This document shows, in pieces, positions 1-64,000 of a stretch of 64,000 bases of DNA. The stretch is taken from contig NZ_RCZP01000020.1 in the NCBI RefSeq assembly GCF_006438825.1, positions 1,166 through 65,165 of the forward strand. The letters are read 5' to 3'. A program made the position numbers and the translations under genes. This stretch comes from Muricoccus nepalensis (GTDB lineage Bacteria; Pseudomonadota; Alphaproteobacteria; Acetobacterales; Acetobacteraceae). Every line of letters begins with the position of its first letter. The first letter of the stretch is position 1. The notes beneath the pieces are model-generated. The model searched no databases and was not told where the DNA came from. It saw nothing but the letters and a program-made list of their open reading frames with translations.

Positions 1-2
1 CG

Positions 3-278
3 CACGCCGTTCTGCTGCTCGACCAGGCCGGATGGCACCTCTCCGACAAGGTCGCGGTTCCACCCAACATCACGCTCGCACCGCTGCCACCCAAGTGCCC
101 CGAACTGAACGCCATGGAGAATGTCTGGCAGTTCATGCGCGACAACTGGCTCTCCAACCGGGTCTTCCGGTCCTACGACAACATCGTCGACCACTGCTGC
201 GACGCCTGGAACAAGCTCACCGAACAGCCCTGGCGCATCATGTCCATCGGACTGCGCGACTGGGCATATAGGTCATGA
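3..278 (+). CDS. IS630-family transposase, C-terminal fragment (cut by window edge)
   Basis: An open frame entering from the left edge encodes about 91 residues ending in TGA. It contains LLLDQAGWH, then PPKCPELNAMENVWQFMRDN, which are the second Asp region and the terminal Glu region (PELNxxExxW) of the IS630/Tc1-mariner DDE transposase. The last residues (WRIMSIGLRDWAYRS) are the usual C-terminus of this family, so the 3' end is intact. No start is visible because the gene begins before the window. It marks an IS copy next to the large repeat protein. Confidence 0.85.
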   Translation, partial: HAVLLLDQAGWHLSDKVAVPPNITLAPLPPKCPELNAMENVWQFMRDNWLSNRVFRSYDNIVDHCCDAWNKLTEQPWRIMSIGLRDWAYRS

Positions 279-421
279 TCTCAGAGACTTGGTATTAGGC
301 AGCATGTATCTGCTGGACACAAAGGCTTTCATGCTCCGCGACGCAGACAGCAAAACCGCTGCTTCCAAGTTTACTGAAGTCGGCGAAAATACGACGGTTG
401 ACGAGCCCCAGGTGAACTTCT

Positions 422-3400
422 TCAGGCGAACAGTGCGCCGAGCTGACTGGGGCTCATCGCGAAGTACTGGCTCTGGGTGAAGGCCGCCACCTGCATGCTC
501 CGCAGGTTGGCGAGCTGTGTGGGAGAGACGGCGGCGATTTGTTCGTTGTTCAGGGCGCCCACCGCCGTCGTGCTGAGTGCCGCGAAAGCTTCCGGGCGGA
601 GGGACGCGACATCGTCGGGCGACAAGCCAACCATCTGGGCGGGTGTCAGCGCAGCGATTGCTGTGGTGCTGAGTGCTGCGACTTGGTCTGTGGTCAACGC
701 AGCAAGTTGAGTGGGCGACAGGCGAAAGACCTGGGTCGTGGTCAGGCCACTCAGCTGGGTGGTGGACATGGAGGCGACCTGGGCCGGGCTCAGGGCCATG
801 ACCTGCATCGTGGACAAGCCGCTGATTTGGGTCGTGTTCAGGCTGCCCGCTTGCGCAGTGGTCATGCCACGTGTGGCAGAGTAGCCTATCGCACCGACCT
901 GGCTCGCCGATAGCGCGGTCAGCGCGGTTGTCGATAGGGCGCTGACCTGGTCTGCCCCCAGTCCGGCAATCTGCTGGGTCGACAGCACGCCGATTCGTGT
1001 TCCAAGCGCCGCGACGGTGTCGGTGGCAAGGCTTGCTATCCCGGATGGGGAGATGGCCGCCAGCTGACTGTCCGCGAGGGTGCTGACCACTTCGCTGGGT
1101 AAGGCGGCGAGTTGTGCCGATTCAAGCGCTGCTATCTGGTCAGGCCTCAATAGGTCAAGACGGCCCGCCACCGCCGTCATGTCCAGGCCACGGACCGCCG
1201 TGCTGGACAGGGCTGTGAGCTGCGCATCGGACAGCGCTCCTACCTGGTCAGCCGAGAGGGCCGCGACCTGCGCCGACCCGAGGCCACTGACCTGGCTGGT
1301 GGTCAGGGCGCCGAGCTGGGTGGCGCCAAGAGCTGCCAGTCCACTTGTCGAAAGACCGCTGATTGCGGCCGGGGAGAGGGAGGCAAGCTGCGCCGGGCTC
1401 AGGGTCGCGACGGTGCCGGCCGGCAAGGCGCTGAGCTGGGCCGAGCTCAGCGCGGCCAGCTGTGTGCTGCTCAGTGCCGCGAACTGCGTGGTGCTGAGGC
1501 CAGCGAGACCGCTGGCCGACAAGCCACCAATCCCGGAGGGAGACAGCGCGGCAAGCTGGCTGTTCGCAAGCCCCACGATGGTCTGAGATGACAGCGCACC
1601 GAACTGCGACGAGGTCAGGGCACCGAGCTGAGTTGTGCTCAGGGCATCAAGCTGCGTGTCACTCAGGTTAGCAACCAACTGCGGGTCGAGTGACGGGATT
1701 TGTGCGGTGGTCAGAGCCGCAAGCTGTGCAGTGCTCCAGGACATGGTGCTCGCAGCCGAGAGCCCTGCGATGCTCCTCGGCGGCAGGCCCGCGACTTGCG
1801 CGGAGCTCAGCGCGGCCGTGGCCGTCGTCGTGAGGCCTGCAAGGCTGGCCGGACGCAACGCGGAGAGCTGCAAGGTGCTGAGGGCCTCGATGCTGTCCGC
1901 CGAGAGGGCGCCGACCTGCGCCGTATCGAGCGCCGCCATCTGACCGGTGGTGAGCAGGCCAAACTGGGTGGTGGTCAGGCCAGCGACCTGCCCCGTCGTC
2001 AGCCCCGCAATCGCGGCTGCCGAGAGAGCCGTGATCTGGTTGCCTAAGGCGCCGAGCTGGTTGGGGGTGAGCACCGGGACCTGATCCCCCGTCAGGGCTG
2101 CCACCTGCCCGGGCGTCAGGGCGGCGATTTGGGTGCTGGCAAGGATGCTGATCGCCGTGGTGGTGAGCCCCGCCAGGGCGGGCGAGGACAAGGCCGCCAC
2201 CTGCACGGTGCTCAGCGCGGCGATGCCCGTTGCCGGGACGGCGGCCAGTTGGCCGGTGGTCATGGCACGTAGCTGCGCAGTGCCAAGGCTGCCCAGCTGC
2301 GTCGTGGCGAACAGCCCGAGCTGTGCTGGCCCGAGTGCGGCGATCTGCCCTGTCGTCAGCGCGGCGACCTGCCCGGTGCTCAGCGCGCCGATCGCTTCGC
2401 TGGTCAGGCCCTGGAGGCTCGCCGGTGCCAAGGCGGTGAGCTGGATCGTGCTGAGAACCCCGACGCTGCCGGCTGAGAGCCCACCGATTTGGGTGGCGCT
2501 GAGCACGGCGAGCTGCGTCGTGGTCAGCCCAGCGAACTGCGTGCTGGTCAGCGCCGCAAGGCTGGTAGGCGGCAAGCCCCTGACAGCGGTCGGCGACAGA
2601 GAGGAGACTTGCGTGGCGTTCAGGCCGGCCAAGCCGTCCCGAGAGAGGGCAGCGCTTTGCGCCTGCGTCAGGGCGCCAACCTGCCGGGTGGTCAGGGCAC
2701 CGAGCTGTGCCGCCGTCAGTGTGGCGACAGCAGAGGTGGTGAGCCCGGTGACAGCGGTCGCCGTCAGACCTGCCAGCTGGGAGCCGCTCAGAGCCGAGAC
2801 GTCGTCCCCGGTCAGTGCCGCGGCTTGGGTCGCAAGGATCGCGCCGAGCTGCGTTGTGGTCAGCGCCCTGAGCTGTGTGGCTGTCAGTGTAGCGACGGCC
2901 GTGGTCGTGAGCCCAGCCATTCCGGTCGTGCCCAGGCCTGCCAGCTGGGACCCGCTCAGCGCCAGGACGTCGTCCCCGCTCAAGGCTTCGGCCTGGGCCG
3001 CGCCGATGGCGCCAAGCTGGGCCGTGGTGAGCGCGCCGAGCTGCGTGGACGTCAGCGCGCCGACCTGCCCGGGCTTGAGCGCGGCAATCTGCGCCGGGCG
3101 GAGGGCGGCAATCTGGGTACTGCCCAATGCGGCAAGCACCTCTGTCCGGAGCCCGGCCAAGCTGGTCGTGGGCAGGGCCGAAACCTGTTCGGCCGTCAGC
3201 GCTGCCGCGCCGGTCGCGGTCAGTCCGGAGAGCTGTACGGAGCCGAACGCGCTGAGTTGCGTCGATGTCAGGGCACCCATCGCGCCTGGCGCCAGGGCGG
3301 CCACCTGGCTTGCCGTGAGCGCCGCGATGCCGGCGCGGGGCAGGGCGGCGAGTTGCGTGCCGTTCAGCGCGGCGATGCTGGCAGTGCTCAGGCTTGCAAC

Positions 3401-4222
3401 CTGGGCTGGCCGCAGCACGGCGAGCTGGGTCTGGGTAAGGCCGGCCGCCTGGGTGCCGGAGAGCGCGCGCAGCTGGGTCGTGCTCAGCCCGGTAACACCG
3501 ATCGCCGACAGAGCACCGAGTTGGGTAGAGTTCAGGGAGGCGAGGTCGACCACCTCAAGCGCCGCGACCTGGGTCGCATTAAGGATGCGGAGCTGCTCGG
3601 TCGTGAGCACGCCGGCCTGAGCGGTCGAAACCGCCTGGATCTGCCCCAGGGTAAGGGCGGCGAAGGCCGAGTCCGAGAGGGACGCCAGTTGAGCGGGCGA
3701 GAGGGCCGCGATGTTCTTCGTGCCGATCGCCCTGAGCTGTGCCCCATTGAGTGCTGCAATCTGGTCGGAGGACAAAGCGCCAAGGGTGCTGGCGGAAAGA
3801 CCGCCGATCCCTGCCGTCGAGAGCGCGGCGAGCTGCCGCGTCGTCATCGACGTTAGCACCGCAACAGGCAGGGCGGCCACCTGCGCTGGCTTGAGCGCAA
3901 CCACCTGCCCTGCCGTTAGCCCGCTGACCTGCAAGGTGGTCAACGATCCGACCTGCGTCACCGTCATTGCGGCAACGCTCGTGGCGGACAGGGCGCCAAG
4001 TTGCGTGCCGCTGAGTGCTCCAAGCCCCGTCGTGGTCAGGGCCGTGATCTGGGTCGCTCGGAGAGCTGCAACCTGGGTGGTAGTCAGAGCGCCGAGCTGG
4101 TTGGTGCTCATGACCGCGAGGGTCGTGGTGGTGATGCCAGCGATCTGTCCCGCGCTCAGTGCGGCGAGGTAAGCTGGCGGGCGTAACACACCGATCGCTA
4201 CCGGAGCTGTGTTGACCTGCAC
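422..4222 (-). CDS. Giant octapeptide-repeat protein of unknown function (about 150 repeats)
   Basis: 1266 residues on the minus strand, almost entirely tandem eight-residue units with consensus [VLI]-[AG]-[AG]-L-[ST]-x-x-Q, for example LGALTTTQ, VAALRATQ, LGALSATS. Only the first ~20 residues (MQVNTAPVAIGVLRPPAYLA) and the last ~15 fall outside the pattern. A few units are one residue short or long, and LDLLRPDQ near residue 1000 is atypical. No signal peptide, membrane segment, Cys or catalytic motif is apparent. The spacing of Leu, small residues and an S/T-x-x-Q cap could suit a regular solenoid of short helical or beta turns; this is inference. Similar LTTTQ-type repeats are known in uncharacterised, sometimes surface-associated proteins of alphaproteobacteria. 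Single gene; the start is ATG with 130 bp to the next gene. The repeat composition leaves long shadow frames open on the other strand. Confidence 0.8.
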   Translation of the reverse strand: MQVNTAPVAIGVLRPPAYLAALSAGQIAGITTTTLAVMSTNQLGALTTTQVAALRATQITALTTTGLGALSGTQLGALSATSVAAMTVTQVGSLTTLQVSGLTAGQVVALKPAQVAALPVAVLTSMTTRQLAALSTAGIGGLSASTLGALSSDQIAALNGAQLRAIGTKNIAALSPAQLASLSDSAFAALTLGQIQAVSTAQAGVLTTEQLRILNATQVAALEVVDLASLNSTQLGALSAIGVTGLSTTQLRALSGTQAAGLTQTQLAVLRPAQVASLSTASIAALNGTQLAALPRAGIAALTASQVAALAPGAMGALTSTQLSAFGSVQLSGLTATGAAALTAEQVSALPTTSLAGLRTEVLAALGSTQIAALRPAQIAALKPGQVGALTSTQLGALTTAQLGAIGAAQAEALSGDDVLALSGSQLAGLGTTGMAGLTTTAVATLTATQLRALTTTQLGAILATQAAALTGDDVSALSGSQLAGLTATAVTGLTTSAVATLTAAQLGALTTRQVGALTQAQSAALSRDGLAGLNATQVSSLSPTAVRGLPPTSLAALTSTQFAGLTTTQLAVLSATQIGGLSAGSVGVLSTIQLTALAPASLQGLTSEAIGALSTGQVAALTTGQIAALGPAQLGLFATTQLGSLGTAQLRAMTTGQLAAVPATGIAALSTVQVAALSSPALAGLTTTAISILASTQIAALTPGQVAALTGDQVPVLTPNQLGALGNQITALSAAAIAGLTTGQVAGLTTTQFGLLTTGQMAALDTAQVGALSADSIEALSTLQLSALRPASLAGLTTTATAALSSAQVAGLPPRSIAGLSAASTMSWSTAQLAALTTAQIPSLDPQLVANLSDTQLDALSTTQLGALTSSQFGALSSQTIVGLANSQLAALSPSGIGGLSASGLAGLSTTQFAALSSTQLAALSSAQLSALPAGTVATLSPAQLASLSPAAISGLSTSGLAALGATQLGALTTSQVSGLGSAQVAALSADQVGALSDAQLTALSSTAVRGLDMTAVAGRLDLLRPDQIAALESAQLAALPSEVVSTLADSQLAAISPSGIASLATDTVAALGTRIGVLSTQQIAGLGADQVSALSTTALTALSASQVGAIGYSATRGMTTAQAGSLNTTQISGLSTMQVMALSPAQVASMSTTQLSGLTTTQVFRLSPTQLAALTTDQVAALSTTAIAALTPAQMVGLSPDDVASLRPEAFAALSTTAVGALNNEQIAAVSPTQLANLRSMQVAAFTQSQYFAMSPSQLGALFA

Positions 4223-4354
4223 AGGTGTTTTACCTTGCGTCGGATCTTCCCCAGCAGCGAACGGGGAACGGCGTTATTGCCATGCCACAGGGTACGAAAC
4301 GAGGGTAAAGAATTCCTGACTTGCCACGACAAGAGCGTGGCTTGGTACGCAGGG

Positions 4355-5257
4355 TCACTGATGCACGGGCAGCTCGTGGCGGTCCTGTTGCTCGAGCTGC
4401 CGTTCTACTTCGCGAACACGTCCCAGAACGATTGCCCCGAACTGCTCTGATTGTTCGATTGCCGCCTCTCCGCTGCGGGTGAGTTCAAGCCCGGCCATGA
4501 GCGTGCTGGCAAGCGCAGCCCGCATCCGCAGTGCCCTGCTCGGTGCCTGCGCCGGAAGGACAGGCAGGCACCTCTCCAGGCGCAGCCCGCCTCTTTCGTG
4601 CTCGAGGAGTTGCTTGATGCGGAGCACGGCGTCCGAGATGCGCCAGAGGTCGAGCGGCGCGGGACGGTAAGTTTGGGGCGCCTCCGCTCCCTGCCCTTCC
4701 CTGGTCTCCAGCATGGCGAGCGTCGCCTCCAGGAAGGCTACGTACAGCTCCGCCTGCGGCCGTGGGGCGGGTGGGTCTGCCTGGCCCCGCGCAAAGACCT
4801 CCCGCCCGAGCTGTGACCGTGCGGCCAGCCACTCGGCGCCGGCCCGCGCGCGGGCGAGCGCGTCCAGCTGCTCTAGGCGCCGTCGGGCATCCTCTTGCGC
4901 TTCCTCGGCCGCCTCCGGGCTGGCGGGCGCCAGCAGCTGCGCCCTGAGCAGCAGGAGCTGGCTGGCCATGACCAGCCAGTCCGCCCGCCGCTCCAGCCGC
5001 GCGCCGCCGCTGTTCTCGATGGCGCCCACCAGCTGGTCGGTCAGCGTCAGGATGGAGAGCGGGCCGAGGTCCACCCGCTGGCGGCGCACCATCTCGAGCA
5101 GGAAGTCGAGTGGTCCTTCGAAGCCCTCCACCCGCAGCTGCGGGGTGGTGCCTGGTGAGTCGGCTCCCTCGCCTCTCTCGGCCGGCGCGCCCTGCCCTTC
5201 CCCGCGGGCGGGCTCCTCCTCCTGAACGAGCGCCTCACCCACGGCGGGCCCGCCCAC
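4355..5257 (-). CDS. scpA: Segregation and condensation protein A homologue (plasmid-borne ScpA)
   Basis: 300 residues. The N-terminal part has the ScpA signature LRVEGFEGPLDFLLEMVRRQ followed by the helical DLGPLSILTLTDQL segment. The C-terminal winged-helix part carries LDLWRISDAVLRIKQLL and ends in a region equivalent to the SMC-head-binding domain. In bacteria ScpA is the kleisin that bridges SMC heads, normally with ScpB. Here no ScpB follows; the next gene downstream is the repeat protein. It overlaps the upstream hypothetical gene by 23 bp, so the two are probably translationally coupled. The GTG start at 5257 is the longest option; a GTG at 5242 is also possible. The first 40 residues are acidic and low-complexity. 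Likely a divergent plasmid ScpA acting in plasmid compaction or segregation. Confidence 0.82.
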   Translation of the reverse strand: MGGPAVGEALVQEEEPARGEGQGAPAERGEGADSPGTTPQLRVEGFEGPLDFLLEMVRRQRVDLGPLSILTLTDQLVGAIENSGGARLERRADWLVMASQLLLLRAQLLAPASPEAAEEAQEDARRRLEQLDALARARAGAEWLAARSQLGREVFARGQADPPAPRPQAELYVAFLEATLAMLETREGQGAEAPQTYRPAPLDLWRISDAVLRIKQLLEHERGGLRLERCLPVLPAQAPSRALRMRAALASTLMAGLELTRSGEAAIEQSEQFGAIVLGRVREVERQLEQQDRHELPVHQ

Positions 5258-5957
5258 GACTCACCGAGGATCCGCTCCCCTCCGAGGCACGCGCCTCGGC
5301 CGCGCTCGCCCCCTGCCCGTCCGCTGCGCCCGGCGCGTAGTCGGGGGTGAGTACGAAGGCGAGCGCCGGCCAGCTCCGCCGCAGCCGCACCACCGCCTGC
5401 CAGGGCGACCAGTCCGCCGACCAGAAGCCCACCCGCAGCTCCGCCATCTTCTTGCGTCGCCCGTCCAGCTTGCCGGGCAGCACCTCCACGTGCCGGAGCG
5501 GACGGGTCACGCCCCAGTGGGCGAGCAGCCACTCCCGGCTCGCCGCCTCCTCGGGGCCGAGCCTGAGGATGGCCGCGGGCAACGGCAACAGCCGGTGCAA
5601 GTCGAGCGGGCAGCTCCGGTCCGTGCTCATCCGGGCCAGCGCGCGCTGGTGGTTCAGCGCCACCGCCTCCCTCAACCGCCTGGCCAGGAGCTTGGCGCCG
5701 GTGAGGTTGATCGCGGGCACGCCGTCCAGAGGTGCCGCCATCGGCAGAAGGAACTCCTCCTCCAGCGCGGCGAGGTCCAGTACCCAGGGGATCACGCCCG
5801 TACCCGCCGCGGCGGCGGCAAAGCGCACTACCTCCTCCGTCGGCCCGCTCACCGCCAGCGTGTTCCGCAGCCAGTCCGTGTGCGTGCGCTCGGGGTGCCA
5901 GGACGGATGCTGCGGGAAAGGCTCATCGGCGGTGGCCACGGTCTCTTGCGTTGGCAT
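5235..5957 (-). CDS. Conserved hypothetical protein coupled to plasmid ScpA
   Basis: 240 residues, ATG start, overlapping scpA by 23 bp on the same strand. I do not recognise a named domain. The N-terminal 110 residues are mixed helix/strand (HPSWHPERTHTDWLRNTLAV, then VIPWVLDLAALEEEFLLPM). The middle has a Leu-rich LHRLLPLPAAILRLG segment, and the part around residues 165-205 (VGFWSADWSPWQAVVRLRR) is aromatic and basic. The last 40 residues are Ala/Ser/Arg-rich and probably disordered. No signal peptide or membrane helix. The coupling to scpA, and a tyrosine recombinase just upstream on the same strand, suggest a plasmid maintenance cassette (recombinase, unknown, ScpA). Function is not assigned. 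Confidence 0.65.
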   Translation of the reverse strand: MPTQETVATADEPFPQHPSWHPERTHTDWLRNTLAVSGPTEEVVRFAAAAAGTGVIPWVLDLAALEEEFLLPMAAPLDGVPAINLTGAKLLARRLREAVALNHQRALARMSTDRSCPLDLHRLLPLPAAILRLGPEEAASREWLLAHWGVTRPLRHVEVLPGKLDGRRKKMAELRVGFWSADWSPWQAVVRLRRSWPALAFVLTPDYAPGAADGQGASAAEARASEGSGSSVSRGRARRG

Positions 5958-5985
5958 CGTCGGCCGGCGCTCTTAGGACGCGGCC

Positions 5986-6180
5986 ATGTTGAAGAAGCTA
6001 CCCCATCCCACACACGAGGCCCCAGAGACGAGAGAGATCCGGATCGGCCGCGAGGGGTCAGGACGGAACACCTGGCGCTGGTCAATCTGGCGCGGCTCAA
6101 CCCTCGTCGCCCGCTCACCCGCCGGGTTCCCGGGCGCCGAGGCCGCGTATGACGCCGGTCGCCGCGTCCTGAACCGCTGA
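5986..6180 (+). CDS. Possible small protein (64 aa), unknown
   Basis: A 64-residue frame between two minus-strand genes, starting at ATG. The C-terminal two thirds (SGRNTWRWSIWRG, then ARSPAGFPGAEAAYDAGRR) resembles small single-domain proteins in which a Trp-rich strand pair is followed by a helix ending AxxAGRR; this is a composition judgement, not a family match. There is no strong ribosome-binding site. It may be a real short gene or an accidental frame in GC-rich DNA. Confidence 0.35.
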   Translation: MLKKLPHPTHEAPETREIRIGREGSGRNTWRWSIWRGSTLVARSPAGFPGAEAAYDAGRRVLNR

Positions 6181-6262
6181 CCCGCGAGCCCGCTCGCACC
6201 GGCGCGCCTCCCCAACCCCGCAACGCCCGCGCGCCCCTGACCCACCCTGCCCTGCCTCCGGC

Positions 6263-7294
6263 TCAGAGGTCGAGCAGCCGGGCGGGGCTGTCCTGCGTGA
6301 TCTTGGCACGCCGGCGGTAGCCTTGCGTGGTGGCGAGGCTCCGCTGGCGCGTGTGGTGCATCACCTGCTCGTCCAGCGCGCCCTTCAAGTAGGCCTCCGT
6401 GATGAACCCCGCCCGCAGCCCGTGCGGCGACAGCCGCTCGCGCTCGTCGACGGTGAAGTTCGCCAGCTCGGCCCGGCGTCGCAGGATGCGCCACACCCCC
6501 TGCGGCGTCAGCCGGTCCTCCAGCCCACCCGCGGCGCTCACGCGCCGGAACACCGGCCCCCACTCGATGCGAGAGCGCTTGAGCCAGGCCTCCACCGCCC
6601 GCACCGGGCAGGAGAGCGGGTTCAGCCCGCGGGGGATGCCGATCGAGGCCCCCTCCCCCTCCTGGTCGCGCTTGGCGCGCGTGATGAGCACCGTCATGCC
6701 CTCGCTCGTGAACCGCAGGTGCTCGCGGTCGATCCCCACCAGCTCGGAGCGACGCAGCGCCCCGGCAAACCCCACGAGCAGCAGCGCCTTGTCGCGCACC
6801 CCGGCCACGTCGGTGCCGCAGCTCGCCAGCAGGCGCTTGACCTCGGCCGAGGTGAGGGCGGCCGCCGGGCGGGCGGGCTTGCCGTGGGTGGCGAGGATGC
6901 CGCGCATCGTCGCGCTGATCGCCGGCTGGCGCGTCTCCCAGGGGTGACCGGCCTGGCGATGGTGATGCGCGATCGCCGCCAGCCGCCGGCGCAACCCGCT
7001 CCTGCCGAGCGTGGCCGCGAGGCTCGCCAGGTGGCCGGCGATCACCACGGGCGCGGCCGGCAGAGCCGCCACGCCGCCCGCCTCGCACCAGGAACAGAAG
7101 GCGCGCCAGTCGGAGGCGTAGGCGCGCCGCGTGTTCTCCGACAGCGCCCGCCCGGCGTAGCCCGCCGCGCGGGCCACTGCTTCGCCCACCGGCCCGGCCA
7201 GCACCGCCAGCGCCTCCGCCGGCAGTGCGCCCGCGGCCAGGCGCACCACCGACGCGGGGACGGCTGGCGGGCTCGAACCTGGACGCTCCGTCAC
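6263..7294 (-). CDS. Tyrosine-type site-specific recombinase/integrase
   Basis: About 343 residues from a GTG start at 7294, chosen because GGAGGGG lies 9 nt upstream and because a relic copy at 14.2 kb conserves the same GTG context; an upstream GTG at 7414 would add 40 low-complexity residues. Residues near the N-terminus (RALSENTRRAYASDWRAFCSWC) are the core-binding SAM-like domain. The catalytic domain shows the first Arg in FAGALRRSELVG, HGLRAG (His and second Arg), HHTRQRS (second His) and the Tyr nucleophile in TTQGYRRR. The order and spacing are complete, so it should be active. It probably acts in resolution of replicon multimers or integration. A 21-bp palindrome lies 180 bp upstream of the start. 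Confidence 0.88.
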   Translation of the reverse strand: MTERPGSSPPAVPASVVRLAAGALPAEALAVLAGPVGEAVARAAGYAGRALSENTRRAYASDWRAFCSWCEAGGVAALPAAPVVIAGHLASLAATLGRSGLRRRLAAIAHHHRQAGHPWETRQPAISATMRGILATHGKPARPAAALTSAEVKRLLASCGTDVAGVRDKALLLVGFAGALRRSELVGIDREHLRFTSEGMTVLITRAKRDQEGEGASIGIPRGLNPLSCPVRAVEAWLKRSRIEWGPVFRRVSAAGGLEDRLTPQGVWRILRRRAELANFTVDERERLSPHGLRAGFITEAYLKGALDEQVMHHTRQRSLATTQGYRRRAKITQDSPARLLDL

Positions 7295-7475
7295 GCCTTG
7301 CCCCTCCGGCAGTCCAGCAAGCAAAGGCCTGTATTGGCTGGCGTTCTCGACGCTGTCCCTACCAGAGTCCCCACTCCCCTGCCCCGCTCTGGCCGATCCG
7401 GCGAGCGCCCCCACGCCGCCTTCCGGCCCTCCCGAATGTGCCCGGGGGCGCCCATCTGTGGCAACCGCCCCCTCC

Positions 7476-7522
7476 CCGCCCCTTGGGCACGATAATAGAT
7501 AATTATCGTGCCCAAGGGGCGG
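7476..7522. repeat. Perfect 21-bp inverted repeat upstream of the tyrosine recombinase
   Basis: Left arm 7476-7496 and right arm 7502-7522 are exact reverse complements separated by 5 nt (AGATA). The right arm reads ATTATCGTGCCCAAGGGG and continues CGG. The element could be a recombinase core site, an operator, or a strong hairpin. The decayed integrase copies at 9663 (ATTATCGTGC) and 14031 (ATTGTCGGGCCCAAGGGG) retain pieces of the same sequence at the equivalent place, which favours a site linked to this recombinase family. Confidence 0.8.
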
Positions 7523-7652
7523 TGAAAGGCCTGCTGGAGGGGTTGGTTCTGCCCGGATTTGCTGGGTTTTTCCGGCAAGTGACGAAGACTGAACTGAGCC
7601 AGGACGCTTCGTCGCCAGCTTCGGCGTCCAAGCGGGACTCTACCAAGCAGGC

Positions 7653-7671
7653 TGTGGAGAAGTTATCCACA
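7653..7671. promoter_or_regulatory. Back-to-back DnaA-box pair
   Basis: TGTGGAGAAGTTATCCACA contains a consensus DnaA box (TTATCCACA, 7663-7671) and, one base away on the other strand, a second box with a single mismatch (TTCTCCACA). It sits in the 500-bp intergenic region between the photolyase and the tyrosine recombinase. A single such pair can occur by chance, but perfect boxes are uncommon in DNA of this GC content. It may be an origin or DnaA-control element. Confidence 0.5.
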
Positions 7672-7795
7672 TTTCGTGGGGACAGTTCAGTGGGTATCAA
7701 GGCAGCCTATTGGCACTCCGACCCGACCCGGTCCTAAAAATCTTCAAAATTTTGGTGTCCGCGGGGTCATTGCTCCAGTTCGCCACCTCACACAC

Positions 7796-9172
7796 CTACT
7801 CTCGCTCCGCTGCCGCAAGCCGCTCCACCTCGCGAACATAGCCATCGGCGTCGAACTTCTTCAGGCTCGCCTCGCTCATGGAGCGCACGTTCCCGAAGAC
7901 CTGTTGGGGTCCCCAGGGCCGGTCGTGCAGGCCGAAGAGCCAGGCCACGTTGGTGAAGGAGTTGGCGTCGCGGCCGTCGATGAAGTAGCGGTTGTTCAGC
8001 CGCAGCGCCGTCTCCCAGGCCTCCTCGGGCGAGGCCGACCACTGCACGATCTTCTTGCCCCAGTACATCCGCATGTGGTTGTGCATGTAGCCGGTCTCGC
8101 GCATCTCCATCATCGCCGCGTTCCAGTATCGGTTATGGGTCAGACCCATCTCGAGTTGCTCGGGCGTGTACAGATGCGGTCGTGGGTCGCCCCGGTGCGC
8201 GTCGAGCGTCTTGCGGGCCCAGCCGGGCACGCACGTGTAGTCGTCGTAGCGCGGCTCGTAGTGGATGTGGTTGATGGCGAGCTCGCGCCGGATCACGACC
8301 TCCTCGATATAGGCAGCCTTGTCTTCAGGATCCCCAGTGTTCGCCGCTTGCACGGCAAGCGCGATCGCCACGGGTGAGATCTGGCCGAAGTGCAGGTAGG
8401 GGCTCATGTGCGAGGCGGCGCCGGCATCGGGCCTTCCCCGCACCGTCGCGTAGCCGGCAAAGGGGGCACCAAGATAGTGCCGCAGCCGCGCCTCTGCCAC
8501 GGACGTGCCGCCCTTGAAGCGCCGCACCGGTCGGACGCTCTGGTCAGCCTTCAGGCTGGCGACCAGCCGCGGCACATCCTCCAGGCCAAGGGTGCTTTCG
8601 TGGCGCAGGTCCGTGGCCGGACGCAGGACCCGCCGCTCCTCGAGCGGCATCAGGTAGTCCGGCAGCAGCCGGTTGAGCTTGGGCCGGAGCGTCCGCGCGG
8701 CGATCTCGTGCTTGGGGGAGGCGGTCTCGACCGGCACGACCACGTCCCCCTCGACCTGCACCACCCGGCAGGGCGCGCGCGCCGCGAAGTTCGCGTAGAA
8801 CCCGACGGCCGGCTTGAGGTAGGTCCGGTCGCAGACGACGAGGGCGGCATCGGCGGCGTAGAGCAGCGCCGTCTCCACGGGTGGTTCCCGACGGGCGACA
8901 AAGGCGATGCCGCGCTTTTCCAGCGCTGGCCCCACCTCAGCCACACCTTCCAACAGAAAGCTCCAGTGCCGGGCGTTCACCTCTGGGAAGCCCTCGGCGA
9001 TGCCGTAGCAGACCAGGAGGGGCAGATTGCGTGCGTTTGCCTCGTCCACGGCGTGCTCGAGGGCCGGGTTGAAGACGGCGCGCTGCGACAGGCCCATCCA
9101 GTAGAGAACGTAGGAGGCCCGCGCGTTCTCCGGCGCCTCGTTGAGAGGACGGATGCGGGTCGGCTGGATCAT
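7796..9172 (-). CDS. phr: Class II cyclobutane pyrimidine dimer photolyase
   Basis: 458 residues, ATG start. The N-terminal alpha/beta domain begins ASYVLYWMGLSQRAVFNPAL, typical of class II photolyases. The FAD-binding helical domain contains ASHMSPYLHFGQISPVA, then GLTHNRYWNAAMMEMRETGY, the class II hallmark MHNHMRMYWGKKIVQW, and the C-terminal NNRYFIDGRDANSF and FGLHDRPWG. Class II enzymes repair cyclobutane dimers with FADH- and blue light; the Trp residues of the electron-transfer chain are present in the C-terminal half. Length matches the family (about 450-480). It stands alone in its orientation, flanked by recombinase modules, which suggests acquisition as plasmid cargo conferring UV tolerance. 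Confidence 0.93.
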   Translation of the reverse strand: MIQPTRIRPLNEAPENARASYVLYWMGLSQRAVFNPALEHAVDEANARNLPLLVCYGIAEGFPEVNARHWSFLLEGVAEVGPALEKRGIAFVARREPPVETALLYAADAALVVCDRTYLKPAVGFYANFAARAPCRVVQVEGDVVVPVETASPKHEIAARTLRPKLNRLLPDYLMPLEERRVLRPATDLRHESTLGLEDVPRLVASLKADQSVRPVRRFKGGTSVAEARLRHYLGAPFAGYATVRGRPDAGAASHMSPYLHFGQISPVAIALAVQAANTGDPEDKAAYIEEVVIRRELAINHIHYEPRYDDYTCVPGWARKTLDAHRGDPRPHLYTPEQLEMGLTHNRYWNAAMMEMRETGYMHNHMRMYWGKKIVQWSASPEEAWETALRLNNRYFIDGRDANSFTNVAWLFGLHDRPWGPQQVFGNVRSMSEASLKKFDADGYVREVERLAAAERE

Positions 9173-9710
9173 GCGGACGCATGTGGTGCGTGAGCTTCAT
9201 TCTTCTAGGTAATCCGGCCTGTCTGCGAGGAAACAGGCTGACTTGTGCCCTTCACTACTCCCTTGGTTGGTAGCCGACCCTGTCGCATCCCGAATTCGTG
9301 AATTTGCTGCAGTGCACAAATGTTTATGCTGAGCCGTTACTAAGTTTCCGGCCCGAGTAGCCCTTCTCTCCGGCTAGGGCACAAGGAGACGACCGCTCCA
9401 GCGGCTTAGGGTCTCTGGGGTGCCACAAAGCGGGGATGCATGGCCCTCGACGGTTAGTTTTTCGGCAGCGCTGATAAGGCTGGTCGAGATCGTTGCGGTT
9501 GTCTAGAAGGCCGCTGACCCGGATCTGATGAGCTCCGGATAAGGCCGTCGACAGTGGAGGATCCATCCTTTCACAGGTCGACGGCTCTTTGCGTTCAGGA
9601 GCGCGGCACAACGGGAACGTGGCAAATGCCCCTGCCCCGCTCCTCAGGAACGCTGCTGGAGGATTATCGTGCGTGAATGATCTGAAAAGCCCGGTTTTGC
9701 TGAGGCTTTT
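9173..9710. other. Intergenic region without a convincing gene
   Basis: About 540 bp between the photolyase start and the decayed integrase. The open frames here are GC-driven and have no protein-like character. ATTATCGTGC at 9663-9672 matches the centre of the palindrome at 7476-7522 and lies just before the integrase relic, so this is probably the corresponding upstream site of that relic. Confidence 0.5.
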
Positions 9711-10709
9711 GTGCTTCCCGGGGGACCAGTACCGTCTCCCACGACGGGCCGCCCTATTCCGTCCGCTAATCGCTCTTTCCGGACGGAAGCGGGCGCCCCC
9801 TGCCCCGCGCTGGCCACCCGCGCCCGCGACGAGGACACCCGCCGCGCCGACGGCTCGGCCTGGGGCACCTCCCTCGGCGGCGAGCCCCTCGCCGGCAATC
9901 ACGAGACCCTCGCCATGGACGCCGTCCGCCTTGCCGACCGCGGCCTGGCGGTGGCCAGTCTCTGCGACCACCTCGCCGCCATTCAGGCGGCCCACCGCCT
10001 TGCGGGCGTGGCCCTGGACCTCCGCCACCCGTGTCTCGCCATGGTTCTCGAGGGCACCCGCCCGCGCGGGAAGGCCACCGCCGCCGGGCCCGATGTGCTC
10101 CGGCTGATGCTCGCCACCCGCCCCTCCCCTGCCACCCCACTCGGCGCCCGCGACCGGGCGCTGTTGTTGGTCGGCTTTGGCGCAGCGCTGCGCCGGAGCG
10201 AACTCGCGGGGCTCAGCCTTGGCGATGTCACGCCCGTCCTCAGGCGCGGGCTGCGGGTGCTCGTGCGCCGCTCGAAGACCGACCTGCGCGGCGCCGGCTA
10301 GGAGGTCGCCGTCTGGGCCAACCCAGGCTAGCCGGGCTTCTGCCCGCTCGCCGCCCTTGAGGCCTGGCTCGTCTTCCGGCGGAAGGGACCGGACATCACG
10401 GGCGGAGCTTCGGACGGGGAGAGGCTGCTCTTCGTCGGCATGAGCAACGCCGGGGGGCTCACCGGCCAGGAACTGTCGGGCGGTGGCGCGGCTGGTCAAG
10501 GGCGCGGCCGAGGCGACGGGGCTGGAGGGGTGGGAGCGCTTCTCGGGGCACTCGCTGCGCGCGGGGCTCGCCACCGCCGCTGGCTAGGCCGGCGCCGACC
10601 TCGCACAGGTCATGAGCCAAACCCGGCACCGCTCGCCGACGTGGCCCTCGGCTACCTCCGCCCCGCCGACCTATGGCGCAGCAACCCCACCAAGGGCATT
10701 TGGGGCTAA
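9711..10709 (+). pseudogene. Decayed tyrosine recombinase
   Basis: The frame from 9711 to 10301 reads as an integrase: core-binding segment GLAVASLCDHLAAIQAAHR, then ARDRALLLVGFGAALRRSELAGL with the first catalytic Arg, then RRSKTDLRGAG and a stop. Beyond that the reading continues in pieces: FCPLAALEAWLVFRRKG after two TAG codons, a frameshift near 10490, then RFSGHSLRAGLATAAG (His-Arg motif), another stop near 10585, and MSQTRHRSPT (second His). All the integrase parts are in order but broken by at least three stops and a frameshift, so the gene is dead. It is a different lineage from the intact recombinase at 6.3 kb. Confidence 0.85.
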
Positions 10710-10811
10710 GCGGATCCAACGCGGGTCTGATCATCGCCACAGCGGATCGCGATAGTCTGGAACTCGGCTTCCAGCGCAGATCGATTCGCCCACAGAGGCC
10801 GCGCTGCCCCC

Positions 10812-10936
10812 TTGGACTCTGGTGGCTTGGGCTTGGATTCTAGTGGCGGAATAGGGCCTTATCCCCTGGACTCTGGTGGCCACTCTAATAACTAAGTCTA
10901 ATATCTCTTCGAATAGCCCGCGCCACTAGAGTCCAA
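10812..10936. repeat. Iterons upstream of repA (candidate oriV)
   Basis: Four copies of a 15-bp iteron with consensus TTGGACTCTGGTGGC lie just before repA: 10812-10826 (exact), 10833-10847 (TTGGATTCTAGTGGC), 10866-10880 (CTGGACTCTGGTGGC) and an inverted copy at 10922-10936 (GCCACTAGAGTCCAA). Between the third and fourth is an AT-rich stretch (ACTCTAATAACTAAGTCTAATATC) suited to strand opening. This arrangement is typical of iteron-controlled plasmid origins bound by the adjacent Rep protein. Confidence 0.8.
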
Positions 10937-10952
10937 CTTGACGCTGTGGGCG

Positions 10953-11870
10953 ATGGCCCGCCACTTTGGCGACATGGCTGAGATCCACCGCTTAATTCGA
11001 ACGCAAGGGGTGGAAGAAGCTCGCCGTCAGGCAGTCAACGCCCATGAGCGCGCCGTAGTCGAGGCCGCCTACCGAGTTCTGAGCGAAGAGACAGAGAGCA
11101 TCGGCTTCACCTACTCCGGCTTCGCGCTGACCTCGCTGCCGCACAAGGAGCAGGAAGAGGCCATCTGGCGCCGTGAGGGGCATAACCTCACGCTCATTCT
11201 GCAATCCGGCGCGGATCGCAAAGGCCAGCTCGTCGGCCTCCCTTATGGCTCCTATGCCCGCTTTATCCTCCTTTTCCTGCAATCGGAGGCAGTCAAGACG
11301 GGCAGCCGCGAGATCGAGCTGGGCCGCTCAATGCAGGTCTGGCTTGGGCGGATGGGCCTCTCGATCGGCGGCAACAGCTACCGCTTGGTAAAAGAGCAAG
11401 CCAAGCGCATTTCGGTTTGCCGACTAACCTTTTTTGCCGGGACTGGCGATGCGGAGCTGCTGCGGAACGGCGGCTTCGTGGAGGGGGCGATTACTCTGCA
11501 TGGCAGTGGGGAGCAGCCCCAACTCTGGCAGGACCGTGTGATGCTGGATGAGGCGTTCTATCGGGCCTTGAGAGAGCATCCGGTACCGGTGAGCGAGGGG
11601 GCGCTGCAGGCTATCGGCCCGCGCTCAATGACGCTCGACGTTTATATCTGGCTGGCCTATCGGCTGCACGCTCTGAAGCGCGACCAAGAAGTAAGTTGGT
11701 CGGCGCTCTACGGACAGTTCGGCGCGGGCTTCAAGCGCCTAAGGGCCTTCCGTGCGCAGTTTCTGGACAGCCTCCAGCTGGCGCTGGCCGCTTATCCCGA
11801 GGCGCGGGTGTCCCTGGCCGAGAACGGTATCACCCTGCATCCCTCACGCCCAGCTATTGCGAAGCGCTAG
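10953..11870 (+). CDS. repA: Plasmid replication initiator RepA
   Basis: About 305 residues. It resembles the plasmid-encoded RepA family of proteobacteria: LPYGSYARFILLFLQSEAVKTGSREIELGRSM is the most conserved region (here in its usual place around residue 95-125), followed by WLGRMGLSIGGNSYRLVKEQAKRI and, further on, SMTLDVYIWLAYRLHAL. The protein would bind the iterons on both sides of the gene and open the origin. I chose ATG at 10953; a TTG at 10938 or ATG at 10974 are alternatives and none has a strong ribosome-binding site. The inverted iteron ends 16 bp before this start, so autoregulation by RepA binding is likely. Confidence 0.88.
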   Translation: MARHFGDMAEIHRLIRTQGVEEARRQAVNAHERAVVEAAYRVLSEETESIGFTYSGFALTSLPHKEQEEAIWRREGHNLTLILQSGADRKGQLVGLPYGSYARFILLFLQSEAVKTGSREIELGRSMQVWLGRMGLSIGGNSYRLVKEQAKRISVCRLTFFAGTGDAELLRNGGFVEGAITLHGSGEQPQLWQDRVMLDEAFYRALREHPVPVSEGALQAIGPRSMTLDVYIWLAYRLHALKRDQEVSWSALYGQFGAGFKRLRAFRAQFLDSLQLALAAYPEARVSLAENGITLHPSRPAIAKR

Positions 11871-11871
11871 C

Positions 11872-11982
11872 GCCAGTAGAGTCCAACCAAGCTCCGTTGC
11901 GGCCGTCGCTCGTGGAAGTGGCCGTTTCGATGATTACGGCTTAGCAAGGCTTCAGCGACTTGCGGAGTTGGACTCTGGTGGC
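11872..11982. repeat. Iterons downstream of repA
   Basis: Two further iterons follow the repA stop: an inverted copy at 11872-11886 (GCCAGTAGAGTCCAA) and an exact direct copy at 11968-11982 (TTGGACTCTGGTGGC). They match the upstream set, so repA is bracketed by iterons. They could be part of the origin or serve copy-number control by handcuffing. Confidence 0.78.
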
Positions 11983-12163
11983 GCTCCGCCCGTGCGGGAG
12001 CCTCTCGCTTGAGGGGTAATTTCCGAGTCTACCTGTGCCGCCAGCCTTTGGCTTCGGGCGGAGCTTTGCAGGTAGGGAGATGGTCCGAGCTTATGGATCA
12101 CCTGCTAGCAAGAGAATGAGCAGGGCGCTCCGCCCTGCCCTTCTGCACTGCTCAATGTGACGC

Positions 12164-12731
12164 GTGATGCGTGATGCACCATTCATTCACCACGCATCGG
12201 GGGTGCATCTAGGGTTTTTGCTGGGAGCTTCCATTGTGCCTCAAGCGTCGTTATTAACATGGAAGCGATCGCCCAATGGCGCGACTAGAGCACCGGGGTG
12301 CTGCTCCGGGGATCGTCTGGGTCAGAGTTAGCTCTTCAGCGGGGCACCTAGCAGCCGAACTTTCCAGCCCACCCGGGCCGTCATTACCGCTTCAGGGCCT
12401 CTGGCCAGCAGATGGATCACCAAGTTGGTCTCGATGCGTGATGCACGCATCTACCAACGCGCACGCACACCCTTATAGTCGCCTTGATGCGTCATTGTGA
12501 TGCGTGATGCGTGACGCACACCAAAACCTTGAATTTGCTGGTTGCACCTCAGAACATTGGCGCGATGCGTGCCCCGTTAGCCACGATGCGTGTTGCATTC
12601 ATCGTGATGCACCCATCACCTCCTGACAGAGACGGACTTGGTCGGGCAAGGTGCCGCTGAAGAAACGGTGGTGCGGGGGCACGGCCGACCTACAACGTAA
12701 AGCGTGCAGAACGATGCGTGATGCACGCATC
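12164..12731. repeat. Centromere-like repeat cluster upstream of parA (candidate parS)
   Basis: The near-palindrome GATGCGTGATGCACGCATC (arms GATGCGTG and CACGCATC, 3-nt centre) occurs exactly at 12433-12451 and 12713-12731. Partial copies lie at 12166-12179, 12191-12198, 12486-12493, 12499-12518, 12564-12571 and around 12584-12610. The last exact copy ends 27 bp before the parA ATG, so it probably also works as the operator for parA autoregulation. No gene is convincing in 11983-12758; the region is occupied by this array. Confidence 0.85.
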
Positions 12732-12758
12732 GCGCTCGGTCAGGGGAAGAGGGGATCA

Positions 12759-13403
12759 ATGCGTAGAATCGTTCTCGTTCAGCAGAAGGGCGGAGCTGCC
12801 AAGACGACGCTATGCGTCCACTTAGCGGTAGCCGCTGAGCAGGCCGGTTTTAAGACGGCCATCATCGATACTGACCCGCAGGGCAGCGCCTCGGCGGTCT
12901 GGGGTGCAGCGCGTGGTGACGTGGCCCCGCCGGTAGCGGCGGTGATCGCGGCCGAGCTGCGTGAAGCGCTGGAGGCGGCGGAGGCGGAAGGCTATCAGGT
13001 CGTCTTCATCGACACCGCGCCACATACGGCTCCGGCGATCGAGGTAGTGGCCCGCACCGTGGATCTGGCCATCGTGCCAGTGCAGCCTTCCATCTTGGAT
13101 GTGGCGGCCACCCAGCGGACAGTTGACCTGCTGAAGGCTAATAAAGTGCCTGCGGTCGCTGTCATGACCCGGGCTCCGTCCCGGCGAGACGAGGAGACCA
13201 ACGAGACTGAGAAGGCGATGGCGGCGCTCGGCCTGCCGATGCTCTTCAGTTGGATGGGTGAACGGAAGGTCTACCGCCGAGCGCTGACCCAGGGGCAGGC
13301 CGTGGCCGAGTTCGATCCGAGCAGCAAGGCAGCCAAGGAAATTAAGCAGATCTGGAAAGAAATCGAGAAGCTGGGCACGAGCAAGGTGAAGGCCGCAGCA
13401 TGA
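12759..13403 (+). CDS. parA: ParA-type partition ATPase
   Basis: 214 residues from ATG 12759, preceded by GAGGGG; a longer frame to 12651 runs through the centromere repeats and is unlikely to be translated. The deviant Walker A motif is QQKGGAAKTTL with the signature Lys, and further motifs are IIDTDPQGSAS and FIDTAPH. The size and lack of an N-terminal DNA-binding domain mark it as a small (type Ib-like) ParA. It should move plasmid copies by ATP-dependent nucleoid binding, together with the coupled small protein and the flanking repeats. It overlaps the next gene by 4 bp (ATGA). Confidence 0.93.
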   Translation: MRRIVLVQQKGGAAKTTLCVHLAVAAEQAGFKTAIIDTDPQGSASAVWGAARGDVAPPVAAVIAAELREALEAAEAEGYQVVFIDTAPHTAPAIEVVARTVDLAIVPVQPSILDVAATQRTVDLLKANKVPAVAVMTRAPSRRDEETNETEKAMAALGLPMLFSWMGERKVYRRALTQGQAVAEFDPSSKAAKEIKQIWKEIEKLGTSKVKAAA

Positions 13404-13771
13404 GCACCGCTCCGAAGAAAGGCTTTTCGGATTTTATTAGACGCGATGCACCAGCCGCTTCAGGTGCCCCATTAGCGCCCGTTCCGATGCTACGGGAAGT
13501 TCCCCCGGCGCCACCGCTGGAACCCGAGGCCCAGACGCTTGCCGCCGATCCCGCGCCTACCGCAGTTCCGGAGCGGGTCCGACAGGTCACCTCAACCGGA
13601 CGAGTGCGGACCCATAGCGCGAGCCGGCAACTGCCTGGCGTAACGCTGAGGCTTTCCGAGGGGCGGTGGGAGCGGCTGAAGATGCTTTCCATTCAGGAGC
13701 GCCGCCCGATCCAGGACATTCTGGGAGACGCCATGGAAGCGTACATGAAGGGCAGGGGTCTGCCGTGGTGA
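13400..13771 (+). CDS. Small partition partner protein (ParB/ParG-like, RHH C-terminus)
   Basis: 123 residues, ATG start inside the parA stop. The N-terminal half (about residues 15-60) is Pro/Ala-rich and disordered. The C-terminal ~45 residues (PGVTLRLSEGRWERLKMLS, then RPIQDILGDAMEAYMKG) fit a ribbon-helix-helix fold. That architecture, a flexible tail plus RHH, is the centromere-binding partner of small ParA proteins (ParG/Omega-like), so it probably binds the GATGCGTG/CACGCATC repeats. Family assignment is by architecture and position rather than clear sequence identity. Confidence 0.75.
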   Translation: MSTAPKKGFSDFIRRDAPAASGAPLAPVPMLREVPPAPPLEPEAQTLAADPAPTAVPERVRQVTSTGRVRTHSASRQLPGVTLRLSEGRWERLKMLSIQERRPIQDILGDAMEAYMKGRGLPW

Positions 13772-13801
13772 GTGCCACATACATCGAGATGTGTGATTTG
13801 T

Positions 13802-13820
13802 GATGCGTGATGCACGCATC
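13802..13820. repeat. Centromere-like 19-mer downstream of the partition operon
   Basis: An exact copy of GATGCGTGATGCACGCATC lies 30 bp after the parB-like stop. With the upstream array it brackets the parA operon. Confidence 0.8.
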
Positions 13821-14232
13821 ATGATGAAGGGTTAACGTGCTGGAATTACTGTCGTTGCGGACGGTATGAGCGGCGCTATCAATCCCCATGGCAGTTGCCT
13901 TTCCGGGCCTTGTTGCCTTTAAAGAGGACCTGCAGCCTCGACCGGCTTAGGGTGACCGCCGGGAATTTCTCCGCAGCTTGATGGAATCGAAATTCAGGAC
14001 CACCACGTCAATAATTCGGTTTGATAACGCGTATTGTCGGGCCCAAGGGGAGGGGGCGGTTACCACAGGGGGCGGGCTCCGGGCACACTCGGGGGGCGCG
14101 GAACGGCGGCAGAGGGGTCGCTCCTCCCTGCAGGCTGAGCAGGACAGGACGGTAGGGACTCTGGTGGGGACAGCGTCGAGATCGTCCGCAAACACATAGC
14201 TTTTCTTGCCTCTGCCGGCGAGGAGCGCAGCG

Positions 14233-14491
14233 TGACGGAGCGCCCCGATCGAGCCCGCCGGCCGTCCCCTCGGCGGTGGTGCGGCTGGCGGCAGGCGCGG
14301 TCCCAGCGGAAGCGCTGGCGGTGCTGGCAGGCCCGGTGGGCGAGGCGGTAGCACGCGCCGCGGGCTATGCCGGGCGGGCGCTGTCGGAGAATACAAGGCG
14401 CGTTTACGCGTCGGACTGGTGCTCAGCTGACTGGCAGGAACGGCGAATCACGCTGCGCCTTGCGGCGAGAAAAACGGTTGCTGGCGTCTAG
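14233..14491 (+). pseudogene. Truncated relic of the tyrosine recombinase N-terminus
   Basis: The stretch from about 14029 to 14420 is homologous to the upstream region and first ~90 codons of the recombinase at 6.3-7.3 kb, in the opposite orientation. It keeps the GTGACGGAGCG start context at 14233, loses frame within 15 codons, and resumes as VRLAAGAVPAEALAVLAG and RALSENTRRVYASDW before joining unrelated sequence. Everything after the core-binding domain is missing. A diverged piece of the 7.5-kb palindrome (ATTGTCGGGCCCAAGGGG) is kept at 14031. It is a remnant that borders the defence island on the left. Confidence 0.8.
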
Positions 14492-15249
14492 GGGGGGACC
14501 TTAGGCGAAGGCGTATCGAGCGTGGCGGCGTACGCGGACCAATCAATGGCGGGGACGCTCCCCAACGATTGCAGCTTGGCCAAGAGGCGAAAGAGGAACG
14601 ATATCAACGCCCCCTTGGCGGAAACGATGCGGAGTTCCTCGTCAAACCGGTCAAACGCGCCGTGTTCCAACGCGCACCCGCAGTCTAAACGAGCTTCCGA
14701 ATCCACGGGAAGGTTCTTCAAGAACGCTTCTCCTAAACCGTCGGCCCAGCTCGACCTCGACGCGAGGATCCCGGCGACAATTGGAAATGGCACCTTGGGT
14801 TTGAACGTGCCGCCCGCGTGCGAGATGGAGACCGACGTCCGTCGAAGCTTTCGCACGGATGCCGCCTTGTCCCCCGCGTATTCGAGGTAGTTCTTGTCGA
14901 TGTGTGGCTTGCTCTCGAACACGGCGTACACCGCCTCGGCGGGGATGTAGCGATGGTTTTGCTGGTCCAGGAGCGTCGGCGTGAAGTGTTTGTCGAACAC
15001 AACGACGTCAATCTGCTGGCTCCGACCGCCGCGGCTGTCGATGACGAAGCCGGTCGCGACCTCGTACCGCTTAGGCAGGTAAGAGCGAAAGACCGCGATC
15101 CAGTGGTCCTCCTTGACCGCGCCCTGGGTCGGGAAGTGCGCGATGGAATCGGACGCGAGCTGGAGCTTCATCTCCAGCTCCTTCTGCACGCCGATGAACG
15201 CACCCCGCATCCAAGCAGTGTCCGCCGCTGGGTCGTCGTCCTGGCTCAT
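14488..15249 (-). CDS. DUF6602 / PD-(D/E)XK nuclease-like protein, candidate CBASS effector
   Basis: 253 residues from ATG 15249, overlapping the ATPase stop by 4 bp. Residues 45-120 match the DUF6602 pattern: KEDHWIAVFRSYLPKRYEV, GFVIDSRGGRSQQIDVVVFD, IPAEAVYAVFESK. D81, then E112-x-K114 in strand-like context, fit the metal-binding triad of PD-(D/E)XK nucleases, so DNA cleavage is a reasonable guess. It is the last gene of the CD-NTase/HORMA/TRIP13 operon and takes the place where known type III CBASS systems encode the effector (often NucC). No membrane helix or known cyclic-oligonucleotide-binding domain is evident. Domain identity is fairly sure; the effector role is inferred from position. 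Confidence 0.8.
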   Translation of the reverse strand: MSQDDDPAADTAWMRGAFIGVQKELEMKLQLASDSIAHFPTQGAVKEDHWIAVFRSYLPKRYEVATGFVIDSRGGRSQQIDVVVFDKHFTPTLLDQQNHRYIPAEAVYAVFESKPHIDKNYLEYAGDKAASVRKLRRTSVSISHAGGTFKPKVPFPIVAGILASRSSWADGLGEAFLKNLPVDSEARLDCGCALEHGAFDRFDEELRIVSAKGALISFLFRLLAKLQSLGSVPAIDWSAYAATLDTPSPKVPP

Positions 15250-16184
15250 GGAGTCCCCTCCCTGAAAGGCGGCGTCGGGCGCATCGAACGCGCGATCTCG
15301 ACGGCTCGCGCTCCGTCCACAGGCCGGGAAGGGTAGGCGTCCAGGACTATGGCGGGGACGAGGCGTTGCGTGAGATCGGAGAAGGTGCACCCGTATTCCC
15401 GACCGCCCACGGAGCCGGTCGCGTCGGCCATCTCGTCCAGGCAGGCGGGGCTAAGGCCGAGGCCGGCGAGCCGGGACGAGAGGACACCGCGCCTCTGCTC
15501 GGCGCTGGGGCGCGCGAAGCTCAACACCTCCGCGGCACGGCGCCGAACCGCGGGATCGAGCGCCTCCAGCCTGTTCGTGCACATGACCACGGCCGCCGGC
15601 AGCTTGGCGTTCGCGAGCCGATCCACGCCCCGTATGAAGGCGTTGACCCCCGCGCGGTCCTCGTGGTGCATCTGCGCGGCCTCGCGCGACTGGGCGAGCG
15701 CGTCAGCCTCGTCGACAAGCAGGATCACCGCCCCGCGCGCCTTCCCCGCCGGGGACGCCAACCGCGCCGCCGCGCTCGCGGTCTGCTCAAACGCCGCGGA
15801 GAGGAGCTGGGTCATTTCACCGACCCGGCCTTGCCCTCGGCTTGCCAGGCTGAGGGGCAGAAGGGTCACCTCCAGACCCTCCTGTCGGGCGACCGCGTCG
15901 CCGACCGTCTCCGCGAGCTCCGTCTTCCCCGAGCCGACGTCGCCCGCGAGAATGACCAACGGCGGGCGGCGCAGGACGGCGTCGAGAGCGGACCCTGCGT
16001 CCGGGTGGTGGCGCTTGGCCCAGGCCACCAAGCCGCCGGGGTTGACCAGTAGCGCGAGAATCTTGGTCAGGCGTTCCTTTTGCTCGTCGAGGCCGACGAG
16101 CCGCGCCAGCCGTGCCTGTGGTTCGGGGTCCGGGTAGAGGATGCACCGCTCAAATAGGCCATCCGCGGAAGGTGCCCCAGTCAT
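15246..16184 (-). CDS. cap6: TRIP13/Pch2-like AAA+ ATPase of CBASS (Cap6-like)
   Basis: 312 residues from ATG 16184, which overlaps the HORMA stop (TGATG). Walker A is GDVGSGKT (residues 81-88), Walker B ILLVDEAD (about 154-161), sensor 1 is VVMCTNR, and RRRAAEVLSF supplies the arginine finger. Bacterial TRIP13-like ATPases remodel the HORMA protein and switch off the cyclase, so they act as negative regulators of CBASS. The operon context (CD-NTase, HORMA, ATPase) makes this role likely. A longer frame upstream of 16184 lies inside the HORMA gene and is not used. Confidence 0.88.
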   Translation of the reverse strand: MTGAPSADGLFERCILYPDPEPQARLARLVGLDEQKERLTKILALLVNPGGLVAWAKRHHPDAGSALDAVLRRPPLVILAGDVGSGKTELAETVGDAVARQEGLEVTLLPLSLASRGQGRVGEMTQLLSAAFEQTASAAARLASPAGKARGAVILLVDEADALAQSREAAQMHHEDRAGVNAFIRGVDRLANAKLPAAVVMCTNRLEALDPAVRRRAAEVLSFARPSAEQRRGVLSSRLAGLGLSPACLDEMADATGSVGGREYGCTFSDLTQRLVPAIVLDAYPSRPVDGARAVEIARSMRPTPPFREGTP

Positions 16185-16699
16185 CAAAACCCCCTGACGC
16201 TGGCGCGGCTCAGCGCGCGCCCTCCCGACGAGTAGGTGCGGTCGTCCACCAGATAACCGGTGACCCCAGGTTCGGACGCCCCGACGCGACGGAACGGCAT
16301 CCGGTCCTTGAAGGCGTCCCGCTCGTGCTGGGCAAGGGCGTCCCACTTCGCGCTGTAGGTCAGGTAGCTGTGAAAGCTGGCGCCCTGGATGTTGGCCCCC
16401 GGCCGAACCTTCCCGGGGTCGTCGTCCGCGGCGGCGCCACCTGCGAGGTCGCGAGCGCTGTAGCGCAGGGCGGGTTCAACCCAGTTCCCGTCGCGCCTGA
16501 AGCCAAACGTGAGGATGCCCAAGTAGCCCTCCCTGATCAGCTCAACGGCCTCCGCCTCGAACTCCGCAATCTTAATGTCCGATGGCTGGCCATAGAAGCG
16601 CTGCATCCTCTTCAGGTCGGTGGCCACCTTCGCGGCCATGTGCCGGGCGTGCGTGACGGTGAACGTCGCGGTCGCGGTGAGCGTGTAGCTGTGGGACAT
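16184..16699 (-). CDS. cap7: HORMA domain protein of CBASS (Cap7-like, HORMA-1)
   Basis: 171 residues from ATG 16699, 5 nt after the cyclase stop; GTG 16708 is the alternative. The start MSHSYTLTATATFTVTHAR and the segments KVATDLKRMQRFYGQPSD, GYLGILTFGFRRDGNWV and SFHSYLTYSAKWDAL are typical of the bacterial HORMA-1 family. The C-terminal safety-belt region (VTGYLVDDRTYSSGGRALSR) is present. In type III CBASS the HORMA protein senses infection-derived peptides, closes, and activates the CD-NTase; the neighbouring ATPase reverses this. Only one HORMA gene is present. Confidence 0.87.
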   Translation of the reverse strand: MSHSYTLTATATFTVTHARHMAAKVATDLKRMQRFYGQPSDIKIAEFEAEAVELIREGYLGILTFGFRRDGNWVEPALRYSARDLAGGAAADDDPGKVRPGANIQGASFHSYLTYSAKWDALAQHERDAFKDRMPFRRVGASEPGVTGYLVDDRTYSSGGRALSRASVRGF

Positions 16700-16704
16700 G
16701 GATC

Positions 16705-17670
16705 TCACGCCTGGAAGGAGGGGCCGAAGACCTTCTGCCAGTAGGCGACGGTCTCGTGCTTCGTGGGGGCGGCCAGCGCCGCGTCGATGGCGTCGCCGGC
16801 ATCCTGGGCCGCCTCGACGATCGCGTCAGCGTTGGCCGCGGTGTAGAGCCGGGCGACGTTGTTGCCCGCGTTCACCGGGTCGATGATCTGGACCTCGTCG
16901 GGCAGCGGGCCCGCGCCCGACGGCCGGTAGTAGTCGCCAAAGACGATGCGCTCGCGGAAGTCGCTGACGGCGATGTAGGTGAAGAAGCTCAGAAGCGCCT
17001 CCGCATAGTCGTCAAAGCTGCAGCCGTCGTCACACAGCTTGGCCAGGACCATCTCGATCATGAAAGACTTGAAGCGGAAGCCCTCGCGTTCAGCCTTCAT
17101 CCGGCGAGCCCAGAACTTCGCCAGCCGCACCACCTGCGCGAAGTGCTTTCCGTGCCGCTGCTTTCGCTTGGCCGCGAAGTCCAGGTGCAGCGGGATGCTG
17201 GTCCGCAGGAGCGAGCCGTCGTCCTGGCTGACCAAGTCCCCGTACCACAGCGGGTCGCCGTCGTAGAGGATCGGGACGACGTCCACGTCGAGGCCGCTGC
17301 CCCGGAACGAGACCGTCACCGAGTAGGTCTGCGGCTGGATTTGGTTAGGGCTGAAGTTAGGGAATGCCTTGCGCAACCGCGCGGCGAGGTAATCGAGAAG
17401 GGCCGCCGCGTCTCTCGGGGCGTTCACCCCACCGATGTAGCACGCCACGTCGATGTCGTTCAGCGAGCGGAGGGCCGTCCCTTTCGCCAAGCTCCCGGAC
17501 AGGAGCATCTTGCGAAGGGTGAAATCGGGATGTTCGGCGAGGTAGCCCTCCAATCGCTCCCGCAGCCGTCGGGCCTGGGCCCGGAACTCGTCCGCCTTCT
17601 CCTTCGGCAGGTTCACTCTCTCGGCCGCGAAGGCGACGATCTCCCTTTGAGAGACGTGTTGACGACCCAT
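16705..17670 (-). CDS. CBASS cyclic-oligonucleotide synthase (CD-NTase)
   Basis: 321 residues from ATG 17670; an upstream GTG at 17691 adds 7 residues. The nucleotidyltransferase signature is SGSLAKGTALRSLNDIDVA, giving G59-S60 and catalytic D72 and D74, with a third Asp in LDVDVVP near residue 130. The rest (WARRMKAEREGFRFKSFMIEMV, then ITDPVNAGNNVA-type IIDPVNAGNNVARL) matches oligonucleotide cyclases of CBASS. It would make a cyclic di- or trinucleotide on infection. It is the first gene of a leftward operon with HORMA, ATPase and DUF6602 protein, and starts divergently from an RHH-led operon. Confidence 0.92.
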   Translation of the reverse strand: MGRQHVSQREIVAFAAERVNLPKEKADEFRAQARRLRERLEGYLAEHPDFTLRKMLLSGSLAKGTALRSLNDIDVACYIGGVNAPRDAAALLDYLAARLRKAFPNFSPNQIQPQTYSVTVSFRGSGLDVDVVPILYDGDPLWYGDLVSQDDGSLLRTSIPLHLDFAAKRKQRHGKHFAQVVRLAKFWARRMKAEREGFRFKSFMIEMVLAKLCDDGCSFDDYAEALLSFFTYIAVSDFRERIVFGDYYRPSGAGPLPDEVQIIDPVNAGNNVARLYTAANADAIVEAAQDAGDAIDAALAAPTKHETVAYWQKVFGPSFQA

Positions 17671-17772
17671 AAACGCGATCTCCCCCGCCACGACCCCATG
17701 CCAACCAGCATGTCAAATCATTTAATGGCTATTTTTTGGCCATTCAAGGGGGATAAAATTGGCCTGTTATAC

Positions 17773-17801
17773 TTGACAAGTTTAGCCAAACCCCTTATGT
17801 G
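17773..17801 (+). promoter_or_regulatory. Sigma-70-type promoter of the RHH-GNAT-XRE-ImmA-DAC operon
   Basis: TTGACA (17773-17778) is followed after 17 bp by TATGTG (17796-17801), 18 bp before the RHH start. The surrounding 17705-17795 stretch is markedly AT-richer than the genes and holds an inverted repeat AATGGC...GCCATT (about 17724-17744), a possible operator. A TTGACA on the minus strand (17716-17711) could serve the CBASS operon but has no good -10. Confidence 0.55.
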
Positions 17802-17819
17802 CTCGCGGCGGAGGACAGT

Positions 17820-18032
17820 ATGACAGCAAAGCGGACAATGACGCTGAACCTCACGGACGCCGAGATGCGCGCGCTCGACGAACTGTCGGCCCGAAAGGAC
17901 GTCAGCAAGACGGCCGTCCTGCGCCAGGCGCTTCGGCTGTACCAAGCGGTGGAGGCCCGCGTCGAAAGGGGCGAGAAGCTTCTCTTCGAAAACGAGGCGA
18001 CGAAGGAGAAGGCCGAGTTGATGCTGGTCTGA
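17820..18032 (+). CDS. Ribbon-helix-helix (CopG-like) regulator
   Basis: 70 residues from ATG 17820, with GGAGG upstream. MTLNLTDAEMRALDELSARKDVSKTAVLRQALRLYQ is cut here into strand, helix A and helix B of an RHH fold: TMTLNLTDAEMRALDEL then VSKTAVLRQALRLYQAV. The C-terminus is charged and helical (EKLLFENEATKEKAEL). It is likely a DNA-binding autorepressor at the adjacent AT-rich operator. It is coupled (TGATG) to the GNAT gene, an arrangement known from RHH/GNAT toxin-antitoxin pairs, although this GNAT is longer than those toxins. Confidence 0.8.
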   Translation: MTAKRTMTLNLTDAEMRALDELSARKDVSKTAVLRQALRLYQAVEARVERGEKLLFENEATKEKAELMLV

Positions 18033-18655
18033 TGGTTGACGTTTCCACCATCTATCTTGTCGACGGAGCCACAGGGTCCGAAGTGCGGGCCGAGCTGCGC
18101 GATAGCATCGAGGACGCACAGCTGGTGGACTGGCAGCTCAAGTGGCGGCCCGCGCATGACGCCCTGATCCGGGAGCTGATCCAGAAGGGCGTCTCCCGCC
18201 AGCAATGGCCGCAGAGCTCGCACTGGGACTGGCGGCGGAAAGCGGCGCAGGTCCAAGGCCTGCTCGCGTTTCGGGGCTTCTGCGTTTTGGCGGACGGCGA
18301 GACGCAAGGCATGGCCCAGGTGGAGCTGACAAAATCGGCTCGGGCGCCCGTGCAAGCCGGCAAGCCTATAGTCTACATCGAGTACCTCGAGGCCGCGCCG
18401 TGGAACTCTCCCGAGCTTGGTCGGGCACCCCGGTACCGAGGGGTGGGCACGGCCCTCCTCAGCGCGGCCATCGCGCTGAGCGTTGAGGAGGGCTTCAAAG
18501 GCCGCATCGGCCTTCATTCCTTGCCTCAGGCCGAGGATTTCTACCGCCGACGCGGGATGGTCGATCTGGGTCCCGATCCGGACCCGGGCCACCAGCACCT
18601 GCGCTACTTCGAAATGACGGCCGAACAGGCCCGTGCGTTCCTCACAGAGGAGTGA
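18032..18655 (+). CDS. GNAT-family N-acetyltransferase
   Basis: 207 residues, start overlapping the RHH stop by one base. The acetyl-CoA-binding motif is RYRGVGTALLSAAI (about residues 132-145), preceded by the strand VYIEYLEAAPWN and followed by GRIGLHSLPQAEDFYRRRGM, a typical GNAT ending with the FYxxxGM helix. The N-terminal ~65 residues (HWDWRRKAAQVQGLLAFRGF) form a domain extension seen in a widespread but uncharacterised GNAT group. Substrate unknown; it could modify a partner in this operon or, by analogy with RHH/GNAT pairs, a tRNA-bound amino acid. The latter is weak because the size differs. Confidence 0.82.
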   Translation: MVDVSTIYLVDGATGSEVRAELRDSIEDAQLVDWQLKWRPAHDALIRELIQKGVSRQQWPQSSHWDWRRKAAQVQGLLAFRGFCVLADGETQGMAQVELTKSARAPVQAGKPIVYIEYLEAAPWNSPELGRAPRYRGVGTALLSAAIALSVEEGFKGRIGLHSLPQAEDFYRRRGMVDLGPDPDPGHQHLRYFEMTAEQARAFLTEE

Positions 18656-18660
18656 CGACG

Positions 18661-19161
18661 ATGAGATTGGAGCGAAGCAAGGAATGGTGGCTGGCCCGCG
18701 CTCGCCAAGAAGGCGACGCTGCGGTCGGTGCGGGCCTGCTAGCCGCGAATCCGGCGGTGGAGCAGCATGGCTTGGAGGCCCAACCCGCACCCGCCGAGGA
18801 GACGCGGATCGCGTTCGGCAGGTTCGTGAACCTCATGCGGCGGAGGCGGGGCTACTCCGTGGAGCAGCTGGCGGAGGCCGCCTGCCTGGAAGCGAGCGAA
18901 CTGCTCGTCATCGAGGAGGATCGGCACTACGTCCCGCAGCTTCGCACCGTGTTTGAACTCGCAAGGACGTTCGAGGTGCCTCAGCAGCGGCTGTTGCAGC
19001 TCGCGGGGCTCGCGGTCGCCAACGACGACGGATTGAGGAAGGAGGCGGTCCGCTTCGCGGCGCGCTCGGAGTCCATGCAGCGGCTGACCTCGGAGGAAAG
19101 CTCCGCGCTCGAAGCCTTTGTGGCCGTCCTGAGCGAGCAAGGTCCAAAGCGCGCCCGGTGA
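18661..19161 (+). CDS. XRE-family HTH regulator paired with ImmA/IrrE peptidase
   Basis: 166 residues from ATG 18661, with GAGGAG 9 nt upstream. The helix-turn-helix is at about residues 55-115: FGRFVNLMRRRRGYSVEQLAEAACLEASEL, here split as RFVNLMRRRRGYSVEQLAEA and LEASELLVIEEDRHYVP. The first 50 residues are mostly helical and may dimerise. It overlaps the next gene by GTGA. XRE/ImmA pairs act as a repressor and the peptidase that cleaves it upon a signal, so this is probably the substrate and controller of the downstream peptidase. Confidence 0.83.
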   Translation: MRLERSKEWWLARARQEGDAAVGAGLLAANPAVEQHGLEAQPAPAEETRIAFGRFVNLMRRRRGYSVEQLAEAACLEASELLVIEEDRHYVPQLRTVFELARTFEVPQQRLLQLAGLAVANDDGLRKEAVRFAARSESMQRLTSEESSALEAFVAVLSEQGPKRAR

Positions 19162-20075
19162 AGGTCGTCAGCCTCGCGGCCCGCACCCGCGCCGACATCG
19201 ACGCGCAGGTCGCGAAAGTGCTTCGCGGCCTCGGCAACCCCGAGCCGCCGGTCGATCTCCGGTTCGTGCGCGAGCTGCTGCGCCTGGACAGGGATTACTA
19301 CAGCACGACCGACGACGGGGTGCTGCGGGCGACGCTGTCGCGGATGCTCGTCGCGGGCCGGCAGGTCCTGCAACGTCCGACGCTTCTGCGGGATGCCGTG
19401 CGTTCCCTCAGCCTCAAGGCGCTGTACCTGCCCGACCAAAAACGGATCCTGCTGGACCGCGACCTGCCGGCGTTGAAGCACCGTTGGAACGAGGCCCACG
19501 AGATCGGCCACGACATCATCCCGTGGCACGCCGGCATGTTCTTCGGGGACACCGCGGTGACGCTGACGCCCGCGTGCCATGAAATAATGGAGGCGGAGGC
19601 GAACTACGCGGCAGGCCAGATGCTGTTTTTGAACTCGCGCTTTCCGGAGGCCGCGCTCTCCGGGCCGCCCCGGTTGGACAATATCAGGGCCCTCGGCAAG
19701 CTGTTCGGGAACAGCCTGACGTCGACGCTTTGGCGCTTCGTCGAACAGGCGCACGACGGCAAGCCGATGGTGGCGCTCGTATCGGGGCACCCGCACCCCG
19801 CGCGGCGCAAGGAAGATTTCGATCCTCTCCACCCCTGCCGCTACTGCGTGGAATCGCCGCCCTTCCGCGACCGGTTCGCGGGCGTTTCGGAGGCCGGGTT
19901 GTTCGGGCTAGTGTGCAGCTACGCCGGGGCGCAGAGCGGCGGGCCGCTCGGCGAGGGAGAAGTCTTGCTTGCCGACCAAAACGGCGATGACCACGTCTTC
20001 CACTTCGAGACGTTCTTCAACGGGCACGAGGCACTGACGCTCGGCGTCTGGCTGCACGCCCGCATCCGCCTTTGA
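19158..20075 (+). CDS. ImmA/IrrE-family metallo-endopeptidase
   Basis: 305 residues from GTG 19158 in the XRE stop. The zinc-binding motif is AHEIGH (His114, Glu115, His118), in the usual context of the ImmA/IrrE (COG2856) fold with KRILLDRDLPALKHRWNEAHEIGHD shortened here to KHRWNEAHEIGHD. A third ligand is likely a Glu in EIMEAEANYAAGQMLF, the family's E-x-x-A-N-x-A-A motif. The C-terminal ~100 residues (CRYCVESPPFRDRF, then a beta-rich end) are an extra domain with HPCRYC, a possible second metal site or sensor. It should cleave the XRE regulator or another target when triggered. Confidence 0.85.
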   Translation: MKVVSLAARTRADIDAQVAKVLRGLGNPEPPVDLRFVRELLRLDRDYYSTTDDGVLRATLSRMLVAGRQVLQRPTLLRDAVRSLSLKALYLPDQKRILLDRDLPALKHRWNEAHEIGHDIIPWHAGMFFGDTAVTLTPACHEIMEAEANYAAGQMLFLNSRFPEAALSGPPRLDNIRALGKLFGNSLTSTLWRFVEQAHDGKPMVALVSGHPHPARRKEDFDPLHPCRYCVESPPFRDRFAGVSEAGLFGLVCSYAGAQSGGPLGEGEVLLADQNGDDHVFHFETFFNGHEALTLGVWLHARIRL

Positions 20076-20081
20076 CCCGAC

Positions 20082-21797
20082 ATGCGGGACACGATCAACC
20101 TCTTCATGTGGGGCTACCAGCAGCACTTCCGACACTCGCTGCTGACCCGGACCAACGATGTTCTGCAGCTGCTCGGCGCCGACGGTCAGGCCAAGGGGCT
20201 GCTTGTCGGTGTGCAGAGCGAGAGCGATCCGGGTCGCCATCCCGTGTGCGTTGAGCCCGAAGACGAGGAATGGCCGCTCGCCCTGTTCTCGGGCCTCCGC
20301 GAGGAAGTCGAAGAGAAGATTCCCGTCCACCCCCTTCAAAGAATGTTCTACGGCGACGCGGCCACGAACCGCGACAAGCCGGCGAACATCCGGCGGTCAA
20401 CCATCACGGAGGCTGTACGACGTCGGCTTGAAGCCGCCGACCAAGCTTCCGGCGTCCGGACCTTCTGCGGCCTCGCGACCTTGGTCGAGGGATACTACGT
20501 CGTCTGCGCCCTTCAGCTACAGGCCCACTTGCTTGAACGGTTCCCGTCGGTGACGTGCACGGTCAACGGCCAGGCGTACGACACCAGCCTGCTTTTCCGC
20601 TGCGCCGACTTCCTGCTGGCGGAGGGCCAGCGCGCCCTCCTGCTGCCGGAGCCCGGGAGGATGATCAACGATGACGGCATGCGGTCTGCGTCGGAGATCG
20701 TTCGCGCCGCTGCGTCGTCGTTCATGCGCTCGCCTTTCTTGGGCGACTGGCGGTCCGTGGGCGACCTGTTCGGTGCATTCGAGAGGCTCTCGCAGGTGCT
20801 GTACGAAGGCACCGTCAACCTCGGCCGTATCGTCCTCGCCGCGTCCGACGACCCCAACGTGGAGTACTTACTGCGGCTCCGGAGGCCGGTGCCTTTGTCA
20901 CAGCCGCGATGGGCGCGGAAGCTTCTGCAGATGTCGGACCGCGACGTTGGCTTGGTCTCAGACGGTTTGAACATCTTCGGCCTTGGCCAACTCACCGACG
21001 TCAGCCCCCCGGCCTACTGCGTGGACTTCCTGGATCGGCAACAGTGGGATTTTCGCCGGGGAGACCAAGTCCTTCTGCGGTCGCGCTTCGGACAGGCGCT
21101 CCTCCCGCAGGAACCGATCGGCCAAGAGCGGTTCAAGGAAAACATGCGGCGTGTGTTTCCTGGCATTCGCGCCACCGAGGTGGCGCGCTTCGCGGAAGTG
21201 CTTGCCCACCTCGTGGAGTTCCGACGCGGGAGCTTGGTCGTCATCGCGAGTGATGCCGCGGAGGAAGCGCGGCGCCTCGCGCCGCAAGCAACCGTCATAG
21301 AGCCCGTTTCGCTCAGCCGCGAGCTCATCACGCGGGCGACCGAGATCGATGGTGCGCTCCTCGTCAGTCCGGACGGGCTCTGCCATGCGGTCGGGGTGAT
21401 CCTAGACGGCGTCGCGAAGGAGGAGGCCGCGTCCTCACGAGGTTCGCGCTACAATTCCGCCGCGCGGTACGTGATGGGCAGTGCAAAGTCGCGCATGGCC
21501 TTCGTGGTGTCCCACGACCGATCCTTGGACGTCATCCCTTTGCTCAAGCCCCGCGTGTCGCGGCGGGCGCTGGGCGAGGCGGTGGATGCCCTCTGCGCTT
21601 CCGACAACAAGAGCTACCACAAAGCCCGGAGCTTCCTCGACGATCACCGCTTCTACCTCGCAACCGATCAGTGCGAGCGCGTCAACGCGGCCTTGGACCG
21701 GATCGAGTCGGCCCCTCGCGAGGTTGGCCAGATCGTCGTCCTCACCAACCGTTTCGAGCCCGACCCCGCCATGAGTGACGAGTACCTGACGGACTGA
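20082..21797 (+). CDS. DisA-N-like (diadenylate cyclase/DAC) nucleotide-domain protein, putative sensor
   Basis: 571 residues, 6 bp after the peptidase. The C-terminal third resembles the DisA_N/DAC fold: ITRATEIDGALLVSPDG (DGA motif near residue 422) and SSRGSRYNSAARYV (near 454), equivalent to the GTRHRAA motif of diadenylate cyclases. The RHR triad is altered to R-Y-N, so it may bind rather than make a nucleotide, as proposed for DAC-derived sensor domains in defence operons. The N-terminal ~330 residues have no motif I recognise; FCGLATLVEGYYVVCALQL is the most regular part. No membrane segment. It is the last gene of the operon that faces the CBASS operon. Confidence 0.68.
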   Translation: MRDTINLFMWGYQQHFRHSLLTRTNDVLQLLGADGQAKGLLVGVQSESDPGRHPVCVEPEDEEWPLALFSGLREEVEEKIPVHPLQRMFYGDAATNRDKPANIRRSTITEAVRRRLEAADQASGVRTFCGLATLVEGYYVVCALQLQAHLLERFPSVTCTVNGQAYDTSLLFRCADFLLAEGQRALLLPEPGRMINDDGMRSASEIVRAAASSFMRSPFLGDWRSVGDLFGAFERLSQVLYEGTVNLGRIVLAASDDPNVEYLLRLRRPVPLSQPRWARKLLQMSDRDVGLVSDGLNIFGLGQLTDVSPPAYCVDFLDRQQWDFRRGDQVLLRSRFGQALLPQEPIGQERFKENMRRVFPGIRATEVARFAEVLAHLVEFRRGSLVVIASDAAEEARRLAPQATVIEPVSLSRELITRATEIDGALLVSPDGLCHAVGVILDGVAKEEAASSRGSRYNSAARYVMGSAKSRMAFVVSHDRSLDVIPLLKPRVSRRALGEAVDALCASDNKSYHKARSFLDDHRFYLATDQCERVNAALDRIESAPREVGQIVVLTNRFEPDPAMSDEYLTD

Positions 21798-21823
21798 GGC
21801 CTGCGCTGCATAGGGTGGACGCT

Positions 21824-22543
21824 TCAGCCAGGGCCACTCCGTTTGACCGCGGCACGCTGATAGCGGCCGACGACGCGTCCGACCTGAGACGGATGCCAGC
21901 GCGCACCGCGTCCGGACGGCGTGGGCACGCCCCTGGCGTCCGAAGCGTTGGCGATTTCTTGCAGAGTAGACGTCCCTGCTGTCTTCGCGCTTTCGATGAA
22001 TGGCAGCACATCGGCGATTCGGTCGCGCGAGCACGCCGAGCGCACGGCGTTCGCGGCGCGCGCCTGCGCGTGCGAGCCGGCGCGGAGGTTCGGGTTGCCG
22101 AGCCGGACGCCGCGCGCCTTCGCGGCGGCGAGCGCGGCCTTCGTGCGTGCGCTGATTATGCGCGCCTCCTCCTCGGCCACGGCCGCGAGAATGTGCACGG
22201 TCAACCGGTTCACGGTCGGCATGTCGGCGGCGACGAACTCGACGCCGCTCTCCAAAAGCCCCGACACGAAGTGGACGTTGCGCGCGAGGCGGTCGAGCTT
22301 GGCGATGACCAGCACGGCGCAGTGTGCGCGCACGGCGGCCAGCGCCGCAGCGAGCTGTGGGCGGTCCTTCTTCCTTCCGCTCTCCACCTCCACGAACTCA
22401 GCCACCACGACGGCGCGGGACACGCCGGCGACGTGGGCGGCGACGGCGGCGCGCTGGGCCTCCAGGCCGAGGCCGGAGCGCCCCTGCTTGTCGGTGCTGA
22501 CCCGATAGTAGGCGACGAAGCGGGCTGGCGGAGAGGCGGTCAC
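21824..22543 (-). CDS. Serine recombinase (resolvase family), copy 1
   Basis: 239 residues, ATG start (MTASPPARFVAYYRVSTDKQ). The catalytic Ser is in YYRVSTDKQGRSGLGLEAQ; AKLDRLARN and the Asp/Arg segments that complete the resolvase N-terminal domain follow. The C-terminal part (STLQEIANASDARGVPTP, GARWHPSQVGRVV) is the recombinase-type DNA-binding helix region. It is close to the copies at 28.3 and 39.9 kb. A 19-bp site shared with copy 2 lies 65 bp upstream of its start. It may mediate resolution or inversion between such sites. Confidence 0.88.
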   Translation of the reverse strand: MTASPPARFVAYYRVSTDKQGRSGLGLEAQRAAVAAHVAGVSRAVVVAEFVEVESGRKKDRPQLAAALAAVRAHCAVLVIAKLDRLARNVHFVSGLLESGVEFVAADMPTVNRLTVHILAAVAEEEARIISARTKAALAAAKARGVRLGNPNLRAGSHAQARAANAVRSACSRDRIADVLPFIESAKTAGTSTLQEIANASDARGVPTPSGRGARWHPSQVGRVVGRYQRAAVKRSGPG

Positions 22544-22600
22544 GGAGCGGAAAGCAGGTCCCGCTGGGTAGCGAAGGCCCGACGGTGCCCTGCGAGACCC

Positions 22601-22641
22601 GTTTTTACAACCCCAAACGACCGTTTGAGGGATTGTGAGTT
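22601..22641. repeat. Putative serine-recombinase site 1 (inverted partner of site 2)
   Basis: CAACCCCAAACGACCGTTT at 22608-22626 is followed by GAGGGATTGTGAG. The 19 bases occur exactly, inverted, at 28298-28316, and similarity continues on both sides (TTTTT before, GGATTGT after). The core has dyad character (CAAACG...CGTTTG). It lies between recombinase copy 1 and the type ISP gene. Confidence 0.75.
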
Positions 22642-22696
22642 ATCCTGCGACGTCCCGAGCGACCCTGCCTGCGGGAACCATGGGGCTGTGGTAGGG

Positions 22697-25600
22697 ATGG
22701 GATCCTTTGGAATGCAGATGGAGCAAGGTGGGGACGTGGCGCATTCGCTAAGAGATCTGCTTGCAAGATACCGGGCTAGCGCGGCGACGGAACGGGAGAA
22801 GGGGACGTACTTCGAACGCCTTGTCGCGACCTGGATGCGGAGCGCGCCGACGCAACGCGATCTCTACAGCCGCGTGCTGACCTTTGCCGAGTGGGCGAAG
22901 GAGCGGGGGGAGGACGCGACCGACACGGGGATCGACCTCGTCGCGCAGCTCGCGGACGCGCCTGACGCGTGGTGCGCCGTGCAGTGCAAGTTCTACAAGG
23001 AGGGGCACCGCCTCCGGATGGAGGACATCAGCGGCTTCTTCGCCGCCTCCGGCCGCATGCCCTTCGTCCGCCGCGTCTTCGTCGACACGACCGGCGTTAA
23101 CTGGACCGACAACGCGGAGGCGACGCTCCACGACCAGCAGATGGAGACGCTCCGCATCTCGCTGACGGACCTTGAGGACAGCGGCATCGACTGGGGCGCC
23201 TACGCCGACACCGGCAAGGTCCGCCTCCACGACAAGAAGCAACCGCGCCAGCACCAGCGAGACGCCATCGACTGCGTCCGGGAGGGCCTCGCGAAGGCGG
23301 ACCGCGGCAAGCTTATCATGGCCTGCGGCACGGGAAAGACCTTCACCGCTCTGAAGATCGCCGAAGAACTGGCGGGGAAGGGGGGCCGCGTCCTCTTCCT
23401 CGTCCCCTCCCTCGCCCTGATGCAGCAGACCGTCCGCGAGTGGTCCATCGACAGCGGGGTGCCGCTCCGCTCGTTCGCTGTGTGCTCCGACGCCCAGGTC
23501 GGGGTGCGGCGGGGGAGGGCCGACGATCTCGCCGACATCGACGTCCACGACCTCGAGATTCCCGCGACGACGGACGGCTCGCGGCTCGCGGCGAAGGCGA
23601 CCGCCACGGACTCCGAGCGGATGACGGTCGTCTTCTCGACCTACCAGTCCATCCCGGCCATCTCGGTCGCCCAGAAGAGGTTCGGCCTCCCCGAGTTCGA
23701 CATTATCGTCTGCGACGAGGCCCACCGGACGACGGGCGTGACCCTCGCCGGCGAGGACGAGAGTAACTTCGTCCGGGTCCATGAGCAGGACTACATCGCC
23801 GGCCGGAAGCGCCTCTACATGACGGCGACGCCGCGCGTGTACGGCGAGGCCCTCCAGCAGGTCGCCCGCGATGCCGACGCCGCCCTCTGCTCGATGGACG
23901 ACCCGGCCCTCTTCGGGGAGACACTCTTCACCCGCAACTTCGGCTGGGCGGTCCAGAACGGGCTGCTGACGGACTACAAAGTGATCGTCCTCGCCGTGAA
24001 TGAGGCCGACGTGAGCGCGAGCCTCCAGGCCCGCCTCGCCGACGAGAACAGCGAACTCCTCCTCGACGACGCGACGAAGATCGTCGGCTGCTACAAGGCC
24101 CTCCTCAAGTCGGACTTCGCGCCTGACGCGGGCGGCGACTCGACCCCGATGCGCCGCGCCATCGCTTTCGCGAAGAGCATCGCCGCGTCGAAGCTCGTCG
24201 AGGCCGAGTTCTCGAGGGTCGCGTCCGACTGGCGCGCGGCGGTCGAGGCCGAGGCGGACGGGGACGCGCTGCCCGCCCTGGAGTGCCGGGTGAAGCACGT
24301 GGACGGGGGCTTCAACGCGAAGGCCCGCGACCAGCTCCTCTCCTGGGTGAAGGAGGACACGGGCCGCGCCGACGAGTGCCGAATCCTCACGAACGCCCGG
24401 TGCCTCTCCGAGGGCGTGGACATCCCCGCCCTCGACGCGATCATGTTCCTCCACCCCCGGAAGTCGCAGATCGACGTGGTCCAGGCGGTTGGCCGAGTCA
24501 TGCGGCGCGCCGAGGGCAAGCGGATGGGCTACGTCATCCTCCCCGTCGGCGTCCCCGCGGGGGTGGAGCCGGAGGACGCGCTTGACGACAACGAGCGCTA
24601 CCGGGTGGTATGGCAAATTCTCAATGCCCTTCGCTCGCACGACGAGCGCCTCGACGCCACGATCAACAAGATCGACCTCGGCGTGGATCCCGGCGACCGC
24701 ATCGAGGTCGTCGCCGTCACGAACCATCTCCCGGAACGAGCCGAGCCGAAGGTCAAGGGGATTGGGATTGGTCAGGGAGGCGGCGCGGGGGACCACGAGC
24801 CGGGCGACGAACCCCGCCAGCCGTCGAGGGTGGCAGGAGGTGAGCAGGGGAGCTTCGCCTTCGACGAGTTCTCCCGCGCGATCCTCGCCCGGATCGTGAA
24901 GAAGTGCGGCACGCGGACTTACTGGGAGGACTGGGCACGTGACGTCGCGCGCATCGCGGAGATCCACGTCACCCGAATCAAGGCTGCGGTCGAGGCCGCT
25001 GGGAGCGAGGAGAAGGCGGCGTTCGATCGCTTCCTCGCCGAGATCCGGGACGACCTGAACGACTCCATCACCGCCGAAGAGGCGATGGAGATGCTCGCCC
25101 AGCACCTTATAACGCGGCCGGTGTTCGAGGCGCTGTTCGAGGGGTACTCCTTCGCGGCTAGCAATCCTGTCAGCCGCGCCCTCGAGGGCGTCCTCGACGT
25201 GCTCGACCGGCAACACCTCGAGAAGGAGGCCCAGGGCCTCGGGCGCTTCTACGACAGCGTGCGGTCACGCGCCGCGGGCATTGAGGATGCTGCGGGGAAG
25301 CAGAAGATCGTTCTTGAGCTCTACGACAAGTTCTTCCGCACTGCCTTCCCGAAAATGGCAGAGCGGCTGGGCATCGTCTACACACCCGTCGAGGTTGTCG
25401 ACTTCATCCTCCGCTCCGTGGACGAGCTTCTACGGGAGAACTTCGGAGAGACGCTCAGCAGCAAGGGGGTCCACGTCATCGACCCCTTCGTCGGGACAGG
25501 CACCTTCATCACCCGGCTGCTGCAGTTGGGCCTGATCCGGCCGGAGGACCTGGAGCGCAAGTATCGAAGTGAGCTGCACGCAAGCGAGATTGTGCTCCTC

Positions 25601-27757
25601 GCCTACTACATCGCCGCGATCAACATTGAGGCAGTGTATCATGCCGCCGCGGGCGGTGAGTACGTTCCCTTTGAGGGCATCTGCCTCACCGACACCTTCC
25701 AGCTCTACGAGGGTGAGCGCGACCTTGTGAGCGAGTTGATGGCGGACAATACTACTCGACGGGTGCGTCAGAAGAGGCTGCCGATTCGGGTCATCGTTGG
25801 TAACCCGCCGTACTCGGAAGGTCAGAAGAGTGAGAACGATAACGCCGATAACCTGAGCTATCCGGTTCTCGACGGCCGCATCAGGTCCACCTACGCCGCG
25901 CGCTCCAGGGCGAAGCTGGCAAAGGGTCTTTACAACAGCTACGTGCGGGCACTGCGCTGGGCGAGCGACCGAATGGGACCAGCGGGCGTCGTCGGCTTCG
26001 TCACCAACGCCGGCTGGGTGGATGCGAACATGGCCGACGGGCTCCGCAAGAGCCTCGCCGACGAGTTCTCCTCAATCTACGTCTTTCACCTGCGCGGGAA
26101 CCAGCGCACGTCAGGCGAGCTCTCGCGCCGTGAGGGGGGTAAGATATTCGGCCAGGGCAGCCGCGCCCCAATTGCGATCACCATCCTCGTGAAGAACCCC
26201 GAAGCGTCCGAGCAGGGTGTGATCCACTTCCACAACGTCGGCGACTACCTGTCGCGCGAGGAGAAGTTGGCCAAGGTGCGCTCACTCGGCAGCGTCGGCG
26301 GGCTGGAAGCAACGACGAGCTGGCAGCGCATCTTGCCCGACGTACACGGGGATTGGCTCGGCCAACGCGACGCAGGCTTCGACCGGTTCATCTCGATGGG
26401 CGACAAGTCGGGGAAGGGCGCTGCGCTGTTCGAGCGCTTCTCGCTGGGTGTGGTAACGAATCGCGACTTTTGGGCTCGAAACCCGAGCCGGGCGGCCTTA
26501 GCCGCCAACATGGCCGCGATGATCGGCACATACAACGCTGAGCTGGAGCGCTTCAATGCGGCGTATCCAGCGTCGGATCGGCGGGCGCGCGAGAATGCGG
26601 TTGACCGTTTCGTGGACAGTGACCCGAAGCGCATTAGCTGGACTCGTAGTCTCAAAGCGGACTTGGTCAGGGCCAAGCGCCTCGACTTCGACGCGGGTGC
26701 GCTCGTCCGCAGCCTCTACCGTCCCTTCTCAACGTACTGGCTTTACTACGACAGACGGCTCAACGAGATGGTTTACCAGATGCCGCGCGTGTTTCCGATG
26801 CGGGATGCGTTGAAGGTAAATCGGGCAATCTGCATCGCCGCGCCCGGACACATCGGCGGGTTCAGCGCGTTGATGACCGACGTTCCTCCTGAACTCTGCG
26901 TTGCTGCCATGAAGGGCGGAACGCAGTGCTTCCCGCGTTGGCTTTACGATGCGGAAGTATCAGCCGGCGCGGACGGCGAGCTGGGCCTGGCTGGAACTGC
27001 ATCGCCCGAAGATGGCATGGGCCGGCGGGACGCGATCACCGACACGGGTCTCGAACACTTTCGTGCCTCATATCCCGGCGATGCCGTCTCCAAGGACGAC
27101 GTGTTCCACTATGTTTACGGCATGCTGCACTCGCCGGAGTACCGCGCCCGCTTCGCCGACAATCTCACGAAGCAGCTACCACGCATCCCGACTGTCGGAT
27201 CGGCTTCTGCGTTCCGCGCCTTCGTTTCGGCTGGCCGCGAGCTGGCCGATCTGCACGCCTGCTATGAACAGGCGGAGCCCTACCCTGTTACCATCGAGCA
27301 GGGCGCCTTGGAGCTTGCCCATGTTTCCGACCCGGCGAAGTTCTTCCGCGTCGAGAAGATGAGGTTTGGTGGGAAGCGGCCCAAGCTCGACCGCGCGACG
27401 ATCATCTACAATCCCAACATCACGATCACCGACGTCCCGCTCGCGGCCTACGACTACATCGTGAACGGGAAGCCAGCCATCGAGTGGGTGATGGAGCGGC
27501 AGGGGATCAAGACGGACCCGGCGAGCGGCATCGTCTGGGACACCAATTCCTTCGCGAACGAGACCATGGGAAATCCGGCATATCCCTTTGAGCTTCTCTG
27601 CCGCGTGATCACGGTCAGCCTCCGCACGATGGAGATCGTCCGCTCGCTCCCACCGCTCTACATCGAGCAAGACAACGATATTGGTGCTGCACCAGATCCA
27701 GCAGGCGAGGAACGAGTGCCGGCGGAGGTGCCAGGGATGGCTGACGCGGCCGAGTAG
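22697..27757 (+). CDS. Type ISP-like restriction-modification enzyme (nuclease-helicase-methyltransferase fusion)
   Basis: About 1686 residues in one chain. Residues 75-100 carry an Mrr-like nuclease motif (GIDLVAQL then AVQCKFYKEG). An SF2 helicase follows: Walker A ACGTGKTFTAL (about 211), DEAH box IIVCDEAHRTTG (about 339), MTATPR, and motif VI DVVQAVGRVMRRA. After a helical coupler comes a gamma-type N6-adenine methyltransferase: TPVEVVDFIL, DPFVGTGTF (about 928) and NPPYSEGQ (about 1035). The C-terminal ~450 residues form the target-recognition part. This matches LlaGI/LlaBIII-type ISP enzymes, which protect by methylating one strand and cut foreign DNA after translocation. Starts at 22697, 22712 and 22718 are all possible. 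All key motifs look intact. Confidence 0.9.
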   Translation: MGSFGMQMEQGGDVAHSLRDLLARYRASAATEREKGTYFERLVATWMRSAPTQRDLYSRVLTFAEWAKERGEDATDTGIDLVAQLADAPDAWCAVQCKFYKEGHRLRMEDISGFFAASGRMPFVRRVFVDTTGVNWTDNAEATLHDQQMETLRISLTDLEDSGIDWGAYADTGKVRLHDKKQPRQHQRDAIDCVREGLAKADRGKLIMACGTGKTFTALKIAEELAGKGGRVLFLVPSLALMQQTVREWSIDSGVPLRSFAVCSDAQVGVRRGRADDLADIDVHDLEIPATTDGSRLAAKATATDSERMTVVFSTYQSIPAISVAQKRFGLPEFDIIVCDEAHRTTGVTLAGEDESNFVRVHEQDYIAGRKRLYMTATPRVYGEALQQVARDADAALCSMDDPALFGETLFTRNFGWAVQNGLLTDYKVIVLAVNEADVSASLQARLADENSELLLDDATKIVGCYKALLKSDFAPDAGGDSTPMRRAIAFAKSIAASKLVEAEFSRVASDWRAAVEAEADGDALPALECRVKHVDGGFNAKARDQLLSWVKEDTGRADECRILTNARCLSEGVDIPALDAIMFLHPRKSQIDVVQAVGRVMRRAEGKRMGYVILPVGVPAGVEPEDALDDNERYRVVWQILNALRSHDERLDATINKIDLGVDPGDRIEVVAVTNHLPERAEPKVKGIGIGQGGGAGDHEPGDEPRQPSRVAGGEQGSFAFDEFSRAILARIVKKCGTRTYWEDWARDVARIAEIHVTRIKAAVEAAGSEEKAAFDRFLAEIRDDLNDSITAEEAMEMLAQHLITRPVFEALFEGYSFAASNPVSRALEGVLDVLDRQHLEKEAQGLGRFYDSVRSRAAGIEDAAGKQKIVLELYDKFFRTAFPKMAERLGIVYTPVEVVDFILRSVDELLRENFGETLSSKGVHVIDPFVGTGTFITRLLQLGLIRPEDLERKYRSELHASEIVLLAYYIAAINIEAVYHAAAGGEYVPFEGICLTDTFQLYEGERDLVSELMADNTTRRVRQKRLPIRVIVGNPPYSEGQKSENDNADNLSYPVLDGRIRSTYAARSRAKLAKGLYNSYVRALRWASDRMGPAGVVGFVTNAGWVDANMADGLRKSLADEFSSIYVFHLRGNQRTSGELSRREGGKIFGQGSRAPIAITILVKNPEASEQGVIHFHNVGDYLSREEKLAKVRSLGSVGGLEATTSWQRILPDVHGDWLGQRDAGFDRFISMGDKSGKGAALFERFSLGVVTNRDFWARNPSRAALAANMAAMIGTYNAELERFNAAYPASDRRARENAVDRFVDSDPKRISWTRSLKADLVRAKRLDFDAGALVRSLYRPFSTYWLYYDRRLNEMVYQMPRVFPMRDALKVNRAICIAAPGHIGGFSALMTDVPPELCVAAMKGGTQCFPRWLYDAEVSAGADGELGLAGTASPEDGMGRRDAITDTGLEHFRASYPGDAVSKDDVFHYVYGMLHSPEYRARFADNLTKQLPRIPTVGSASAFRAFVSAGRELADLHACYEQAEPYPVTIEQGALELAHVSDPAKFFRVEKMRFGGKRPKLDRATIIYNPNITITDVPLAAYDYIVNGKPAIEWVMERQGIKTDPASGIVWDTNSFANETMGNPAYPFELLCRVITVSLRTMEIVRSLPPLYIEQDNDIGAAPDPAGEERVPAEVPGMADAAE

Positions 27758-27959
27758 GGCGGGAGGACGGTCTGGGGCATTTCGATGCCGCTGAATCCCG
27801 TTCCTCTCCTCTGGGTCACTTCAGTCCGAGGCCCTCGCCGGATGGTACGCTGCTGCGGCGAGCGGGCTTTATGCACAACCAAAAGGGTTATGGACGATCC
27901 TATGGATCGCATTGACCCTTATCATTGCCTGCGCCCAAAAAGGTTGCTATGCGGTCCGT

Positions 27960-28214
27960 GTGCCACAGTTAGTCCCGACAACGTGCCGAGCCGCACGCGC
28001 GCTTCTCGATTGGCCGCAAAGTCGGTTGGCTTCAGCCGCTGGCGTCGGCATCTCGACGGTCAAGGGTTTCGAGAGTGGCAACAAAGCACCGATGCGGAAC
28101 AACATCGTGGCGATGATGTGCGCGTTGGAGGAGGCCGGCGTCGAGTTCATCCCCGAGAACGGGAGAGGGGCTGGGGTGCGGCTCCGAAAGCCGTCGACAA
28201 ATAATCAGGTCTGA
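27960..28214 (+). CDS. Small XRE-type HTH regulator
   Basis: About 84 residues from GTG 27960; a TTG at 27912 would add 16 residues, and neither has a clear ribosome-binding site. The sequence is a classic HTH: ARALLDWPQSRLASAAGVG, STVKGFESGNKAP, then ALEEAGVEFIPENGRGAGV, the ending shared by many short XRE proteins. It lies 200 bp after the type ISP gene in the same orientation and inside the pair of inverted recombinase sites, so it could control the restriction gene. Confidence 0.72.
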   Translation: MPQLVPTTCRAARALLDWPQSRLASAAGVGISTVKGFESGNKAPMRNNIVAMMCALEEAGVEFIPENGRGAGVRLRKPSTNNQV

Positions 28215-28280
28215 GGCTCTTCAATCCGCCGAACGGACAGGTCGGATTAGGGGATGCTCCATCCTCAACCCCGATCCTCC

Positions 28281-28322
28281 CATTTTACAATCCGTCAAAA
28301 CGGTCGTTTGGGGTTGAAAAAT
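28281..28322. repeat. Putative serine-recombinase site 2
   Basis: Holds the inverted exact copy (28298-28316) of the 19-bp core of site 1, with matching flanks (ACAATCC before, GAAAAATC after). It ends 19 bp before the first codon of recombinase copy 2. Together sites 1 and 2 bound the 5.7-kb segment with the type ISP gene and the XRE gene. Confidence 0.75.
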
Positions 28323-28340
28323 CGACCTGGGTGAGGCCCG

Positions 28341-29054
28341 ATCACGGCCGTCCCAGCCCGCCGGAACCCCCGTGCCCCTCCGCGCTTCGTCGCCTACGTC
28401 CGCGTTTCGACCGAAGGCCAGGGCCGCTCCGGCCTCGGGCTCGAGGCTCAGCGCGAGGCCGTCGCCCGCCACGTTGCCGGCGCAGGCGGCGCCATCAGCG
28501 CCGAGTTCGTCGAGGTGGAGAGCGGGCGGAAGAAGGATCGGCCGCAGCTCGCGGCCGCCCTTGCGGGCTGCCGCGCCAGCCGCGCCACCCTCGTTATCGC
28601 CAAGCTCGACCGCCTGGCCCGCAACGTCGCCTTCGTCTCGGGCCTGATGGAGAGCGGCGTCGAGTTCGTCGCCGCCGACATGCCGGCGGTGAATCGCCTC
28701 ACCGTGCACATCCTCGCCGCCGTCGCCGAAGAAGAGGCACGCATGATCTCGGCGCGGACGAAGGCAGCGCTCGCTGCGGCGAAGGCTCGCGGCGTGCAGC
28801 TCGGCAACCCGCGCCTGCTCGCGCGCGACCCCGTCGCTTCTGCAAAGGGCAACGCGGTGCAGGTGGAGGACGCGCGGCGACGTGCTGCGGTCGTTCTGCC
28901 GTACATCGAGAGGGCCCGTCGTGCGGGCGCAGTGACACTTGCAGAGATTGCAGAAGCCCTCATGGCGCGCGGTGTGTCGGCACCGCGCGGCGGGCAGCGC
29001 TGGGCGCCCGCCCAGGTCCGCCGGATCATGCTGACAGCCTCGCAGTTCGTTTAG
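28341..29054 (+). pseudogene. Serine recombinase copy 2, lacking a normal start codon
   Basis: The frame reads ITAVPARRNPRAPPRFVAY then VRVSTEGQGRSGLGLEAQ, catalytic Ser included, AKLDRLARN, and a complete C-terminus (SAPRGGQRWAPAQVRRIM). The two sister copies begin ATGACCGCC; here the same place reads ATCACGGCC, and a TGA lies 6 bp further up, so no ATG, GTG or TTG is available before the catalytic motif. The first internal start (GTG 28515) would lose the active Ser. It is therefore either initiated at ATC (rare) or inactivated by a single base change; the body is otherwise intact, 237 residues. Confidence 0.7.
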
Positions 29055-29368
29055 GGAGGTAAGCACTTTCCCGACGCACGGCAGGTCCATGCTGAGGGCA
29101 ACTTCTGGATCCCGTAGCACCGGAACCGAAGGTTCGCTTCAGCGCCGACATACCCTGATTCTGTCAGAGTGTTATCGACCCTCTGCAGACATTGCTCCTC
29201 ACTCAATCAGCAAACAGACAGCGGAAGGGTTGGCTCGGAAATCTTGCGAAGAGAGCTTCCCTGAACCATAGGAGCGAGACGGGTGATGACGCGACGGGGG
29301 AGATTGAGGCGGGAACGGCGGTACCGCTCCCTCGTCCGGCATGGCAGTCGCCATGCGGGATTGACCCG

Positions 29369-30187
29369 GTGAGTTGGCGTTTCTTCGCACGCATCCTTCT
29401 CTGGATCGCGGCCATCGCTGTCGTGGTGCTGCTCGCCCTCCTCATCGTCGTCGATGAGGCGTTCAAGCCGGGTACACCGCTGTCGCGCTTTCAGCAGCGC
29501 ATCGAGAGAGCCCGCATCACCACGGTCCTCGACCGGCCGCAGGTGCTCGACGGCATCCTGTTCCCCGCAAGGACGGAGATCGTGTGGGAGACCCCCTCTC
29601 ACCGTCGCGTCGCCTCCGCGCGGCTGCGCTCCCCCGCTGACATCCTCGGCGTGCGCGCGACCTACCTTCGGCGCATCGCGGAGGGTGGCTGGATCGTCGG
29701 CGTGGCCGAGGCGACCGAAATCGACGGCTGGCCCTGCGCGAAGGGGGAAGTCGAGCTGACGGCGGCGGGGCAGCTGTGGGACTGCGAACTCCTGGGCACT
29801 CCATCGTGGCAGGGATGGCCCCTGCCCGAGCACACGGGAGTCCGTCCCAGGCCGGATATCCACCAGGTATGGCTGACCCTGCCCTTCGCGTCGCCGCTGG
29901 ACATGCCCCTGGAGGCTCCGGTCGTGGGAAAGCTGCCCTGGATTATCGCGCTGAACGACGACGGCTCGCCCTTCGGCGCCACCTACGCCGACGAAGCGCC
30001 GTACCGCGTCGCGAACCAGGAGCTCTCGGGCGACGTCAAGTGGGAGTACGACCCGGCGACCAACGGGATGGGACGCCAGCGCCCGCCCGTGGCAGTCAGT
30101 GGCTTCGTGCACGAGGGCGGGGTACGGCGGCACGTCGTCCTGCCCTGGCCGGGGTCGACGACGTCAGAGCGGGGGGAGGGCCGTTGA
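29369..30187 (+). CDS. Membrane-anchored protein of unknown function
   Basis: About 272 residues from GTG 29369, chosen because it puts an N-terminal membrane helix (ILLWIAAIAVVVLLALLIVV, residues 9-28) at the start; a longer frame reaches 29192. The rest is predicted to be periplasmic and beta-rich: LDGILFPARTEIVWETPS, ILGVRATYLRRIAEGG, WPCAKGEVELTAAGQLWDCELL. The strand repeats resemble wavy antitoxin-like or hemagglutinin-like repeats, but I cannot name a family. No operon partner is evident. Confidence 0.55.
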   Translation: MSWRFFARILLWIAAIAVVVLLALLIVVDEAFKPGTPLSRFQQRIERARITTVLDRPQVLDGILFPARTEIVWETPSHRRVASARLRSPADILGVRATYLRRIAEGGWIVGVAEATEIDGWPCAKGEVELTAAGQLWDCELLGTPSWQGWPLPEHTGVRPRPDIHQVWLTLPFASPLDMPLEAPVVGKLPWIIALNDDGSPFGATYADEAPYRVANQELSGDVKWEYDPATNGMGRQRPPVAVSGFVHEGGVRRHVVLPWPGSTTSERGEGR

Positions 30188-30631
30188 CGCAGCGTGGCCG
30201 GAAGGCCGGCAACTGGTGCCCCCTCACGGGCCGTCGCAACCGCGGGCAGAGACGGGTGAGGTTGTAGAGCCGGTCCCTGGCGTCCCCGTCATGTCCTGCG
30301 CTGAAGGTCCGTTTCCCACCCCACCCGGCGCTAGGCTCTGGCAGGAAGGCTAGCGCGGCAGGCGACCCTTAGCAGACTGTCTAGGTGACGGCCCGAACGG
30401 GCGAGTTTGGCCGAAAGCGGCCATTCTGCTTTGATGCCTGCGGTGCGTAAAGCGGCCAATCCTTTCGGGCAGATCCCTTTGAGCAGCAGGCTGCGGCGGC
30501 ATAAGCCCTTCCAAAAGGCCAAGCAGACTGGAGCGATGCAGCGCAACCTCGACGCCGGATGGTCGCTTAGGAGAGGCGGTATGACCACCTAACACCTGAT
30601 AACCCTCGCTCACACTCACCGAAGGCCAGAT
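30188..30631. other. Intergenic region without a gene
   Basis: About 440 bp. No frame looks protein-like. GGCCGAAAGCGGCC at 30410-30423 forms a short perfect hairpin, and the segment has mixed composition, possibly an older insertion remnant or regulatory DNA. Confidence 0.5.
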
Positions 30632-30829
30632 ATGCCTGCCAGCGACCCACTGACGGTGTCTCTGACACCTGAGCTCCGACGCTTCATCGACGCTCAGGTA
30701 GCCACGGGCCGCTATCAAACGGCGAGCGAGGTTGTTCGTGTTGGTCTGCGGCTTCTTACGGCGGTCGACCCGCCGCGCGAGCTCGATCATGCCCGGGCGC
30801 CTACGACGATCATTCACAAGAAGACCTGA
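30632..30829 (+). CDS. ParD-like RHH antitoxin, orphan with shortened C-terminus
   Basis: 65 residues, ATG start. LTVSLTPELRRFIDAQVATG and YQTASEVVRVGLRLL are the strand and two helices of a ParD-type RHH domain. ParD proteins normally continue for 20-30 more residues of toxin-binding helix; here that is replaced by a short tail (PPRELDHARAPTTIIHKKT). No ParE toxin gene is found on either side; the histidine kinase begins 5 bp downstream. Probably a remnant, or a standalone regulator. Confidence 0.7.
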   Translation: MPASDPLTVSLTPELRRFIDAQVATGRYQTASEVVRVGLRLLTAVDPPRELDHARAPTTIIHKKT

Positions 30830-30834
30830 CCTTC

Positions 30835-33800
30835 GTGACTGGGCAGCACGGCGGCCGAGCCTGGACCGAGACCGAGCGTCTGACGGCGCTGGATCGCTAC
30901 TCCATCCTCGATACCCCACCTGAGCAGGGGTTCGACGACCTGGCGCGGCTCGCCGCGGAGCTTCTCGGGGCACCCATGGCGGCGGTGAACCTGATCGCGG
31001 AGGGTCGGCAATGGTTCAAGGCCGAGGTGGGCCTCGGCGTGCGGGAGATGCCGCTCGATAACTCTATCTGCGCCCGAGTGATGCTGCAGCCTTCCGAACT
31101 CGTCATCCCTGACCTGCTGGAGGACTCACGCTTCAACTGCAACCCGTTGGTCACCTCAGGGCCTGGACTGCGGTTCTATGCTGGTGAGTTGTTGCAAACC
31201 CCGGACGGCCTACCTTTGGGTACGCTCTGCGTGCTGGACACCAAGCCCCGGCCAGAGGGCCTGACCACTCAGCAGCAATTCATCCTTCAGGCCTTGGCCC
31301 GCCAAGTGATGGGGCAGCTGGAACTACGCCGGGCCGTGGCGCGGCAGGCCCGCTCGGAGGCGCTCCAGCGCCGGACGCTCCTCAGCGTGACCGACTTCGC
31401 CATTATCAGCACCGATCCGAAGGGAATGGTGCTCGGGTGGAACCCTGGCGCCGCCAAGCTGATGGGCTGGACCGAGGAGGAGATGGTTGGCCAGTCCGCT
31501 GACCGGATCTTCACGCCGGAGGACCGGAAGAAGGGCGCGCCGGACGGGGAGCGAAGTCGGGCCCGCTTGTTCGGTCGAGCAATCGACGAACGCTGGCATC
31601 TGCGGAGAGATGGCTCCCGCTTCTGGGGCAGCGGCGAGATGATGCAGCTGCGCGACGAGGCCGGTGCGCAAGTCGGCTACGTGAAGGTCATGCGGGACCG
31701 CAGCGAGCAGCACTTGGCTGGGGAGAGCCTGGCCGCACTCAACGAGCGCTACAGGCTGGCCTCGCGTGCTACGAACGACGTGATCTGGGATTGGGACCTG
31801 CGCGCCAACACCATCCTCTGGAACGAGGCTCTGCAGGACGCCTACGGCTGGAAAATCGGGCAGGTGGATCCGGCCGGGGAGTGGTGGCTCGCCACGATCC
31901 ATGCCGAGGACCGCGCACGAGTGGACCGCAGCATCCATGCGGTGATCGACGGCACAGGCACGAGCTGGACAAACGAGTACCGCTTTCAGCGGGCGGACGG
32001 CGGCTATGCCGACGTGCTTGACCGCGGCTACGTCATCCGGGACAGCTATGGCCGGGCCGTGCGCATGATCGGAGCCATGCTCGACCTGACCGAGCGCAAG
32101 CGGGCCGAGGCGCGGCGGGCGGCGCTGGTCACCCTGTCGGACCGCATTCATGACCTCGATAATCCCCAGGACATCGCCTACGCCGCCGCCCAGGTGATCG
32201 GGGAGGTCTTGGCAGTCAGCCGCGTGGGTTATTCCACCGTCGACCCTATTGCGGAAACGATGCTGACTGAGCGGGACTGGACGGCGCCCGGCGTCTCCAG
32301 CATCGCCGGGAGCCTGCGGCTAAGAGACTTCGGCCAGGTCATCGACGCGCTCAGACGCGGCGAGTTCATGGTCGTCGCCGACGCGGCCCTGGATCCCCGG
32401 ACCGCAGAGAGCAACGAAGCCTTCATTGCCCACCATGCCCGATCCATCGTCAACGTGCCGATCCTGGAACACGGCGAACTGGTTGCGGTGTTCTTCATCA
32501 ACGATGCCGGGGTTCGCCATTGGAGTGCGGAGGACTTGGCGCTTATTCGTGAGGCCGCCCAGCGCACCCGGACGGCGGTAGAGCGCGCCCGGGGCGACGC
32601 AGCTCTCCGCGAGAGCTCCCTGCGGCTGGAGGCGAGTGCCCGAGAGCTTCAGGAGATGAACGACACCCTTGAGGCCAAGGTGGAGGAGCGCACGGCGGAG
32701 CGCGACCTGATGTGGACGACCTCACCTGACCTCCTGGTCGTGGTTGACTTTCAAGGCGTGTTCCGGCGGGTCAACCCGACATGGACGACACTGCTGGGCT
32801 ACACCCCCGAAGAGCTGGTTGGGCACCACGTCAACGAGTTCGTCCTCCCCGATGACCACCCCGGGACCACGGATGCCTATGAGTTGGCCGCACGAGGCGG
32901 GCAACCCCGGATCGAGAACCGCTACCGGCACAAGGACGGCTCCTTCCGCTGGATTTCCTGGGTCGCGGCGCCAGCACACGACATGACCTACGCCACAGGG
33001 CGCGACATCACGGCCGAGAAGGAACGCGAGGCCGAACTCGCCAAAGCGCAGGAGGCGCTTCGGCGGTCCCAGAAGATGGAGGCGGTGGGTCAGCTGACGG
33101 GCGGCCTCGCCCACGACTTCAACAATCTCCTGACCGGCGTGACTGGCAGCCTGGAGTTGCTGCAGACCCGCATCGCCCAGGGGCGGATCAAGGATGTGGA
33201 TCGGTACGTCAATGCCGCCCAGGGCGCGGCCAAGCGTGCTGCGGCGTTGACGCACCGGCTTCTCGCCTTCTCCCGCCGCCAGACACTCGATCCCAAGCCC
33301 ACCGACGTGAACCGGCTAGTGAACGGCATGGAGGACCTGATCCGGAGGACGGTAGGGCCCGAGATCACGGTGGAGCCGCTGGTGGGTGCCGCCGGGCTCT
33401 GGCCCACCCTGGTTGACCCCGGCCAGCTGGAGAACGCCCTGCTAAACCTCTGCATCAATGCCCGTGACGCCATGCCGGACGGGGGCAAGATCACCATCGA
33501 GACCGGGAACCGCTGGATGGACGCACGTGCGGCGCGCGAGCGGGACCTGTCGCCGGGTCAGTACATCTCGCTTTGTGTGTCTGACACCGGCACCGGCATG
33601 ACATCCGACGTGATTGCCAAGGCATTCGATCCGTTCTTCACGACCAAGCCGATCGGACAGGGAACCGGGTTGGGTCTCTCCATGGTGTATGGCTTCGCCC
33701 GCCAGTCAGGCGGGCAGGTACGCATCTACTCGGAGCTCCATCAGGGCACGATGGTGTGCATCTATCTGCCCCGCTACCTCGGCCAAGCGGAAGAGGTGGA

Positions 33801-34212
33801 CACCACACCGGACCTGGCCGATGCGCCACGGGCGGAACGGGGCGAGACGGTGCTGGTCGTCGACGACGAGCCGACGGTGCGGATGCTGGTGACCGAGGTG
33901 TTGGAGGATCTCGGCTATGCGGCTATCGAGGCAGCGGATGGGGCATCCGGGCTCCAGGTGCTTCAGTCAGATGTCCGGATCGACCTCCTGGTCACCGATG
34001 TTGGACTGCCCGGCGGCATGAACGGGCGGCAGGTCGCGGATGCGGCACGCGTAGCCCGGCCTGGGCTGAAGGTGCTGTTCATCACCGGCTACGCCGAGAA
34101 CGCGGTGCTCAGCCATGGCCACCTCGACCCCGGCATGCACGTGCTGACCAAGCCGTTTACGATGGAGGCCCTCGCCAGCCGCATTCGCGAGCTGATTGCC
34201 AGTTCAGAGTAA
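30835..34212 (+). CDS. Hybrid sensor histidine kinase (GAF-PAS-PAS-GAF-PAS-HisKA-HATPase-REC)
   Basis: 1125 residues from GTG 30835. Domains in order: GAF (about 10-165), PAS (185-290), PAS (300-420), GAF (430-590), a coiled coil (595-630), PAS (635-740), HisKA with the phospho-His in GLAHDFNNLLTGV (about 760), HATPase (NLCINARDAMPDGG, FDPFFTTKPIGQGTGLGL), and a receiver with the phospho-Asp in LLVTDVGLPGG (about 1055). No membrane helix, so it is cytoplasmic. The receiver at the end suggests a phosphorelay whose output is elsewhere. The stop codon is made by the left end of the IS66 insertion: without it the protein would end four residues later (SSEVPTI). Confidence 0.9.
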   Translation: MTGQHGGRAWTETERLTALDRYSILDTPPEQGFDDLARLAAELLGAPMAAVNLIAEGRQWFKAEVGLGVREMPLDNSICARVMLQPSELVIPDLLEDSRFNCNPLVTSGPGLRFYAGELLQTPDGLPLGTLCVLDTKPRPEGLTTQQQFILQALARQVMGQLELRRAVARQARSEALQRRTLLSVTDFAIISTDPKGMVLGWNPGAAKLMGWTEEEMVGQSADRIFTPEDRKKGAPDGERSRARLFGRAIDERWHLRRDGSRFWGSGEMMQLRDEAGAQVGYVKVMRDRSEQHLAGESLAALNERYRLASRATNDVIWDWDLRANTILWNEALQDAYGWKIGQVDPAGEWWLATIHAEDRARVDRSIHAVIDGTGTSWTNEYRFQRADGGYADVLDRGYVIRDSYGRAVRMIGAMLDLTERKRAEARRAALVTLSDRIHDLDNPQDIAYAAAQVIGEVLAVSRVGYSTVDPIAETMLTERDWTAPGVSSIAGSLRLRDFGQVIDALRRGEFMVVADAALDPRTAESNEAFIAHHARSIVNVPILEHGELVAVFFINDAGVRHWSAEDLALIREAAQRTRTAVERARGDAALRESSLRLEASARELQEMNDTLEAKVEERTAERDLMWTTSPDLLVVVDFQGVFRRVNPTWTTLLGYTPEELVGHHVNEFVLPDDHPGTTDAYELAARGGQPRIENRYRHKDGSFRWISWVAAPAHDMTYATGRDITAEKEREAELAKAQEALRRSQKMEAVGQLTGGLAHDFNNLLTGVTGSLELLQTRIAQGRIKDVDRYVNAAQGAAKRAAALTHRLLAFSRRQTLDPKPTDVNRLVNGMEDLIRRTVGPEITVEPLVGAAGLWPTLVDPGQLENALLNLCINARDAMPDGGKITIETGNRWMDARAARERDLSPGQYISLCVSDTGTGMTSDVIAKAFDPFFTTKPIGQGTGLGLSMVYGFARQSGGQVRIYSELHQGTMVCIYLPRYLGQAEEVDTTPDLADAPRAERGETVLVVDDEPTVRMLVTEVLEDLGYAAIEAADGASGLQVLQSDVRIDLLVTDVGLPGGMNGRQVADAARVARPGLKVLFITGYAENAVLSHGHLDPGMHVLTKPFTMEALASRIRELIASSE

Positions 34213-34219
34213 GCGCGGC

Positions 34220-35823
34220 CTACGGACCCTTGCGGCCTTCGCTTGACGCGGTGCCGGTTTCGTCGGCGGCCCAGCGCCAGGGCATGAGTTCGTCGATACG
34301 GCTGTTGGCCAGCCGTTGACGAGGCGCGTGAGCACGTCGGTAAGGTAGCGCTGCGGATCGACGCCGTTGAGCTTGCAGGTTTCAACCAGCGAGGCCATGG
34401 CCGCCCACCTGGCCCCGCCATCGTCGCCGGAGGCGAACAGCGCATTCTTTCGGCTGAGGCAGAGCGGGCGGATGGCGCGCTCCACGGTGTTCGTGTCGAG
34501 CTCGATCGTGCCGTTATCGAGGAACCGCACCAGGCCCTCGTGATGGTTCAGCGCATAGCGGATGGCCTCCGCGGTCGGGCTGCTGCCGGGCAGGCGCGCG
34601 AGCTGCGCCGTCAGTCAGGCGAACAGGTCCTCGACGAGGGGTTGGCTCCTCGCCTGTCGGGCGGCGTGGCGGATGTCGGGCGGCTTGCCGCGCACCTCTG
34701 CCTCGATCGCGTAGAGGGCGGCGATCCTCTGCAGCGTCTCGGCGGCGATTGGCGCTGTCTGGCCCTTCGCCAGCTCGATGAACCCCCGGCGGACATGCGA
34801 CCAGCAGAATGCCAGCGTAATGCCCTCGCTTGCCGCGGCGAGCGCCTTGTAGGCGCCGTAGCCGTCGCACTGCAGGATCCCGCGATAGCCGGCCAGCAGG
34901 TCCTTGGCGTGCTCGGCACCACGGCCGGGCGCGTAGTGGAACACCACGGCCGGCGGGTCCGCCCCGCCCCAGGGCCGGTCGTCGCGCGCGATCGCCCAGG
35001 CGTAACCCTTCTTCGTCTTGCCGCGGCCGGGGTCCAGGACCGGCATGGTGGTCTCGTCGGCGAACAGCCGCGCCGAGGCCAGCAGGATCTCCCGCATGCG
35101 GCGCACCACGGGGACGATCTCCATTGCGCCCGTGCCGGCCCAGTCAGCCAGCACCTCCCGGCCGATCGCGATCCCCTGCCGCGCCAGGATCTGCGACTGC
35201 CGATACAGCGGCAGGTGGTCGGCGTAGCGGGAGACGAGGACGTGGGCGACGGTCGCCTCGGTCGGTACACCGCCCTCGATCAGGCGGGCCGGCGCGGGCT
35301 CCTGCAGCACCACGCCGGGGCAGGTCCGGCAGGCCAGCTTCGGGCGCCTGGTCACGAGCACCCGGAACTGTGCGGGGATCACGTCCAGCCGCTCGGCGGT
35401 GTCGGTGCCGATCTCCACCAGCGGGCCCTGGCAGCAGGGGCAGGACGTCACCTCGGGCGCCAGCACCTGCTCGACCCGCGGCAGATGCGCCGGCAGCCGG
35501 CCCCGGCCGGCCCGGCAGCGCCTGGCCTGGTTGTCGCGGAGCGTCGGGGACGCCTTGCCCGCCTCGGCCGCGTTGCCGGCCAGCGTCGCCTCGATCTCCT
35601 CGAACGCGAACAGCAGCTGGTCCTCCGGGAGCCGCTCCGACCTTGTCCCGAACTGCCGGCGCCGCAGCTTCAGCAGCAGGTGCTGGAGGCGCTCATTCTG
35701 GCTCGCCAGCAGGTCACGTTCGGCGATCAGGGTGTCGACCAATGCCCGCGTCTCGAGTAGCAGCGCCCGCAGCGCCGCAGGGTCCTCCGGCAGTGTCGGC
35801 GTGTCGTCTCCCGCGGCGCGCAT
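34220..35823 (-). pseudogene. tnpC: IS66 transposase TnpC, broken
   Basis: The reading frame encodes the IS66 transposase: coiled-coil N-terminus, zinc-finger region CPCCQG with CRTC, then the DDE domain (LFADETTMPVLDPGRGKTK, LQCDGYGAYKAL, LDTNTVERAIRPLCLSRKNALF). A TGA at 34615-34617 sits where relatives have TGG (LFA-Trp-LTAQL), and a one-base loss near 34309 shifts the last ~35 codons; restoring it leads to a stop at 34220. Both lesions make the copy unable to produce full-length transposase. Confidence 0.88.
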
Positions 35824-35836
35824 CGTGCCGCGGAGT

Positions 35837-36193
35837 TTATGCGGGCGCACTCGGCGTGGGAATCTCCCGCACCGCCTGAACGCGTCGCCAGTCGATCCCG
35901 TCGAACAGCGCGGCGAACTCCACTGGCGTCAGACGCACCATGCCGTCCACCACCGCCGGCCAGCGAAACGCGCCGCCCTCCAACTGCTTCCAGATCAGGA
36001 CCAGGCCGCTGCCATCCCAGAGGAGGATCTTGATCCGGTCGGCGCGCCGCGAGCGGAACACCAGCACCGCCCCCGAGAAAGGATCGGCACCAAGCACCTC
36101 GGCAGCCAGCGCCGCCAGGCTGTGCGCGCCCTTGCGGAAGTCCACAGGCTTTGTCGCCAGCAGGATCCGCGCGCCAGCTGGTGGCGCGATCAT
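35837..36193 (-). CDS. tnpB: IS66 accessory protein TnpB
   Basis: 118 residues, ATG 36193 overlapping the tnpA stop by 4 bp. RILLATKPVDFRKGAHSLA and VLVFRSRRADRIKILLWDG are the IS66 Orf2 (TnpB) signature. Required for IS66 transposition, exact role unknown. Appears intact. Confidence 0.92.
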   Translation of the reverse strand: MIAPPAGARILLATKPVDFRKGAHSLAALAAEVLGADPFSGAVLVFRSRRADRIKILLWDGSGLVLIWKQLEGGAFRWPAVVDGMVRLTPVEFAALFDGIDWRRVQAVREIPTPSAPA

Positions 36194-36519
36194 GCCACGG
36201 ATGCCCGAAGCGCCCGCAACACCCTCGTCAGCAGCTCGCCGTCCGTACCAGGCGCTACGCGCAGTACCGCACCGGCGAGCCTCACCTCGATCGACGGCGG
36301 CGTACCTGCTGCTGGCGAAGCCGCCGCCTCGGGCACGACAGGCGCGGGCTCCGAGACAATCGGCACGAACTCCAGCGGTACGACCCCAGCACGCCGCATC
36401 TCCCGCCGCCACGTGAACACCTGCTGTGAACTGACCTGCCAGCGCCGCGCTACGTCAGCCACCACTGTGCCGGGCTGCAGCGTCTCCTCGACAATCCGGC
36501 CTTGTCGTCGTCCGACCAC
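36190..36519 (-). CDS. tnpA: IS66 accessory protein TnpA
   Basis: 109 residues. The N-terminal HTH (GTVVADVARRWQVSSQQVFTWRREM) is typical, quoted here as VVADVARRWQVSSQQVFTW. The C-terminal part (PSIEVRLAGAVLRVAPGTD) matches IS66 TnpA. The start is GTG 36519; the true start may lie a little upstream. Likely a DNA-binding transposition helper. Confidence 0.85.
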   Translation of the reverse strand: MVGRRQGRIVEETLQPGTVVADVARRWQVSSQQVFTWRREMRRAGVVPLEFVPIVSEPAPVVPEAAASPAAGTPPSIEVRLAGAVLRVAPGTDGELLTRVLRALRASVA

Positions 36520-36684
36520 TTCCGTCGACGACCAGGTCCCGTCAGAACCTCTACCCGCCGATACCCGCCGTCCTTCGTGTCATCGCTAATGTCGACCATA
36601 ATGCCGGCTCGAAGCCCCATGCCCCATGCCGAACCAGCACATTCACCGCCCGCGCCGGAACATGGGCCTCGTGGCCGCGCTTAC

Positions 36685-36708
36685 AGTTCAGAGGTACCGA
36701 CGATCTGA
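36685..36708 (+). other. Severed 3' end of the hybrid kinase gene
   Basis: After the right end of the IS66 the sequence resumes with the duplicated AGTTCAGA and continues GGTACCGACGATCTGA. Read in the kinase frame it gives SSEVPTI and a stop. These last codons were displaced 2.5 kb from the rest of the gene by the insertion. Confidence 0.85.
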
Positions 36709-37027
36709 CTGCGCTTTGTGCGACTGTCTACGTAACAGGCGCGTATGAAATGTTCGCTTTCGGGACAGCGCCTGCTGCAATTCTATAGCCGACATGGGCG
36801 CACAGCAGCAGTCGTAGCGCTGCGCGTCTATGTCTGCTGTCCACCCTCCCCGGCGCTAGCCCCGGCCTGGAAAGCTGCCGCGGCAGGCGACCCAAACCGG
36901 CCCCTCGTGCCCAACCATGCAACCGGTCAAGTTTGGCCAGGAGGCGACCGGCCGCTCTTCCGCGCGACGTGCGGAAAAGTAGCCATCGAGCAAAGGCCCA
37001 GGCCGGGCGGCCCTCAGCCCTTCGTCG
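36709..37027. other. Intergenic region without a gene
   Basis: About 320 bp between the kinase tail and the GST-like gene. I see no protein-like frame and no clear repeat or hairpin terminator. Confidence 0.5.
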
Positions 37028-37635
37028 TCAGTCCGATACCGGCGTGGCAAGCATGGAGGGGCGTTGCCGGAACGCCTCGTACCATGACGTAAGGCGCGGC
37101 CGTCCCCGACGGAAGTCGTCGCCAATGGTGCGGAACTCGATCCAGCCGAGTGCCGTTCCCAGCGCGATCTGGCCGATCTCGACAGGGCTGTCAGGGGGCA
37201 CCGAGTCCCGCTCGAGCGAGTCATAGGTCTGACTGAGCTTGCGAAGGTGGGCTCGTTCCCAGTCTGGCCATTGCAGTCCAGGCGGTCGATTTCGCTCGCG
37301 ACGGACTGCGACTGCCGCGTCGCACAGGCCGTCCGCAAGGGCATGCATCCGCAGGGAGCGCCACCGCTCCTCCCCAGCCTGCTGGAAGAGCTTCGAGCCG
37401 GCAACCAGGCTGTCGAGGTACTCGCAGATGACGGCAGAGTCGAAGAGGTCCGGGCCGTCCTCCCGCAGCAGGACCGGCACTTTCCCAAGAGGATTGGCCA
37501 AGTTGACCTCGGATCTGGACCGGAGGGGGCTGGTCTCGACCGAGACGACCTCCAGCTCGTCCTGCAACCCAAGCTCATGCGCGCAGACCATTGTCTTGCG
37601 GGCGTAGGGGAGGACGCGAGGTACAGGAGTCTCAC
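37028..37635 (-). pseudogene. Glutathione S-transferase-like gene with an N-terminal frameshift
   Basis: Most of the gene reads as a soluble GST: PYARKTMVCAHELGL, LANPLGKVPVLL, FDSAVICEYLD (the thioredoxin-fold glutathione-binding motifs) and a helical C-terminal domain ending WYEAFRQRPSMLATPVSD. The expected start, GTG 37635 inside the dapA-like stop (GTGA), gives MRLLYLASSPT and then leaves frame. One extra base in the C-run near 37608 would join it to YARKTMV. It is either a real frameshift or a sequencing error. The coupling to the upstream gene fits the normal operon start. Confidence 0.78.
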
Positions 37636-38555
37636 GGGCGCGATCCTTCCGGAGCCAGGATCCAGAACCGCTCCATCTGCTGATCGATTTGGGCGGCCAG
37701 CCCATCGCTCACGGGGAGCATCGGCAGCCGCACCTCCGGGGTGTCGATCAGCCCGGCGCGCCAGAGCCAATACTTGATCGGCGCGGGACTTGGCTCGGTG
37801 AACAGGAGCCGCGGCAGTTCGCAGATACTGTGCCAGGCGGCCAGTGCCCCGGGAGCGTCACCGTCGCGGAACAGGTGGCGCACGGTGGCGAAAGCGCGAG
37901 CCCCGACATGTGCGGAGGCGGTGATCCCGCCGTCCGCACCCCCGGCGAGCATGGTGTGGAACAGGGCGTCCTCCCCGGTCAGCACGGAAAAGCCGGGTGG
38001 CTTGCGGCGGAGCAGGTCGAGAGACTGCGCCATGTCGGCCGAGCAATCCTTCACGCCAACGATGTTCGGCAGTGCGGCAAGCTCCAGCATGGCCGCGTTG
38101 CCGAGGTTCACGCCGGTTCGATAGGGGATGTTGTAGATCATGATTGGCCGGGCCGTAGCGTCAGCTAGGGTGGAGAAGTGGCGGATCATCCCCTCCTGCG
38201 AGGGCCGCGTGTAGTAGGGACAGGCGATCAGATAGCCGTCCAGCGGCCACGCCGCGCTGTGCCCCAGGGCCTTCGCGAGCTTGCGTGTGTCGCTTCCGGA
38301 GAGGCCCAGGAAGAGAGGCAGGCGCCGCCCGGCCGCGGTCAGTTCCTTTGCGGTGATGGCGACGAGGTGCTCGACCTCCTCTTCGTCCAGGGTCAAGCCC
38401 TCACCTGTTGTGGCTGCAAGGATCAAGCCGTCAATCGGCTCGCAGGCGTAGTGCCGCACCAGCCTGCGCAGCGAGGACTCGTCCAGCATGCCGTCGCGGA
38501 ACGGCGTGATGAGCGGCAGCCAGAGGCCGTTCGGTATCGAGGGGTTCGTTTCCAT
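37632..38555 (-). CDS. Dihydrodipicolinate synthase family aldolase (DapA-like)
   Basis: 307 residues, ATG start. A class I aldolase TIM barrel: ATTGEGLTL (the TT of the pyruvate-binding loop), the Tyr in YNIPYRTGVN with the following Arg, and the Schiff-base Lys in IVGVKDCSAD. Length fits DapA (about 290-300). Whether it makes 4-hydroxy-tetrahydrodipicolinate or acts in sugar-acid breakdown like related lyases cannot be told from sequence. It overlaps the GST-like gene downstream, which suggests a small catabolic or detoxification operon carried as cargo. Confidence 0.87.
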   Translation of the reverse strand: METNPSIPNGLWLPLITPFRDGMLDESSLRRLVRHYACEPIDGLILAATTGEGLTLDEEEVEHLVAITAKELTAAGRRLPLFLGLSGSDTRKLAKALGHSAAWPLDGYLIACPYYTRPSQEGMIRHFSTLADATARPIMIYNIPYRTGVNLGNAAMLELAALPNIVGVKDCSADMAQSLDLLRRKPPGFSVLTGEDALFHTMLAGGADGGITASAHVGARAFATVRHLFRDGDAPGALAAWHSICELPRLLFTEPSPAPIKYWLWRAGLIDTPEVRLPMLPVSDGLAAQIDQQMERFWILAPEGSRP

Positions 38556-38996
38556 GATGTCCGCCTCCTGTGCCGGAGACGGGACCTGAAGGTGACCCCG
38601 TCCAACCGGCGGGGTTCAACCTGATCCTGTTGCGCTACGACTTACCGAGCGCGACGAACCGGGGTGCCCCTTGCGAGGCACTTCTTCGACGTCGCGGGCT
38701 TGGCATAGCGGTGGATCACACCGTGATCGTTCCAGCGTCGGGAGAAGTCGTCAAGGTGCTGCCATGCGGTCAGCAAGACTGCATGCAGGAGACTGTGGTA
38801 CTCCCCGCCATTGCCTGGCTGTTCTGACCTTCTTGCTGGCTAGGCTTTGAGGGCCATGGCCGCTTTGGGGTGAGTGGCCTTGCCTTCCGAACAGCCGAGT
38901 TAGGCGCCAAGCCCTCCTTGAAGAGCGGTGCGCCGATGTCTGGTTTCCATCGGAACTAGAGTTCGGCCTTGAACTTGTGGACCGCCATAGGACGAC
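38556..38996. other. Intergenic region without a gene
   Basis: About 440 bp between divergent genes. No convincing coding frame; presumably holds the promoters of the DapA-like gene and of the rightward hypothetical gene. Confidence 0.5.
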
Positions 38997-39563
38997 GTGA
39001 TCCTGTCCCCCTCTATGGGGAACCGTGTGTGCCTGGAGCTTCGCGGCTCCAATCTGCCTATCCTGGTCGAAGAGGACGAAAAGGATGTTGCTTGGCTAAC
39101 GAGCAACAACGGCTTGCCGCTGTTCTGGATCGCGTTGCTACGGGAGAAGGACCTGAGTGGTCCTTGGGAGGAAGGAATTCGCGCTGCCTTCGCGGACCCG
39201 GAGAAGTTCCTTGTGGAACCGCTCCGCCTGGATTGGCGGGAGGCGCGCGCGAACCTTGCCTCAGCTCGGAGCCGGGCTGAGGCCCGCCTGCCTGAATTAT
39301 TCCCGCTGCTGCAGGCGTGGGAAGCCGGGCTGCTGACGCTGGCTGATCGGGGCCCCGCACAGGAATTGCGCCTGGATCTCGCGGAGTACGCGAACTTTCA
39401 CGAGAATGCGGATGCCTTCCTCGAGGAGCTGCGTCGCGGCGTGCACCTTTGGCATGGCGGCAGCCGGTTTGGCGTTCCAACCGTAACCAACATCGGACGC
39501 GATCTGATAGGGTTCAACGGACTGACTGACGAATCCTTCCCGGCAACGCTTCCCGCATGGTAG
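38997..39563 (+). CDS. Hypothetical protein (188 aa)
   Basis: Starts at GTG 38997 or ATG 39015. I recognise no family. The protein is soluble and acidic: ILVEEDEKDVAWLTSNNGL, LFWIALLREKDLSG, then a long helical middle (LDWREARANLASARSRAEAR), and a C-terminus VTNIGRDLIGFNGLTDESF. It has real protein character and normal amino-acid use. No partner gene is evident; a small two-helix membrane protein follows 55 bp later. Confidence 0.65.
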   Translation: MILSPSMGNRVCLELRGSNLPILVEEDEKDVAWLTSNNGLPLFWIALLREKDLSGPWEEGIRAAFADPEKFLVEPLRLDWREARANLASARSRAEARLPELFPLLQAWEAGLLTLADRGPAQELRLDLAEYANFHENADAFLEELRRGVHLWHGGSRFGVPTVTNIGRDLIGFNGLTDESFPATLPAW

Positions 39564-39617
39564 CCGGGTCGGCCCGTTCCAGGATCGCCTGGGGCTACCG
39601 TTGGGCGCACTGGACCG

Positions 39618-39803
39618 GTGCACGCCCTTGAGAGAGCCGCCAAATGGGGCATGGTCCTGCTCTTTGCGGCAATCGTTCTCAGCGCAGCGCTGGTGGGCGC
39701 CAAGGTGTTTGGACCGGCCGGGACGTCGATCGGGGGCGGGCTCGGCCTGGTCGTAGCGTGCATCGTGGTCTGGAGATGGGTCAAGCGGGTCTCGCACCGG
39801 TGA
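39618..39803 (+). CDS. Possible small membrane protein (61 aa)
   Basis: GTG start. Two hydrophobic stretches (WGMVLLFAAIVLSAALVGA and SIGGGLGLVVACIVVWRWV) separated by a short Gly/Pro loop, with basic ends, look like a two-pass membrane peptide. No family recognised; no strong ribosome-binding site. Confidence 0.45.
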   Translation: MHALERAAKWGMVLLFAAIVLSAALVGAKVFGPAGTSIGGGLGLVVACIVVWRWVKRVSHR

Positions 39804-39837
39804 TGGGCAACGCAGCTTCACGCGTGCTCACTAAAGG

Positions 39838-39895
39838 CCATGTAAAACAGATGGTTGTTTGGCAGTCCAAACCGTCTTTTCAGATTGCGAAATCG
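39838..39895. repeat. Degenerate recombinase site upstream of copy 3
   Basis: CCAAACCGTCTTTTCAGATTG (39867-39887, 21 bp; key parts CCAAAC, CCGT, GATTG) resembles the core and right flank of sites 1 and 2. It lies 35 bp before recombinase copy 3, the same relative place as in the other two copies, but is much diverged. Confidence 0.45.
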
Positions 39896-39922
39896 GAGCG
39901 CCAGGGGCAGGATCGAGGCCTT

Positions 39923-40582
39923 ATGACCGCCTCCCCCGCCTCCGCCAGCCCGCGCTTCGTGGCCTACTACCGCGTCTCAACCGACAAGCAGGGCCGCTCC
40001 GGCCTCGGCCTCGACGCTCAGCGTGAAGCAGTCGCCCGACACGCCGCAGGCTGCGGTGGGGCCGTCCTCGCGGCTTTCGAGGAAGTGGAGAGCGGCCGGC
40101 GGGGTGACCGCCCCCAGCTTGCCCTCGCCATGGCCAAATGCCGCCTTCGGCGCTGCGTGCTGCTGATTGCCAAGCTCGACCGCCTGGCCCGCGACGCCCA
40201 CTTCCTGCTCGGCCTCGAAAAAGCGGGCGTCGAGTTCGTCGCCGCCGATATGCCCTACGCCAACCGCCTCACGATCGGCGTCATGGCCCTGGTCGCCGAG
40301 GAGGAGGCGCGCGCTACCTCGGCGCGGACGAAGGCGGCGCTCGCGGCGGCGAAGACGAGGGGGATCCGGCTCGGCAACCCGCAACTCCGGCCCGGCGACA
40401 GCGAGACAGCAGCCGGCGCGCGTGACGCATGGTCCTCGGCCGCAGGGCGGCGCGCGGAAGAGGTTATGCCCTACCTTGATGCGGCCCGCCGCGCCGGCGC
40501 CTCGACACTCCAGCAGCTGGCGGACGCGCTCACCGCACTGTCCGTCGTCGAATGCTTTGGGACAGAGAGGGTGCTGGCTTAG
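39923..40582 (+). CDS. Serine recombinase copy 3, C-terminus altered at IS3 junction
   Basis: 219 residues, ATG start (MTASPASASPRFVAYYRVST). The catalytic domain is complete: YRVSTDKQGRSGLGLDAQ, AKLDRLARDAHF. The C-terminal DNA-binding part runs as far as RRAGASTLQQLADALTA and then diverges into SVVECFGTERVLA, reading into the left end of the IS3 element at 40558. The final helix segment (the G-x-x-W...R region of the sister copies) is missing, so DNA binding is probably impaired. Confidence 0.8.
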   Translation: MTASPASASPRFVAYYRVSTDKQGRSGLGLDAQREAVARHAAGCGGAVLAAFEEVESGRRGDRPQLALAMAKCRLRRCVLLIAKLDRLARDAHFLLGLEKAGVEFVAADMPYANRLTIGVMALVAEEEARATSARTKAALAAAKTRGIRLGNPQLRPGDSETAAGARDAWSSAAGRRAEEVMPYLDAARRAGASTLQQLADALTALSVVECFGTERVLA

Positions 40583-40612
40583 TGGAGGCTCCGGCGCATC
40601 TGGTTGTTGACG

Positions 40613-41593
40613 TTAGGCGGCTTGACGTTGGTGCAGCAAGCGCCGCTGCTGGATGGTCTGGCGCTTGATGCGTTCCCGCTCGAGCAGGATGGTCTGCCCT
40701 CGGCCGAGATAGACGTCGGCCGGGGTGAGGTTCTGCAGGCTCTCGTGGTAGCGCTGGTGATTGTAGTGCTCGACGAAGGCCTCGATCTGCGCCTCAAGGT
40801 GGCCGGGCAGGAGGTAGTGCTCGAGCAGGATCCGGTTCTTCAGCGTCTGATGCCAGCGCTCGATCTTGCCCCCGGTCTGCGGGTGGCAGGGAGCGCCGCG
40901 GACGTGCTCCATGCGCTTCTCGTCGAGCCACTTGGCCAGGTCATCTGCGATGTAGCAGGGGCCGTTGTCGGAGAGCAGTCGCGGCCGGTGCAGGACCTTT
41001 GCCTAGTCGCAGCCGGAGGCAGCGAGTGCTGCCTCCAGTGTTTCGGTGACGTCGGCGGCCGCCATGGTGGTGCAGAGCTTCCAGGCGATAATGTACCGGG
41101 AGAAGTCGTCGAGCACGGTGGAGAGATAGAACCAGCCCCAGCCGGTCACCTTCAGGTAGGTGAAGTCCGTCTGCCAGAGCTGGTTCGGTGCCGTGGTCTT
41201 GGTGTGGAACTCCTCGGCTGCCTTGACCACGATGAAGGCCGGGCTGGTGATCAGGTCATGCGCCTTGAGCAGGCGATAGACGGAAGCTTCCGAGACAAAG
41301 TAGCGCTCCTGATCGGTGAACCGCACCGCGAGCTCACGCGGGGACAGCTCGGGCGCCTCCAGCGCCAAGTCCACAATCCGGGATCGCACCGCGTCGGGGA
41401 TGCGGTTCCAGACCCGGTCCGGTCGGGATGGCTTGTCCCCCAGCGCCTCAGGACCGCCGTCCCGGTACAAGTCATACCAGCGGTAGAAGGTCGCCCGTGG
41501 GATCCCGAGCCGCTCCAGGGTGCGCCGGACCGGCAGGTGTGATCCCTCGACCAGGCGGATGATCTCGAGCTTCTCGGCGGCGGGGTACCTCAT
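40613..41593 (-). pseudogene. IS3 transposase OrfB with an internal stop
   Basis: The frame encodes an IS3 OrfB with HTH (LERLGIPRATFYRWYDLY) and the DDE catalytic domain: first Asp in LWQTDFTYLKV, second in LLSDNGPCYI, Glu in GGKIERWHQTLKNR. A TAG at 41003-41005 sits between the first and second catalytic Asp (SGCD-stop-AKVLHRP); a Gln codon CAG is expected there. Otherwise intact to the end (QQRRLLHQRQAA). The start ATG overlaps the orfA stop. Confidence 0.88.
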
Positions 41594-41970
41594 TCGCGGC
41601 CGTCCTCATCCGCGATCAAACTTTTTTTGAGTAGCCGCAGCTCGAGCGCCTGCTCCGCCACCACCTCCTTGAGGCTGCGCGCCTCCTGGCGCAGTTCCTT
41701 GACCTCGTCGGTGGTGGCCGCCCGGGCCGTGTCCCCGGCCAGGCGGCGCTTGCCCGCCTCCAGGAACTCCTTGGACCACGTGTAGTAGAGGCTCTCCGCG
41801 ATGCCCTCGCGGCGGCATAGGGCCGCGATGCTCTCCTCCCCCCGCAAACCCTCCAGCACGATCCGGATCTTGTCCTCAGCCGAGTAGTGCTTGCGGGTCG
41901 CACGGCGGATGTCGCGCACCACCCGATCGGCGGGCGCCTTCGCGTTCGGTGTCGCTGGCTTCTGGCTCAT
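41590..41970 (-). CDS. IS3 transposase OrfA
   Basis: 126 residues, ATG 41970. HTH_Tnp_1 type: HYSAEDKIRIVLEGLRGE, IAALCRREGIAESLYYTW, then a leucine-zipper helix (ELRQEARSLKEVVAEQALEL). A run of seven A (complement of 41622-41628) near the 3' end is the usual slippery site for programmed frameshifting into OrfB. Confidence 0.9.
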   Translation of the reverse strand: MSQKPATPNAKAPADRVVRDIRRATRKHYSAEDKIRIVLEGLRGEESIAALCRREGIAESLYYTWSKEFLEAGKRRLAGDTARAATTDEVKELRQEARSLKEVVAEQALELRLLKKSLIADEDGRE

Positions 41971-42037
41971 GGCTCGTTCCCTGGCGGTTACGATGAGCCG
42001 GAAACCCTCCTTTCCTCAACCATCCCCGCCTGTCTCA

Positions 42038-43901
42038 TGAGCCCTGACGGCGGACACGCAAGGATGGCGCGCAGCCCCGCACCGATCCAGTTGTCGTGGG
42101 CGAGAAGGGTGTGGGCGCGAGCGAGCGCGGCGACGCGGCCCTCCGCGGCCTCCCGGTAGGCACGGATGTCGGGCGCGCGCGTCAGGCGCAGGATGGACTG
42201 CACCACGGCGAGGACGTTCTTCGCGCGGTGGTCCACCTCGCGCGCGAGGAGGGTCTGTCGCTCCTCCGCGACGCGGCGATCGTGGACATCAGTGTTCATT
42301 CCGACCCACCCGCGCAGCCTACCATCGGCACCGCTGAGCGGTACGGCGCGCACGAGGGTCCAGCGATGAGCGCCGTAGGCAGCGTGGAAGAGGCGGTACT
42401 CCACCTCGTAGGACTCTCCTACCGCCGTGGAGCGATGCCACGCCCCGACGGTATGGTCCCGGTCGTCAGGGTATACCGCGTCAAGCCATCCCAAGCCGAG
42501 CCATTCCGCTGTCTCCTGGCCCGTATAGGCGCGCCACGAGGGGCTGTCCTCGACGATGCGGCCCGCCGCGTCCGTCGTCTAGAAGACCTGCGCCGAAGCC
42601 TTGACGAGTGCGAGGAGCCGCCCCTCGCTCTCTCGCATCCGCTCGACCGCGTCGTGCTCGGCGGTCCTGTCGCGAAAGACCTTCACGTAGCCAGTGCCGT
42701 CCGCGAGCGGCATGACGAGGCCCGAGCCCCAAAAACAGCTTCCGTCGCGCCGGAGATGCCACCGCTCGTTCTCGGCGCGCCCCTCGTCCCGCGCACTCTG
42801 CATCTCCGCCTCCGGCGCGCCCGCGGCGCGGTCCTCTGGCGTAAAGAAGATCGCGCCGGGCCGGCCGAGCGCCTGGGCCTCCGTGTGGCCCATCATCGCC
42901 TCGGCTCCTACGTTCCAGCCGGTGATGATCCCGTCCGCGTCGAGGGTGACGATCGCGATGCCCCGCGCGCTCTCGACCATGAGGCGGTAGCGCGCCTCGC
43001 TCCTGTCGAGCGCGATGCGAACCGCGTCCCTCTCACCCGCGAGCGCGCGGGCGAGGCGGCCGTGGAGGGCGGCGGTCGCCAGCAGGAGCGACACCAGGAC
43101 GGTACAGGAGGCGAGCAGTCCGTAGAGGCGCCCGACATAGAAGCCCGCCTGGAAACGGCCGGAGTTGAGGACGGCGCTGAGTAGGATCTCGACGGCCCAG
43201 GCGCCCATCGTCACCGCGAGCCAGAGGTCAAGGGCGCGACGAAGGCGGGTACGGACGATGAGGGCGGCGAGGGCGGCAAGGCTGAGGACAAGCGGCAGGG
43301 CAAGGGCGGGCTGCGTTACACCGAGGATATAGCGGTTGCCCTCCAGCAGCGCTGGCAAGCCGTCGTGCCCAAGGGTGGCGAGCGCGACCGTGCCGCCGGC
43401 GAAGGTCACCGCCGCGAGCACCATCCCCTGGACCGTCGTTGGAGTGCGCCCCGACAGCGCGACGCCCCCTGCGTCGCGCCGCAGCGCATGGACGATAACG
43501 ACCACCGGCAGCGCCACATGCCAGGCCAGCCAAAGCCAGACGGTGCTTTGCGGACCGCCGATCAGGCTTCCCGCTCCGAAGAGGCCCGGGAAACTCAGCG
43601 TGTGCGCGACGACGAGGAAGGCGGTGTAGAGATAGGCGCCCCCGAGGAGGCCGAGGGACGGCCGTCGCGCTTCTCGAAAGGCCGCGAGCAGGAGAGCGGC
43701 GGTGACGAGGTCGTTCACTGCGACTGCGGCCTGGTAGGCGGGGATGAAGGCGGGCGCTGCCCCCCACTGCTGTCCCGCCATCGGCGCGACGACCGCGAGG
43801 ACGAAAGCTGAGAGCAGCACCACGGCGAGCGCTACCCGCCGGTCCCACCGGCCAGCAGGGGCAAGGTCCAATCCGGTCGCGTGGTTGGCTGTTTTAGTCA
43901 T
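42038..43901 (-). pseudogene. Membrane sensor HWE-type histidine kinase, nonsense-mutated and truncated by IS3
   Basis: From ATG 43901 the frame gives an eight-or-so-helix membrane sensor (about 250 residues, AVVLLSAFVLAVVAPMAG onward, MASE-like), then PAS 1 (GIAIVTLDADGIITGWNVG, RWHLRRDGSCFWGSG), then a TAG at 42579-42581 where relatives have Trp (SAQVF-stop-TTDAAGRIVEDSP), then PAS 2, and the start of an HWE kinase (AREVDHRAKNVLAVVQSIL, AALARAHTLLAHDNWIGA). The reading ends at the IS3 border in LACPPSGLM, so the ATP-binding half is gone. Two independent lesions make it non-functional. Confidence 0.87.
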
Positions 43902-44365
43902 GTTACCAACACAGTGCCCTGCGACCGGCCCGGCCACCAGAGATCGTCTTTATCACTGAGCCACCGAGGGTGGGGCGTACTTGGCGCGTCAGATCAGCGG
44001 CTCGGAAGCGGGGTTGATGTGGGTCCGCTTCGGGTCGGGGCGGAGCTGGCCTCCTTGGCTGGGGCTACCGCCGAGTTGGGTGGACAGCGGACACAGCTCA
44101 CGCAACGACGGCCGCTTAACGCCCATGTGGGTCATCCGTAGGTGAGGTTCTGCTCTCCCCGGAGCAGACCGAGCGCCCTATGGGGGGCAAGCCTACTCCA
44201 GCGTCTCCCCAGCTGACGAAAATTACAATTAGTGCAAACGTGCATTTCGTAACTTCCGTCAGAACATGCGTTCCACTAGCCTGCACTCGCCTCCCGGGTA
44301 GCGGAGGTCGGCAGACGCCGAAAACGTGTGGAAGGCGGAACCAAGACGATGCGCGAGGGGGGTCT
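43902..44365. other. Intergenic region upstream of the virB operon
   Basis: About 460 bp with no convincing gene. An AT-richer patch at 44215-44270 (GAAAATTACAATTAGTGCAA and neighbours) contains GTGCAAACGTGCAT and is the likeliest promoter/operator region for the T4SS operon, but I cannot place a consensus promoter. Confidence 0.4.
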
Positions 44366-44770
44366 ATGGGGAGCGCTGCAATCGAAGTGCTGCCCGAGCC
44401 GCTTCCAACAGCGGGATTCGTTCCCTACGGTGCGACCACTACTGAGGTGGTGGGTGAGTCGTTGCTACGGGATAGAGGTACCTCGCTGGCCGACATGGCC
44501 GGGCATATCGCAGCCGGCGGGCACCTTGTGCGCGTGGTGGTTGTCGAACTCGCTGCTACCGGGGATTACGTGCCGCACATTCGGTGTTCCTGGCAGCCCG
44601 AGCTCGGGTATCGCCCCATTGCCATGCGGCGCCATGAGGGCTCGCGCTCTTGGTCAGACTTCCGGGCGCTCCGTCGCGCCCTCGTCGGCCTCGGCTATAC
44701 CGGCCCGGTCGTCGTCTACCCTGAGGGCCACCCGCGCCTCGCGTGCCTGGGGATCGGCACGCCGGACTAA
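44366..44770 (+). CDS. Hypothetical protein at the head of the virB operon
   Basis: 134 residues from ATG 44366, with GAGGGGGG 5 nt before. No family recognised. It is a soluble mixed fold: VVGESLLRDRGTSLADMAGH, LVRVVVVELAATGDYVPHIR, then SWSDFRALRRALVGLGYTG and VVVYPEGHPRLACLG. It precedes virB1 by 48 bp in the same direction, so it is probably co-transcribed, perhaps a regulator or a conjugation-linked orphan. Confidence 0.6.
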   Translation: MGSAAIEVLPEPLPTAGFVPYGATTTEVVGESLLRDRGTSLADMAGHIAAGGHLVRVVVVELAATGDYVPHIRCSWQPELGYRPIAMRRHEGSRSWSDFRALRRALVGLGYTGPVVVYPEGHPRLACLGIGTPD

Positions 44771-44818
44771 CCACATCGGCGGACTGCCCCGGCCCGTCTC
44801 CAGCGTCAGTGTGCTCGC

Positions 44819-45517
44819 ATGAGCGGGGCACTGACTGTCGCCGCCTTCCTCGCACTGGCGCCGGCTTGCGGGGTCGCGACCAGCGAGGCGCCCCTGCTGG
44901 CCGCGGTCGTCGCCGCCGAGAGCAGCTTTCATCCTTATGCGGTGAACGTGAACGAGGCGGGCCGCTCCATCTTGTCCCGGCGCTTCGGCTCCGCGCAGGA
45001 GGCGACGGCCTATGTTGAGGCGCTGAGCGCCCAGGGCATCACGAACATCGACATGGGCGCCATGCAGTTGAACCTGCGGGCTGGGCACCTCCGGCGGCGC
45101 GGCCTGCCGCTCGCCGCTGCTTTCGACCCGTGCACCGCGGCCCGCGTGGGCATCGAGGTTCTGGCCGATTGCTACGACCGAGCTCCGGCGCAATTGGCCG
45201 AACAGGACCGGCTGGACGCTGCCCTCCACTGCTACAACTCGGGCCGCTTTGTGCCGAACGGCTATGCCGCCCGGGTCCGGGTTCAATTCGAGCGCCGCGT
45301 GGTGCCCGCTCTCCGTGCCCGTGACGGCGCCGAGGTACCTGCGCCGGCGCCTTCCCCTCGCTCATCCGCCGCCATCGCCACGCGAGCCGCCTGCTCGCTG
45401 CCGGATTGGGACGTGTGGGCGCGCTGCCCGGCGCCAGTCGCTCCGGTCTCACCGCAGGCCCGGGATGACGGGCCTGTCCTCCTGCGTGGTCGTATCGCCA
45501 TGGGAACCCCCGAATGA
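44819..45517 (+). CDS. virB1: VirB1-like lytic transglycosylase
   Basis: 232 residues with a short N-terminal hydrophobic stretch acting as signal. The SLT fold is clear: LLAAVVAAESSFHPYAV holds the catalytic Glu, NIDMGAMQLNL matches the G-x-x-Q-L motif, and ALHCYNSGRF ends the domain. The last 70 residues are Pro/Ala-rich. It opens local gaps in peptidoglycan for T4SS assembly. First vir gene; overlaps virB2 by 4 bp (ATGA). Confidence 0.9.
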   Translation: MSGALTVAAFLALAPACGVATSEAPLLAAVVAAESSFHPYAVNVNEAGRSILSRRFGSAQEATAYVEALSAQGITNIDMGAMQLNLRAGHLRRRGLPLAAAFDPCTAARVGIEVLADCYDRAPAQLAEQDRLDAALHCYNSGRFVPNGYAARVRVQFERRVVPALRARDGAEVPAPAPSPRSSAAIATRAACSLPDWDVWARCPAPVAPVSPQARDDGPVLLRGRIAMGTPE

Positions 45518-45801
45518 AGTATCTCCCCCTCGTCCGGCGGCATCTGCCGCTCGCGGTGCTGACCCTCGTCGGCTTCGCAGCCCTCCCCGACCTGGCGCTG
45601 GCGCAGGGTGCGGACCCGTTCACCACGGGAACCACCTGGTTCATCAGCGGGCCGGCGCGCGGCATCGCCATGCTCGCCGTCGCCGCTATCGCCGTGGCGC
45701 TGTTCTTCCTGCGCTTCTCGCTAATGTTCATCGGCTGCGTGCTGGCCGGCGGCCTGCTGCTGGCGAACATCACCACCATCATCGGCTTCCTGGGGTTCTG
45801 A
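45514..45801 (+). CDS. virB2: VirB2-like major pilin
   Basis: 95 residues. A signal sequence (HLPLAVLTLVGFAALPDLALAQ, quoted in part as LTLVGFAALPDLALA) with an AxA-type cleavage site is followed by a mature pilin of two hydrophobic helices (ISGPARGIAMLAVAAIAVAL and FIGCVLAGGLLLANITTI). Size and position match VirB2/TrbC pilins. Confidence 0.9.
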   Translation: MKYLPLVRRHLPLAVLTLVGFAALPDLALAQGADPFTTGTTWFISGPARGIAMLAVAAIAVALFFLRFSLMFIGCVLAGGLLLANITTIIGFLGF

Positions 45802-45802
45802 G

Positions 45803-46174
45803 ATGCAGGCGGCTGAGGAGGTCGACCTGACCCGCGGCATCATCCCGCTCGGCCCGACGCGCCCGGCGATGGTGCCCCGGATCGGCTTGCCCTTCCTGGC
45901 CGCCGTGCCCCTCTGCTTCGTGGGGGTGCAGATCGCCATGGCCCTCACGGGGCTCCAGGGCATCGCTGCCGGCCTAATCGTCATGGCCTGCATCGGCCTG
46001 CCGCTGCGCCTCTGGGTCTCCTACGACTGGTACGCGGTCAACGTGCTCATGACCTTCATCCAGACGGCGTGCCGCTCGCTGGACAGCCACACCTACGGCG
46101 GCAGCACGGTCAGCCACTTCCCTCTGCACCCGAAGAACCGTCGCGGCCTCATCCGGGGCATCGGCCATGTATGA
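45803..46174 (+). CDS. virB3: VirB3-like inner-membrane protein
   Basis: 123 residues; the start lies next to the virB2 stop. RGIIPLGPTRPAMVPRIGLP is the VirB3 lead-in, followed by two membrane helices (FLAAVPLCFVGVQIAMAL and GLIVMACIGLPLRLWV). A polar tail with HPKNRRG follows. It partners VirB4 at the inner membrane. Overlaps virB4 by 8 bp. Confidence 0.88.
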   Translation: MQAAEEVDLTRGIIPLGPTRPAMVPRIGLPFLAAVPLCFVGVQIAMALTGLQGIAAGLIVMACIGLPLRLWVSYDWYAVNVLMTFIQTACRSLDSHTYGGSTVSHFPLHPKNRRGLIRGIGHV

Positions 46175-48629
46175 CGCTCGTGCCGTCGCCCTCAGCGAAC
46201 GGGAGGGCACGCGCTACGTCAGGCACTTCGGGCACATCGCCTCCAATGTGGTGCTCACGCAGGACGGCACGGTGGTGGCCGTGGTCGAGGCCCAAGGCTT
46301 CCCCTTCGACATGGCAGGCAATGCTGCGCAGAACGCCCAGCACGCCCTGCGCTCCGAGTTAATCCGCAACATCGCGGACGATGACGTCGTGCTGTGCGAG
46401 CACATGGTGCAGCACGACACGGTGCCGGCCTTCGCTGGCCCTGGCCCGGCCGCTCATCGCACCTTCTACGGGGCGGCTCTGACCCGCGATTATCAGGGCA
46501 AGTGCCTGGGCGGGCTGCGCTCAACCTCCTGGTTCATCACCATTGCCGTCCGGCCACGGGCGGGGATCGGAGGCTGGCGGGAGAAGATCGGCCTGCCGCC
46601 CAGGGATGCGGACCATGCCCGCGCCCGGGCTGCTGGCCCGGCGCTCGAGCGCCGCGTCTCCATCCTGAACGACAAGGTCCGCGCCGTGATGCGGGCGCTG
46701 CACGCCTTCGGCCCTCGTCGCCTGGGCGAGCGCGTCGCCGGTGGCATCGTGTTCTCCGAGATCGCGGAGGCGCACCGGATGGTGCTCTACGGGCGCTGGA
46801 GCCCGGTGCCCGTGACGGAGCCCGGCGATCTCGGCGCCGCCATCTACACGGATCGGATCGTGACGGGCCGCGGTGGCTTCCGGGTTGATCTCCCTGGCGT
46901 GCCTGACGAGGCGAAGCCGCACGGCATGATGCTCGGCTTCCGGATCTACCCCGCGCGGTACCAAGTCGGGATGTTTGACGAGCTGCTGGGCCTGCCCTGC
47001 CGGGTGGTGCTGACGAACTCCTTCATCTTCACGGGGCGGGCCAAAGCAGGGGACCGCCTGGCGCAGAAGGCCCGGCACATGGACAACGCGGGCGATACCG
47101 CGGTCTCCACCCGCCTGGAGCTCGAGGAGGCTATGGACGCCGTCTCCCGCGGTGCCCACGTCACCGGCTCGCACCTCTGGAGCGTGGCAATCCACGTGGA
47201 CCGCTATGTCGATCTGGCCGATGCGGTGGCCACCACCCGCGCCGCGCTGACCAATGCCGGCGCCGTCCTCACGGCCGAGGACATCGGGTGCGAGGCGGCC
47301 TTCTGGGCGCAAATCCCCGGCTCGCCAGACTACCTGCGTGCCCGCGCTGGCGACATCCCCTCCGTGGCCTTCGCCGCCATGTCCTCGGGCCATGCCCATC
47401 CGAAGGGCGACGTGAAGCACCATTGGGGCTCGCCCATCTACCGTTCCCGAACGGTTGCCAGCACCGCCTATGACGTGCCCTGGCACCTCCGGGACGTGGG
47501 GCACCGGTTGCGCGTCGGGCCCACGGGCTCGGGCAAGACGCTGGACATGGCCATGGAGGCGGTCTTCCTGGATCCCTTCGTGGGCGGCCGGGGCGGCACG
47601 CAGCTCTTCTTCGACAAGGACGCCGGAAACGAAATCATGGTCCGCGCCATGGGCGGGCCTGTCGCCAAGATCCGCCGGGGCGAGGACAGCGGCGCGGTTC
47701 CGCTCAAGCGCCTGGAGAACACCGAGGCCAACCGGGCGTGGCTGCACGAGTTCATTTCGGGCCTGATCATGGCCGACGGCCGGGGCGCCCTGGAGCCATC
47801 CAACACCCGGCGCCTGACCAAGGGCATCGGCTTCGTCATGCGCCAGCCGCCCGCGCTGCGCACGATCGCCGGAGTGCGCCAGTTCCTGGACCACGAGAAC
47901 GCCGTGGGCGATGGCGCTCGCCTCGACGCCTGGTGCCGCGGCGGCGCGCTCGGCTGGGCCTTTGACGGGGAGGAGGACTTGCTGGACCTCGACGCCCCTT
48001 TCGCCAGCGTCGACCCCACGGCGGTCATGTCGGATCCGAACGTCATGCCGCCGATGGCGGCTTACATGCTGTACCTCACGGGCCTCCTCTCCGGCACGCG
48101 CCGGGTGATCGTCCATGCTGACGAGGCGCGGTCCTACCTGCCGCCGGCGCGCATGGTCGGGGACCAGCTCGAGATGCGGTTTGCCAAGGGGTTTGAGGAC
48201 TTCCTGCTGACGGGCCGCAAGCTTGATCTGTCCTTCGACGCTGCCGTGCAGCAGCCGGAGCACATCCTGGAGCACCCGATCGGGCCGGCGGTGATCGCTC
48301 AGACCAAAACCAAGGTGCTCTACCCGAACCCGGACGCGGAATGGGCCTTCTATCGGCGCCTCGGGGCCACCCCGCGCATCCACCGCGCCGTGTCGCGAGA
48401 CATGATGGTCGGCGCCAAGTCGAAGATCCTCATGCGCGAGAACTACGCGGTGCGCCTAGTGTCGGACCTGTCCGCCCTGCCCCACCACATCGCCACGCTG
48501 TCCGCCCGCGCTGGCCGCAGGGGCACGCTCTGGCTGATGGCGGACTGCATCGGCAACCACGGCAAGGACCCGGCCGTCTGGCTGCCAGTGTTCTGGCGCC
48601 GCCTTGATGAGATTGGAGGCGGTGAATGA
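46167..48629 (+). CDS. virB4: VirB4-type T4SS ATPase
   Basis: 820 residues. The N-terminal half is the CagE/TrbE/VirB domain (GVTLTRDYQGKCLGG-type segment, here ALTRDYQGKCLGGLRSTSW). Walker A is VGPTGSGKTLDMAM (about residue 450), Walker B is RVIVHADEARSYLP, and the C-terminus has MMVGAKSKILMRE. It powers pilus assembly and substrate movement from the cytoplasmic face. Length is typical (about 800). Its TGA overlaps the ATG of a small lipoprotein gene. Confidence 0.94.
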   Translation: MYDARAVALSEREGTRYVRHFGHIASNVVLTQDGTVVAVVEAQGFPFDMAGNAAQNAQHALRSELIRNIADDDVVLCEHMVQHDTVPAFAGPGPAAHRTFYGAALTRDYQGKCLGGLRSTSWFITIAVRPRAGIGGWREKIGLPPRDADHARARAAGPALERRVSILNDKVRAVMRALHAFGPRRLGERVAGGIVFSEIAEAHRMVLYGRWSPVPVTEPGDLGAAIYTDRIVTGRGGFRVDLPGVPDEAKPHGMMLGFRIYPARYQVGMFDELLGLPCRVVLTNSFIFTGRAKAGDRLAQKARHMDNAGDTAVSTRLELEEAMDAVSRGAHVTGSHLWSVAIHVDRYVDLADAVATTRAALTNAGAVLTAEDIGCEAAFWAQIPGSPDYLRARAGDIPSVAFAAMSSGHAHPKGDVKHHWGSPIYRSRTVASTAYDVPWHLRDVGHRLRVGPTGSGKTLDMAMEAVFLDPFVGGRGGTQLFFDKDAGNEIMVRAMGGPVAKIRRGEDSGAVPLKRLENTEANRAWLHEFISGLIMADGRGALEPSNTRRLTKGIGFVMRQPPALRTIAGVRQFLDHENAVGDGARLDAWCRGGALGWAFDGEEDLLDLDAPFASVDPTAVMSDPNVMPPMAAYMLYLTGLLSGTRRVIVHADEARSYLPPARMVGDQLEMRFAKGFEDFLLTGRKLDLSFDAAVQQPEHILEHPIGPAVIAQTKTKVLYPNPDAEWAFYRRLGATPRIHRAVSRDMMVGAKSKILMRENYAVRLVSDLSALPHHIATLSARAGRRGTLWLMADCIGNHGKDPAVWLPVFWRRLDEIGGGE

Positions 48630-48802
48630 GGTGCGCCCTACTGGCCGCCCTGGCGGCCCTTACCCTCGCTGCCTGCCAGGACGGCCGCGACTACGGCCAG
48701 CCTGGCGTTGAGCGCCGTGGCTATGGCTTCCCGGGTGGCGGCTACCAGCAGCCCTACACCCCGGCCGGCCGCTACGGCGGCGGCCATCCCGCCTATCGCT
48801 GA
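48626..48802 (+). CDS. Small lipoprotein in the virB operon
   Basis: 58 residues; ATG overlaps the virB4 stop (ATGA). MRCALLAALAALTLAACQDG is a lipoprotein signal with the lipobox LAAC. The mature part is Gly/Tyr-rich (RRGYGFPGGGYQQPYTP). It sits between virB4 and virB5, where similar operons often encode an uncharacterised lipoprotein; it may be a structural or exclusion component. Confidence 0.75.
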   Translation: MRCALLAALAALTLAACQDGRDYGQPGVERRGYGFPGGGYQQPYTPAGRYGGGHPAYR

Positions 48803-48814
48803 GGATCTGGGCCC

Positions 48815-49492
48815 ATGAAAAAGACGGCCGCCACCGCCCTCCTCGCCTTCTCGCTGCTGATGCCGCCGCAGAGCGGCCACACGGCGGGCGTTCCCGTGAT
48901 CGACGTGTCCAACCTGGCGCAAGCGATCGCGACCGTGGAGCAGCTCCGGCAGGAGTTCGCCATGCTGGAGCGGACCTACAACTCCATTGCCCACACGACT
49001 TCCATCCAGGGCCTCTCCAGCGCGATCGGCGGGTTGAGCCGGTACACCCAGCCTCGGGCCGGTGTCGCCATGAACGGCGCTCGCGGCCAGGGTTCCTGGG
49101 GCTCGGCCGAGGCCCAGATGCAGGCGGATCGCCTCTACGCCTCTCCCGCGCAGGATGACTGGCAGCGGGAGATGGAGCGGCGCGAAAGGTCCACGGCGCA
49201 CATCAAGGCCATGGTCGAGCAGAACATTGCCGACATCGAGGAGCAGATTGACGCGCTCGATGCCATGAAGGCGGAACTCGAGGCCCAGCCGGACGGCACC
49301 GCCGTTCAGGCCCATGTCGGCGGCATCCAGCTCGCGGCCAACAAGCTCCAGGCGCAGCAGACCCAGCTCTTGCAGGCGCAGACCCTGCTGGCGGCCGAGG
49401 AACGCGTCACGGCCCAGCGCGCGGAGCAGATGCGCCGCCGGGATCTCGATCAGCAGATCAACCGCACCGCTGGTGCTCTGGGAGGCTGGTGA
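48815..49492 (+). CDS. virB5: VirB5/TrbJ-like minor pilus protein
   Basis: 225 residues with a cleavable signal (MKKTAATALLAFSLLMPPQS). The mature protein is helical: VSNLAQAIATVEQLRQEFAM and MLERTYNSIAHTTSI at the start, and long coiled helices at the end (GIQLAANKLQAQQTQLLQAQ). It would be a pilus-tip adhesin-like component. The stop overlaps the next gene's ATG (TGATG). Confidence 0.85.
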   Translation: MKKTAATALLAFSLLMPPQSGHTAGVPVIDVSNLAQAIATVEQLRQEFAMLERTYNSIAHTTSIQGLSSAIGGLSRYTQPRAGVAMNGARGQGSWGSAEAQMQADRLYASPAQDDWQREMERRERSTAHIKAMVEQNIADIEEQIDALDAMKAELEAQPDGTAVQAHVGGIQLAANKLQAQQTQLLQAQTLLAAEERVTAQRAEQMRRRDLDQQINRTAGALGGW

Positions 49493-49851
49493 TGCTCAAC
49501 CCGTTCAAGGACTTCATCATCACCGGTCTGGTGGTCACCGGCGTCGTGCTGGCTGTCCAGACCTGCGCGCCGGCCGCGCGCTCGGCTGAGTACGACGTGG
49601 CCTGGTTCTCCGCGAACCCGGCGGCGCGCCGTGAGATGCTCCAGCGTTGCCACAATGACGTGGGGCTCGGCCGCCGGGCTATCTGCGGGAACGCGGAGCG
49701 GGCCGAGACCAAGGCCTATCAGGAGCGCCTGGGCCGGCCCTCAAGCACGGATGGCATGTTTGAGAGCCCTATCGTGCGCGACGGACTGCGGCGCGCCTGC
49801 ATGGAGCCCGCTGGCCGGCGCTTGGCCGGCAGCCAGTGCAGCCGGCTCTGA
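49492..49851 (+). CDS. EexN-like entry exclusion protein
   Basis: 119 residues from ATG 49492. An N-terminal membrane/signal helix (IITGLVVTGVVLAVQT) is followed by YDVAWFSANPAARREMLQRC and GRRAICGNAERAE, which follow the Y-x-x-x-N-P-x-x-R-x-x-x-L-x-x-C ... C-x-N-A-x-x-A pattern of EexN-type proteins. These block redundant transfer into cells already holding the plasmid. Position between virB5 and virB6 is the usual place for eex genes. Confidence 0.72.
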   Translation: MLNPFKDFIITGLVVTGVVLAVQTCAPAARSAEYDVAWFSANPAARREMLQRCHNDVGLGRRAICGNAERAETKAYQERLGRPSSTDGMFESPIVRDGLRRACMEPAGRRLAGSQCSRL

Positions 49852-49857
49852 CCGCCC

Positions 49858-50805
49858 ATGTACGAGCAATATAGCACCTTCTCGGATGGCCTGATTGTCG
49901 GGGCGATGGACCGCGCCATTTCGGCGGGCGCCGCGGCCTCCCTGACCTACTTGCGGCCCGCCATGATGGTGCTTGTTGCTCTGGCCGCCGTCCTCCTCTG
50001 GACGATGCGGCTCAACGTCTGGTGGGTCGTCCGGCGCGTCTTCATCGCGCTCGTGGTCCTCACGGTGCTTCAGGTCGCTAACTACAACACGTACTTCCGG
50101 GAGCCCTTCTGGAACACGATCCCCACCCTGGTTGCGTCCGGCATCCAAGGCGGTGGCGTGACCACCACCGCGGCGCAGCGGTTCGACAAGGTGGAGGAGG
50201 CTACGGCGAATGTCGTGGCGCAGGCGCAGCGCCGTCTCTCGATGCCCTGGCACATGGGCGAAGCCACCAGCATCTCCATTGCCCGCGCGCTCATGTCTGT
50301 CTTCACGGGCTTCTGCTTCGTGCTCTGGTTGGTGGCGCGCATCGCCACCGCCCTGCTGCTGGCCGCCGGTCCATTCCTGATGATCGCTGCCATCTTCGAC
50401 TGGAGCCGCCACCTGGTGCAGGCGTGGTTCGGCAAGCTGGTGTCGCTCGCCATCTGGTCGCTGATGAGCACCATCCTGACGGAAGTGGTTCTCGCGGGGA
50501 CCATCCTTTGGGTTCAGCAGACCGCCGCCAGCGCGGGCGCCGGGATTGAGGAAGCCGTCAACGGCCTCTTCCGGATCGTCGCCTGGGACTTCGTGAACTG
50601 CTGCGTGATGCTGGGCCTGCCTTTCTACTCCGCCATAGGCGGCAGCGCCGGCGCTGGAACCACCGTCGCGGCGGGAATGCTCAGCGCGGGCGGGCGTCTG
50701 GCTGCGACTGGCGTTGCAGCAGGCGCCAAGGCCTACGCCAAGGGCGTCGCCAGCGGCATCCGCAGCGCCAACGCTGCCACCGCTCACCATCCCCCACAAG
50801 GCTGA
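49858..50805 (+). CDS. virB6: VirB6/TrbL-like polytopic channel protein
   Basis: 315 residues with five or more membrane helices: MMVLVALAAVLLWTMRL, RVFIALVVLTVLQVA, SVFTGFCFVLWLVARIATAL, LLAAGPFLMIAAIFDW (the conserved GP motif region), and WSLMSTILTEVVLAGTIL. The C-terminus is Ala/Gly-rich and polar. It forms part of the inner-membrane channel. Confidence 0.88.
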   Translation: MYEQYSTFSDGLIVGAMDRAISAGAAASLTYLRPAMMVLVALAAVLLWTMRLNVWWVVRRVFIALVVLTVLQVANYNTYFREPFWNTIPTLVASGIQGGGVTTTAAQRFDKVEEATANVVAQAQRRLSMPWHMGEATSISIARALMSVFTGFCFVLWLVARIATALLLAAGPFLMIAAIFDWSRHLVQAWFGKLVSLAIWSLMSTILTEVVLAGTILWVQQTAASAGAGIEEAVNGLFRIVAWDFVNCCVMLGLPFYSAIGGSAGAGTTVAAGMLSAGGRLAATGVAAGAKAYAKGVASGIRSANAATAHHPPQG

Positions 50806-50847
50806 CAGCCTCCCCCAACCCTGTTGGCTCCTAGGAGCACGTCCCCC

Positions 50848-51000
50848 ATGCCGCTCACCTTTCCCCGCCTCGCAGTGATCGCGCTGCTGGGGCTGTTGGG
50901 CGCCTGCGCTTCCGGCCAGGACGCCCCCGTGGCCTGCAAGGGCGAGCCCTTTGCCCTCAACGCCGGGCTCTGGACCCCCACCGCCGAGGATTTGCGCTGA
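50848..51000 (+). CDS. virB7: VirB7-like lipoprotein
   Basis: 50 residues, ATG 50848. RLAVIALLGLLGACASGQD holds the lipobox LGAC; the mature peptide is about 30 residues (CKGEPFALNAGLW). Position directly before virB8 and the size match VirB7, which stabilises VirB9 in the outer-membrane core. Its TGA overlaps the virB8 ATG. Confidence 0.78.
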   Translation: MPLTFPRLAVIALLGLLGACASGQDAPVACKGEPFALNAGLWTPTAEDLR

Positions 51001-51794
51001 TGGACGGCATGACCCCGGCTGGGCTTCCGTCAGACGAGGAGGAGGCCCGTGCCGTCTTCACGCCGGACAAGGCGGTGTCCCTGCTGCCGCCGGAGGAGCG
51101 CCGCGCCGCCTATGCGCGGAACCTCGCGCGGCAGGAGGAGGCGCTGGGCCAGGAGAAGTCCGCCCGGCGCACCCTGCGGCTCGCCATCGGTGTCGTGGGC
51201 TTCGTGGCGGTGGCGGAGGCCGCGGCGCTGGTCGCGCTGCTGCCGCTCAAGGAGATCCGCCCGGTGTTCGTCCACATCGAGCAGGACGGCACTTACACCA
51301 CCTCGATCCGGCGGGATGAGCTGCCGACCTCGGCGCGGGACAACACCATCGCCTCCACGCTCTGGCTCTACGTGCGAGCCCGGGAAGGCTTCATGGCCCC
51401 GGCGTTCGGGGACGATAGCAACATCGTCTCCATCCTGTCCGACAAGGCGACGTGGAGCGCATACGAGGCGGGCGTGGACCCGAAGAACCCGGAAAGCCCC
51501 GGCCGCCGGTACGGCACGCGCACCATCGTTCGGCTGCGGCATGTGAGCGAGGTTCTGACGTGCTCGCGCGCCAGCCGGGACGAAACCTGCGTCGGCCGCG
51601 TGCCGGACTATTACGAGGTCCGGTATCGCGTGATCACCCAGACCGAGGGGCAGCCGCCACGCGAGAAGGCCGCCGTGTCGCAGATCTGGTTCCGCCAGGC
51701 CGCCGCCGTCCCGGCCCGCCAACAGGTCACCTACAACCCCATGGGCCTTCAGGTGACGGCCTATCGGGCGATGGAAGAAGGAGCCACGCCATGA
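51000..51794 (+). CDS. virB8: VirB8-like core assembly protein
   Basis: 264 residues. A cytoplasmic N-terminus (about 50), one membrane helix (LAIGVVGFVAVAEAAALVAL), and a periplasmic VirB8 domain with FVHIEQDGTYTTSI, YVRAREGF, and VRYRVITQTEGQ, ending QQVTYNPMGLQVTAYRA, the conserved NPxG motif. It nucleates T4SS assembly. Overlaps virB9 by 4 bp. Confidence 0.92.
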   Translation: MDGMTPAGLPSDEEEARAVFTPDKAVSLLPPEERRAAYARNLARQEEALGQEKSARRTLRLAIGVVGFVAVAEAAALVALLPLKEIRPVFVHIEQDGTYTTSIRRDELPTSARDNTIASTLWLYVRAREGFMAPAFGDDSNIVSILSDKATWSAYEAGVDPKNPESPGRRYGTRTIVRLRHVSEVLTCSRASRDETCVGRVPDYYEVRYRVITQTEGQPPREKAAVSQIWFRQAAAVPARQQVTYNPMGLQVTAYRAMEEGATP

Positions 51795-52744
51795 TCCGCG
51801 CTGCCCTGCTCGCTACCGCGGCGCTGGCCGCCCTCTCCGCCTCGGCCCTGGCCCAGACGCCACCCGAGCCCTGCGACGGCGCCGGCGATCCACGGGTGCG
51901 CTGCGCCGTCGCCAGCCCAAACCGGGTAATCGTCCTCTACGTCCAGCGCGGCGCCGCCCTGACGATCGAGTTGCCGGCGAATGAGCGTGTGGTCGCCATC
52001 CCCACCTCGGACAACAGCACCATGCGGCTGGGGGAGCCTCGCCGCCGGGTGGTGGCCTCGATCGGCGCCGATGACAGTGACCCCGGCACCACGGACGGCA
52101 ACCTGTCGGTGGCCCGACGCGGTAACGTGGCCATCATCAAGCCGGACGGCGACCTAGTGCCGCAGCCGCTCTTCCTCATGTCGGAGGTGGACGGGAAGGC
52201 GCAGCCTCCGTATCGCTTCGAGCTCCGCCCGGCACCAGCTGGCACGGATGCCTTCTTCAGCGTCCGCCTCCGCAACGTGGCGGCCGAGACCGTCACCCGG
52301 CAAGCAGCGTGGCAGGAGCGGCGCGCGGAGCGGGATCGGCGGGCGGCCGAGACCCGTCTGCGGCAGGTCCAGGCGGCGCCATGCGCCTCAACCCCTGGTG
52401 CCAACTTCCGCTGGGTGGGGCGCGGTGCGGACGCGGCCTCGCGCGGCTTGGCTCCGGCGGAGATCTGCGACAACGGCCGACAGACCTTCATGCGCTTCCC
52501 AGGCGTGATGAAGGCCTCCAGCATCTTCACCGTCCTGCCGGACGGACGCGAGGCGCTGGTCAACAGCACCCCCGGCGAGGACGGCTGGGTGGTGGTGCAC
52601 GACTACACGCCCCGCATCATTCTCCGTGCCGGAGAAGCCATGCTTTGCCTGATCAACCGCGGGTATAACGGGGTTGGGCAGGCCACCGGCACGCGCACCA
52701 TCTCGCCGGACGTGGTGCTGGCGCCTCGGGGCAGCGCGTCGTGA
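51791..52744 (+). CDS. virB9: VirB9-like outer-membrane core protein
   Basis: 317 residues from ATG 51791, with signal peptide MIRAALLATAALAALSASAL. The N-terminal domain follows DPRVRCAVASPNRVIVLYVQ; the middle is an Arg-rich linker (ERRAERDRRAAETRLRQVQ); the C-terminal VirB9 domain has FRFPGV-type QTFMRFPGVMKASSIF and a final PRIILRAGEAMLCLINRGYN. It partners VirB7 and VirB10 in the outer ring. GTGA overlap with virB10. Confidence 0.9.
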   Translation: MIRAALLATAALAALSASALAQTPPEPCDGAGDPRVRCAVASPNRVIVLYVQRGAALTIELPANERVVAIPTSDNSTMRLGEPRRRVVASIGADDSDPGTTDGNLSVARRGNVAIIKPDGDLVPQPLFLMSEVDGKAQPPYRFELRPAPAGTDAFFSVRLRNVAAETVTRQAAWQERRAERDRRAAETRLRQVQAAPCASTPGANFRWVGRGADAASRGLAPAEICDNGRQTFMRFPGVMKASSIFTVLPDGREALVNSTPGEDGWVVVHDYTPRIILRAGEAMLCLINRGYNGVGQATGTRTISPDVVLAPRGSAS

Positions 52745-53838
52745 GCGGCGCGCAGTCCCCTCCCTCACTGCCGACGCCGTCCGTCAGTGGCGGCACGCCC
52801 CCGCTGTCGCCCGTCAAGAAGGTGGCCATCGTCCTCGGCGGCTTGGTGATGTTCATCTTCCTGTTTTGGATGGGCAGCGGCACGCGCGAGAAGGAACAGA
52901 CGGTTCCGGCGGGCGGCGGTGGCAGCGGTCCGGCCGGTGTTGAGCGCCGCATCGCCCTGCCCCCGGTCGAGGTCGCGCAGCCCGTCTCGATGCCGAACGC
53001 TGCCCTTCCCCTCCGGGACGAGGAGCCGCGTGAGCGGGTGCGCCAAGCTCCTCCGCGCCAGCGTCCCCGCCCTTCCGGCATTATGGCCTTTGAGGAGCGG
53101 GAGGAAGCCCGCGCCGCCACCGCCACCGCCACCGCCACCGCTGCCGCTGCCGCTGCTCGCGACGATGACGAGGACCCGGAAGATGGGATGGCCGCCCGCC
53201 TGCGCGCCACGCGCACTCCGGCGGCCCGTGCCCGGCGGCTCAAGAACCCGGACCTGATGATCGCCCTGGGCGACGTCATTCCCTGCACGAGGGACACGGC
53301 CATCAACACCCAGCTCGGCGGCTTCGTGCGCTGCACCGTCTCACAGGACGTTCTCAGCGCCTCGGGCAACACCACCCTCCTTCCCCGGCGCACGGTCCTG
53401 ACCGGCGAGATCAAGGGGCAGATGCAGCAGGGCCAGAACCGCGCCTTTATCCTTTGGTCGCGGGCGCGCACCCCGGACGGGGTGGTGGTGGATCTGGCCA
53501 GCCCCGGCACCGATGCCCTGGGGCGGAACGGAACCGCCGTCGAGGTAAACACCAACTTCTGGGCCCGCTTCGGCGGCGCGATCATGCTGTCCTTCGTGGA
53601 CGCTGGCTTGCAGGCCGCCGCTCTGGCCGCCTCCAACGCCACGCAGCCCGATGGCGGCGGCACGCGCATCAACTTCAACCAGCTGCAGGGCAGCGGGCGC
53701 AGCGCCGCCACCCGTGCGCTGGATGCCACCGTGAACATTCCTCCGTTCGGCACCTCACCCCAGGGGACAGCCGAGATGGTCTTCGTGGCAAGGGACCTGG
53801 ATTTCAGCGGCGTGTACGAGCTGAGGAGCGCCCGATGA
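52741..53838 (+). CDS. virB10: VirB10-like channel protein
   Basis: 365 residues, GTG start in the virB9 stop. One inner-membrane helix (VAIVLGGLVMFIFLFWMG), a Pro-rich and then Ala/Thr repeat linker (coded by a tandem GCCACC run at about 53119-53150), and the TrbI/VirB10 barrel domain: GDVIPCTRDTAINTQLGGF, LLPRRTVLTGEI, RAFILWSRARTPDGV. It spans both membranes and gates the channel. ATGA overlap with virB11. Confidence 0.92.
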   Translation: MSGAQSPPSLPTPSVSGGTPPLSPVKKVAIVLGGLVMFIFLFWMGSGTREKEQTVPAGGGGSGPAGVERRIALPPVEVAQPVSMPNAALPLRDEEPRERVRQAPPRQRPRPSGIMAFEEREEARAATATATATAAAAAARDDDEDPEDGMAARLRATRTPAARARRLKNPDLMIALGDVIPCTRDTAINTQLGGFVRCTVSQDVLSASGNTTLLPRRTVLTGEIKGQMQQGQNRAFILWSRARTPDGVVVDLASPGTDALGRNGTAVEVNTNFWARFGGAIMLSFVDAGLQAAALAASNATQPDGGGTRINFNQLQGSGRSAATRALDATVNIPPFGTSPQGTAEMVFVARDLDFSGVYELRSAR

Positions 53839-54893
53839 ACGCCTATGTCCATCCGGCGAAGCCGCTGCTCGATCACGCCATGCAGCCCATGAGGGCGATG
53901 TTCACGGACCCGACTACGCAGGAGGTCGCGCTGAACAGGCCAGGCGAGGTCTGGTGGCGCCGGAGTCGGGGCTGGGACCGCAGCGAGATGCCAGACCTGG
54001 ACTTCGAGGCGCTGGAGGCCATCGCCATGCTGGCGGGGGCCATGCGCTCCCAGGACGTGACCTGGCAGAAGCCGCTGCTCTCCACGGAGATGCCCGGTCC
54101 GGGCGGGGAGCTGCTGCGCCTCCAGGTGTGCATGCCCCCGGTGGTGCCCGGCGGCACGATCAGCCTGACGTGGCGGCGGCCCGGGAGCGACGTCGACCCC
54201 TTGGACGATCTGCCGCAGAACTACGATGTCCGCGCCTGGAACCAGTGGGGCAAGGACAAGGCGGTGAAGCGCGGCTTCGCGGAGCGCCTGCTGGTGCTGT
54301 ACGACGCGGGCGATGCTGTGGGCTTCCTGCGGGAAGCCATGCGGGTCCGGATGAACATCTGGCTCTGCGCCGCCACCGGAGGCGGCAAGACGCACCTCTT
54401 TAAGTCCCTCATGGGCGCGGTGTCGAAGGACAAGCGCGTGGTGACTGTCGAGGACAGCCTGGAGCTGCAGTTGCCGCAGGAGAACGTGGTGCGGCTGCTC
54501 TACCAGCATGGGGGGAGCGGTGCGACGGCGGAGGACTTGATCGTGGCCGCGCTCCGGATGCGGCCCGACCTGGTGCCGGTGCAGGAGATCCGCACGGGCG
54601 AGGCAGCCTGGGTCTACTTCAACGCGGTGAACACCGGGCATCCCGGCTCCCCTACCACCATCCACGGCAACACGCCTGCCATGGCGTTCCGACGGGCCTT
54701 CACCCTGTGCAAGACGACCCCCGGCGGCGGGCTGATCGGTGACGAGACCCTGGGCAACATGATCGGGGATGCGGTGGACATTATCATCCCCCTACGCAAT
54801 GACGACGGTGGCTTCTCCATCCGGGAAGTCTGGTTCAAGGACGCGGCCCTCCGCGACGGCAAGACGCCCCTCTCCCTGCTGACGGACGCCTGA
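53835..54893 (+). CDS. virB11: VirB11-type hexameric ATPase
   Basis: 352 residues from ATG 53835. Walker A CAATGGGKTHLFKSLM (about residue 176), Asp box VVTVEDSLELQL, Walker B LRMRPDLVPVQEIRTGEA, His box NTGHPGSPTTIHGN. A typical VirB11 secretion ATPase working with VirB4 and VirD4. It is followed one base later by virD4. Confidence 0.94.
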   Translation: MNAYVHPAKPLLDHAMQPMRAMFTDPTTQEVALNRPGEVWWRRSRGWDRSEMPDLDFEALEAIAMLAGAMRSQDVTWQKPLLSTEMPGPGGELLRLQVCMPPVVPGGTISLTWRRPGSDVDPLDDLPQNYDVRAWNQWGKDKAVKRGFAERLLVLYDAGDAVGFLREAMRVRMNIWLCAATGGGKTHLFKSLMGAVSKDKRVVTVEDSLELQLPQENVVRLLYQHGGSGATAEDLIVAALRMRPDLVPVQEIRTGEAAWVYFNAVNTGHPGSPTTIHGNTPAMAFRRAFTLCKTTPGGGLIGDETLGNMIGDAVDIIIPLRNDDGGFSIREVWFKDAALRDGKTPLSLLTDA

Positions 54894-54894
54894 G

Positions 54895-57444
54895 ATGGGG
54901 AGGGCCGTTCCCAAGGTGGCGGGCTGTGCCCTCCTGCTGTCGCTGCTCTGGAGCCTCGCGGCCTCGATCGCGCTGATTGCCCTGGCCGGGCTGTATCAGC
55001 ACCTGGACCGCGTGCCGGAGTGGTCCCTGCCCTTCCAGTGGTTCCTCTACGGACACGCCTATTACGGGCGCCCTGGCGTTGGGCATGACCTTGGGGTGTC
55101 GGCCGCCATCGCCAGCGCGCTCTGCCTCGCCGCCGCGGTCTCGTCCTACACCCGGCCAAAGAACAAGCTCTTTGGCGAGAGCCACTTCGCCACCGAGGAC
55201 GAGGCCGAGAAGTCCGGCCTCGTCTTCTCGCGCCGCCCTCGGGGTGACGCCTTCCTGCTCGGCCGCACGGAGGGCGTCCTAGGCCTTGGGCGCCGGTATG
55301 TGAGCCTGCCCGGGCAGGAGCACGTCTCGCTCTACGCCCGTACCCGCAGCGGCAAGGGCGTGTCCGTGGTGGTGCCCAACGCCCTGAACTGGGGCGGCTC
55401 CCTGGTCGCCTTCTCGATCAAGCGCGACCTGGTGCAGGCCGCCGCGGCGGAGCGCGTCAGGAAGCGCCAGGCCTTCTTCGTCTTCGATCCGACCAACCCG
55501 GACGGCCGGAGCCACCGGTGGAACCCCCTCGGCAACGTCCCTCGCGGTGGCGTCGGCTGCTATGATGCGGTCCAGCGGGTGATGCAGTTCGTTATCCCTG
55601 AGACCAAGGCCAACAACCCCTTCTGGGACAATGCGGGCAGGCGCATCGCCACTGCCGCGGCGGTGCTGCTGGCGGAGACGCCCGGCGCTGCGCTGAACAT
55701 CGCGGCCGTGAAGCGCCTGCTGGGGCGGTCGGACTACGACAAGCATTTTCGGCAGTTGATCCAAGAGGCGCGGAACGAGGCCCGGCCCTATTCCGCCTCC
55801 GCGGTGGACACCATCCTCGGTTGGCTCGACCGCAAGGGCGAGGAGGGCGCCAACGGGGTGCGCGATACGGCCCTGACCGCCATGGCGCTTTGGGACAGCG
55901 AGGTGATCGCCGCCGCGACCGAGGTGAGCGACTTTGACTTGGCGGCGCTGCGGCGGGAGCCGATGAGCGTCTTTGTTTGTGCCGAGGTGGCCGATATCCG
56001 CCGGCTGCGGCCTCTGTTCGCCCTGTTCTTCCAGCAGCTCGTGGACTTCAACACCCGGCGCGAGTTCGCAGAGGATCCCCGGCACCGCTACCAGGTGGCG
56101 GTTGAGATGGACGAGTTCTGGGCGCCCGGCCGCATGGATATCCTGGCCGATGCCGCTGCCTTCACGGCCAGCTTCGGGTTCCGGCTGCTCTATGTCGTCC
56201 AGTCCAAGCAGCAGCTTCACAGCATCTACGGGCAGGACGGCGCCGAGAACATCTTCCTCAACACCGGGGCCGAGCTGCTCTTCGGCGGCGCGGATCAGCG
56301 GCTCGCGGAGGAGGTCAGCAAGCGGGGCGGCATGGACACGGTGACGAAGACCACCACGAGCCGCCCGCGGTTCTTCGGCTGGCTGACGCCGGCCAAGCAG
56401 TCCGAGAGCGAGGCCGAGCATGGACGGGCGCTGCTGCTGGCCCAGGACGTTCAGCGCATCCCTCGGGACGAAATGCTTGTGCTTCGGCCCGGGCTGCTCC
56501 CGCTCAAGCTCTCGCGCGTGGTCTGGTTCAAGGATCGTCGCTTTCGGCGCATGAAGGGAGAGCCACCGCCGGTGCCTTGCCTGCAGCTGCGTGTTGAGCG
56601 GGATGACTTCGAGGCGGTAGCGAGGGCGCAGGCCGAGAGCCAAGCGCAGCACGAGCGAGCCAGGGAGGAAGAGGCGGCGCGGGCGGAGGCCGAGGTTACC
56701 GAGGCCGAGAAGGCGGCGGCCGAGGCAGCCATCCAGGCGAATTCCGCGAGCGAGGTGGAGCGGGCCACGGAAGCGAAGGTGATGATCCGGGTGCGTGAGG
56801 CTGCGGTTGCGCAGGAAGCTGTTCGGCAGGCTCGGCAAGCTGCCACGGATGCGAAGAGGAACGCCAAGGCCAGGGAGGACGCGGCATCCGCCTGGGCCGT
56901 CGCTAGCGCCAAGGTAGCAGAGACGGCGGAAGCTGCTGCCAACGCGACGGCTACCGCAGCCTTGGCGCAGGACGCGGTGGGACAGGCCAGCCGAAGGGCG
57001 GCGGAAGCCCGCATTGACGCGGCCGAGGCCCGGCGGGCCTCCAAGGTACCAGATGCCACCCCCGAAGCCCTGAAAGCTGCCCAAGTCAGGCAGGAGGAAG
57101 CCACGGCCGCTGCGGCCGCCGCAACCGCGGCCGAAGCACAGCATGCCCTGGCTACGTCCGCAGCGGCTGAAGCTCGGCAAGCTGCCGCGACTGCCAAGAC
57201 GCGCGTCCAGGCGATCGAGGCGCAGCAGGGCGACATGGACACCAGCCCGGAAGCTCGGGCGCAAGCCGGTGTTGAGGTCGAGGCCACTGTTGCGGCGGCC
57301 ACCACCGCCACGGTTGCCGCGGCCGAAGCTCAACAGGCAGTCGCCAAGGCGAGGTCGGATCTGGCACTCGCGCGACGTGATACTGCTGCCCGGCGGAAGC
57401 GGGCGGAACACCTCGGCCGCGTCCTGGACAAGATGCGCTCCTAG
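54895..57444 (+). CDS. virD4: VirD4-type coupling protein with long C-terminal coiled coil
   Basis: 849 residues. Two N-terminal membrane helices, then the TraG/VirD4 ATPase: Walker A ARTRSGKGVSVVVPNAL (about 149), FDPTNPDGRSHRWNPL, Walker B VAVEMDEFWAPGRMD. The family part ends near residue 565. The remaining ~280 residues are Ala/Glu/Arg-rich heptad-like helix (AAEARIDAAEARRAS, AAATAKTRVQAIEAQQ and similar), an unusual extension that would double the cytoplasmic length. It probably docks the relaxosome or other substrates. Its stop overlaps tail-to-tail with the relaxase gene by 4 bp. Confidence 0.92.
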   Translation: MGRAVPKVAGCALLLSLLWSLAASIALIALAGLYQHLDRVPEWSLPFQWFLYGHAYYGRPGVGHDLGVSAAIASALCLAAAVSSYTRPKNKLFGESHFATEDEAEKSGLVFSRRPRGDAFLLGRTEGVLGLGRRYVSLPGQEHVSLYARTRSGKGVSVVVPNALNWGGSLVAFSIKRDLVQAAAAERVRKRQAFFVFDPTNPDGRSHRWNPLGNVPRGGVGCYDAVQRVMQFVIPETKANNPFWDNAGRRIATAAAVLLAETPGAALNIAAVKRLLGRSDYDKHFRQLIQEARNEARPYSASAVDTILGWLDRKGEEGANGVRDTALTAMALWDSEVIAAATEVSDFDLAALRREPMSVFVCAEVADIRRLRPLFALFFQQLVDFNTRREFAEDPRHRYQVAVEMDEFWAPGRMDILADAAAFTASFGFRLLYVVQSKQQLHSIYGQDGAENIFLNTGAELLFGGADQRLAEEVSKRGGMDTVTKTTTSRPRFFGWLTPAKQSESEAEHGRALLLAQDVQRIPRDEMLVLRPGLLPLKLSRVVWFKDRRFRRMKGEPPPVPCLQLRVERDDFEAVARAQAESQAQHERAREEEAARAEAEVTEAEKAAAEAAIQANSASEVERATEAKVMIRVREAAVAQEAVRQARQAATDAKRNAKAREDAASAWAVASAKVAETAEAAANATATAALAQDAVGQASRRAAEARIDAAEARRASKVPDATPEALKAAQVRQEEATAAAAAATAAEAQHALATSAAAEARQAAATAKTRVQAIEAQQGDMDTSPEARAQAGVEVEATVAAATTATVAAAEAQQAVAKARSDLALARRDTAARRKRAEHLGRVLDKMRS

Positions 57445-60400
57445 CGCCCCATCCTCGGGCCTCTCTCGCGCCCCGTCTCCTTGCTTTGAGGAGGCAGGGC
57501 TTTTGCTATATCAGGGGCAGCGCCGGTGCGTGCCTTGGTGGACTGCGCGGAGGCCCTCGCCTGGGTGCGCGCCTGCTCCTCAGCCTGCTGCCTGGCCTTG
57601 GCAAGCTCTGGCCACAGGGCATCCGTCGAGCCTTGCTCGAGCAGGCTGATCCGCCGCTCGAGCCGATCCATCCAAACCTCGGGGTCGGCAGGCCGGCGCC
57701 CGCCCTTCGGAGTGGCGATCTGGTGCACGGGATTCCAGTGGTACTCGAGCGTGCGTTCCGCCTCACGTCGATCAGCGGAAACCAAGGCGTCCACGGCTTC
57801 GGTGAAGCCCATCTCTCCTCGCGACACCTTTGCCGCATAGACCCGTGCCAGGCGCTCGGTGGCGGGCACCTCCGGCATCCGCACCCCGGCTGCCGGAACC
57901 TGCTGTTGCGCCTTAAAGGCAACGTGCGTCTGCGCTGGTGCTTGCGCCTGCGTCGGTGCTTGGGCTGGCTTCGTGGGCGCCCGGATGCGTTCTGGCCGCC
58001 ACCGAACCACCTGACCCACACGCCTTGCCGTTTCTGCAGCAATCCGGATGATCGCCTGCATCCGCGTCTCGCGCGCCGTAACGGGCAGCATCTTCGGATC
58101 TCCCGTGCGCAGCCAGGTGTCTCTGTCGGCAACATAGTCGGATGCGTTCAGCCCGTCGGAAGACGCCTTCGCGCTCCGGAGGAAGGCGTTTCGGACGGCT
58201 TCTCGGGTCGGCTTCTCGCCATCAGCCGCGAGGCGTTGCGCGATGGCGCCAGCATCGGCCACCACCACGGCATCCTGACGGTGGCGGGTGAGCGCCACGT
58301 AGGCGCGCGACGCATCGAGACCACCACCCGCGTGGAGGATGGTGAAGTCCGTCGTCCGGCCTTGCGCCTTGTGGATGGTGCGGGCGAAAGCGTGCTGCAG
58401 AGTCGGCGGGGGCTGGTCCTGGCCCTTCCGTGCCGGGGACGCGATCTCGGACAGGCGCAGGGAGAGCGTCTTCCGCGTGCGGTCGAGCCGGAAGGTGAGC
58501 GTGGGGTCCGCGCCGCGCGTGAAGCCCTCCAGCGTCGCCACATCGTTTGCCAGCACGTCACGGCCGGTCTTCGTCAGGGTGGCGCCCAGCGCCAGGCGGT
58601 CGCCCGTGCGCAATTCCATCTCCCGGAGCTCACCCTGCCCGCCACGGCGACCTCCGGCGTGGATGGTGCGGACGGTGATTGCCTCGGCGCCGAGTTCTCC
58701 GGCCGCCACCAACCGGCCACGGATCTCGCGGTTGAGGGCATGCACGTCCGTGTTGCGAGCAGCCAGCACCAGCCGGGATGCATCGGGATGTTGCCGGCGG
58801 TTCCTCTCCCAGGCATCGGCCACGCGCTGCACGGTGTGGGCGGCATCCCGCGCCCATCGGACGCGGCTCTTGGCGTCGTACTGCGTCAGCCCTTCCACGC
58901 TGTTGCCGCCTGCGAAGGCCTGGCTCGCCTGCTTCATCCAGGGCGAGGTCTGCCGTCGCACGTCCTCCATCCGTGCGACGCCCAACGCATCGGCCAGGGC
59001 GGAGAAGGGCGCCCCAGGCTCCACGCTGCGGAGCTGGCGGCGGTCGCCAACCAGCACGACCTGCGCGCCCTTGTCGCGTGCGTGCGCCAGGAGTGAGGCG
59101 ACGTCGCGCGAGGCGGCCATGCCGGCCTCGTCCACGATCAACACGGAACGTGGGATTAGTTCGGCTCGGCCTGCATCGAGCTCTCTGACGAAGCCCTGTA
59201 GCGCGCGGGAGCCGGGAAGCGCGGCCTCCTGCCGCACCACGTCCGCCGCCGTCCAGGACGGGGCGAGACCTATGGGTTGCGCGCCGCCGCGCCGGGCCGC
59301 CTCCACCACGGCCGCCAGGGCGAAGCTCTTGCCCGCGCCGGCCACGCCTTCCACCACCACCACGCCATCGCCGCGGGCGGTGTGTCGGACGGCCTGGGCC
59401 TGCTCGGGTGAGAGGCTGGGCCGGGCGGCGATGACCGCCTCGGCGTCGGCCTTGCGGATGTGGCCTCCTTTGCCCCGACGCTCCATCGCGTCCAGCAGCA
59501 TCCGGCGCTCGCGGTCCAGCGTCTCCTGGGTGGTGAAGACCAACTCGCCGCGCTGGTTCGGCTCCAAGGCCACGAGGCGCTTGCTGGCGAGGAGGCGGTC
59601 GTACTCGGCATGGGCGCCCTCGGCGCCGCCACCGCGCGCCTGAGAGGCCTCCGCGATCATGCGGCGGAGGGTGCGGTCGGTGACGACGGAGGACCGCTCC
59701 AGAGCCTCGGTGAGCGCCGCGTCGGCCGGCCGGTGCTCGGGGTGCCGGTGGCGCGCCGCCGCCTCGCGCACGGCCTCCCAGACCTTTTCCCGGGTGAGGC
59801 CAAGCCCCTCCATCTCCCGGAGCCACCGCGCCTCCAGCCTGCCGTCCTCGGGAACGGTGCCCTTCGTGCGCCGGGTGCTCTGGGTGATCTCCTCCTTCAA
59901 CAACCGGAGGCGCTTGCCCCTGGCCTCGCCAGGATCGCCGGAGGGGGCCTCGCGGAGCGGTCCCTGCCGAACCCCAGGAGTGGTGGCGGCGGCGCGCTCC
60001 TGCTCGCCGGCCTGCTCGAGGTTGGCCCGGACCTTGTCTAGCGCGTCGAGAATGACGGTGCGGCGCTTGGACCAGGTGGCGATGAGCTCCGGCGGGACCC
60101 CGGCAATGGTGAAGGCCTGCCCGTCTTCCTGGATCGCCACGCCGCGCTGCGCCAAGCGGTTCGCCAGCTCGGCGCGGAAGATGGCGCCCCCATAGGTCTT
60201 CCAGGGGTAGAGCTTCTGGGGGTCGAGGGCTCCGGTGGAGCCGTCCGTCCGGCGGCCGGCGTTGACCAGAACAGCATGAACGTGGGGCTGGGGATCGCCC
60301 GCCCGGCTGGTGAACTGTGGGAACAGGCCGGCCGCCACATCCTGGACCCGTTCGCGCGTCTCTCCCCCGGAGCCGCGCCGGGTCTCGAAGACGCCGCGAT

Positions 60401-60830
60401 CGTGCAGGGCGCGCAGCCCGGCCCGGGCAGATGCCGCCATGTCCTCCGCGATGCCCTGCCGGATGTCGGGCGTGGCGGTGGCGTAGAGAGCCCCCACGGC
60501 CTTCGGGGCGCTGAACGTCAGATCCCAGCCCCCTACCCGGCTGTTCCGGGCGGCGGCCTGGACGAGGCCCTCGCCGTCCAGCCCCCTGCCCTCCAGCATC
60601 TCGCGCAGTTGCCCGGGGACGATCGGCCGCCCGTCGGGCGCCAGGCTGTTGGACGGGCTCCACCAGGTGGGCTGCGCGGCCGCGCTATCGACCGTCAGGT
60701 ACTCGTCGGTGGCCTTGGCCAGGTTGGCCTGCTCGGGGAGCGCCTTCTGCGCCTCGCCCTCGTAGTAGTCGGCGGCAGCCGAGAGGTTCAGCCCGCCCTT
60801 GCCGCCACCGATGCGCTTGACGCTTTGCAC
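57441..60830 (-). CDS. MobF-type relaxase/helicase
   Basis: 1129 residues, GTG start. The N-terminal relaxase has the catalytic Tyr pair in SAAADYYEGEAQ, GWDLTFSAPKAV, and the metal site SRAGDPQPHVHAVLVN. The first His of the usual triad (F-x-H-x-T-S-R) is Gln here (LFPQFTSR). The helicase part has Walker A EGVAGAGKSFALAAV (about 510), LIVDEAGMAASRD, VLVGDRRQLRSVEPG, and FARTIHKAQGRTTDF near 815. The C-terminus is polar. It nicks oriT, stays bound to the strand and unwinds it for transfer. Transcribed with the upstream RHH gene. Confidence 0.92.
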   Translation of the reverse strand: MQSVKRIGGGKGGLNLSAAADYYEGEAQKALPEQANLAKATDEYLTVDSAAAQPTWWSPSNSLAPDGRPIVPGQLREMLEGRGLDGEGLVQAAARNSRVGGWDLTFSAPKAVGALYATATPDIRQGIAEDMAASARAGLRALHDRGVFETRRGSGGETRERVQDVAAGLFPQFTSRAGDPQPHVHAVLVNAGRRTDGSTGALDPQKLYPWKTYGGAIFRAELANRLAQRGVAIQEDGQAFTIAGVPPELIATWSKRRTVILDALDKVRANLEQAGEQERAAATTPGVRQGPLREAPSGDPGEARGKRLRLLKEEITQSTRRTKGTVPEDGRLEARWLREMEGLGLTREKVWEAVREAAARHRHPEHRPADAALTEALERSSVVTDRTLRRMIAEASQARGGGAEGAHAEYDRLLASKRLVALEPNQRGELVFTTQETLDRERRMLLDAMERRGKGGHIRKADAEAVIAARPSLSPEQAQAVRHTARGDGVVVVEGVAGAGKSFALAAVVEAARRGGAQPIGLAPSWTAADVVRQEAALPGSRALQGFVRELDAGRAELIPRSVLIVDEAGMAASRDVASLLAHARDKGAQVVLVGDRRQLRSVEPGAPFSALADALGVARMEDVRRQTSPWMKQASQAFAGGNSVEGLTQYDAKSRVRWARDAAHTVQRVADAWERNRRQHPDASRLVLAARNTDVHALNREIRGRLVAAGELGAEAITVRTIHAGGRRGGQGELREMELRTGDRLALGATLTKTGRDVLANDVATLEGFTRGADPTLTFRLDRTRKTLSLRLSEIASPARKGQDQPPPTLQHAFARTIHKAQGRTTDFTILHAGGGLDASRAYVALTRHRQDAVVVADAGAIAQRLAADGEKPTREAVRNAFLRSAKASSDGLNASDYVADRDTWLRTGDPKMLPVTARETRMQAIIRIAAETARRVGQVVRWRPERIRAPTKPAQAPTQAQAPAQTHVAFKAQQQVPAAGVRMPEVPATERLARVYAAKVSRGEMGFTEAVDALVSADRREAERTLEYHWNPVHQIATPKGGRRPADPEVWMDRLERRISLLEQGSTDALWPELAKARQQAEEQARTQARASAQSTKARTGAAPDIAKALPPQSKETGRERGPRMGR

Positions 60831-60836
60831 GGGGCC

Positions 60837-61214
60837 CTAGAACGGCCCGGCGCCGGCCGAGCCGTCCGGAGGCTCGATGGAGCCGGCCAGGGTGCCGACT
60901 GCCTGGGCGATATCCCGGAGCGATCCCCGGACGGCCTCATGCTCCTCCCAGGCATCCTCCATGGTCGGGACGGCTTTTCCGATCGCGTCCACATGCCGGC
61001 CGAGGGTCTCCACCAAGGCCTCCAGCCGGGCCGGTATCGCACCTCCTCCAGCGGTAGCGGCACCCTCCTGGGGCGCCTTCCGGATGAAGGAGAGGACCGC
61101 CATTCGGACCAGTTCGGACGGCCTCATGCCCCGCGCCTCGGCCGCCTTGGTGACCTCCTTGGCCTCGGCGTCCGTGAGGGACGCCCACACTCGACTGGAC
61201 GCCACAGCGGCCAT
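60837..61214 (-). CDS. RHH-type relaxosome accessory protein (MobC/TraD-like)
   Basis: 125 residues from ATG 61214, with GGAGGGG upstream. WASLTDAEAKEVTKAAEARG and MRPSELVRMAVLSFIRKA are an RHH strand and helices; the rest is helical (LEALVETLGRHVDAIGK) and probably oligomerises. Its position, 6 bp before the relaxase on the same strand and next to a repeat-rich intergenic region, marks it as the accessory protein that binds oriT. Confidence 0.78.
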   Translation of the reverse strand: MAAVASSRVWASLTDAEAKEVTKAAEARGMRPSELVRMAVLSFIRKAPQEGAATAGGGAIPARLEALVETLGRHVDAIGKAVPTMEDAWEEHEAVRGSLRDIAQAVGTLAGSIEPPDGSAGAGPF

Positions 61215-61422
61215 AGAACCCCTCCGAAGGCAGTGCCGACACGTACTGTGCAGTTCCGAGCACCGCAAGGTGCCGCGCCGTGTGAACCTCTCTCCTCCTT
61301 CTGCGGCAGCTCACAAGAGTGCATTAAGGTGCTCTAAGGCTGCCCAAAGGTGGCTAAGGATTGCTGAGGCCTCTAAGCCAGCGCTAAGATCTTGCTATGG
61401 CCACGAAGGTACAGCGGATGCC
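61215..61422. other. Candidate oriT between the divergent mobilisation operons
   Basis: A 208-bp region between the relaxase operon and a rightward operon. From about 61313 to 61390 it holds a series of direct repeats on the theme (G)CTAAGG/CTAAG: ATTAAGGTG, CTCTAAGG, GGCTAAGG, CTCTAAGC, CGCTAAGA, spaced roughly 10-16 bp. Further left GGTGCCGCGCCGTG is GC-rich. Repeats of this type beside a relaxase gene are typical of accessory-protein sites in oriT. No nick site can be assigned by eye. Confidence 0.55.
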
Positions 61423-61983
61423 ATGAGCGAAGTCGAGTGGCTGCTCGAGGCGGCGCAGGAGTTTGGGCCGACGTCTGACCTACAGAAGGCTGGCGAACTG
61501 CGCCTGTATCTGCGGGATAACCTTGATGCCGTGATGAAGGTTAAGAGCGACCGCAAGCTCAGTTGGGGGCAGGTCGCCACCATCCTGACGAAAAGGGGTC
61601 TGACCAAGAAGAATGGCGATCCCCTGGATGCCAACATCGTGGCGGTGACAGCCTCCGCTGTTCGCTTGGAGCGGAACCCGCGCGGCCGGAAGCGTCGGGC
61701 CGCGACGCCGGCCAGGGCAGGGAAGCAAGCCGAAGCTACGGCCACCCCCGCTCCGCACCTACCGCCGGCTGGACTGGACCACGAGGTGCCCCCGCCTGCG
61801 ACGGTCCAGGCCGAAACACACACACCTCCCTCTTCAGGCTCTTCGGCAGGGGACAACGACCGGGATGAAGCTGAGCGAGCGGCTCGGCTGCGGGCCGCAA
61901 TGGCTCGCCCCGTCCGCAAGCCCTTCCCCACCGGAGGCGGCTTTGAGGTGCCCACCGATCCCAACTGGCGCAAAGGCGAATGA
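61423..61983 (+). CDS. Hypothetical protein of the mobilisation region
   Basis: 186 residues from ATG 61423. The N-terminal ~85 residues are a folded helical domain (VEWLLEAAQEFGPTSDLQK, LSWGQVATILTKRGL, ANIVAVTASAVRLE), with the SWxxVATxLTxxG look of small mobilisation-linked HTH-like proteins. The rest is Pro/Ala-rich and disordered, ending FPTGGGFEVPTDPNWR. It overlaps the ParA-like gene by 4 bp, so the two act together. Confidence 0.68.
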   Translation: MSEVEWLLEAAQEFGPTSDLQKAGELRLYLRDNLDAVMKVKSDRKLSWGQVATILTKRGLTKKNGDPLDANIVAVTASAVRLERNPRGRKRRAATPARAGKQAEATATPAPHLPPAGLDHEVPPPATVQAETHTPPSSGSSAGDNDRDEAERAARLRAAMARPVRKPFPTGGGFEVPTDPNWRKGE

Positions 61984-62777
61984 CCATGGCCGAGACCACC
62001 TCCCCTGCCGTCCACATCTTCGGCTCCGACAAAGGAGGCGTCGGCAAGACGTTAGCCGCCCAGGTGGCCATTACGCGCTTGCTGACCATCACAGGCCGCC
62101 TGCCCGTCATTATCGAGGTCGAAGCCGAGGCGCGGCTGGGTGCCATCTACGGGACCAAGGCGGTCCGGTCCTTTATCCTGGGCGCGAACACCATGGAGGA
62201 GCTCGAGCGTAACCCACGGCTGATCTACGCCATGTGGAACGACCTTGGAGAGCTGCTGCTGGAAAACGAGGGGCGGGACGTGGTGCTCGACCTCGGCGCA
62301 AACCTGACAAGGTCCCTCATGGTGTGGCTCGATGAGTTCGGCGCGGACGGTCCTCTCGGCACAGGGGAGCGGGTCCGCTTCTATGCCCTTACCACCGGGG
62401 AGACGGCATCCCTGACCAGTGCCAGCAATGCGCTGGGCTATGCGGCTCATTCGCTTCCGGCCTCAACCCGCACGCTGCTGCTTAATGAACGGGACGAGGC
62501 GCTGTTCCCCCTGGCGCCGGACGCCCCGGCGGTTCGCAGCCTGCTCAAGACACATGGGGCGAACGCGGCCTGCTTCCCGCGATGCATGTCGCCCGCCCTG
62601 GCGCAGGTGGTGGACCAGCGTATGCGGCTGGACGACGCGCTGGCGCAGCCGGTCGATTTCTGGGCCGGCAAGGGCATGAAGCGCATGGACGCCATTCTGG
62701 CCGTGCGGCGTCTGACCTCCTGGGGCGAAGCGGCGATGTCGGTCTTTGGTTCGCTGCCCGCCACCGCCCCGGCATAG
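61980..62777 (+). CDS. ParA/MinD-like ATPase of the transfer region
   Basis: 265 residues, ATG overlapping the previous stop; ATG 61986 is an alternative. The deviant Walker A FGSDKGGVGKTLAAQVA is clear, and DVVLDLGANL stands at the switch II position. The remainder diverges from partition ParA proteins. Such ATPases near relaxase genes (MobD/TraL-like) often localise transfer components or DNA. It is distinct from the partition parA at 12.8 kb. Confidence 0.78.
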   Translation: MTMAETTSPAVHIFGSDKGGVGKTLAAQVAITRLLTITGRLPVIIEVEAEARLGAIYGTKAVRSFILGANTMEELERNPRLIYAMWNDLGELLLENEGRDVVLDLGANLTRSLMVWLDEFGADGPLGTGERVRFYALTTGETASLTSASNALGYAAHSLPASTRTLLLNERDEALFPLAPDAPAVRSLLKTHGANAACFPRCMSPALAQVVDQRMRLDDALAQPVDFWAGKGMKRMDAILAVRRLTSWGEAAMSVFGSLPATAPA

Positions 62778-62781
62778 GTCC

Positions 62782-63588
62782 GTGGCGGAGGCGGCCCATA
62801 GGAGGGAGGGCGTGCTGCCCTCTCTTCGTCGCGCCAGTGCGGCGGCCGAGGCGGAATGGGTCGATCTCAGCGCCTCCCTGGCCTCGGACCTCCTTGCCAT
62901 CCAGGATGCGGGAGAGCGTGCGGCTGCCTATGCGGCTCTCTCGGCAAGACTTGAAGTTACGGGTGACGGGCTTCTGCCAGCGGACGATGCCCTGGTTCGT
63001 GCATCCTTCGAGGCAGTTGCGCCGGCACCGCAGCCGAAGAATGAGGACCACGAACGGGAGTTAGCGGCTTGGCGCGATCGGGACACGGCAGCCCGCGCCG
63101 AGATGGCCCGCCTGGACCGCGCGAGGCGGTTGGCAGCCTGGGGGCTGGTACCGGCTGGAGCTGTGCTTCCGGCGGCGGTGGCGGCCATCGCCTATGGGTG
63201 GGACCCATTGAGCTTGGCGTGGGTCCTGCCTGAGCTCCCCACGCTGCCGATGTCGGCGGTGATGCTGGCGGCCTTGGCCGCTGGTGGTCTCTGCGCCTTT
63301 CTAGCGTCACGCGCCAAGCGGGTGCCGCAAGTGTGGAATGCCGCGGCAGGGGCTGCTGTTGCAGGGGTGGTGTTTCTGCTCGCCGCACGCAGCCTGCCCC
63401 TCTACATCGTCGCGAATGGCGTGATCACCCGGAGTGGGCAGTCCCTCGAGAGGGTTGTTGTAAGGGTCTATCCCAACGCTGCCGGAGCGAGGCTGGAGGT
63501 TCTGCGTGGTAACGACATGATCCGGCGCGGTGAGATCCTGGATTTCAGGGGAGCCTACCCGGTGCGGTTCTTGCGGGAGGGCCGGTAG
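62782..63588 (+). CDS. Hypothetical membrane protein downstream of the ParA-like gene
   Basis: About 268 residues from GTG 62782. The first ~120 residues are soluble and helical (ASLASDLLAIQDAGERAAAY, ERELAAWRDRDTAARAEMAR). Three hydrophobic helices follow (LVPAGAVLPAAVAAIAYGW, SAVMLAALAAGGLCAFLA, AAAGAAVAGVVFLLAA), then a small periplasmic or cytoplasmic domain (RVVVRVYPNAAGARLEVLR). No family recognised; the operon position suggests a role in transfer. Confidence 0.6.
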   Translation: MAEAAHRREGVLPSLRRASAAAEAEWVDLSASLASDLLAIQDAGERAAAYAALSARLEVTGDGLLPADDALVRASFEAVAPAPQPKNEDHERELAAWRDRDTAARAEMARLDRARRLAAWGLVPAGAVLPAAVAAIAYGWDPLSLAWVLPELPTLPMSAVMLAALAAGGLCAFLASRAKRVPQVWNAAAGAAVAGVVFLLAARSLPLYIVANGVITRSGQSLERVVVRVYPNAAGARLEVLRGNDMIRRGEILDFRGAYPVRFLREGR

Positions 63589-63798
63589 GGCTGTCGGGCG
63601 GTACCAGTATGGAAGGGCTGCGCCTCAGTGGCGCGGCCCCGTTCCCGTCAAAGCCCGTCATGTCCGGGTTAGCGACAATGGTGCAACTGGAACCATCAGC
63701 CAGACCCTTGTCCAAACGGATCTGATTGCACGGCACGGTCGAGAGCGCACACTGCGAATCGGTTGCTCGCCAACTGCCCGTGTCTATCGGAGGTGATC

Positions 63799-64000
63799 AT
63801 GGCAAAACGCCCTGGCAACAAGCCCTCGCCCAGCAACACGCGTCCAAGCGCCGCTTCAGCCAGCCGCCGCGCAACAGCGTCCACCACGCGCAGCAAGCCT
63901 GCGGCTCAAGGCCGGAAGGCTGCCGCAGCCCCCGCAGCAACGCGGAGCGCCCGGAGCGCTACCACTCCCACTCGGGGCAAGGCGAGCACGGCGGCTCCGT
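63799..64000 (+). CDS. Start of a basic Ala/Lys/Arg-rich protein (cut by window edge)
   Basis: ATG 63799 follows a perfect ribosome-binding site (GGAGGTGATC). The visible 67 residues (MAKRPGNKPSPSNTRPSAAS and on) are almost only Ala, Ser, Thr, Pro, Arg and Lys, like histone H1-type or disordered DNA-binding tails. The identity of the full protein cannot be told. Confidence 0.65.
   Translation, partial: MAKRPGNKPSPSNTRPSAASASRRATASTTRSKPAAQGRKAAAAPAATRSARSATTPTRGKASTAAP

Follow-up and report, generated by a model that had tools for sequence, protein, structure and literature searches.

The window analysed here, a 64,000-nucleotide stretch of Muricoccus nepalensis DNA, carries a type III CBASS operon and, divergent from it, five packed genes that, judged by gene content across loci, form two modules: a four-gene cassette (RHH, GNAT, XRE and ImmA/IrrE peptidase) and a DAC gene. 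We estimate a probability of roughly 70% that the cassette is a divergent controller and the DAC protein a CBASS-linked partner, both serving the CD-NTase-HORMA-TRIP13-NucC operon, with RHH seated on an 11-bp ladder of half-sites and the peptidase providing release. Feature coordinates are collected in Table 1. All the components of a type III CBASS (CD-NTase, HORMA, TRIP13 and an effector) are present at 14488-17670; the CD-NTase was taken to start at query residue 8, as most of its plasmid homologues do. The open reading frames and the sequence bear out an earlier note on this DNA, which had described five genes overlapping or at most 6 bp apart: RHH and GNAT overlap by 1 bp, a 5-bp gap separates GNAT from XRE, XRE and ImmA overlap by 4 bp, and 6 bp lie between ImmA and DAC. 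Homologues aligning from residue 1 back the starts of the first four genes, and the DAC start is likewise supported. A search of the + strand of the operon for a terminator-like site found none. Pfam confirmed the gene kinds RHH, GNAT, XRE and DAC, and the PADLOC capP model that of the peptidase; the residues given in the note, H114 and E115 in the peptidase and RGSRYNSA in the DAC protein, are all present.

Table 1. Features of the CBASS locus and its divergent genes, in window coordinates
Feature	Position	Strand	Basis
NucC endonuclease effector	14488..15249	-	PADLOC NucC 1e-70; Pfam DUF6602 7.5e-29
TRIP13-type AAA ATPase	15246..16184	-	PADLOC TRIP13 3.3e-129
HORMA	16184..16699	-	Pfam bacHORMA_1 4.4e-62; PADLOC HORMA 2e-84
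CBASS CD-NTase	16705..17670	-	NF041116 1.8e-120; PADLOC Cyclase 8.9e-139
Putative CBASS promoter, -35 TTGAAT / 17 bp / -10 TAAATG, operator in spacer	17719..17747	-	Operator-anchored pattern, 15 loci
Operator-like pair TGGCTA-N5-TGGCCA, 11-bp ladder	17726..17742	.	Significant across loci, not within window alone
Putative cassette promoter TTGACA / 17 bp / TATGTG	17773..17801	+	Same promoter analysis
RHH (CopG-type), 70 aa	17820..18032	+	Pfam RHH_1 4.7e-06
GNAT acetyltransferase, 207 aa	18032..18655	+	Pfam Acetyltransf_10 1.7e-05
XRE/HTH regulator, N-terminal extension, CapH-like by position	18661..19161	+	Pfam HTH_19 2.6e-11
ImmA/IrrE (M78) peptidase, CapP-like, HExxH at 114-118	19158..20075	+	PADLOC capP 4.9e-11
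DACNG-DACNH-DAC protein, DS-2 third-gene family	20082..21797	+	NF053872 653 bits; Pfam DACNG + DACNH + DAC

The RHH-GNAT-XRE-ImmA/IrrE order is identical at 20 loci, the window among them. The head-to-head partner is a ubiquitin-like operon at 11 of these, a type III CBASS at 6 (including the window) and a DUF2188 gene at 2, with no intact partner at the remaining one. On gene order and neighborhood, we regard the four genes as a recurrent portable control cassette whose immune-operon partners are interchangeable.

The intergenic region shared by cassette and partner contains a TRGCYA half-site pair on the 11-bp ladder at 15 of the 20 cassette loci (500 shuffles: mean 0.008, maximum 1), or at 14 of 18 after the near copies L059 and L082 are dropped. 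The half-sites are repeatedly 11, 22 or 33 bp apart and number as many as four. Outside the shared intergenic, the rest of 17 loci yielded no ladder pair, and no TRGCYA half-site was found in eight comparison intergenics that lack a cassette RHH. The strict pair is missing at five of the 20 loci. The case for the ladder rests on the set of loci, since the window alone gives one match (at most one mismatch) against 0.79 expected, which is not significant, and the pattern occurs at 3 sites in the organism's own genome against 2 for the reversed control. Promoters anchored on the operator scored 104 of 180 over 15 loci, against 47.8 (sd 6.0); the anchored promoter is the top match of its own intergenic in just 6 of the 15 and fails in L084. 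Within the window, a different stretch scores slightly above the operator-anchored CBASS promoter, and a generic scan recovered neither the putative CBASS promoter nor the putative cassette one. Taken as a pattern across loci, the half-sites sit in the spacer of the likely immune-operon promoter.

Of the cassette proteins, RHH is the likeliest DNA-binding repressor. It is the best conserved of the four (52-87% identical across 16 plasmid cassettes), and its ribbon, KxTMTLNL, is nearly invariant in 13 rows, with seven of eight columns constant at 12-13 of 13, whereas the HTH positions of XRE vary. At L062, the only locus whose ribbon is clearly altered, the ladder pair is missing too. Palindromes of some 17 bp are frequent targets of XRE dimers, and TRGCYA-N5-TRGCYA could be read as such a site for an XRE dimer acting as in CapH+CapP, with RHH-GNAT a hitch-hiking toxin-antitoxin pair. 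TAGCTA, one form of the half-site, is palindromic in itself, CapH+CapP has XRE-ImmA in common with the cassette, and the strict pair is missing at L056 and L064 despite a normal or nearly normal ribbon. We nevertheless consider binding by XRE the less probable assignment, at odds as it is with the recurring 11-, 22- and 33-bp spacings, the arrays of up to four half-sites, the conservation of RHH and its ribbon, and the coincidence at L062. For neither RHH nor GNAT did the PDB offer a useful match.

XRE and the peptidase likely provide a damage-sensing release. In the peptidase, H114, E115 and H118 are invariant in 11 rows, so that the HExxH active site is present. Pfam Peptidase_M78 scores below its gathering threshold (18.1 against 22 bits), and the match of the family profile to the solved CapP (PDB 7t5t; E 7e-4) is weak; the cassette peptidases form their own clade apart from CapP, whose branch in the tree is long. 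A single-sequence structure model of the peptidase (pLDDT 35) was of no use. Like CapH+CapP, which has been reported with Bub operons too (PMC13373217, in the text available), the window pairs an HTH gene with an M78 peptidase gene carrying HExxH, divergent from a type III CBASS. It differs from CapH+CapP in having RHH and GNAT ahead of that pair, in the separate peptidase clade, and in an XRE that carries an N-terminal extension and is longer (166 against 107 aa in Thauera). Among five cassette-less relatives of the window CBASS that we examined, HTH-ImmA occupies the cassette's place in two (Thauera and Burkholderia), a WYL gene in another two, and nothing is annotated there in one. The Thauera peptidase matches 7t5t over its full length, and the TRGCYA half-site is absent from the Thauera and Burkholderia intergenics. 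By homology, the repressor-peptidase pair proposed in the earlier note is supported: it is a CapH+CapP-like pair next to an immune operon.

Sixteen of the 20 cassette loci come from the plasmid collection, also the most heavily searched source. Its 31 records with a peptidase match include 20 with at least 80% cover, of which 16 were examined (H11, H13 and H23, same-species copies, and H29 were left out); all four genes are present in 15 of the 16. A planctomycete locus, L055, has a peptidase match without RHH and GNAT. Three lower-cover records were also examined: L064, counted among the cassettes, has an interrupted peptidase, L063 a peptidase remnant only, and L066 HTH-ImmA only. Frameshifts or interruptions affect ImmA in three of the 20 cassettes (L047, L054 and L064), and L051/L059 and L081/L082 are near copies. 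Searched for the peptidase, 100 relatives gave only two weak matches besides the own genome, and 385 genomes of the class gave, apart from the own genome, a single peptidase located at the end of a contig (L086), in whose region no GNAT or XRE was seen; viral contigs yielded no relatives. This bias toward plasmids would fit a cassette serving mainly plasmid addiction or stabilization, its place beside immune operons reflecting defense-island clustering. In RHH-GNAT type II toxin-antitoxin pairs, a GNAT gene follows and overlaps the RHH gene, an arrangement that the window shares. There, however, the pair is fixed in a four-gene cassette, and toxicity of its GNAT is putative. The GNAT alignment (15 rows) has invariant APWN, GxG and YFE; no NCBIfam model names the protein. 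As a CBASS or ubiquitin-like operon faces the cassette head to head at 17 of the 20 loci, with half-sites over the likely immune promoter, we find plasmid addiction improbable as the main role.

Among described controllers, CapK+CapS, a kinase and a STAS-domain repressor, is likewise a portable regulator ahead of CBASS and Bub operons, with a YegP-like gene as a further partner; the available text describes it without RHH, GNAT, XRE or peptidase (PMC13373217), and nowhere mentions GNAT/acetyltransferase or ribbon-helix-helix/RHH/CopG. Titles and abstracts combining RHH/GNAT with the CapH/CapP, CBASS or ImmA literature returned no paper on the cassette as such, in a search whose coverage excluded most subscription papers.

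The DAC gene is absent from the examined flanks at 19 of the 20 cassette loci, and the cassette from those at all 34 other DAC loci, which are not 34 independent full neighborhoods because L035 and L036 resemble each other, L025 and G138 (L005, L006) may represent one genome, and a number of contigs are short; the two were seen joined only in the window. The idea that all five genes form a single defense or stress system, with the DAC protein sensing a nucleotide and triggering the peptidase, is suggested by their tight spacing on one strand but is very improbable given these counts, which leave the sensor-trigger link unsupported. The earlier note had accepted that separate occurrence would refute its scheme; the five-gene unit does come apart, and the first four genes hold together. 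At 20 of the 34 DAC relatives a CD-NTase adjoins the gene, which links the protein, by neighborhood, to CBASS, often beside it.

In the working that we favor, RHH dimers would sit on the ladder and silence the two divergent promoters. The ImmA/IrrE peptidase, activated by DNA damage or phage ssDNA, would cleave XRE, by analogy with CapP cleaving CapH, and so release repression. GNAT may act as a toxin kept in check by the RHH tail, or as an enzyme modulating the repressors, and the DAC protein, probably co-expressed with the cassette, might act with CBASS as a nucleotide-binding sensor or second cyclase. More tentatively, the cassette could represent portable controllers of an undescribed family: a toxin-antitoxin-like complex of RHH, perhaps with GNAT, would polymerize on the ladder over two divergent promoters and XRE-peptidase would act as damage-sensing release, with derepression arming the immune operon and freeing the acetyltransferase; here it would also command the DAC partner of a type III CBASS. 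Immune systems that kill need holding off until wanted, and a four-gene controller moving between CBASS and ubiquitin-like operons would offer a direct handle on immune switching, and the repeats over its probable target promoter could serve as a DNA signature by which to find more immune operons.

With 653.1 bits against NCBIfam NF053872 'DS2_3_antiphage' (cut-off 630), the DAC protein is, by profile, a member of the DAC family of DefensePredictor's DS-2, a recently described phage-defense protein family. The earlier view that no described system was involved needs amending to that extent. DS-2 comprises a phospholipase, a cGAS and a DAC, and loses defense in DAC mutants according to the text available (PMC13092281). 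The window resembles it in the DAC protein and its place within a CBASS locus, and differs in having CD-NTase, HORMA, TRIP13 and NucC, a type III CBASS, instead of phospholipase and cGAS, and a DAC gene that follows the controller cassette, not the cyclase. With a DAC protein of the DS-2 type next to a type III CBASS, the DAC role becomes testable separately from the phospholipase. The protein retains DGA but carries RYN in place of RHR, so that the canonical diadenylate cyclase motif is incomplete; the available text on one DisA-type enzyme reports RHR as required (PMC3328451). The altered triad is real, as noted before, but is no private defect: R456 and N458 are invariant in 35 rows (34 distinct), and RGxRYN is common to the whole aligned family and so is no sign of decay in the window copy. 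In an AF2 model (pLDDT 83.5), the predicted DAC domain has the DAC fold, resembling CdaA (Z 13.8 over 121 residues, 2.5 Å); for the DACNG part, the only matches were weak ones, to ligand-binding domains (Z under 5). By sequence, the family profile found no DisA or CdaA in the PDB, just weak McrC matches, and the single sequence found none. Viral and phage collections held no DAC relatives. A PF02457 search of the own genome returned no DAC and missed the window's own too, so the absence of others is only hinted at. One weak XRE-profile match (4e-4) turned up among the DAC loci, in L013, 8 kb away from the DAC gene.

We examined five genes that lie on a single strand, head to head with a type III CBASS operon (CD-NTase, HORMA, TRIP13, NucC), with junctions of -1, +5, -4 and +6 bp in the ORFs and sequence. 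The contig is probably a plasmid, since it carries RepA and ParA-like genes. The earlier note's picture of five tightly packed genes of the kinds it named is borne out by the ORFs, the sequence and profile matches, but its proposal that they form one system is not supported: in the stretch examined per locus, none of the 19 other loci with the first four genes (the cassette) has a DAC gene. As the overall explanation we favor, at a probability of roughly 0.70, a controller cassette accompanied by a CBASS-linked DAC protein.

Features of the window and of compared loci (L-numbers)
Locus	Positions	Strand	Feature
Window	10938-13403		RepA and ParA-like genes
Window	14488-17670	-	type III CBASS
Window	17820-18032	+	RHH
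Window	18032-18655	+	GNAT
Window	18661-19161	+	XRE
Window	19158-20075	+	ImmA/IrrE peptidase
Window	20082-21797	+	DAC protein
Window	21824-22543	-	resolvase
Window	22709-27757		Type ISP restriction-modification enzyme
Window	28515-29054	+	resolvase
L054	9668-10923		second HTH-ImmA pair without RHH or GNAT, opposite ubiquitin-like operon, same plasmid as cassette
L056	4235-4459		DUF2188 protein opposite cassette
L064	4415-4651		DUF2188 protein opposite cassette
L065 (Nostoc)	2202-3585		GNAT relative between small protein, RHH-like by eye, and unknown 175-aa protein
L086	about 6300-7186		cassette-type peptidase at contig end, preceded by small protein, RHH-like by eye

Searches of plasmid proteins with the peptidase and the GNAT as queries returned overlapping record lists, and the order RHH-GNAT-XRE-ImmA appears in 16 plasmid loci among the records inspected. 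In whole-genome draws, the GNAT profile matched in 4 of 395 genomes of the order and 3 of 398 of the phylum, the own genome being counted in both; three of the five other genomes with a match hold the full cassette and two a GNAT without it. The cassette total is thus 20 loci, including the window. The peptidase gene is split between shifted frames in L047 and L054. It is interrupted in L064, a Gemmobacter plasmid locus that also has a transposase and a gene predicted to be sul2 close by. XRE-ImmA is absent at the Nostoc locus, and up to the contig end of L086 neither GNAT nor XRE was found beside the peptidase.

Across the shared intergenic region, the cassette faces type III CBASS in the window, L045, L046, L047, L081, and L082, and a multiubiquitin/E1-type operon in L048-L053, L059, L060, L061, L062, and L084, although that of L062, with its E1 and Mov34/JAB genes, gave no multiubiquitin match. 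L054 has only transposases as partner, and L056 and L064 have a DUF2188 gene, from a family that may be linked to the YegP-like one. In a similar way, PMC13373217 gives 57 cases of CapK+CapS with a YegP-like gene behind it.

The shared intergenic region repeatedly contains TRGCYA half-sites spaced by 11, 22, and 33 bp, with a few at 23/34 bp and other distances. An 11-bp pair is present in 15 of the 20 loci (500 dinucleotide shuffles: mean 0.008, maximum 1) and absent from the remainder of 17 loci outside this region; the half-site is absent from eight comparison intergenics without a cassette RHH (CapH+CapP, other HTH-ImmA, WYL, Nostoc GNAT, and DUF1778-GNAT). By itself, the window's operator-like site is at chance level, and its genome has three sites of the ladder pattern versus two for the reversed control, so the signal lies in the repeated presence of the pair at the same position across many loci. 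A TTGNNT, the putative -35 element of the immune operon at 17-bp spacing, precedes the pair in 14 of 15 loci. The promoter anchored in this way has a summed match of 104/180, versus 47.8 (sd 6.0, maximum 69) in 2000 mononucleotide shuffles, but outscores all other candidates in its intergenic at only 6 of 15 loci, which slightly lowers our confidence in the overall explanation. On the cassette strand, the best promoter match carries TTGACA or TTGACT in 20 of 20 loci, and in 15 of them its distance to the closest half-site is exactly 7, 18, 29, or 40 bp, again in 11-bp steps.

The sequences point to RHH as the binder of the ladder because its ribbon, KxTMTLNL, is almost constant among 13 proteins compared, because L062, with the clearest ribbon change, is without the pair, and because the XRE HTH positions, presumed recognition helix included, are more variable. 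L056 (one conservative ribbon change) and L064 (none) also lack the pair. By analogy with CapH+CapP, RHH on the ladder would likely shut both divergent promoters, an activated peptidase would likely remove XRE and relieve repression, and GNAT is likely a held toxin or modifier.

CD-NTases like the window's occur in 43 plasmid records at E 1e-40 or better. Four of these, the nearest (79-82% identity; the next 74%), are also in the cassette-peptidase match list, and three of them were inspected for the cassette. Five other records were inspected for controllers beside the CD-NTase: HTH-ImmA in Thauera and Burkholderia, a WYL gene in R. phaseoli and A. vitis, and none annotated in that place in Acetobacter. 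The peptidase of Thauera is a full-length match to the solved CapP structure 7t5t. When 18 peptidases were placed in a tree, those of the cassette formed one group (99/96) apart from CapP, and a planctomycete peptidase from a locus without RHH or GNAT falls inside it. We class the locus with the known controllers of immune operons, as a variant for which we found no description in the literature searched.

Transcription of the window's cassette operon probably continues into the DAC gene, given the 6-bp gap and the lack of a terminator-like site on the + strand. The DAC protein scores above the NCBIfam cut-off for NF053872 (DS2_3), a name that, with the gene order, we read as DefensePredictor DS-2. 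PMC13092281 describes DS-2 as phospholipase, cGAS, and DAC, reports that defence is gone when either of two predicted catalytic DAC residues is mutated, and places CBASS beside 15 of 30 DAC homologues. Our pattern-based scan of 84,980 species, one genome each, gave 35 loci, 34 with a detectable DAC; 20 of these 34 have a CD-NTase by profile and one more (L028) by PADLOC. Effectors identified beside DAC relatives were patatin, Cap15, 2TM, and one NucC-like protein. Among the neighbor genes listed, the best marker was never HORMA or TRIP13, so pairing with a type III CBASS may be specific to the window; this marker search is not sensitive, however, and overlooked the NucC-like protein of L032. 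The closest relatives, in Gluconobacter and Komagataeibacter (54-55%), are likewise divergent from their own CBASS. We regard the protein as belonging to a known defence family, here in unusual surroundings.

The "altered triad" flagged earlier is present as RGxRYN, but it is common to the whole family: across 35 aligned rows (34 distinct, L001 being the window again), D423, G424, R453, G454, R456, and N458 never vary and 31 rows have Y at position 457, which makes this the family's own form. RYN may correspond to RHR, judging from the fold and from the usual motif positions. In the predicted model, residues 361-488 fold like CdaA (Z 13.8), and the loop directly before the motif (444-453) is of low confidence. 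For the DisA-type enzyme of M. tuberculosis, PMC3328451 reports RHR to be required for ATP binding and activity. The DAC protein could be either a second cyclase or a nucleotide sensor. Directly downstream of the operon, the Type ISP enzyme combines Mrr_cat_2, helicase, coupler, and specificity domains and has resolvase genes around it.
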